In this document: in pieces, positions 1 through 39,777 of the stretch
Layout of the letters: every line of letters begins with the position of its first letter
Position numbering within the stretch: the stretch's first letter is position 1
From: Chloroflexota bacterium
GTDB taxonomy: Bacteria > Chloroflexota > Limnocylindria > P2-11E
Direction of reading: 5' to 3'
NCBI GenBank assembly: GCA_028876375.1
Contig: JAGWSB010000016.1
Span: forward strand, 1 to 39,777
Length of the DNA: 39,777 nt
The notes under the pieces: generated by a model
Told to the model about the DNA's origin: nothing
Database searches by the model: none
The model's input: only the letters and a program-made list of their open reading frames with translations
Position numbers and translations under genes: made by a program

Positions 1-2502
1 GGCACGGCCTTCGGCGCCGCCGCGCCGCGCGCCGCCGCGTGGATCCTGCGTCAGCTGCCGTGGACGATCTACGTCGTCCCGCACACGCACTGGGACCGCG
101 AGTGGTACGAGCGCTTCGAGGTCTACCGCGCGCGCCTCGTCCGGATGGTCGGGAAGCTCCTCGACCTCCTCGAGCGCGACGACGCCTTCACCGCGTTCAC
201 GTTCGACGGGCACGCGATCTGGGCCGAGGACCACCTCGCCGTCCGGCCGGAAGACCGGCCGCGCATCGAGCGGCTGGTGCGCTCCGGGCGGCTGCTCATC
301 GGCCCCTGGTACGTGCTCGCCGACTACCTCCTCGTATCCGGCGAGTCGATCGTGCGGAACTTCCAGGAAGGGCTGCGGGTGTCGGCGGCCTTCGGACGCG
401 CGATGCGCGTCTGCTACGTCGCGGACCCCTTCGGCCATCCCGCGCAGATGCCGCAGATCGCGCGCGGGTTCGGCTACACGACGTACGTGTTCGCGCGCGG
501 CGTCGGCGAGGAGGGCGAGGAGCTGGGCAGCGAATTCCGCTGGGAAGCGCCCTCCGGCGACCGCGTCATCGCCTCGCACCAGGTCGCGCACTACGACAAC
601 GCGCTCGAGCTCGTGGGCGCGGGCGACGAGTCCCCCGACGCGCTGCGGCGCCGCGTGCGGCGGGTCCTGCCGCGGCTCATGTCCGCGACGGTGCCGTACG
701 CGCAGACGTCGTCGCTCCTCTTCATGGTCGGGACGGACCACCTCGAGCCCTACGAGCGCCTGCCCGAGGCCGCCGCCGCGATCCGCGCGGCGCAGCCGCG
801 CTCGCGCGCGCGCATCGCCGGGCTGGAGGAGTTCGGGGCCGCGCTGCGCACGCCGCCGGGGATCCTCAGCGGAGAGATGATCGCCGGGAGGTACCGGCCC
901 ATCCTCCGCGGCGTGAACTCGACGCGCGTCTGGATCAAGCAGGCGAACGCGCAGTGCGAGCGCCTCCTCCTGGAGCGCTGCGAGCCGCTCGACGCGATCG
1001 CCGGCGGGACGGCGCGCGAGCGCATCCGCGAGCTGTGGCGCGTCCTCCTGCAGAACCATCCCCACGACTCGATCTGCGGCTGCGGTATCGACGACGTGCA
1101 CGACCTCGACATGCCGCCGCGCTTCGATCGCGTTCTCCGCGAGGGCGGCGAGATCGCGCGCGAGCTGGAGGCGCGCCTGGCGGGCGCGGGCGAGCGCGCC
1201 GTCGTCTGGAGCGACCTGCCGCACGAGCGCCTCGCGGTCGCCGACGTCGACGGCGCGCCCACCCTCGTGCGCTGCGACGGCCTCGGCGTCGCGCCCGCGG
1301 TCCGCGCGGCGGGGCGGCCGGTGACCTCGCCCGAGGACGGCGTCCTCGAGAACGGCCGCCTGCGCGTCGAGGTGGCGGCCGACGGCACCTTCGCGCTCGT
1401 CGACCTCGCGAGCGGCGCGCGCTGGGAGCGGCAGAACGTGCTCGTCGACGAGGGCGACCGGGGCGACGAATACACCTATTCATACGCGGGCCCCACGCTG
1501 GTGGGTGCCGCGCTCGCGGGGCGCCGCGCGACGAGCGTCTCCGGCGACCGCGGGACCGTCATCGTCGAGACCGCCCTGCGCATTCCCGTCGGCCTGCGCG
1601 ACGACCGCTTCGCCCGCGACCATGAGACGGTCGACTGTCCGCTCCGCGTCGCGGTGTCGCTCGACGCCGAGGCCGACCGCGTCGACGTCGCGGTCGAGAT
1701 CGACAATCGCGCGCGAGACCACCGGCTGCGCGCCGAGTTCGAGACCCGCACGCGCACGCTCACGCACCACGCCGGTGCCGCGTTCGCGATCCTCGAGCGC
1801 GCGGATCGCGTGCCTCCGCGTCCGGGCTGGATCGAGCCGCCCACCCCCGAGCGCTGCGTGCACGACGTCGTCGCCGTCCGCGGCGCGACGGTGGGCCTCG
1901 CGCTCGGCGTCGACGGCATCCGCGACTACGCCGTCCTGCGCGACGGCGCGGCGATCTCGATCACGCTGCTGCGCTGCGTGGGGTGGCTCTCGCGCGGCGA
2001 CCTTCCCGAGCGCGCCATCCACGCCGGTCCGGCGCTCGAGACGCCGACGGCGCAGTGCCCCGGGCCGCAGCGCTTCCGCTACTGCGTCGTGCCGCTCGAG
2101 GGCGAGCGCTCTCTCGCCGCCGCGGTGCGCGAGGTCCGCACGTTCCTCTCACCGCCGCGCGCCGCGCGCGGGGATGGCGAGGAGCGCACTTTCCTGCGCG
2201 TCGAGACGGAGCCGAGCGACGCGCTGGCGCAGGTCACGGCGCTGCGCTCGGCGCCCGACGGCCGCGTCGTCCTGCGCATCGCGTCGCTCGCGAACGGGCG
2301 CGTCGGCGTGTCCGTCCGCGCGCACCGTCCCGTGCGCTCCGCGCGCGCGACCGACCTGCGCGAGGGCGACCTCGCGCTCGGCAACACCGGCCTCGACGTC
2401 CTCCGCACGGCCGCGCCGCTCGAGATCCTCCCGGACGGATCCGCCGTCGCTCGACTGGAGCCCTACGAGATCGGCACCTGGCTGGTCGAGCTAGCGCCGT
2501 AG
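1..2502 (+). CDS. Alpha-mannosidase, glycoside hydrolase family 38 (5' end probably outside window)
   Basis: Frame 1 is open from base 1: ...WTIYVVPHTHWDREWYERFEVYR...FTFDGHAIWAEDHL...VADPFGHPAQMPQIARGFGY...NHPHDSICGCGIDDVHDLD, typical GH38 motifs. The ORF track starts at 145, which is internal. Stop TAG at 2500-2502. Confidence 0.9.
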   Translation, partial: GTAFGAAAPRAAAWILRQLPWTIYVVPHTHWDREWYERFEVYRARLVRMVGKLLDLLERDDAFTAFTFDGHAIWAEDHLAVRPEDRPRIERLVRSGRLLIGPWYVLADYLLVSGESIVRNFQEGLRVSAAFGRAMRVCYVADPFGHPAQMPQIARGFGYTTYVFARGVGEEGEELGSEFRWEAPSGDRVIASHQVAHYDNALELVGAGDESPDALRRRVRRVLPRLMSATVPYAQTSSLLFMVGTDHLEPYERLPEAAAAIRAAQPRSRARIAGLEEFGAALRTPPGILSGEMIAGRYRPILRGVNSTRVWIKQANAQCERLLLERCEPLDAIAGGTARERIRELWRVLLQNHPHDSICGCGIDDVHDLDMPPRFDRVLREGGEIARELEARLAGAGERAVVWSDLPHERLAVADVDGAPTLVRCDGLGVAPAVRAAGRPVTSPEDGVLENGRLRVEVAADGTFALVDLASGARWERQNVLVDEGDRGDEYTYSYAGPTLVGAALAGRRATSVSGDRGTVIVETALRIPVGLRDDRFARDHETVDCPLRVAVSLDAEADRVDVAVEIDNRARDHRLRAEFETRTRTLTHHAGAAFAILERADRVPPRPGWIEPPTPERCVHDVVAVRGATVGLALGVDGIRDYAVLRDGAAISITLLRCVGWLSRGDLPERAIHAGPALETPTAQCPGPQRFRYCVVPLEGERSLAAAVREVRTFLSPPRAARGDGEERTFLRVETEPSDALAQVTALRSAPDGRVVLRIASLANGRVGVSVRAHRPVRSARATDLREGDLALGNTGLDVLRTAAPLEILPDGSAVARLEPYEIGTWLVELAP

Positions 2503-2778
2503 CTCCTCGCACGCGACGCCGTCGCGGTCGTGGTCGAGCCCGTGAGGGTCGAGCGGGTCCCGCCGCAGCGCCTCCTGCGCGGCCCCCTGGTCGGCGAAGT
2601 CGGCGCAGTCGAGATCGTGGAAGGGGGTCGGCGCCTCGACCACCAGGCGCGTCGTGGGGACGTCGCCGCTCGCCCGTCCCGCGGGCGCCGAGCCCGGCCC
2701 GGAGGCGGCGACGGGCACGCCGCACGAGGCGAGCAGCGCCGCCGACGCCATGAGGAGCGCGCGTCGCACGACTTCCAT
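2491..2778 (-). CDS. Small lipoprotein-like secreted protein with C-terminal Excalibur-type calcium-binding motif
   Basis: Minus frame: MEVVRRALLMASAALLASCGVPVAAS...DLDCADFADQGAAQEALRRDPLDPHGLDHDRDGVACEELRR*. Lipobox-like LLASC and DxDxDGxxCE Excalibur signature. Overlaps the GH38 stop by 12 bp (convergent). Confidence 0.8.
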   Translation of the reverse strand: MEVVRRALLMASAALLASCGVPVAASGPGSAPAGRASGDVPTTRLVVEAPTPFHDLDCADFADQGAAQEALRRDPLDPHGLDHDRDGVACEELRR

Positions 2779-2823
2779 ACGGCCGGCGCTTTCCGGGCGC
2801 CGCCCCTGACATACTTCCGCGAA

Positions 2824-3893
<1,070 letters not shown>

Positions 3894-3897
<4 letters not shown>

Positions 3898-6281
3898 CCC
3901 TCCGCGCGCAGCTGCAAGCCTTCCCGCTCGAGACGATCCTGCAGATCCTGGCCGCGACGGAGAAGACGGGGCGCCTCGAGGTGCGCGGCGACGAGGGGCG
4001 CGGCTTCCTCGGCGTGTCGTCCGGCCGGCTGGTGTCGGCCGAGTACGAGGACGAGCAGGGCCGCCGCGCGCTCGGCGCCATCTTCACCATCCTGCGCGGC
4101 GACCTCGAGTTCGTCCCCGGCGAGGGCGGGCTGCGCGAGGACCTGAGCGGCGACCTCGACGGACTGCTCGACCAGGCGGTCGAGGAGCGCGACCGCATCG
4201 TGCGCATCCGCGACGTCATCCCGAGCGACCGCACGCGCTTCGCCCTGTCGGCGCGCGCCGCCGATCAGGGGCAGATCACGCTCGCTCCCGAGCAGTGGCG
4301 CGCGCTGCTCGCCGTCGACGGCGAGCGCGACGTCGCCGCCATCGCCGAGAAGGTCGGCCTCACGCGCCTCGCGGCGCAAGACCTCCTCGCGACGCTCGTC
4401 CGCTCGGGCATGGTCGACGCGCTCGAGCCGGCGGCCGGCGCGGCCGAGCAGGGCGCGTATCGGCGGCTTCCGCCGATGCGTCCGATCCCGCCGACGGGAG
4501 CGGGGGAGGCCGTCGTCCTCAGCGGAGATCTTCCCGACCTCCCGCTCGAGACGATCGTCCAGCTCCTCGCGGCGACGAAGAAGACGGGTCGCCTCGAGAT
4601 CGCGGCGGGGCCCGAGAGCGCCACGCTCGGGATGTCCGACGGACGCCTCGTCTCCGCCGCCGCCGGCGAGGAGGACGGCGAGCTCGCGCTCGGCGCCGCG
4701 TTCGCCGTGGGCGCCGGCGAGTTCGACTTCGTCCCGATGCCCGAAGCGCCCGCGGCGGACCTGTCCGGCGAGGTCGACGAGCTCCTCGACCGCGCCGCCG
4801 GCCTGCGCGACCGCATCGCCGCGGTCCGCGCGCTCATCCCCAGCGACCGCTCGCGCTTCGCGCTCTCCGAGCGCGCGACGCGGAACGTGGAGATCACCCT
4901 CACGCCGGAGCAGTGGCGCGTGCTCCTGGCCGTGCATCCGCAGCGCGACGTGGGCATGGTCGCGGAGCAGCTGCGCATGCGGCGGCTCCCGACGCTGATG
5001 ATCCTCTCCGACCTCATCCGCGGCGGGTTCGTCGACGTCGTCGCGCCCGAGGCCGAGCTCTCGTGGCCGTACGTCGAGCGCCGCCGCACGCCGTGGGCGA
5101 CGCCCGCGCCGGAGGTCGAGGAGCGCGGCCCGTTGGCCGAGGAGCAGGCCACCGAGGAGGCGCGCGCGGTCGAAGAGCCGCCCGCGACGGGAGAGGCGCC
5201 GCCCGCCGAAGAGCCGCCCGCGGCTCCCGCCGCGGAAGAGGTCGAGGCGCCGCTCGAGGAGACGCCCATCGACCGCGAGGTCGAGGCGGCCGCGGAGGAC
5301 GACCGCCTGAGCGCCCTCTCCGGCCTGTTCGGTCCCGCCGAGCCCGCGCCGCCGCCGACGGCATGGGAGCCGCCCGCGGGGGAGGCCGAGGCCGCCGCGG
5401 CCGAGGCGACCGCCGCCGCGTTCGAGCACGCGCCGCCCGCCGAGGAGCGCGAGGAGCCCGCCGAGGTCGACCCGCGTCTCGCCGCCTTCGGCGCGCCGCC
5501 GGCCGAGCCCGAAGCGCTGGCCGAGCAGGAGGCGCCGCCGCAGTGGCAGACCTGGGAGACGCCCGCGGAGGCGGCGCCGATGGAAGCGCCGCCCGAGGAG
5601 CCGGCCGAGGTCGATCCACGCTTCGCCGCGCTCGCGCTGCCGCCTCTCGAGGAAGCAGCCGCCGCCGAGCCCGAGGCGCCGGCGGCCGAGGCGGAGACGT
5701 CGCTCGCCGACGCGGCCGCATGGCCGGAGGCCACGCACGTGCGTCCCGAGCCGGTCGCGGGCCGGCCGCTGCCCGAGATGCCGCCGCTCGAGGCCGCGAC
5801 CCCGGCCGCCGCGCCGCCCGAGAAGAAGAAGGGTGGGCTCTTCGGAGGTCTCTTCGGCGGGAAGGCCGCGCCCGTCGCGTCCAGCGCGTCCCTCGCGCGC
5901 ACCGACGCCGGGCGGCTCGCGCTCTTCGCCAACGAGCTCATCGCCGCGTACAACAGTGGGCGCTACGGCAAGGGCCGCGTCGAGGACCGCATGATCGGGC
6001 TGCTCATGCGCGTCGACGAGCAGGCCGATCCCATCGATCGGCCGATCCCGCTCGCGAACGACCGCATCGACGTCGCCTCGATCGACGACGGCCTCGTGCC
6101 GGAGGCACAGGCCGTGCCGTACCTCGCGTTGCTCGTGAGACAGGTGTACGACGACGCCGAGCGCGTGCTCGGGAAGGACAAGGCGCGCCGCGGCTTCCGC
6201 GACGCGCGCGACCGCGTGCTCGGGAAGGAGCCCGCTGTGCTGCGCGCGCCCGCGGTGGCCGGGCGCCTGCCGAAGGTCTGA
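3894..6281 (+). CDS. Tandem DUF4388 (PATAN) domain protein with Ala/Pro/Glu-rich linker and conserved-looking C-terminal domain
   Basis: MTLRAQLQAFPLETILQILAATEKTGRLEVRGDEGRGFLGVSSGRLVSAEY... and second copy LPDLPLETIVQLLAATKKTGRLEIAAGPESATLGMSDGRLVSAA. Each is followed by a winged-helix-like ITL[AT]PEQWR[AV]LLAV...RDV segment. Linker of about 250 aa, then KKKGGLFGGLFGGK. ATGA overlap with the upstream CDS. Confidence 0.8.
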
Positions 6282-7210
6282 GCCTCTACGTCGGGCTCGA
6301 CCTCGGCGGGACGCAGGTCCGCGCCGTGGTCGGCTCGCAGGACGAGAGACCCCGCATCGTCGCGGACTCGACGCGACCCACGCCGACCACCGGAGCGGAC
6401 GACGTCATCGCCGCGCTCGTCGCCTCCACCCGCGCCGCTCTCGATCAAGCGCGCCGCCCGCTGCGCGACGTCGTCGCCGTGGGCTGCTCCGCTCCGGGGC
6501 CGCTCGACCACGAGCGCGGGATCGTGCACGTCGCGCCGAACATCCACGGATTCGAGAACGTCCCGCTGGCCGCTCGCCTCTCGTCGGGCCTCGACGGCGT
6601 GCCCGTCTTCGTCGATCGCGACACCGTCATCGCCGCTATCGGGGAGGGCACGGTCGGCGCGGCGCGGGGGGTGCGCGACTTCGTGTACGTCACCGTCTCG
6701 ACCGGCGTCGGCGGGGCGATCGTCGCGGACGGCCGCATCGTCCGCGGCGCGACGAACACCGCGGGCGAGATCGGACACTGGCCGGTCGCGCTCGACGGCC
6801 CGCGCTGCGGATGCGGGTCGTTCGGCTGCGTCGAGGCCTTCGCCGGGGGGCGCAACCTCGCCGAGCGCTACGGCTCCCGCGATGCGGGAGACGTCTTCCG
6901 CGCGGCGGACGCGAACGACGCTCGGGCGCGCGCGCTCGTCGGCGAGCTGGAGTCGGCGATGGAGGCGCTCGGCGTCGGCCTCGTCAACGTCCTGAATCCG
7001 AGCCTCATCGTCGTCGGCGGCGGGATCGCCGAGCACGAGCCGACGCACGTCCTCGAGCCGATGCGCCGCGGAGCGCGCGAGCGCGCGTTCGCCGTCGCAT
7101 CCAAAGCGGTGCGGATCGTCCCCGCCGCGCTCGGCGCGGACGTCGGCATGATCGGTGCGGTGGTGGCCGCCCGACAACGCGTGGCCGGTCGGGACCCTCT
7201 CGCGGTCTGA
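6278..7210 (+). CDS. ROK family kinase (glucokinase-like); start codon uncertain (CTG at 6278 proposed)
   Basis: LSLYVGLDLGGTQVRAVVG...GCSAPGPLDHERGIVHVAPNI...VSTGVGGAIV...NTAGEIGHWPVALDGPRCGCGSFGCVEAFAGG; DLGGT phosphate-binding motif and ROK CGCGxxGCxE motif. No ATG/GTG/TTG just upstream of DLGGT. Confidence 0.87.
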   Translation: MSLYVGLDLGGTQVRAVVGSQDERPRIVADSTRPTPTTGADDVIAALVASTRAALDQARRPLRDVVAVGCSAPGPLDHERGIVHVAPNIHGFENVPLAARLSSGLDGVPVFVDRDTVIAAIGEGTVGAARGVRDFVYVTVSTGVGGAIVADGRIVRGATNTAGEIGHWPVALDGPRCGCGSFGCVEAFAGGRNLAERYGSRDAGDVFRAADANDARARALVGELESAMEALGVGLVNVLNPSLIVVGGGIAEHEPTHVLEPMRRGARERAFAVASKAVRIVPAALGADVGMIGAVVAARQRVAGRDPLAV

Positions 7211-7276
7211 AGGTCCCGGGCCCGCGCCACGAGGAGGCGGTAGGCTCCCGCGGGACCACGGAAGGAGGCCATGACG

Positions 7277-10820
<3,544 letters not shown>

Positions 10821-10828
10821 CGCCTGTT

Positions 10829-10898
10829 CAGGCTCGCGGGCTTTCGCCGCGTGGATCGTCGGTACGCTCACTCGACCGGCAAAGCCGGATCTCGCTGG
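10829..10898 (+). repeat. Two-hairpin intergenic element, copy 1 (downstream of eno; convergent with rpsT)
   Basis: CAGGCTCGCGGGCTTTCGCCGCGTGGATCGTC...CGACCGGCAAAGCCGGATCTCGC. Shares both stems and the intervening ATCGTC with 23855-23923. Confidence 0.6.
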
Positions 10899-10902
10899 CG
10901 GC

Positions 10903-11169
10903 CTACGCCTTCGTCTTCGCGGCCTGGCGCGCGATGCGCGACTTGCGGCGGCGCGCGGCGTTCTTGTGCAGGCCGCCGCGCTTGACGGCCTTGTCGAGCG
11001 CGCTCGCGGCCTTGCGGACGAGGTCCTTGGTCTCGCCGGTGCCCGCGGAGATCGCGTCGCGCGCGGCCTTGGCGGCGGTGCGCGCCGACGACCGCGCGAG
11101 CGTCTTGATGGCGGTCCGGCGGCGGGTCTGACGGATGCGCTTGAGGGCCGATCTCTTCTTCTTTGGCAT
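10903..11169 (-). CDS. rpsT: 30S ribosomal protein S20
   Basis: MPKKKRSALKRIRQTRRRTAIKTLARSSARTAAKAARDAISAGTGETKDLVRKAASALDKAVKRGGLHKNAARRRKSRIARQAAKTKA; bS20 (GGLHKNAARRxKSR). Confidence 0.95.
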   Translation of the reverse strand: MPKKKRSALKRIRQTRRRTAIKTLARSSARTAAKAARDAISAGTGETKDLVRKAASALDKAVKRGGLHKNAARRRKSRIARQAAKTKA

Positions 11170-11291
11170 TCGTTGACTGTAGCCGGAGCGCTCGCCCCTC
11201 GCTCGCGGCCAAGCCGCTCGCTCGGCCCGGGCGCGACCCCGTCGCCGCGGCGCCTCGGTCTGCGCGCCCGGGGACGACATACTCTCGACGC

Positions 11292-12875
11292 GTGCAGCTG
11301 AGCATCGCGCAAGCGTCGGTCGTGATGATCGCGACGCTCATCGCGAGCCGGATCCTGGGGTGGCTACGCCTCTCCGTCATCGGCGCGCAGTTCGCGGGCG
11401 ACCCGCGCGCGCTCGACGCGTTCTGGGCCGCCTTCCGCATCCCGGACACGATCTACAACCTGCTCGTCGCCGGCGCGCTCTCCAGCGCGTTCATCCCCGT
11501 GTTCTCGAGCTACCTCGCCAAGGAGCGCGAGGAGGAGGCCTGGCACGTCGCCTCGAGCGTCATGAACGCGATGCTGCTCTCGCTCGTCGCGCTCTCCGGC
11601 GTGATGTGGCTCCTCACGCCGTGGCTCGTCCCCTTGATGGCGCCCGACTACGACGCGCAGCAGCAGGCGCTCATGACCGAGCTCACACGGATCATGCTCC
11701 TCAGCCCCATCTTCATGGGCCTCTCGGCGCTCTTCACCGGGATGCTCAACTCGTACCGCCAGTTCCTCTCGGGGGCGACGGCGCCGCTCGTCTACAACGC
11801 CGTGATCATCCTCTTCGCGCTCTTCGCCTCGCCGTTCATCGGCATCCACGCGCTGGCCGTCGGCGTCGTCGTCGGCGCGGCGATGATGTGGCTCGTCCAG
11901 GTCCCCGAGCTCACGTTCCGGCGGACGCGCTACAAGGCCGTCCTCGACCTCGCGCACGCCGGCGTCCGGGAGATCGCGATCCTCGCCTGGCCGCGCACGC
12001 TCGCGCTCGCGTCGGTCCAGGTCGTCTTCTTCGTCGACGTGTACCTGTCGTCGTTCATGGCGCCGGGCTCGTACACGTCGCTCTACTACGCGTTCCAGCT
12101 GACGATGCTGCCGCTCGGCGTCTTCTCCATCGCCATCTCCGCCGCCGTCTTCCCCGCGCTCACACGCTACGCGTCGCTCGGGCAGCAGGGACGGATGCGC
12201 GACACCGTCGAGCAGGCGACGCGGTGGATCGTCTTCCTCACGCTGCCGACGATCATCGTCATGATCGTCCTGCGGCGCCCGATCGTGAACCTGCTCTTCC
12301 AGTACGGGGAGTTCGGCGACGCGGCGCGCGAGGCGACGGCGCTCGCGTTCCTCTTCTACGCCCTCGGCCTCATCGGCCATGCCCTGGTGCAGATCCTCGC
12401 GCGCGCGTATTACGCCATCAAGGACACGCGAACGCCCGTCGCCATGACCGTCGTCGCGATCGTCGTGAACGTCGTGCTGGCGCTCGTCCTCGCGCCGGGC
12501 CTCGGCATCAACGGCCTCGCGCTGGCCAACTCGATCGCGACCCTCGCCGAGGCGACGCTCCTGCTCTTCGTCCTCGCGCCGCGCGCGCGTCTGCGCGTCG
12601 GGACGCTCAGCGTCTCGACGCTGCGGCAGCTCGCCGCGAGCCTGACCATGGGGGTCGCGATGTTCCTCTTCATCCGGGTGACGAACATCCCGCTCGACCT
12701 CGCGACGGCGCCGTCGAAGCCGCTGCTGCTGCTCCAGACGCTCATCGCGTTCGCGTTCGGCGGCCTCGTCTACGTCGGCGCGTCGACGATCTTCCGCGTC
12801 GGGGAGCTGGAGGAGATCGTCACCGTGCTCCGGAGCCGCGGGCCGTTCGCGAAGAAGGCGGCCGCGTCCACCTGA
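11292..12875 (+). CDS. murJ: Lipid II flippase MurJ (MviN)
   Basis: VQLSIAQASVVMIATLIASRILGWLRLSVIGAQFAGDPRALDAFWAAFRIPDTIYNLLVAGALSSAFIPVFSSY...; multi-TM MviN pattern. GTG start in frame of the 11163 ORF. Confidence 0.93.
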   Translation: MQLSIAQASVVMIATLIASRILGWLRLSVIGAQFAGDPRALDAFWAAFRIPDTIYNLLVAGALSSAFIPVFSSYLAKEREEEAWHVASSVMNAMLLSLVALSGVMWLLTPWLVPLMAPDYDAQQQALMTELTRIMLLSPIFMGLSALFTGMLNSYRQFLSGATAPLVYNAVIILFALFASPFIGIHALAVGVVVGAAMMWLVQVPELTFRRTRYKAVLDLAHAGVREIAILAWPRTLALASVQVVFFVDVYLSSFMAPGSYTSLYYAFQLTMLPLGVFSIAISAAVFPALTRYASLGQQGRMRDTVEQATRWIVFLTLPTIIVMIVLRRPIVNLLFQYGEFGDAAREATALAFLFYALGLIGHALVQILARAYYAIKDTRTPVAMTVVAIVVNVVLALVLAPGLGINGLALANSIATLAEATLLLFVLAPRARLRVGTLSVSTLRQLAASLTMGVAMFLFIRVTNIPLDLATAPSKPLLLLQTLIAFAFGGLVYVGASTIFRVGELEEIVTVLRSRGPFAKKAAAST

Positions 12876-12876
12876 A

Positions 12877-13968
12877 ATGGTGGCTGGACTCGCACATGGT
12901 CGTGTGAACCTCATCGGAGAGCACACGGACCATTCGGATGGGTTCGTCCTACCCGTTCTCATCCCCCAAGAGACCCGCGTCGAGCTCGAGCCGCGGCGCG
13001 ACCGTGTCGTGCGCGTGACGAGCGCGAACGTCGAGGCCGGAACGTGGCACGAGCACGAGCTCGGGAGCGAGGAGCCGACGGGGACGTGGACCGACCACGT
13101 CCGGGGCGTCACCCGCATCCTCGCGCGCGAGGGTCTCCTCGACCGCGGCTTCGTCGCGCGCGTCTCGTCCGACGTCCCCCTGGGCGCGGGGCTCGCGTCG
13201 AGCGCGGCGCTCGCCGTCGCGCTCCTGCGCGCGATCCGCCAGGCGTTCGCGCTCGACCTCGACGACGTCGCGCTCGCGCGCGTCGCGCAGCGCGCCGAGC
13301 GCGAGATGGCCGGCGCGAACGTCGGGATCATGGATCAGATGGCGGCGTCGGTGGGCGCGCTCGGCGAGGCGCTCTTCCTCGACTGCCGCTCGCTGGCATA
13401 CCAGCGCGTGCCGCTGCCCGACGCGATGGAGCTCGTCGTCGTCGACTCCGGCGTCGTCCATCGGCACGGCTCGGGCGGATACAACGAGCGGCGCGCGCAG
13501 TGCGAGGAGGCGGCGCGCCTCCTCGGCGTCGCGGCGCTGCGCGACGTGACGGCGGCCGACCTCCCGCGCATAGGGTCGCTGCGCGAGCCGCTCGCGCGCC
13601 GCGCGCGGCACGTCGTCAGCGAGAACGAGCGCGTCCTCGAGGCGGTCCATGCGCTGCGCGCCGGCGACGTCCCCGGCCTCGGCGAGCTGCTCGACGCGTC
13701 GCACCGCTCGCTGCGCGACGACTTCGAGGTGTCGACGGAGGAGGTCGACCTGCTCGTGGGGCTCGTGCGCGAGCAGGAGGCCGTGCACGGCGCGCGCATC
13801 ACCGGCGGCGGCTTCGGCGGATCGATCGTCGCGGTCGCCGACGCGGGCGAAGGGCATCACGCCGCGGCGCTCGCGGTCGCCGAGTACGAGCAGCGCACGG
13901 GCCTCGACGCAAAGGTCCTGCTTCCCCCGCACGTTCTGGAAGCGCTCGCCGGGAACGATCCTCTCTGA
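12877..13968 (+). CDS. galK: Galactokinase (GHMP kinase)
   Basis: AHGRVNLIGEHTDHSDGFVLPVLIPQ...VSSDVPLGAGLASSAALAVALL...GIMDQMAASVG...GARITGGGFGGSIVAV. Confidence 0.92.
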   Translation: MVAGLAHGRVNLIGEHTDHSDGFVLPVLIPQETRVELEPRRDRVVRVTSANVEAGTWHEHELGSEEPTGTWTDHVRGVTRILAREGLLDRGFVARVSSDVPLGAGLASSAALAVALLRAIRQAFALDLDDVALARVAQRAEREMAGANVGIMDQMAASVGALGEALFLDCRSLAYQRVPLPDAMELVVVDSGVVHRHGSGGYNERRAQCEEAARLLGVAALRDVTAADLPRIGSLREPLARRARHVVSENERVLEAVHALRAGDVPGLGELLDASHRSLRDDFEVSTEEVDLLVGLVREQEAVHGARITGGGFGGSIVAVADAGEGHHAAALAVAEYEQRTGLDAKVLLPPHVLEALAGNDPL

Positions 13969-14002
13969 GCCGGGAATAGATCCGCTGTAGCGTGAGGTCG
14001 CG

Positions 14003-14866
14003 ATGACCGTTCAGCCCGTTCGCGTCGCCGTCATCCCCGCCGCGGGCCTCGGGACGCGCTTCCTGCCGGTGACGAAGAGCGTCCCCAAAGAGCTCCTCCC
14101 GCTCGTCGACGTGCCGATCATCGACGTCGTCGTGAGCGAGGCGGTCGCCGCGGGCTGCGACGAGATCGTCGTCGTGACCGCGCCGGGTAAGGAGCCGCTC
14201 GACGCGTACTTCCGCCCGAACGCGCGCCTCGAGGAGAGGCTCGCCGCCGAGAAGCGCGACGGCGACCTCGCGCTGGCGCGCCGCGGCGAGACGGTCCGGG
14301 TGACGTGCGTCCCGCAGGACCGCCCGCGCGGCAACGGCCACGCCGTGCTCTGCGCGCGGGAGGTCGTCGGCCGGCGCCCGTTCGTGATGATCTGGGGCGA
14401 CGACGTCGTCTTCGCCCAGGAGCCCGTCGCGGCGCAGCTCATCCGCGCGCGCGAGCGACAGGGCGGGGGCAGCGTCGCCGGCGTCGTCCGCGTCCCGCCG
14501 GACGAGGTGCGCAAGTACGGCGTCGTCGAGGGCGAGCCGGTCGCGGAGCGCACCTGGCGGCTGCGACGCATCGTCGAGAAGCCGGAGCGCCCGACGAGCG
14601 ACCTCGGCGCGGTCCACGCGTACGTGCTCGAGCCCGAGATCTTCGACGTGCTGGCGTCGCATCCCGCGGGGCGCGGCGGCGAGATCTGGCTGAGCGAGGC
14701 CGTGAGCGTGCTCGCCCAGCGCGCGCCGGTGTACGCGTACGAGTTCGAGGGCGAGCGCTACGACGCCGGAGACCGCGCGGGCTACGTGAAGGCCTTCATC
14801 CGCGCCGCGCTGGAGCGGCCGGAGATCGCCGCCGACGTCCGCGCGTGGCTGCGCCAGCGCCTTTAG
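14003..14866 (+). CDS. galU: UTP--glucose-1-phosphate uridylyltransferase
   Basis: [65 protein letters not shown]...[14 protein letters not shown]...WGDDVVF. Confidence 0.93.
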
Positions 14867-14873
14867 CGTCTGT

Positions 14874-16688
14874 GTGGTGAGCGACGCCCAGCAGCGCATC
14901 CGCAACTTCTGCGTCATCGCGCACGTCGACCACGGCAAGACGACCCTCTCCGACCGGCTCCTCGAGCTGACGGGAACGGTCGCCGCGCGGCAGATGCGCG
15001 ACCAGATGCTCGATTCGATGGACCTCGAGCGCGAGAAGGGCATCACCATCAAGGCGCGCGCCGTCCGGATGGAGTGGACCCACGACGGCTCGAGCTACGA
15101 GCTGAACCTCATCGACACCCCCGGCCACGTCGACTTCAACTACGAGGTGAGCCGCTCGCTCGCGGCGTGCGAGGGCGCCGTCCTGCTGGTGGACGTGTCG
15201 CAGGGCATCGAGGCCCAGACGCTGGCGAACGCGTATCTCGCCGTCGAGCAGGGCCTGGAGATCATCCCGGTCATCAACAAGGTCGACCTGCCGAACGTCG
15301 ACCTCGATCTCGTGCGCGAGGACCTCCGCTCGACGCTCGGATTCAAGGACGAGGAGATCCTCCTCTCCTCGGGCAAGACCGGGCTCGGCGTGCGCGAGAT
15401 CCTCGACGCCGTCGTGACGCGCGTCCCCCCGCCGAAGGGCGATCCCGCCGCGCCGCTGCGCGCGCTCATCTTCGACTCGCACTACGACCCCTACCGGGGC
15501 GTCGTCGCGCACGTCCGCGTGGTCGACGGCGCCGTGGCGGTCGGCGACCAGATGCTGCTCATGGCGACCGACAAGCAGGGCGAGCTCCTCGAGCTCGGCA
15601 CCTTCGCGCCGGAGGCGCGCCCGTGCGAGCGTCTCGCGACGGGCGAGGTCGGCTACCTCGCGACGGGCCTCAAGACCGTGCAGGACTGCCACGTCGGCGA
15701 CACGGTGACGCTCGCGGACCGCCCCGCGCGCGAGCCGCTCCACGGCTATCGCCCGGCGAAGCCGATGGTCTTCGCCGGCATCTACCCGACCCGCTCCGAC
15801 GACCACCCCGCGCTCCGCGACGCGCTGGAGAAGCTGAAGCTCAACGACGCGTCGCTGGTGTACGAGCCCGAGACCTCGCAGGCGCTCGGGTTCGGCTTCC
15901 GCTGCGGGTTCCTCGGCCTCCTCCACATGGAGATCATCCAGGAGCGCCTCGAGCGCGAGTACGACCTCGACATCATCGCGACCGCGCCCTCCGTCGAGTA
16001 CCAGGTGCTCACCACGCGCGGAGCCGAGGTGCCCATCGACAACCCGGCGATGCTCCCCGATCCGACGACGATCGCCGAGACGAGGGAGCCGTGGATGAAG
16101 GTGACGATCATCGCGCCCACGCAGCACGTCGGCCCGGTCATGGAGCTGGCGCAGGGGAAGCGCGCGACGCTCGTCGAGATGACCTACGTCGACCCGACGC
16201 GGGCGATGCTGCGCTACGACATGCCGCTCAGCGAGGTCATCGTCGACTTCTACGACCAGCTCAAGAGCCGCTCGCAGGGCTACGCCTCGCTCGACTACGA
16301 GCTCGCGGGATACCGCGCCGCCGACGTCGTCCTGCTCGAGGTCCTCGTCGCCGGCGTGCCCGTCGACGCGCTGTCGACGATCGTCCACCGCGAGCGCGCG
16401 CCGTACGTCGGGCGGACGCTCGTCTCCAAGCTCCGCGGCCTCATCCCGCGGCAGCAGTTCGACGTGCCCATCCAGGCCGCCATCGGGGGCAAGATCGTCT
16501 CGCGCGAGACGGTGAAGGCGCTGCGCAAGAACGTTCTCGCGAAGTGCTACGGCGGCGACATCACCCGCAAGCGCAAGCTCCTCGAGAAGCAGAAGGCCGG
16601 CAAGAAGCGGATGAAGATGGTGGGCCAGGTCGAGATCCCGCAGGAGGCCTTCCTCGCCGTGCTCCGGGCGGGGGAGGAGACGGCGTGA
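14874..16688 (+). CDS. lepA: Elongation factor 4 (LepA GTPase)
   Basis: [31 protein letters not shown]...[18 protein letters not shown]...[28 protein letters not shown]...INKVDLP...[39 protein letters not shown]. Confidence 0.96.
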
Positions 16689-17152
16689 AGATCGAGCCCG
16701 AGCTCGAGCATCCCGCTCAGGGCATCGCCTCGGCGTTCCTGCGCGCCATCGTCGACGACGACGCCGCGGCGGTCTTCGAGCGCCTCTCGCAGCGCACGCG
16801 CGGGCTCCTCGAAGGCCTGCACGCGGCGCGCAGCGGCGGCGCGCTCGTCGCCGAGCGCGACGTCGCGGCCGTCGTCGCGCCGCTCCGCACGTCGGTCGTC
16901 GCGGCGCTCGGCGGGGTCGAGCGGATCGGCCGCTTCGGCGTCTCCGGCGCGCGCGTCGTCGACCGGCACACCGCGTACGTCCTGCTCCTGGCCGACGTCG
17001 AGAAGGAAGGCCTCCTCACGGAGGACGACTGGCGGCCGGCCCACCTCCTCGCCTTCGTCCACGAAGCGCGCGACTGGGTGGTCGACCTCGAGCGCACCGC
17101 GGCGCTCTCCGCCGACGCGGAGCTCCCGGACCCGCTGGGGAGCGTGCGGTGA
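16685..17152 (+). CDS. Hypothetical protein (about 155 aa) between lepA and hemW
   Basis: GTG start overlapping the lepA stop (GTGA) and 4-nt overlap with hem[52 protein letters not shown]...[32 protein letters not shown]. Confidence 0.75.
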
Positions 17153-18312
17153 GGGGCGTCTCGCTCTACGTGCACGTGCCCTTCTGCGCGTCGCGCTGCC
17201 CCTACTGCGACTTCGCGACGGCGCCCGCGACGTCGCCCATGCGCGCGCGGTACCTCGAGGCGCTGGCGCGCGAGATCGAGCGCGAGGGGACGGCCCTCGG
17301 GCGCCCGCGCCTGCGCAGCGTGTTCTTCGGCGGCGGCACGCCGAGCCTGCTCGACCCGCCGGAGGTCGCGCGCCTCGGCGACGCGATCCGCCGCGGCTTC
17401 GCCGCCCGGCCGCGCCCGCGCGAGGTCACCGTCGAGGCGAACCCCGCCACGCTCGACCGCGCGCGCCTCGACGCCTGGCGCGGTCTCGGGCTCACGCGGC
17501 TCTCTCTCGGCGCGCAGTCGCTGTCGCCGCGCGGGCTGCGCGCCCTCGGGCGCACGCACCAGCCGGAGGACGTGCCCGCGGCGGTCGAGGCCGCGCGGTC
17601 GCTCGGGCTCCGCGTCGGGATCGACCTCATCTTCGGCTGGCCGGGGCAGTCGATCGACGAGTGGCGCGACGACGTCGACGCCGCCGTCGCGCTCGGGCCG
17701 GACCACCTCTCGTGCTATCCGCTGGAGCTCGAGCTGGAGCCCGAAGCGAGCGTCGTCAACTGGCCGGGCGGAGGCTGGACGGCCGTCGAGCGGTGGCGGG
17801 AGGCGGCCGCGGCGCGGCAGCCCGACGACCGCGGCCTCGCCGTGCGGTACGCGGTCGCGGAGCGGCGCCTCGCGCGCGCCGGCTACCGCCACTACGAGAT
17901 CTCGAATTGGGCGAAAGAGGGCGCGGTCTGCCTGCACAACGCGACGTACTGGCGCAACGGCGCGTGGCTCGGCGTCGGCGCCGGCGCGCACTCGCACCTC
18001 GAGCGCGTGCGCTCCCACCGCCCGGTCGCGCTCGCGCGCTACCTCGCGGACGTCGAGCGCGGCGCGGCGCGGATCGTCGACGACCGTAGCGACGAGGCCG
18101 TCGACGGCGCGATGCTCGCGCTGCGGCGCGACACCGGCATCGACCTCGCCCGCTTCGCCGTTCGCTGCGGCTCCGACGCGCGGGAGCGCGTCGCGCGGGC
18201 GCTGCGCGGCGTCGACGGCCGCGGGCTGGTGCGCTGGACGGGCGATCGCGTGACGCTCACGCCGCGCGGACGGATCCTCGCGAGCGAGGTCTTCGTTCGA
18301 CTGTTGCCGTGA
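17149..18312 (+). CDS. hemW: Radical SAM HemW-like protein (coproporphyrinogen III oxidase-like)
   Basis: VSLYVHVPFCASRCPYCDFAT (CxxxCxxC), FFGGGTPSLLDP, GLTRLSLGAQSL, GIDLIFGWPGQS, YEISNWAKEGAVCLHNATYWRNGAWLGVGAGAHSHL. Confidence 0.93.
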   Translation: MRGVSLYVHVPFCASRCPYCDFATAPATSPMRARYLEALAREIEREGTALGRPRLRSVFFGGGTPSLLDPPEVARLGDAIRRGFAARPRPREVTVEANPATLDRARLDAWRGLGLTRLSLGAQSLSPRGLRALGRTHQPEDVPAAVEAARSLGLRVGIDLIFGWPGQSIDEWRDDVDAAVALGPDHLSCYPLELELEPEASVVNWPGGGWTAVERWREAAAARQPDDRGLAVRYAVAERRLARAGYRHYEISNWAKEGAVCLHNATYWRNGAWLGVGAGAHSHLERVRSHRPVALARYLADVERGAARIVDDRSDEAVDGAMLALRRDTGIDLARFAVRCGSDARERVARALRGVDGRGLVRWTGDRVTLTPRGRILASEVFVRLLP

Positions 18313-18328
18313 TCGATCACGAGGCGTC

Positions 18329-18348
18329 TGAGGGGCCGAGCCCCCTCA
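18329..18348 (+). repeat. GC palindrome / possible weak terminator after hemW
   Basis: TGAGGGGCCGAGCCCCCTCA, followed by TCGTCTCT. Confidence 0.45.
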
Positions 18349-18428
18349 TCGTCTCTTGCGTGCGTCGCGTGGACGCGCTATGCCTTGCGCGCGTTGGAAC
18401 GACACCGATGAGCGCTGTGGGAGGCGAC

Positions 18429-18782
18429 ATGCAGGACGAGACCACCGGGACGAACTGGGGTCAGGGTGAGCAGGAGCCGGGATCGATCTGGCCCGCGCCG
18501 CAGCCCCCGATGCCGACCCCGCCGATGCCGGCGACCCCCGCACCGAAGCCGAGCGGCCGCAAGTCCACCGCGCGCAAGAAGACGACGGCGCGCAAGAAGA
18601 CCACCGCACGCAAGGCGACCGCGCGCAAGAAGACGACCGCACGGAAGAGCACGGGGCGCCGCAAGAGCACCGCGCGCAAGAGCACCGGGCGCAAGACGAC
18701 ACGGAAGACGACGCGTCGGTCGACGGCGCGCAAGGGCACGCGGAAGTCGACGCGCAAGAGCACGCGCCGCCGGCGCAAGTAA
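18429..18782 (+). CDS. Histone H1-like Lys/Arg/Thr-rich basic protein
   Basis: MQDETTGTNWGQGEQEPGSIWPAPQPPMPTPPMPATPAPKPSGRKSTARKKTTARKKTTARKATARKKTTARKSTGRRKSTARKSTGRKTTRKTTRRSTARKGTRKSTRKSTRRRRK*. GGAGG 4 nt upstream of ATG 18429. The ORF track start (18309) overlaps the hemW stop and is less likely. Confidence 0.8.
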   Translation: MQDETTGTNWGQGEQEPGSIWPAPQPPMPTPPMPATPAPKPSGRKSTARKKTTARKKTTARKATARKKTTARKSTGRRKSTARKSTGRKTTRKTTRRSTARKGTRKSTRKSTRRRRK

Positions 18783-18801
18783 CGATCGGGCAGCGACGAC
18801 G

Positions 18802-18827
18802 AAAGAGCCGCCGAGAGGCGGCTCTTT
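18802..18827. terminator. Bidirectional Rho-independent terminator between convergent genes
   Basis: AAAGAGCCGCC-GAGA-GGCGGCTCTTT perfect 11-bp stem, with TTTCCTTTAG after it on + and TTTCG on -. Confidence 0.9.
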
Positions 18828-18830
18828 CCT

Positions 18831-18938
18831 TTAGTTCCTCTTACCGCGGCCCATTCCCGGCTTGCGGCCGTGGTTCGCTCTCTTCGAGCGCCAGCCGAGC
18901 TTGCCGGTCGTCTTGCGCTTCTTCTGACCCTTGCCCAT
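18831..18938 (-). CDS. Small basic 35-aa protein, possible bL37-type ribosomal protein
   Basis: Reverse complement reads MGKGQKKRKTTGKLGWRSKRANHGRKPGMGRGKRN*. Stop sits 3 nt from the terminator stem. SD-like GGAAGGTGG upstream. High-GC third positions. Not in the ORF track (too short). Confidence 0.68.
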   Translation of the reverse strand: MGKGQKKRKTTGKLGWRSKRANHGRKPGMGRGKRN

Positions 18939-19371
18939 CCGCGCCACCTTCCATCGTGAAGAGCTGGAGCTGCAGGACGCGCGTCGGGGGCGCGATGAGC
19001 TCCGTCACCAGCCATTGTCCTACGCCGGCGGCCGACGCATCGGCCGGTCGGCCGAGCTTCGCGCGGACCGCGGCGAGGCGCTTGCGACCGGTGCGCTCGT
19101 CGACCCCGGCGACGCGGCAGGCGTCCGCATGCGAGCGCTCCAGCACCTCGCGGAGGACGAACAGCGAGAGGTCCTGCCCGCGCAGCGCGTGGCGGCCGAC
19201 GAGCTCGCGCAGTCGCGCGCCGGACAGCCGCCCGCTCGCGATGCCGGCGCGGATCGCCGCCGCCGCGTCGCCGTCGACGTCCGCGACGCGCAGCAGCGCC
19301 GCGACCTCGCCGTCCGGAAGCTGGCGGATCGCGCCGAGCGTGTCAAGGGATCCGCCGCCGACGTCGTCCAT
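18841..19371 (-). CDS. Hypothetical protein, 176 aa
   Basis: MDDVGGGSLDTLGAIRQLPDGEVAALLRVADVDGDAAAAIRAGIASGRLSGARLRELVGRHALRGQDLSLFVLREVLERSHADACRVAGVDERTGRKRLAAVRAKLG...; balanced composition versus Arg/Ala-rich alternative frames. Its C-terminus overlaps the 35-aa ORF. Confidence 0.55.
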   Translation of the reverse strand: MDDVGGGSLDTLGAIRQLPDGEVAALLRVADVDGDAAAAIRAGIASGRLSGARLRELVGRHALRGQDLSLFVLREVLERSHADACRVAGVDERTGRKRLAAVRAKLGRPADASAAGVGQWLVTELIAPPTRVLQLQLFTMEGGADGQGSEEAQDDRQARLALEESEPRPQAGNGPR

Positions 19372-19420
19372 GGGGTCGCCAATGATGCACCGTGTGTCCA
19401 GCGGCGGTACCGTTCGCCGC

Positions 19421-20131
19421 ATGCCGGACGCCGCCATCGCCCAACGGCTGCGGCGCTTGCCTCTCTTCGCGCGGCTCTCCGACGAGGAGCTCGCCGATCT
19501 CGCCGCGCGCATCCGGCTGCGCCCGTACCGCCGGAGCGAGGTCATCTTCCGCAAGGACGACCCCGGGACGCACCTCTACCTCGTGCTCGAGGGGGCGGTG
19601 AAGATCTCGCTGCCGGGCGAGTTCGGCCAGGAGGCGCTCGTCGCGATCATGCGCGCGGGCGACTTCTTCGGAGAGCTCGCGCTCTTCGACCGCAGCCCGC
19701 GGTCGGCGAGCGCCGTCGCGCTCGAGGACACGCGCGCCGCGCTCCTCGCGGGCGAGGAATTCCTCGCCTTCCTCGAGCGGCACCCGACGGCCGTCCGCGT
19801 CGTTCTCGAGACGCTCGCGCGCACCATCCGCCGTCTGTCGGACCGCGTCGAGCACCTCACCTTCCTCGACGTCCCCAGCCGCGTCGCGAAGTACCTCCTC
19901 GACCTCGCGCACGAGAGCGCCGCCGTCCCGGTCGGCGCGAGCGCGGCGCCGGCGGCGCCCGCGCTCGAGCTCAGCCTCACGCAGGACGAGCTCGCGGCGT
20001 TCGTCGGAGCGTCGCGCGTGTCGGTGAACCGCGTCCTCGGCGACCTCGAGCGCCGGGAGATCGTCGGAGTGCGCCGGCGGCACATCGTCATCAAGGACCC
20101 CGACCGCCTGGCCAAGGAGATCCGGTTCTGA
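19421..20131 (+). CDS. Crp/Fnr family transcriptional regulator
   Basis: MPDAAIAQRLRRLPLFARLSDEELADLAARIRLRPYRRSEVIFRKDDPGTHLYLVLEGAVKISLPGEFGQEALVAIMRAGDFFGELALFD...LSLTQDELAAFVGASRVSVNRVLGDLERREIVGVRRRHIVIKD; cNMP-binding plus HTH_Crp. Confidence 0.93.
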   Translation: MPDAAIAQRLRRLPLFARLSDEELADLAARIRLRPYRRSEVIFRKDDPGTHLYLVLEGAVKISLPGEFGQEALVAIMRAGDFFGELALFDRSPRSASAVALEDTRAALLAGEEFLAFLERHPTAVRVVLETLARTIRRLSDRVEHLTFLDVPSRVAKYLLDLAHESAAVPVGASAAPAAPALELSLTQDELAAFVGASRVSVNRVLGDLERREIVGVRRRHIVIKDPDRLAKEIRF

Positions 20132-20565
20132 TGGCGAAGAAGAAGCCTCTCGTCCTCATCGTCGAGGACGACTCCGACCTCGGCCTGTCGATCGTCGAGT
20201 ACCTGAAGGAGGAGGGGCTCGACGCGAAGCTCGCGCGCGACGGGGATCAGGCCATGCGGATGGTCGACTCGCTGTCGCCGGCCGTCGTGGTGCTCGACCT
20301 GATGATGCCGAGGCGGGACGGCTTCAGCGTCCTGCGCGAGCTGCGCTCCGACGGCCGCATCGCGACGCTCCCGGTCATCGTCGTCACCGCGATCTTCGGC
20401 CTGTCCGAGCGCCTCTACGCCACCGAGCTGGGCGCCGCCGACTACGTGACCAAGCCCTTCAAGCTCGACGAGCTGCTGTCGCGGATCGTCGGGCTGCTGC
20501 CGGCCGAGGCGCGGCCGGCGGGGGCGCCCGAGCAGGCGCCGAAGAGCGGCGGCGGCGCTTCTTGA
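20131..20565 (+). CDS. Response regulator, receiver domain only
   Basis: MAKKKPLVLIVEDDSDLGLSIVEYLKEEGLDAKLARDGDQAMRMVDSLSPAVVVLDLMMPRRDGFSVLRELR...VIVVTAIFG...GAADYVTKPFKLDELLSRI. TGATG overlap with the upstream crp/fnr gene. Confidence 0.93.
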   Translation: MAKKKPLVLIVEDDSDLGLSIVEYLKEEGLDAKLARDGDQAMRMVDSLSPAVVVLDLMMPRRDGFSVLRELRSDGRIATLPVIVVTAIFGLSERLYATELGAADYVTKPFKLDELLSRIVGLLPAEARPAGAPEQAPKSGGGAS

Positions 20566-20589
20566 CGCTGGCGTCGAGGGCCTGATAGC
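20562..20589 (+). promoter_or_regulatory. Putative sigma70-type promoter for the hrcA operon
   Basis: TTGACG (20562-20567), 16 nt, GATAGC (20584-20589), immediately upstream of CIRCE. Confidence 0.5.
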
Positions 20590-20593
20590 CTCG

Positions 20594-20620
20594 TTAGCAC
20601 TCCCGAGGGGAGAGTGCTAA
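20594..20620. promoter_or_regulatory. CIRCE operator (HrcA binding site)
   Basis: TTAGCACTC-N9-GAGTGCTAA, exact match to the consensus inverted repeat, abutting hrcA. Confidence 0.97.
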
Positions 20621-21414
20621 TGGCCCAGAAGACACCCTATCGGCTTCCCGAGCTGGCGCCGCGGCAGCGGGACATCCTGCATGCCGTCATCCGCGAGCAC
20701 CTGGAGAGCGCGCATCCGGTCGCGTCGGCCGCGCTGGTCCAGCGCTACCGCCTGCCGGTGTCCTCGGCGACGGTGCGCAACGAGCTCGCGATGCTCGAGG
20801 AGCTCGGCCTGCTCACGCACCCGCACACGTCGGCGGGCCGCGTGCCCACCGACCTGGGCTACCGCTACTTCATCGAGAGCCTCATGCCGCGCCCCGACAT
20901 CGACGAGGACGAGCGCGTCACCCTGAGCCACCAGTTCCGGCAGGCGCCGGACGACACCGCCGACCGCCTGCGCCTCGCCGCGTCGACGCTCGCGCGTCTC
21001 ACGGCCGAGGCGGCGATCGCGACGTTCGACGCCGTCGTCGACCTCGACCGCGTCACCTGGACGCGCGAGATCCACTACGAGGGCGTCGAGCTCGTCCTCG
21101 AGCAGCCGGAGTTCGAGCGGCGCGACCTGGTCCGCGAGGTGATGGCGCTCCTCAACGACCGGGCGCTCCTGGCGCGGGTCCTGCCGCTGGGCCTCGGCGA
21201 GGGCGACGTCGCCGTGACCATCGGAGGCGAGCTCGCGGTCGAGGCCCTGCACGCGTTCGCGCTCGTGGTCGGGAGGTACGGCTCGCCCGAGCGCCCCGCG
21301 GGGTACGTCGGGGTCGTCGGTCCGCGGCGCATGGACTACCGGCGCACCATCGGCGCCGTCCGTTACATCGGTGAGCTCATGAGCGACCTCGTGGGCCCCG
21401 CCGGGGGTGCGTGA
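20620..21414 (+). CDS. hrcA: Heat-inducible transcription repressor HrcA
   Basis: MAQKTPYRLPELAPRQRDILHAVIREHLESAHPVASAALVQRYRLPVSSATVRNELAMLEELGLLTHPHTSAGRVPTDLGYRYFIESLM...GVVGPRRMDYRRTIGAVRYIGELMSDLV, after a perfect CIRCE. Confidence 0.96.
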   Translation: MAQKTPYRLPELAPRQRDILHAVIREHLESAHPVASAALVQRYRLPVSSATVRNELAMLEELGLLTHPHTSAGRVPTDLGYRYFIESLMPRPDIDEDERVTLSHQFRQAPDDTADRLRLAASTLARLTAEAAIATFDAVVDLDRVTWTREIHYEGVELVLEQPEFERRDLVREVMALLNDRALLARVLPLGLGEGDVAVTIGGELAVEALHAFALVVGRYGSPERPAGYVGVVGPRRMDYRRTIGAVRYIGELMSDLVGPAGGA

Positions 21415-21942
21415 TGGACGATCCCATCGACGCCCAGGCGACCGACCTTCAGAACAAGGTCGACGAGCTGACGCGGGACCTGCAGCGCGTCGCCGCGGAC
21501 TTCGCGAACTACCGCCGCCGGAACGAGGCGGAGCGCTCGGACTTCGCGCGCTTCGCCAAGTCGGAGCTCATCGAGAAGCTGCTCGAGGTGCTCGACGGCT
21601 TCGACCGCGCGCTCGAGACGGTGCCCTCGGACTACCGCGACGCGCCGTGGGTCGAAGGCATCTGGCTCGTCGAGCGCAAGCTGCGCGACATCCTCGCCGC
21701 GGAGGGGCTGGAGGCCGTCGGGTCGGTGGGGAAGCCCTTCGATCCGTACGTGCACGAGGCCATCGCGCACGTCGATTCGTCGGAGCCGGAAGGCACCGTC
21801 GTCGACGAGGTGCGCAAGGCCTACAAGCTCCACGACCGCATCCTGCGGCCCGCTCTCGTCACGGTCGCGAAGGGGCCGCGCGGGAGCACCGACAGCAACG
21901 ACAACAACGACACACGCGCGCGCGGAAAGGGGAACAACGGCC

Positions 21943-21950
<8 letters not shown>
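21414..21950 (+). CDS. grpE: Nucleotide exchange factor GrpE
   Basis: [57 protein letters not shown]...[50 protein letters not shown]. Confidence 0.95.
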
Positions 21951-23853
<1,903 letters not shown>

Positions 23854-23854
23854 C

Positions 23855-23923
23855 CAGGCTCGCGGCTTCGCCGCGTGCATCGTCTGAGCGCGCGCGGGAC
23901 CGGCGACGCCGGATCCCGCGCGC
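23855..23923 (+). repeat. Two-hairpin intergenic element, copy 2 (dnaK-dnaJ spacer)
   Basis: CAGGCTCGCGGCTTCGCCGCGTGCATCGTCTGAGCGCGCGCGGGACCGGCGACGCCGGATCCCGCGCGC: hairpin 1 CGCGGC-TTC-GCCGCG; hairpin 2 GCGCGCGGGACCGGC-GAC-GCCGGATCCCGCGCGC with one bulged A. Confidence 0.65.
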
Positions 23924-23946
23924 TGCCTCTCTGAGAACATAGACAG

Positions 23947-25041
23947 ATGCCCAAGGTCGATCACTACTCCGTGCTCGGCGTCGGTAGGGACGCGAGCGCG
24001 GACGACGTCCGCAGCGCGTACCGCAAGCTCGCGCGCCAGTACCACCCGGACGTGAGCGCGGCGGCCGACGCCGCCGAGCGGTTCAAGGAGATCACGCAGG
24101 CGTACGAGGTCCTCTCGGACCCGGAGAAGCGCCAGCGCTACGACATGTTCGGCGACGGCGACCTCGGCGGCATGGCCGGGTTCGGTATCGACGACCTGTT
24201 CAACACCTTCTTCGGCGGGACGCGGCGCCGCGAGCGCGGCCCGGTGCGCGGCGCCGACCTGCGGCTCGAGGTCGAGCTCGACCTCGAGGAAGCGGTGACC
24301 GGCGCCGAGAAGGCCGTGCGCGTCCCGCGCCAGGAGACGTGCGAGCGCTGCCACGGCGGCGGCGCCGAGCCGGGCGCGAAGACGTCCACGTGCGGCACGT
24401 GCGGCGGGCGCGGCGAGGTCCGCCAGGTCCAGCAGTCCCTCTTCGGACGGTTCGTCAGCGTCGCCACCTGTCCGCGGTGCGGCGGATCGGGCAAGAACGT
24501 CGACCAGCTGTGCCGCGACTGCCGCGGCGAGGGACGCATCCACGCCGAGCGCGAGGTGACCGTCGGGTTCCCGCCCGGCATCGACGACGGGCAGCAGATC
24601 CGCGTCGGCGGGCAGGGCGAGTCCGGCATGCGCGGCGGCCCGCCCGGCGACCTGTACGTCCTGGTGCGGCTGCGCGAGCACGCTCTCTTCCGGCGCGACG
24701 GCGACGATCTCGTCCACGTGCTGCGCGTGACCCCGGCGCAGGCGGCCCTCGGCGACGAGCTGAAGGTGCCGACGATCGAGGGCGGCGAGGCCCCGGTGAA
24801 GATCCCCGCGGGCTCGCAGCACGGCCAGTCGGTGCGCCTGCGCGGCAAGGGCATCCCGCGCCTCCACGCGAGCGGCCGCGGCGACGAGATCGTCTACCTC
24901 GACGTCGTCGTCCCGCGCACGCTCAGCAAGGAGGAGCGCGCGCTGTACCAGAAGCTGAAGAGCCTCCGCCCTCAGCCCGAGAAGGACCGCGCGGAGGACG
25001 ACACCATCCTCGGCAAGGTCAGGGATGCCTTCGGCGGCTGA
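23947..25041 (+). CDS. dnaJ: Chaperone DnaJ
   Basis: DHYSVLGVGRDASADDVRSAYRKLARQYHPDVS...; four zinc-finger CxxCxGxG-like motifs (CERCHGGG, CGTCGGRG, CPRCGGSG, CRDCRGEG). Confidence 0.97.
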   Translation: MPKVDHYSVLGVGRDASADDVRSAYRKLARQYHPDVSAAADAAERFKEITQAYEVLSDPEKRQRYDMFGDGDLGGMAGFGIDDLFNTFFGGTRRRERGPVRGADLRLEVELDLEEAVTGAEKAVRVPRQETCERCHGGGAEPGAKTSTCGTCGGRGEVRQVQQSLFGRFVSVATCPRCGGSGKNVDQLCRDCRGEGRIHAEREVTVGFPPGIDDGQQIRVGGQGESGMRGGPPGDLYVLVRLREHALFRRDGDDLVHVLRVTPAQAALGDELKVPTIEGGEAPVKIPAGSQHGQSVRLRGKGIPRLHASGRGDEIVYLDVVVPRTLSKEERALYQKLKSLRPQPEKDRAEDDTILGKVRDAFGG

Positions 25042-25903
25042 GAAGCCGGCCGCCCCCATCCGCTGGGTCGAGATCTCCGTCGCGTCGCATCCCGAGGCCG
25101 TCGAAGCGGTGAGCGAGATCCTCGACCGCGTCGGCTACAACGGCATCGCCGTCGACGTCGCGCTGGACGAGGGTCCGCACGTCGTGAAGGCGTACGTCGT
25201 CTACGACCACGCCGCGCGGGTCAAGGTCCGCCGGGTGAAGGAGGCCATCGGCCGGCTGCGCGCCTTCGGCCTCGGGCCGGTCGGGGAGGTCGCCGTCCGC
25301 CGCATCGCCGACCTGGACTGGCTCGAGTCGTGGAAGTCGCAGTTCACCCCGGTCCGCATCGGCCCCTTCTTCGTGCGGCCCAGCTGGTCGACGGCGCGCG
25401 CCGAGGGCGTCGAGATCGTGCTCGACCCGGGCATGGCGTTCGGCACGGGCCTCCACCCGACGACGCGGCAGTGCCTCGAGGCGGTCGGCGAGATCGACGT
25501 CGCCGGCCGCAGCGTCCTCGACGTCGGGACGGGCTCGGGCATCCTGGCCATCGGCGCGATGAAGCGCGGCGCGGCACGCGTCGTCGCCGTCGACGTCGAT
25601 CCCCTCGCCGTGCGCGCGGCCGAGGAGAACGCGCGGCGGAACGGCGTCGCCATCCACGTCGCGCTGGGCTCGGCCGCGGACGTGGCCGGGACGTTCGACG
25701 TCGTCCTCGCCAACCTCGTCGCCGACGTGCTGGTGCGCGTCGCCGCGGAGCTGCGCGCGCACCTCGCGCCCGGCGGGACGCTGGTGTGCGCGGGGATCGT
25801 GCGGGAGAAGGAGGAGCTCGTCGCGCGGGCCCTGCGAGGTGCGGGACTCACGCCGCGCGGTCGCGACCAGCGGGACGACTGGGTGCGCCTCGACCTCGCG
25901 TGA
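25025..25903 (+). CDS. prmA: Ribosomal protein L11 methyltransferase
   Basis: WVEISVASHPEAVEAVSEILDRVGYNGIAVD...DLDWLESWKSQFTPVRIGPFFVRPSW...IVLDPGMAFGTGLHPTTRQCLEAV...VLDVGTGSGILAIGAMKRGA...VLANLVADVLVRVA. Confidence 0.94.
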   Translation: MPSAAEKPAAPIRWVEISVASHPEAVEAVSEILDRVGYNGIAVDVALDEGPHVVKAYVVYDHAARVKVRRVKEAIGRLRAFGLGPVGEVAVRRIADLDWLESWKSQFTPVRIGPFFVRPSWSTARAEGVEIVLDPGMAFGTGLHPTTRQCLEAVGEIDVAGRSVLDVGTGSGILAIGAMKRGAARVVAVDVDPLAVRAAEENARRNGVAIHVALGSAADVAGTFDVVLANLVADVLVRVAAELRAHLAPGGTLVCAGIVREKEELVARALRGAGLTPRGRDQRDDWVRLDLA

Positions 25904-26628
25904 ACGCGGCACATCGCTTCTTCGTCGACCCCATGGCCCTGAGCGGCGACCGCGCCGCGCTCGCCGGCGACCAGGCCAAGCAGATCGCGTCCGTGCTGCG
26001 GCTGGGCGCCGGCGACGAGATCGTCCTCGTCACCGGCGGGGAGGAGATCGTCGTGCGGCTCGACGCCGTCGCGCGCGGGCGTGTCGAGGGCATCGTCATC
26101 GACCGGCGCGCCGCCGCGGCGGAGCCGGCGCTGCGCCTCACGCTCGCGCTGCCGCTCCTGCGCGGTGACCGTGGCGAGGAGGTCGTCGAGGCCGTCACGC
26201 AGCTCGGCGTGTCGCGCATCGTGCCCCTCGTCAGCGAGCGCAGCGTCGTGCGCGAGCTGTCCCGCGCGAAGCGCGAGCGCTGGGAGCGCATCGCGCGCGA
26301 GTCGGCCGAGACCGCGCGGCGCGGACGCGTCCCGCGCATCGACGACGTCGTCGCGTGGCCGCGTCTCTTCGACGCGCTCGAGCCGCCCGTCGTCGTGGCG
26401 TGGGAGGGCGAGCGCGATCGCGTGCTCGCGGCGGCGGTCGGTCCGTCACTGCGGTCGCTCTCACTCGTGATCGGACCCGAGGGCGGGCTCAGCGAGGAGG
26501 AGGTCGCGCTCGCGCGCGAGCGCGGCGCGTCCGTCGTCACGCTCGGCCGCCGCAACCTCCGCAGCGAGACGGCGGCCATCGCCGCCGTCGCGCAGGCGTT
26601 CCTGCTCGCGGAGGCCATGCGGACCTAG
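25900..26628 (+). CDS. rsmE: 16S rRNA (uracil1498-N3)-methyltransferase
   Basis: VNAAHRFFVD...DQAKQIASVLRLGAGDEIVLVTGGEEIVV...LPLLRGDRGEEVVEAVTQLGVSRIVPLVSERSVV...LVIGPEGGLSEEEVALARERGASVVTLGRRNLRSETAAIAAVA. GTG start overlapping the prmA stop. Confidence 0.94.
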   Translation: MNAAHRFFVDPMALSGDRAALAGDQAKQIASVLRLGAGDEIVLVTGGEEIVVRLDAVARGRVEGIVIDRRAAAAEPALRLTLALPLLRGDRGEEVVEAVTQLGVSRIVPLVSERSVVRELSRAKRERWERIARESAETARRGRVPRIDDVVAWPRLFDALEPPVVVAWEGERDRVLAAAVGPSLRSLSLVIGPEGGLSEEEVALARERGASVVTLGRRNLRSETAAIAAVAQAFLLAEAMRT

Positions 26629-27290
26629 ATCGGCACCACTCCGCGCTCCTGGAGCTGGCTGCGGTCGAAGAGGGCGCGGTCGAGAAGGATCTTCGGCAGC
26701 GGGGCGCCCGTCGCGACGTCGTCCGCGATCCCCGCGGTGATCCGCCGCAGCAGGACGAGCGCGAAGACGAGCCCGCCGCCGACGACGAGCGACCGCGGGC
26801 CGGCGGCCAGGTCGACGACGGCGGGCCACACGAGGAAGCTGAGGATCGCGGCGAGCGGGACGAGGCGCGTGGGATGCGGGCGGATGGCGAAGCGCGCGCC
26901 CGCCGCCGCGAGCACGAGCGCCGCGCAGGGGATGGCCGCGACCGGGTCGAGCACGAGGATCGTGCCCCAGGCCGTCGCGTTCGCGCGGCCGCCGTCGAGG
27001 TCGTGGAAGATCGGCCACATCTGTCCGGCGACGACGGCGAGCGCGCAGAAGGCGCGCATCTCGAGCGGCAGCCCGAACGCCGCGGCGACGAGGATCGCGA
27101 CGCAGCCCTTGAGGAGGTCGAGCCCGCCGCCGAAGAGGCCCCAGCGCGGGCCGAGGGCCCGCGCGAGGTTGCTCCCGCCCAGCTTTCGCGACCCCGTCGC
27201 CCGCAGGTCGACGCCGTGCCACCACGCGACGATCCAGGGGAACGAGAAGGAGCCCAGGAGGTAGGACGCGACGACGAGGGGAAGATCCAC
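26625..27290 (-). CDS. PlsY-like glycerol-3-phosphate acyltransferase family protein (divergent)
   Basis: VDLPLVVASYLLGSFSFPWIVAWWHGVDLRATGSRKLGGSNLARALGPRWGLFGGGLDLLKGCVAILVAAAFGLP...WPIFHDLDGGRANATAWGTILVLDP; PlsY motif order and multi-TM profile. Confidence 0.78.
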   Translation of the reverse strand: MDLPLVVASYLLGSFSFPWIVAWWHGVDLRATGSRKLGGSNLARALGPRWGLFGGGLDLLKGCVAILVAAAFGLPLEMRAFCALAVVAGQMWPIFHDLDGGRANATAWGTILVLDPVAAIPCAALVLAAAGARFAIRPHPTRLVPLAAILSFLVWPAVVDLAAGPRSLVVGGGLVFALVLLRRITAGIADDVATGAPLPKILLDRALFDRSQLQERGVVPI

Positions 27291-27309
27291 TGCGGGTACT
27301 CTGCCTGAC

Positions 27310-27645
27310 GTGGCGGACTGCCTGTTCTGCGGGATCGCCGCGCACCGCGTCCCCGCGACGATCGTCCACGAGGACGACGACGTCGTCGTCTTCAAGGACC
27401 TGCGCCCGCAGGCCCCGCTCCACGTCCTCGTCATCCCCAAGGAGCACGTCGCCTCGCTCGCCGAGGCCGACGTCGCGCTCGCCGGGACGGTCGCCGCGGC
27501 GGCGGCGAAGGCGGCGGCCGACGCGGGCTATTCCGCGAGCGGCTACCGGGTCGTCGCCAACACCGGGCCGGACGCGGGCCAGAGCGTCGCCCACCTCCAC
27601 TTCCACGTGCTGGCCGGGCGGCCGCTGGGGTGGCCACCCGGCTGA
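27310..27645 (+). CDS. HIT family protein
   Basis: ADCLFCGIAAHRVPATIVHEDDDVVVFKDLRPQAPLHVLVIPKEHVASL...VANTGPDAGQSVAHLHFHVLAGRPLGWPPG; HxHxH motif. Confidence 0.94.
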   Translation: MADCLFCGIAAHRVPATIVHEDDDVVVFKDLRPQAPLHVLVIPKEHVASLAEADVALAGTVAAAAAKAAADAGYSASGYRVVANTGPDAGQSVAHLHFHVLAGRPLGWPPG

Positions 27646-27779
27646 CCTCGCGCTAAAGCTGCGCGTATCTTTCACAGACGCGGAGGGCGCGCTCCCGGTA
27701 CTATCCGTCTCGCGGCGGCCATGAAGACCGCCGTCGTTCTGTCATTAGGGGCGCACGAGAGGCGGGTGACTGGCACCAG

Positions 27780-27947
27780 GTGACCGAAGTGATCATCGGC
27801 GACGGGGAGTCCTTCGAGGCTGCCCTCCGCCGCTTCAACAAGAAGATCCAGCAGGCCGGGATCCTCGCGGAGGCCCGCCGCCGCGAGTACTACGAGCGGC
27901 CCGCGGCGAAACGTAAGCGGAAGGAAGCGAAGCGCCGTAAGCGCTAA
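27780..27947 (+). CDS. rpsU: 30S ribosomal protein S21
   Basis: GTG start: [55 protein letters not shown]; 55 aa, below ORF-track cutoff. Classic bS21 pattern. Confidence 0.93.
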
Positions 27948-27968
27948 GTCCCTCCTCGAGGTCCCTCA

Positions 27969-28448
27969 ATAGCCGAGCTCAAGGCGCGTATCGAGAGCGA
28001 TATGCGCGCGTCCGCGAAGGCGCAGGACGTCGTGCGACGCGACACGCTGCGCTTCGCGCTGGCCGCCCTCCACAACGAGGAGGTCGCCCAGCGCCGCGAG
28101 CTGACGGACGAGGAGATCGTCGGCGTCCTCACCAAGCAGGCGAAGATGCGCCGCGAGTCGATCGAGGCCTTCGAGAAGGGCGGTCGCGCCGAGCTCGTCG
28201 CCAAGGAGACCGCGGAGCTCAAGGTCATCGAGGGCTACCTGCCGCAGCAGCTGGACCGCGACGAGATCGTCACGCTCGCGCGCGCGGCGATCGCCGAGAC
28301 GGGCGCCGCCTCGCCGCAGGACCAGGGGAAGGTCATGCAGAAGCTCATGCCCCGCGTCAAGGGCCGCGCCGAGGGGAAGGTCGTCGCGACGGTGGTCACC
28401 GAGCTCTTGCGGGGGATCGCGGGGGCGGAGCCCCCGCGCACGCCCTGA
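27969..28448 (+). CDS. yqeY: GatB/YqeY domain protein; N-terminus uncertain (ATA 27969 or ATG 28002)
   Basis: [100 protein letters not shown]... Confidence 0.9.
28418..28438. repeat. Perfect GC palindrome at the 3' end of yqeY
   Basis: CGCGGGGGC-GGA-GCCCCCGCG. Confidence 0.7.
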
Positions 28449-30721
28449 TGGCGCACGCCTACGAGATCACGATCCTCATCCCCGATCCCGACGAGATGAT
28501 GTTCGTGACCGGGATGAACGACCAGAACATCGACCGCATCGAGCGCGAGTTCGGCGTGAAGGTGATCTCGCGCGGCGCGGAGCTGCGCATCAGCGGCGAC
28601 CCGGCGTCGGTGGCGCGGGTGAGCGACCTCGTCACGGCGATGCGCGGGATCTCCGGCCGCGACGAGGAGCTGCGGAAGCCGGCGCTCGAGCGCCTCATCG
28701 GCGACGCCAAGGAGCGTCCCGTCGTCGCGCCGGAGGAGCTGCGCGAGCACATCGCAACGACGACGACCGGCAAGCGGATCAAGCCGCAGTCGGAGAACCA
28801 GCGGCGCTACGTCGAGGCCATCAAGTCGAACGACCTCGTGTTCGCCATCGGGGTCGCCGGCACCGGGAAGTGCATCGCCAGCGACTCTCTGGTGCTGACC
28901 GGCGAGGGGATCGCTGAGATCGGATCCCTCGGCGCTGCGCTCGCCGACGACGCGTACGAACCTTCCGATGTCGTGATACACGGACTCGAAGGCGCAGAGA
29001 ACGCCTCTCATGTCTATTCGGGCGGCGTCAGCGACACGATCAAGATCCTGACACGCTTCGGCTACGCGATCGAAGCGACACCGGAGCATCCGTTGCTTGT
29101 GATGGATCCAAGCGGGGACCTGCAATGGCGCCGCAGCGACGCTCTCAAGCGGGGTGATGTCGTCGCGCTCCAGCGCGGACAGCGGATGTTCGGCACGTGC
29201 ACTCGCGTCGGCTTCGATTACGCGCCGATACAACCTTGGGGCGATCACTCGAAGCCGGTGGTCCTCGAAGAGCTCGACGAGCAGATGGCGTACTTCATGG
29301 GCATCGTCACCGGTGACGGATGCGTCACCGAGCGGAATCGGATCGCATTGACGTCGGCGGATGCGGATGTCATCGAGGCATTCCACGCCGTCGCCCGCCG
29401 GTTCGACTTGAACGTGTTCGTGAACCGGAAGGGCGCGTCGCTACCTGACCACGTGATCGCGAGTTCCCAGCTGTATCGGCTTCTCGCTCATCTCGGCGTA
29501 GGGACGGTCCGCGCGCCCCAGAAGCGCATCCCTTGCTCGGTCCTCCGAGCGCCGGAACGGATCGTTCGCGCGTTCCTTCGCGGGCTCTACGACACCGACG
29601 GTTCGCTAGAGCGCGGGAGTGTCGTTTCCTTGACGCTGACGTCTGAACGGTTGATCCGCGAGGTCCAGATCGTTCTCTTGAACCTCGGGATCGTATCGTC
29701 GCGGGGTCTCAAGCACGGCAGGTACAACGGCCAAGTTCACGTATCCCATCGGCTCGTGATCGCGGGTGCCGAGGTCGACCGCTTCTTCGACCTTGTCGGC
29801 TTCACGCTCCGACGCAAATGCAGTCTCGTGACCCCACAGAAACGGAACGTCAACGTCGACGTGATCCCGTTCGTCGCCATGCCGCTGCATGAGGCGATGC
29901 GGGAGACCACGCTCACACGCGCACAGCACGCGCGCTTCGCCGACTATCGGCGTGGCTCGCGTCGGCCGAGCTACGAGAAGCTCGGCGAGCTTGTCGCGAC
30001 CCTCGAGGAGAAGGATGTCGACGTCGGCGTCCTCGCGCCACTGCACCATCTTCTCGATCTGCGCCTTCTTTTCGTCGAGGTCGTCTCTCTAGAGCCGTCG
30101 CGCTCCAAGGTCTTTGATCTCACCGTTCCGGGAACGCACTCTTTCGTCGCCAACGGCTTCGTGAATCACAACTCGTACCTCGCGGTCGCGATGGGCGTGC
30201 AGGCGCTGCGCGAGAGGCGCGTGAACCGCCTCATCCTCACGCGTCCCGCCGTCGAGGCGGGGGAGCGCCTCGGCTTCCTCCCCGGCGACCTGCGCGAGAA
30301 GGTGGACCCGTACCTCCGTCCGCTCTACGACGCGCTGTACGACCTCATGCCGCCGGAACGGTCGGCGCGCGCGATGGAGCGCGGGGAGATCGAGGTGGCG
30401 CCGCTCGCCTACATGCGCGGACGGACGCTGAACGAGGCGTTCATCATCCTCGACGAGGCGCAGAACACGACGCCCGCGCAGATGAAGATGTTCCTCACGC
30501 GCCTCGGCTACGGCTCGCAGGCCGTCGTCACCGGGGACGTGACGCAGATCGACCTCGCGCCGGGACAGCCCTCCGGGCTCCTCGTCGCGCGCGGCGTCCT
30601 CGAGAGCGTCGAGGGCATCTCTTTCGTCGACTTCGACGAGCGCGACGTCATCCGGCACGAGCTCGTCGCGCGCATCGTCCACGCCTACGAGAGGTACGAC
30701 AAGGAGAGCGGCGGGAAGTGA
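28448..30721 (+). CDS. phoH: PhoH-like ATPase interrupted in frame by an intein
   Basis: N-extein ...[26 protein letters not shown] and C-extein [59 protein letters not shown]...[40 protein letters not shown] rebuild a standard PhoH. Confidence 0.97.
28871..30172 (+). mobile_element. Intein (434 aa) with LAGLIDADG-type homing endonuclease, inserted in the PhoH Walker A
   Basis: Starts [20 protein letters not shown] (block A). Block [15 protein letters not shown] (TxxH). Endonuclease motifs [12 protein letters not shown] and [13 protein letters not shown]. Block [23 protein letters not shown], then +1 Ser. Lower GC than flanks. Confidence 0.96.
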
Positions 30722-32835
30722 TCGCGTTCCGCCGCGCGAGCGCGCCGCGCCTGCAGCTCGAGCGCCTGCGCGACCTCGTGCGCGAGGATCCGCGCGCGCG
30801 CCTGGGCGCGTTCGTGCTCCTCGTCGGCCTGGCGACGGCCCTGGCCATGCTCCTCTCGCCGCCGGCCACGTTCACGTACCAGGCGGGCCAGGTCGCCGAC
30901 CGCTCCGTCAAGGCGCAGCGCTCGGTGTCCTTCGTGTCGGAGTCGCTCACGGAGGCGGAGCGCGAGCGCGCCGCCGCCGCGGTGCCCAAGCAGTACAAGC
31001 GCGATCCGGCCGTCGCGGTCGACGCCGCGGGGAAGGTCTCCTCGACGATCGCCGACGTCACGCGCATCCGCGGCGAGCAGACGCTGACCCGCGACCAGAA
31101 GATCGTCGCCATGACGCGGATCACCGGATCCGACCTCAGCGGCCCTCTCGCGACCGACGCGGTGGACATGTCGGCGGCGGAGTGGGACGCCGTCGCGAAG
31201 GCGACGGACCGCGCGGTGCAGGACCTCTACGCGCAGGGCCTGCGCGAGGAGGCGGTCGCGCAGGCCGTGACCGACGTCGTGAAGGCCTTCCCGGTCACGT
31301 GGACCGACCGCCAGAAGCGCGTGGCCGCCGCGCTCGTGCAGCAGCACGTCAGCGCGAACGACCTCTACGACCCCGCGGCGACCGTCGCGGCGCAGGGCGC
31401 CGCGCGCGCCGCGGTCGCGCCGGTCCAGGTGCAGGTCGCGGCGGGCGAGGTCGTCGTGCGCGAGGGCAGCGTCGTCACGCCGCAGGACGTCGAGAAGCTG
31501 CGCGCGCTCGGCCTCGTCGACCAGGGGCCGGACCGCGCCCTCGCCGTCGGGCTCGTCGGCTGGGCGTTCCTCGTCGCGGGCGTCCTCGCGCTGTTCATCG
31601 AGCGTTACGCCGAAGAGGCGTGGGCCGACGACAACAAGCTCCTCCTCGTCGGGCTCTCGCTGACGGCGCTCGTCGTGGCCACGCGCGTGCTCGTGCCCGC
31701 GCACACCCTCGCCGTCTACTACGTCCCCTACGCCGCGGTGGCGATAATGCTCACCGTCCTCGTCGGCGGGCGGACCGCTCTGGCGACGCAGATCGCGGGC
31801 GCCCTCCACGTCGGCATCCTCTCCGGCCGCGTCGACCTCGTCGCGTACGTGCTCGTGCCCGCGCTCCTCGGGATGGCCGCCATCCGCCGCGCGACGACGG
31901 CCCGCGAGTTCGTCGCCGGCGCGTTCAACGTCGCCGGCGGCAGCCTCGGCGTGATCGGCGCGTTCCTCCTCGTCTCGCGGCCCACCGACGTCATCGGCCT
32001 CCTCCAGCTCGCGATCGGCGCGGTCTCGAGCGGCGCCCTGTCGGGCCTCTTCGCCTTCGGGGCCAGCGTCCTGCTCGGCCACCTCTTCCGCATCACGACC
32101 GTCTTCGAGCTGCGCGAGCTGGCCGATCCCGACCACCCGCTCCTGCGGCAGCTCCTGCTGCGCACGCCCGGCACCTACCACCACTCGCTCCTCGTCGCGA
32201 ACCTCGCCGAGCGCGCCGCGGAGGTCATCGGGGCGGATCCGCTCACGGCGCGCGTCGCCGCCTACTACCACGACATCGGCAAGATGCGGAACCCGCTCGC
32301 CTTCATCGAGAACCAGACCGCCGGCAACCCCCACGACGACCTCGACCCGCTCGTCTCCGCGCAGATCGTGTCGGCGCACGTGCGCGACGGGCTCGTCCTC
32401 GCGGAGCGGTACCACCTCCCGGAGAAGATCCGCGAGGTCATCCCCGCGCACCACGGCACGTCGCTCATCAAGTACTTCTGGCAGACGGCGCAGGAGCGCG
32501 GACAGAAGGTCGACGAGGCGTCGTTCCGACACCCCGGCCCGAAGCCGCGGAGCCGCGAAGCGGGGATCGTCATGCTCGCCGACGGGGTCGAGGCCGCCGT
32601 CCGGTCGCTCGAGCACAAGGACGCGGAGACCATCTCGGCGATGGTCGACCGCATCGTCGAGGAGCGCGTCAACGACGGGCAGCTCGACGAGTGCGACCTC
32701 ACGCTCCGCGACATCCACCGCATCCGCGACGCGTTCTGCGAGCTGCTCCTCGGCGTCTACCACGAGCGGATCCCGTATCCCGAGGACCGCATCGCGCGCA
32801 TCGGCGACCTCCACCCGCCCGCCGCGTCGCAGTAG
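30718..32835 (+). CDS. 7TM-HD phosphohydrolase, PgpH-like (putative c-di-AMP phosphodiesterase)
   Basis: TM segment, extracellular region, multi-TM 7TMR-like region, then [41 protein letters not shown]...[15 protein letters not shown]...[13 protein letters not shown] (HD motif). Confidence 0.92.
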
Positions 32836-32846
32836 GTGAGCTGACG

Positions 32847-33326
32847 GTGCGCATCGCCGTCAGCGGGGACGCGCCGGTGGACCTCGGGCAGGTCCGGCGC
32901 GCGGTGCGCGCCGCGCTCAGGCCCTACCGCCTGCCGCGTGACACCCAGCTAGCGATCGCCTTCGTCGACGACGCCGAGATGAGACGCCTCAACCGCGCGC
33001 ACCGCGGTAAGGACCGCACGACGGACGTTCTCTCCTTCGGGCAGGAGCTCCCGCCGGGCGCCAAAGGCGAGGCGGCGCGCGGCGCGCTCCGGCGCGACGT
33101 CGACGGCGGCCTCCAGCTCGGCGACCTCGTCATCAGCGTCGCGCAGGCGCGGCGGCAGGCGAAGCGCGGGGGCCGCGCCCTCGGTCGGGAGGTCGCCTTC
33201 CTGGCGGCCCATGGAGCTCTCCACCTCCTCGGCTACGAGGACGAGACACCGGATGGATACCGCGAGATGGTCCGTCTGGGTACCGCGGCGGTGGTAAATG
33301 CGCCCAAAGGTGTGAGAACTCTGTAA
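32847..33326 (+). CDS. ybeY: Endoribonuclease YbeY-like protein
   Basis: VRIAVSGDAPVDLGQVRRAVRAALRPYRLPRDTQLAIAFVDDAEMRRLNRAHRGKDRTTDVLSF...LGDLVISVAQARRQAKRGGRALGREVAFLAAHGALHLLGYEDETPDGYREM. Confidence 0.9.
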   Translation: MRIAVSGDAPVDLGQVRRAVRAALRPYRLPRDTQLAIAFVDDAEMRRLNRAHRGKDRTTDVLSFGQELPPGAKGEAARGALRRDVDGGLQLGDLVISVAQARRQAKRGGRALGREVAFLAAHGALHLLGYEDETPDGYREMVRLGTAAVVNAPKGVRTL

Positions 33327-33373
33327 GGTCGGCAACTTCGCGGGCGCCCCGACCGTTACAACACTCGACCGAT

Positions 33374-34981
33374 ATGAGGGGCCTGCGGATCCTCGTCGCC
33401 CTCGCGCTCGTCGTCGCGACGCTGCCGCTGCGCGCGGCGCCCGCCGCCGCGGCGACGCTGCCGTCGCAGCTCGATGCGCTGGCGTCGTCGTTCGCCGGCC
33501 AGGCCGGCGTGTGGATCGGCGATCCGCTGCTGCCCGACCCGCTGTACGCGCAGAACGCGGACACGCCCGTCGTCACCGCGTCGCTGTACAAGCTCGGCGT
33601 CCTCGCCGAGGCCGAGCGGCTCGTGGACGCCGGGAAGCTGCACTACTCCGACACGATCCAGATCGACCCGGAAGACATCACCGCCGACGGATCGTTCGAG
33701 GCGCCGGGCGACGTGCTCACGCTCGACCAGGCGCTCGAGGCGATGATCACGGTCTCCGACAACGGAACGGCGATGCACCTCTGGCGGATGCTCGGCCCGG
33801 CGAACATCGACGACACGCTGGCGAAGAACGGCATCAAGGGATTCCACGTCGCTCTCACCGAGGACGAGGACAACACCGCGACGCCGAGAGCCATCGGCAC
33901 CTACTTCACCCTCCTCGCGAAGGGCAAGCTGGTCTCGTCCGCGGCGTCGCAGCGGATGCTGCGGCGGCTCGAGCGGCAGCAGATCAACGACCGTATCCCG
34001 TCGCAGCTGCCGGAGGGGACGATCGTCGCGCACAAGACGGGCAACCTCGCGGGCCTCGTCCACGACGCCGGGATCGTCTTCACGCCCCGCGGCGCCCGCG
34101 TCGTCGTCGGCATGACGTGGGACGCGGACGAGGGCGTCGCGGACGACTTCATCGCGCACCTCGCGTCGACGGTCTACGCCGCGGCGCTCCTTCCGCCGGC
34201 GTCGCCGCGCTACACGCTCCCGTTCCTCGACGGCGGCGCGTTCTACGCGGAGCGCGGTGCGACGCTGGTCGTCCCGGTCCAGGTCCAGAACGCGGGCGAC
34301 GCGGCGTGGACGCTCGGCGGCGACGGACGGATGGGGCTGGGTTGGGAGCTCCGCGACGCCAAGGACGCCGTCCTCTCGCGCTCGTCCCAGCCGCTCGCGC
34401 TCGGCAACGTCGCTCCGGGCGCCGCCGTCACCCTTCCGCTCGTCGTCCCCATGCCGGAGCAGCCGGGTGACGCGAAGCTCGTGCTCGGGCTCGTCGACGC
34501 GGCCGGCCGTCAGCTCTCGGGCTACGGCGTGGCGACGGTGACGGTGCCGGTGCGCGTACACCTGCCGTTCGTCGTCGAGCCGGTCATCCGGATCCCGCGC
34601 GAGCTGCACCGCGGCGAGGCATCGATGATCGAGGTCGACTACACGGCGCTCGATCCCGTCCGCGCCGAGGACCACTCGCTCGCGCTCTCGTGGCGCCTCA
34701 TCCACGACCCCACGAACCGCGTCGTCGCGCGGGGGACGGTCCCGCTCGGCGTGATGAAGACGTACGAGCGCGCGGGGTCGTTCTTCGCTCCGCTGGTCGC
34801 GCCGAACATGCGCGGGAGCTACGTCCTCGAGTACGAGATCCGCGAGGGCGGATACGTCGCCAGCGTCACGCAGCAGGAGACGGTCGAGGTCGGGCAGCGG
34901 CGCACGTACGGCGACCAGGGCGGGCCCGTCGCGCGACCGCGGGGGCCGATCGCGTCGCACGGAGCGTCGGGCCTGCGCTAG
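33374..34981 (+). CDS. Secreted class A beta-lactamase-fold serine hydrolase with C-terminal Ig-like domains
   Basis: Signal peptide MRGLRILVALALVVATLPLRAAPAAAA; SLYK (SxxK), SDNGT (SDN), HKTGN (KTG) motifs; C-terminal beta-rich region of about 250 aa (VVPVQVQNAGDAAWTLGG...). Confidence 0.85.
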   Translation: MRGLRILVALALVVATLPLRAAPAAAATLPSQLDALASSFAGQAGVWIGDPLLPDPLYAQNADTPVVTASLYKLGVLAEAERLVDAGKLHYSDTIQIDPEDITADGSFEAPGDVLTLDQALEAMITVSDNGTAMHLWRMLGPANIDDTLAKNGIKGFHVALTEDEDNTATPRAIGTYFTLLAKGKLVSSAASQRMLRRLERQQINDRIPSQLPEGTIVAHKTGNLAGLVHDAGIVFTPRGARVVVGMTWDADEGVADDFIAHLASTVYAAALLPPASPRYTLPFLDGGAFYAERGATLVVPVQVQNAGDAAWTLGGDGRMGLGWELRDAKDAVLSRSSQPLALGNVAPGAAVTLPLVVPMPEQPGDAKLVLGLVDAAGRQLSGYGVATVTVPVRVHLPFVVEPVIRIPRELHRGEASMIEVDYTALDPVRAEDHSLALSWRLIHDPTNRVVARGTVPLGVMKTYERAGSFFAPLVAPNMRGSYVLEYEIREGGYVASVTQQETVEVGQRRTYGDQGGPVARPRGPIASHGASGLR

Positions 34982-34993
34982 AGGTCGACCCGC

Positions 34994-35806
34994 TCAGCGC
35001 CAGCGGCTGAGGATGTTCTCCCGCTGGAACGCGAGGCGCGCGGCGACGAACACGACCGTGTCGACGACGACGAGGACGATCGCCGTGCGGATGAACGACT
35101 CGTTGTTGATGACCACGCGCCCGGTCACCTGCGCGATCCCCAGCGCGACGACGGGGACGACGACGAGGCCGCCGATCTGCTGGGCCACGCGGATGTCGTT
35201 CACGCGCGTCGAGATGAGGATGCCGAGGTTCACCGACAGCGCCGTCAGCAGCGGGACCATGACGATCACGGCGAGGATCCAGCGCGGCGCCGTCACGGCG
35301 TGCACCGCGGCCGGGCTCCCGAGGGCCAGCACCGACGCGAGGTAGATCGCGTACGCGATCCACGTCACGATGACCGCGGGGATGGTCGAGGCGATGCTCT
35401 TCGCCAGAAGCAGCTCGCCGACGCCGACGGGCGTGGCCAGGAGCGGCTCGAGGGTCCGCGCGGACTTCTCGCCGATCACGGAGTAGATCGCGATGGTGAG
35501 CGGCACGACCGTCGGGATGAGCATGAAGAGGACGAGGAAGTACGTCGCGATGAACCCCTGCACCGCCTCTCGCGGATCGAGGCCCGCCGCCGCCGGAGCG
35601 GACGCGTAGAGCGCCTGCACGTCCTTCTCGCTCGGCGGGTAGAGGGCGGCGGCGTACACGGCGAGGATGCCCGCGGCGAGGATGACGATCGGCGGGAACA
35701 GGGTCATCCCGACCAGGAGCTTGTTCCCGAGCGTCTCGCGCCACTCGCGCGCGCAGACGGAGGTGACGATGGTGCGGCGCGTCGCGCGTGCGGCGACGGC
35801 GCTCAT
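34994..35806 (-). CDS. ABC-2/NatB-type ABC transporter permease
   Basis: MSAVAARATRRTIVTSVCAREWRETLGNKLLVGMTLFPPIVILAAGILAVYAA...SVIGEKSARTLEPLLATPVGVGELLLAKSIASTIPAVIVTW...; multi-TM. Coupled to the upstream ATPase gene. Confidence 0.9.
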   Translation of the reverse strand: MSAVAARATRRTIVTSVCAREWRETLGNKLLVGMTLFPPIVILAAGILAVYAAALYPPSEKDVQALYASAPAAAGLDPREAVQGFIATYFLVLFMLIPTVVPLTIAIYSVIGEKSARTLEPLLATPVGVGELLLAKSIASTIPAVIVTWIAYAIYLASVLALGSPAAVHAVTAPRWILAVIVMVPLLTALSVNLGILISTRVNDIRVAQQIGGLVVVPVVALGIAQVTGRVVINNESFIRTAIVLVVVDTVVFVAARLAFQRENILSRWR

Positions 35807-36741
35807 CGCGCCTCCGCCGCGCCGTGCACGACCTTCAGGTAGACGTCCTCGAGCGAGACCCGCCGCTCGGTGACGAAGGCGACCTCGGCGCCGGCGTCGA
35901 CGAGCGCGCGCACGAGGGCGGGATCCGTCCGCAGCGGGTCGTCGGTCCGCACGAGGATGGATCCGTTCTCGAGCCAGGCCTCGCGCACGCCCTCGACGCA
36001 CCGGACGCGCGCGAGGTGGTCGGGACGCGGCGACGGAACGACGCGCACCTCGACGGTGCGGCCGTACAGCTCCGCGCGCAGCCGATCGGGGGTGTCGATG
36101 CGGATCACGCTGCGCCGGAAGAAGGCGATGCGGTCGCACAAGCGGTCGGCCTCGTCGAGGTTGTGCGTGCACAGGAAGACGGTGCGGCCCTCCTTCGCGA
36201 GCGACACGATGAGGTCGCGCACCGTGCGCGCCGCGTCGGGGTCGAGGCCGGTCGTCGGCTCGTCGAGGAACAGGATCCGCGGCTCGTGCAGCGCCGCGCG
36301 CGCGATCGCCATCTTCTGCTTCATCCCGCGCGAGAAAGTGGCGACGGGGATGTCGCGCTGCGCGCCCAGCCCCATGAGCTCGAGGTAGCGCTCGACCCGC
36401 GCCTCCATCTCGCGGCCGGAGAGGCCGTACAGGGCGGCGAAGAAGCGCAGGTTGTCCGCCGCGGAGAGGCGCTCGTAGAGGCCGGGGTGCTCCGTCAGGA
36501 TCCCGACGGAGGCGCGGATGCGAGCGTCGTCGCGCCCCAGGCGCAGCCCCGCGACCTCGGCGCCGCCGCCGCTCGGAGCGACGAGGGCGCACAGGAGCCG
36601 CAGCGTCGTCGTCTTGCCCGCGCCGTTCGGGCCGAGGAAGCCGAAAACCTCGCCCTCGTGCACCTCGATGTCGAGGCCGTCGACCGCGAGGAGCTTCCCG
36701 AAGCGCTTCGTGAGGCCCTCCGTCCGGAGGACGATCGCCAC
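35803..36741 (-). CDS. ABC transporter ATP-binding protein (exporter type)
   Basis: MAIVLRTEGLTKRFGKLLAVDGLDIEVHEGEVFGFLGPNGAGKTTTLRLLCALVAPSGG...TFSRGMKQKMAIARAALHEPRILFLDEPTTGLDPDAARTVRDL. Confidence 0.95.
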   Translation of the reverse strand: MAIVLRTEGLTKRFGKLLAVDGLDIEVHEGEVFGFLGPNGAGKTTTLRLLCALVAPSGGGAEVAGLRLGRDDARIRASVGILTEHPGLYERLSAADNLRFFAALYGLSGREMEARVERYLELMGLGAQRDIPVATFSRGMKQKMAIARAALHEPRILFLDEPTTGLDPDAARTVRDLIVSLAKEGRTVFLCTHNLDEADRLCDRIAFFRRSVIRIDTPDRLRAELYGRTVEVRVVPSPRPDHLARVRCVEGVREAWLENGSILVRTDDPLRTDPALVRALVDAGAEVAFVTERRVSLEDVYLKVVHGAAEAR

Positions 36742-36865
36742 ACCGGGAGCGTAGCCGTCCCCCGGCGCGCGGACCGGGGCTCCGGAGAGACGAGGTCGAG
36801 CACCCGGGGCCCGAGCGAAAGCCGTGCCCGAGCGAAGGTCGGAAGGGCCATGCCATCATCAACGT

Positions 36866-38491
36866 GTGAGCGACGTGGATCGGAAGATCCAGGAGCTCTC
36901 GTTCCTCCACGAGATCACCCAGCTCGCCTCTTCCACCCGCGACTGGGACGAGATGCTCCGGATCGTCATCGATCGTTCGACGGACGCGATGCACACCGAC
37001 GTGGCGTCGCTGTACCTCGTCGACAAGCGCGAGGGGCGACTGCGCCTGGTCGCCACGAACGGCCTCGACCGCCGGGGCATCGGCCGTGCCGAGCTGCGCG
37101 TCGGCGAAGGCATCACCGGATGGGTCGCGGCCGCGCGCGTCCCGCTCGCCGCGCGCGACGTGCGCAAGGAGCCGCGCTTCAAGTGGATCCCCGGCATCGA
37201 CGAGCCGCGCTTCACCTCGATGCTGTCGGTCCCGCTCGTCGTGCGCGACGAGCTCGTCGGCGTCATGAACGTGCAGACCGTCGCGCCGCGCGACTTCAGC
37301 AAGGACGAGGTCCAGTTCCTCCAGACGGTCGCGGACCAGGTCGCCGGCATCATCGACAAGGCGCGGCTCCACCGCGAGGCCGAGCGCAAGCTGCGCGAGG
37401 TGTCCGCGCTCTTCGAGGTATCCAACGTCCTCACCTCGACGCTCGACCTCGACGAGGTCCTGCAGCTCGTCGTCGACCGTTTGATCCGCGTCTATCCCGG
37501 CGCCTCCGGCGCGCTGCTCCTGCGCGACGAGGAGGGCGGCGCGCGCGTGCGCGCGCGGAGCGGCGACCTCGGCAAGGCCGCGCTGCAGGCCACGCAGCAG
37601 GCGCTCGCGGAAGCGCGGCCGATCGTCGCGACCGACCACCTCGCGGTCCCGCTCCTCGTCGGCGACCGTCTCCTCGGCGCCGTCGGGCTGCGCGTGCCGG
37701 GGTACAAGGAGTTCCTCGACGAGGAGGTGTCGTTCGTCGGGGCGCTGGCCAATCAGGCCGCGCTCGCGATCGACAAGGCGTCGCTCTACGAGCTCGAGCG
37801 GCAGACGGCGCAGACGCTGCGCGAGCTCGAGCGCGCGCGTTCGGAGTTCGTCGCCGTCGTCACGCACGACCTGCGGACGCCGCTGTCGATCATCCGCGGA
37901 CACCTCGACCTCATAGCCGAGCGCAGCGGGGCGAAGCGCGAGGCGGCCGAGGCGGCGACGCAGGTGAAGCGGCTCGACGAGCTGGTCGACCGGATCGTGG
38001 AGAGCGTGCGCGACGACCGCCCGGAGCTCACCGTGCGGCGCGCGCGGTTCGACGTGCGCGCGGCGACGATCAAGGCGCTCACCGAGGTGGCGCCGATGGT
38101 CCGCATGCACAAGCTGCGCGCGCCGCGCCCGGGCGCCGCGGTGTGGGCGCGCGGCGACCGCGCGAAGACCGCCGAGGTCGTCTCCGGACTGGTGCACAAC
38201 GCGACGAAGTACGCGCCGGAGGGGACGACGATCGCGGTGGGCATCTCGAAGGACGGCGACAGCGCCGTGGTGCGCGTCTCGGACGGGGGCCCCGGCGTCC
38301 CGGTCGAGGACCGCGAGCGCATCTTCCATCCCTTCGTCCGCGGCGACGGCGCGGCGCGCGGCGTCCCCGGGACGGGCATCGGGCTCTACGCCTGCCGCCG
38401 CATCGTCGAGGCGCAGGGCGGCCGCCTCTGGTACGAGGACGCGCCGGGCGGCGGAGCCTCCTTCGCCTTCTCGATCCCGAGGCCGCGGTGA
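36866..38491 (+). CDS. GAF-GAF sensor histidine kinase
   Basis: VSDVDRKIQELSFLHEITQLASSTRDWDEML...; two GAF-like regions; HDLRTPLSIIRGHLDL (H-box), HNATKYAPEG (N-box), DGGPGVP, GTGIGLYACRRIVEAQGG. Confidence 0.92.
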   Translation: MSDVDRKIQELSFLHEITQLASSTRDWDEMLRIVIDRSTDAMHTDVASLYLVDKREGRLRLVATNGLDRRGIGRAELRVGEGITGWVAAARVPLAARDVRKEPRFKWIPGIDEPRFTSMLSVPLVVRDELVGVMNVQTVAPRDFSKDEVQFLQTVADQVAGIIDKARLHREAERKLREVSALFEVSNVLTSTLDLDEVLQLVVDRLIRVYPGASGALLLRDEEGGARVRARSGDLGKAALQATQQALAEARPIVATDHLAVPLLVGDRLLGAVGLRVPGYKEFLDEEVSFVGALANQAALAIDKASLYELERQTAQTLRELERARSEFVAVVTHDLRTPLSIIRGHLDLIAERSGAKREAAEAATQVKRLDELVDRIVESVRDDRPELTVRRARFDVRAATIKALTEVAPMVRMHKLRAPRPGAAVWARGDRAKTAEVVSGLVHNATKYAPEGTTIAVGISKDGDSAVVRVSDGGPGVPVEDRERIFHPFVRGDGAARGVPGTGIGLYACRRIVEAQGGRLWYEDAPGGGASFAFSIPRPR

Positions 38492-39165
38492 CCAGCGTCC
38501 TCATCGTCGACGACGACCGCGCGATGGTCGGGATGGTCGCGGCGCTCCTGGGCGATCAGGGCTACGACCTCTCTACCGCGTACGACGGCGAGCAGGCGCT
38601 GCGCCGCCATGCGGACGATCCTCCGGACCTCATCATCCTCGACCGCCGGCTCCCACGGCTCGACGGCGACGAGGTCTGCCGGCGGATCCGCGCGACGTCC
38701 GACACGCCGATCCTCATGCTCACCGGGGAGAAGGGGAGCGCCGAGCGCGCGAAGCTGCTCGAGGTCGGCGCCGACGACTACCTCGAGAAGCCGTTCGACC
38801 GCCGCGAGCTCGTCGCGCGCGTCCGCGCGCTGCTGCGCCGCGCGCGCGGGACGAAGCGCGCCGCCGGCCCCGTCGAGATCGGCGCCCTCGTCGTCGATCC
38901 GCGGACGCACAGCGCGACCGTCGAAGGGCGAGCCCTCGCGCTCACGCCGACGGAGTTCCGGCTGCTCGCGGCGCTCGCCGCGCGTGCGGGTGAGGTCGTC
39001 GAGCGGAAGGCGCTCCTGCGCGCCGCGTGGCCCGACGAGCGCGACCCCGACCCGGAGTGGCTGAAGGCGCACCTCGCGCGGCTGCGCTCGAAGCTCGACG
39101 AGGCGGGCGGCCCGGTGCCGGTCAACGTGCGCGGGGTCGGGTACCGCCTCGGGTCCGCCGACTAA
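38488..39165 (+). CDS. OmpR-family response regulator (receiver + winged helix)
   Basis: VTSVLIVDDDRAMVGMVAALLGDQGYDLSTAYDGEQALRRHADDPPDLIILDRRLPRLDG...GADDYLEKPFDRRELVARVRALLRR...ALTPTEFRLLAALAARAGEVVERKALLRAAWP...VNVRGVGYRLG. GTG overlapping the kinase TGA. Confidence 0.95.
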   Translation: MTSVLIVDDDRAMVGMVAALLGDQGYDLSTAYDGEQALRRHADDPPDLIILDRRLPRLDGDEVCRRIRATSDTPILMLTGEKGSAERAKLLEVGADDYLEKPFDRRELVARVRALLRRARGTKRAAGPVEIGALVVDPRTHSATVEGRALALTPTEFRLLAALAARAGEVVERKALLRAAWPDERDPDPEWLKAHLARLRSKLDEAGGPVPVNVRGVGYRLGSAD

Positions 39166-39575
39166 GCAGCCGGAGGGCGCTCCTCGTCGCGGCGTCGCAG
39201 GTCGTTCACCGCCTGGAGCAGCTCGGCGCGCGTCATCCCGTCGGCCACCAGCAGCGCGGCGTCGGGGTCGAGCTCGAGCGCCTGGCCGACGAGGAGCTCG
39301 CGCTCGTCCGGCGGCAGGTCGATCACGGTGAGCGAGGGATCGACGTCGCGGAGGATGACCATCGCGCTCTCGTGCGCGTCGGCGACGTGGACCATGTACC
39401 CGGCCGAGCGCAGGCCGTCGACGTGCTGATGCCGCGCGGGACCGCTATCGGCGACGAGGAGGATCGTCGGCCAGCGCGGCCGGAAGCGGCCGGTCTCCGT
39501 GATCCGGCCAGCCGCGACGATGCCCTGCCGCGCCTCCACTGTGACGGGCCGGTGCACGCGCGGTGCCATGCGCAT
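39162..39575 (-). CDS. Degenerate receiver-like domain protein
   Basis: MRMAPRVHRPVTVEARQGIVAAGRITETGRFRPRWPTILLVADSGPARHQHVDGLRSAGYMVHVADAHESAMVILRDVDPSLTVIDLPPDERELLVGQALELDPDAALLVADGMTRAELLQAVNDLRRRDEERPPAA; receiver-like beta/alpha periodicity. Confidence 0.6.
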   Translation of the reverse strand: MRMAPRVHRPVTVEARQGIVAAGRITETGRFRPRWPTILLVADSGPARHQHVDGLRSAGYMVHVADAHESAMVILRDVDPSLTVIDLPPDERELLVGQALELDPDAALLVADGMTRAELLQAVNDLRRRDEERPPAA

Positions 39576-39649
39576 GACGGAACGCGACGCACGAGCGCGC
39601 ACCGCAGGGCCCGCCCGCGGGCGAGCGGGCGGCCGGACGGAGCGGTCAG

Positions 39650-39777
39650 CTATGCCGCGGCGGGCTGCAGCTCCGCGGTCGCCGCGGTCGATGCCGTGCT
39701 CGGCGCCGCGAGCCACGCGACCACGAGCGCGAGGAACGACGCGATCGCCAGGATCGAGGTGCCGTCCAGCGCTGGCA
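39650..39777 (-). CDS. C-terminal fragment of a small membrane protein (truncated by window edge)
   Basis: Minus frame ...PALDGTSILAIASFLALVVAWLAAPSTASTAATAELQPAAA*; single hydrophobic segment; runs off the window. Confidence 0.35.
   Translation of the reverse strand, partial: PALDGTSILAIASFLALVVAWLAAPSTASTAATAELQPAAA

Follow-up and report, generated by a model that had tools for sequence, protein, structure and literature searches.

The window analysed here, a 39,777-nt stretch of Chloroflexota DNA, carries eno converging on rpsT and, further along, dnaK followed by the co-directional dnaJ, and each of these two gaps holds a two-hairpin element. The original prediction had described both, and its sequences and coordinates proved correct. 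The features are as follows.

9525-10820, + strand: eno gene
10818-10820, + strand: eno stop codon; the element begins 8 nt later
10825-10902, + strand: whole insertion in the eno-rpsT gap, 78 bp, missing by alignment from the same-genus genome G003
10835-10851, + strand: hairpin 1 of the eno copy, CGCGG-loop-CCGCG, subfamily B
10874-10891, + strand: core hairpin of the eno copy, GACCGGC-AAA-GCCGGATC, with a bulged A
10903-10905, − strand: rpsT stop codon; the core lies 11 nt away, on the other strand
10903-11169, − strand: rpsT gene
21943-23853, + strand: dnaK gene
23851-23853, + strand: dnaK stop codon, 1 nt before the start of CAGGCTCGCGG
23855-23923, + strand: two-hairpin element in the dnaK-dnaJ gap, subfamily B
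23861-23875, + strand: hairpin 1 of the dnaK copy, CGCGGC-TTC-GCCGCG
23890-23923 (core 23898-23915), + strand: core hairpin of the dnaK copy, its flanks turned into a long stem and the bulged A kept
23947-25041, co-directional with dnaK: dnaJ gene

Two elements at gene ends

The CAGGCTCGCGG sequence starts at 10829 in the eno copy and at 23855 in the dnaK copy, so that the spacings of 8 nt and 1 nt agree with the claim that each element begins within 8 nt of a stop codon. The usual TCGCTC flanks are gone from the dnaK copy, whose 15-bp stem, with its bulged A, is more stable than shuffled sequences (z −4.2). For the eno copy, stability does not exceed that of shuffles (z −0.3), and minimum free energy is uninformative there. 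In some subfamily B copies, among them locus L008 and window positions 23890-23923, the flanks that elsewhere form an internal loop are fully paired, which lengthens the core stem while the bulged A is kept. From comparison with the same-genus genomes G001 and G004, the ancestral end of dnaK (TGA-GA-ACTAG-like) appears to have been displaced to about 23933, past the element.

An intrinsic terminator consists of a GC stem followed by a T-tract; no T-tract follows either window copy and no terminator-like site was called at either, in keeping with the earlier view that these are not simple terminators. The strongest intrinsic-terminator-like site called within 9001-25000 was a 12-bp stem with a T-rich tail at 18801-18828. 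Rfam gave no match in the window at the gathering threshold, and only tRNA and tmRNA matches at eight element-bearing loci from relatives and other phyla.

Copy number, architecture and covariation

The core GACCGGC-N3-GCCGGATC occurs twice in the window and 10 times exactly, in both orientations, in the 2.6-Mb genome to which the window belongs; the reversed pattern, used as a control, occurs 0 times in the same genome. Exact cores number 6, 13, 4 and 10 in four same-genus genomes and 25 in G009. The original prediction had proposed a covariance-model search of the genome and its relatives, and a model of the core placed copies at about 19 sites in the window's genome (scored among the best 150 candidates), at 11, 19, 8 and 27 sites in the same-genus genomes and at 50 in G009. 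Beyond the window's genus, carriers of the same family are G009 (genus g6) and, weakly, G005 (g2).

The repeating unit spans about 70-110 bp and combines a variable hairpin 1 with a constant core hairpin. From the outside inwards, the core consists of GC pairs, a 2x2 TC-TC internal loop, 3 bp, the bulged A, 5 bp and a triloop that is mostly RNA in IUPAC code (purine-N-A). Subfamily A runs from a hairpin 1 of the type AGCCGTCGGCTCG...CGCGGCT through GCTCCGCTC to CTCGCTCG-core-CTCGCTCG; subfamily B has the layout CAGGCTCGCGGCTTCGCCGCGTGCATNGTCGGTNCGCTCGCTC-core-TCGCTCG and includes the eno, dnaK, L008, L010, L081 and L086 copies. A second dispersed hairpin, CCCAGGGGYAGGGGCCCCTGTGC, sits inside the hairpin 1 region in some copies and stands alone elsewhere in G004; it was seen at L044, L047, L052, L061 and L276:13219.

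Covariation, the other check proposed at the outset, was pronounced. Across 98 distinct aligned copies, 97.1% of pairing cells were paired, and both sides had changed in 34 cells versus 4.9 in shuffles and 0-8 in slid controls; these counts are not independent events, since copies share descent, though several distinct compensated states are present. Within the core, variation falls on the pair that closes the inner stem, on the pair next to it and on the second upper-stem pair (CG, UA, AU, GC). Because the searches that collected the copies left the most variable pair unspecified or let mismatches be free, the compensation was not made by the search pattern. Hairpin 1 of subfamily A behaved similarly, its outer pair being G-C or T-A in 30 of 30 copies (23.0 expected) and its next pair G-C, A-T or C-G in 27 of 30 (10.2 expected); the hairpin 1 stem of subfamily B hardly varies among copies. 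In the inner stem, five A.C-type mismatches would become G.U wobbles if read on the sense strand; read on the other strand, none would be a wobble.

Presence, absence and placement of copies

We found that none of the four same-genus relatives, nor G009, has the element downstream of eno or upstream of dnaJ. G003 aligns to window positions 541-10824 and 10903-11181 with 3 bp between the two blocks on its own side, and in G001 eno and rpsT almost abut. The dnaK-dnaJ gap measures only about 15 nt in G001 and G004, where the site is empty. Conversely, one copy on contig C143 of G004 and one on contig C81 of G002 correspond to places in the window without an element. Presence and absence between close relatives was thus seen at four orthologous sites, as expected of a mobile element. 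Loss in several relatives instead of gain is possible and less parsimonious. Few pairs of copies are positionally orthologous across genomes, L010 and L081 being one such pair. Having neither further copies in the genome nor conservation in close relatives had been named as what would refute the original prediction; further copies were found, and it is conservation at the site that is missing.

No long flanking repeats were found at the Chloroflexota copies, where a search for duplications of that kind yielded nothing convincing above the shuffled background; the bracketing of the dnaK copy by TGA...TGA is suggestive at most. In G003 the dnaK-dnaJ gap (L275:4328) holds a different GC-rich hairpin of about 40 bp, which would make the gap a possible hot spot for insertion. 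Separately, upstream of eno (window about 9513-9525), G001, G002 and G004 hold about 2-3.2 kb of extra DNA relative to the window.

The initial impression of the locus could have been of a conserved cis-regulatory 3′-UTR shared by eno and dnaK, or of chance GC-rich palindromes. We give these readings next to no credence: the element is missing from the same sites in relatives, and chance palindromes are ruled out by the 10 exact cores against none in the reversed control together with the consistent covariation.

Placement was scored with gene calls from a simple codon-usage caller trained on the genome itself. Of 64 copies, 44 have the core facing a gene's stop codon (p = 0.004), with about half of those distances at 10-17 nt, and the other 20 have it facing a start codon. 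Among copies between co-directional genes, 32 are antisense and 13 sense (p = 0.007). Divergent gaps are avoided, accounting for 6 of 61 copies versus 26 of 90 background gaps (p = 0.005). A general role as terminators is disfavoured by the several copies that sit between closely spaced genes of apparent operons. A position beside highly expressed genes, noted for eno and dnaK, did not hold as a general trait; other copies adjoin varied genes, including an amino-acid-kinase (pyrH-like)/RRF pair, RNase PH/MazG, transketolase-domain pairs, an amine-oxidase/aminotransferase pair and others.

These preferences bear on whether the element is instead a functional RNA module of mRNA 3′ ends (acting as a terminator, as a barrier to exonucleases or as a hairpin near the ribosome) that selection favours behind stop codons, with its spread secondary. 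On the usual mRNA-sense strand such a module would read stop codon, about 10 nt including CGAGCGAG, GAUCCGGC-NNN-GCCGGUC, CGAGCGAG and hairpin 1. The tight spacing of 10-17 nt from stops, the shared orientation in several phyla and the compensatory stem changes are what such a module would display, and the five sense-strand G.U wobbles hint weakly the same way. There is also precedent in Escherichia coli, where REPs within 15 nt of a stop codon affect translation, as PMC12306157 states, citing earlier work. We nevertheless judge this explanation unlikely: both window copies lack a T-tract and a terminator call, copies lie in tight gaps of apparently co-transcribed genes, a start instead of a stop faces the core in nearly a third of cases, and the eno copy is no more stably folded than shuffled sequence. 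The 3′-UTR module raised in the original prediction survives only in a weak sense, in that copies are stop-adjacent with a preferred orientation; the eno and dnaK copies themselves are conserved at their sites in no close relative examined.

The core recurs outside this family. When genome contigs from 84,980 species were scanned for exact matches, it turned up, apparently in intergenic DNA, in MAGs titled Deltaproteobacteria (three), Nitrospira, Candidatus Manganitrophaceae and Candidatus Peregrinibacteria. The first four of these MAGs belong to one 46-genome phylum, in which 14 of the 46 genomes carry the core. Stems in other phyla are often unlike the Chloroflexota stem, yet paired; a G-tract/C-tract hairpin commonly takes the place of hairpin 1, and the core, in the same orientation, often lies no more than about 20 nt from the end of a long ORF. 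Among 400 sampled Chloroflexota, the core matched in the window's genus only, and plasmids and phages gave no near-full-length match to the repeat. A single match on a viral contig, its stem not compensated, is probably due to chance, and most pattern matches in other Chloroflexota families and in Sphingomonas were dropped as chance since their flanks were unrelated and coding-like. The patchy distribution over phyla suggests horizontal movement or an old mobile ancestry, two histories that these data do not separate.

An apparently mobile repeat and its relation to known systems

Together, the many copies per genome, the covariation, the presence and absence between sister species, the preference for positions after stops, the avoidance of divergent gaps and the patchy recurrence in other phyla are the observations on which our explanation builds, and the REP-like family suggested at the outset is well supported by them. 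We consider it likely that the eno and dnaK elements are two subfamily B copies of a dispersed, non-autonomous REP-like DNA repeat whose folded core is acted on in trans and which is inserted at tolerated gene ends. The best reading is that the repeat is undescribed and apparently mobile; no occurrence of the core sequence strings was found in the literature searched. Under this explanation the core would fold as single-stranded or cruciform DNA, a putative nuclease or recombinase acting in trans would recognize the folded form, and this enzyme would copy or insert the element at gene ends that tolerate it. Once inserted, the element would be carried mostly passively as a 3′-end or intercistronic hairpin, and mRNA 3′ ends may be affected secondarily.

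We looked for a resident mobilizer in the carriers. No Y1_Tnp/RAYT gene (PF01797) was found in G000-G005 or G009 (MAGs 70-95% complete), no integron integrase (TIGR02249) exceeded the cut-off in 14 carrier genomes, and no reverse transcriptase was found in the Chloroflexota carriers. PF01797 is present in G061 and G063 and as a fragment in G062, and a structural scan of the loci around these genes found no core. A resident Y1 transposase, integron integrase or reverse transcriptase is unlikely in the Chloroflexota carriers because it is missing across six or seven MAGs, incomplete as these are. We put forward only tentatively, and hold as more doubtful than true, the broader proposal of a new family of mobile hairpins across distant phyla, in which one core is kept by compensatory change, inserted in a preferred orientation behind stop codons and moved in trans by an enzyme other than the known Y1 transposases, integron integrases or reverse transcriptases.

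The core could alternatively be an attC-type recombination site of integrons, its folded single strand recognized by a tyrosine integrase. Like attC, it is an imperfect hairpin with an analogous internal loop, a bulged base and a small terminal stem, lying directly behind stop codons in a fixed orientation, and partial duplications of gene 3′ ends beside some G062 and G063 copies would also fit. However, none of the 14 carrier genomes has an integrase over the cut-off, R and L boxes were not recognized (the R-box consensus GTTRRRY/RYYYAAC was not seen by eye in the core flanks), and the copies are mostly singletons, with no cassette arrays; we think this very improbable. The duplications, of the adjacent gene or tRNA 3′ end, flank the copies at L155, L157, L153, L161, L169 and L147; at L157 and L153 the peptide encoded by the duplicated coding tails is identical despite many synonymous differences. 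The duplications may stem from assembly or from mixed strains.

REP-like repeats have usually been reported as families specific to one clade, and many of these are RAYT-linked. The repeat studied here is unlike that usual picture in having one core in several phyla, stems that differ yet remain paired, the same preferred stop-side orientation and no recognizable mobilizer. It shares with REPs and BIMEs (the GTAG superfamily, mobilized by RAYTs) short palindromes dispersed in multiple extragenic copies per genome, also within intra-operon gaps, often close after stops and varying between related genomes. It differs from them in its larger two-hairpin unit, in Chloroflexota carriers without Y1_Tnp/RAYT and in lacking an unpaired GTAG at the palindrome end, the flanks being GCTC/TCGC in nearly all 98 copies. 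Because it has neither the tag nor the transposase by which the named REP superfamilies are defined (PMC3733652), we do not file it under any of them, although it behaves in a REP-like manner. The phylum itself is not new for REPs, as GTAG repeats have been reported in Chloroflexi, with GTAG-23 in T. roseum (PMC3733652).

The end hairpins of IS200/IS605 elements and the MITEs derived from them offer a parallel in the extrahelical base as a plausible recognition signal, whereas our Chloroflexota carriers lack TnpA and no autonomous parent element was found. A palindromic family that spans several phyla without a dedicated transposase has its counterpart in the CGTC-tagged repeats, which include Rickettsia RPE-4/6 and Neisseria dRS3 (PMC3733652). 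Those repeats have 8-9 bp stems, 4-5 nt loops, A-T first pairs, a CCA-like tail and HH dimers; by that description, the 98-copy alignment shows no CGTC tag, 8-9 bp stem, 4-5 nt loop or CCA-like tail, and has instead a bulged A, a triloop, GC/TC-TC loop flanks and a second hairpin. The repeat is unusual in its cross-phylum core, its bulged and looped structure, its stop-proximal placement and its lack of a known mobilizer. It makes testable by what means palindromes orphaned of a transposase (the CGTC repeats, for instance) move, and whether a hairpin that lands just past a stop codon alters the expression of the host's genes.
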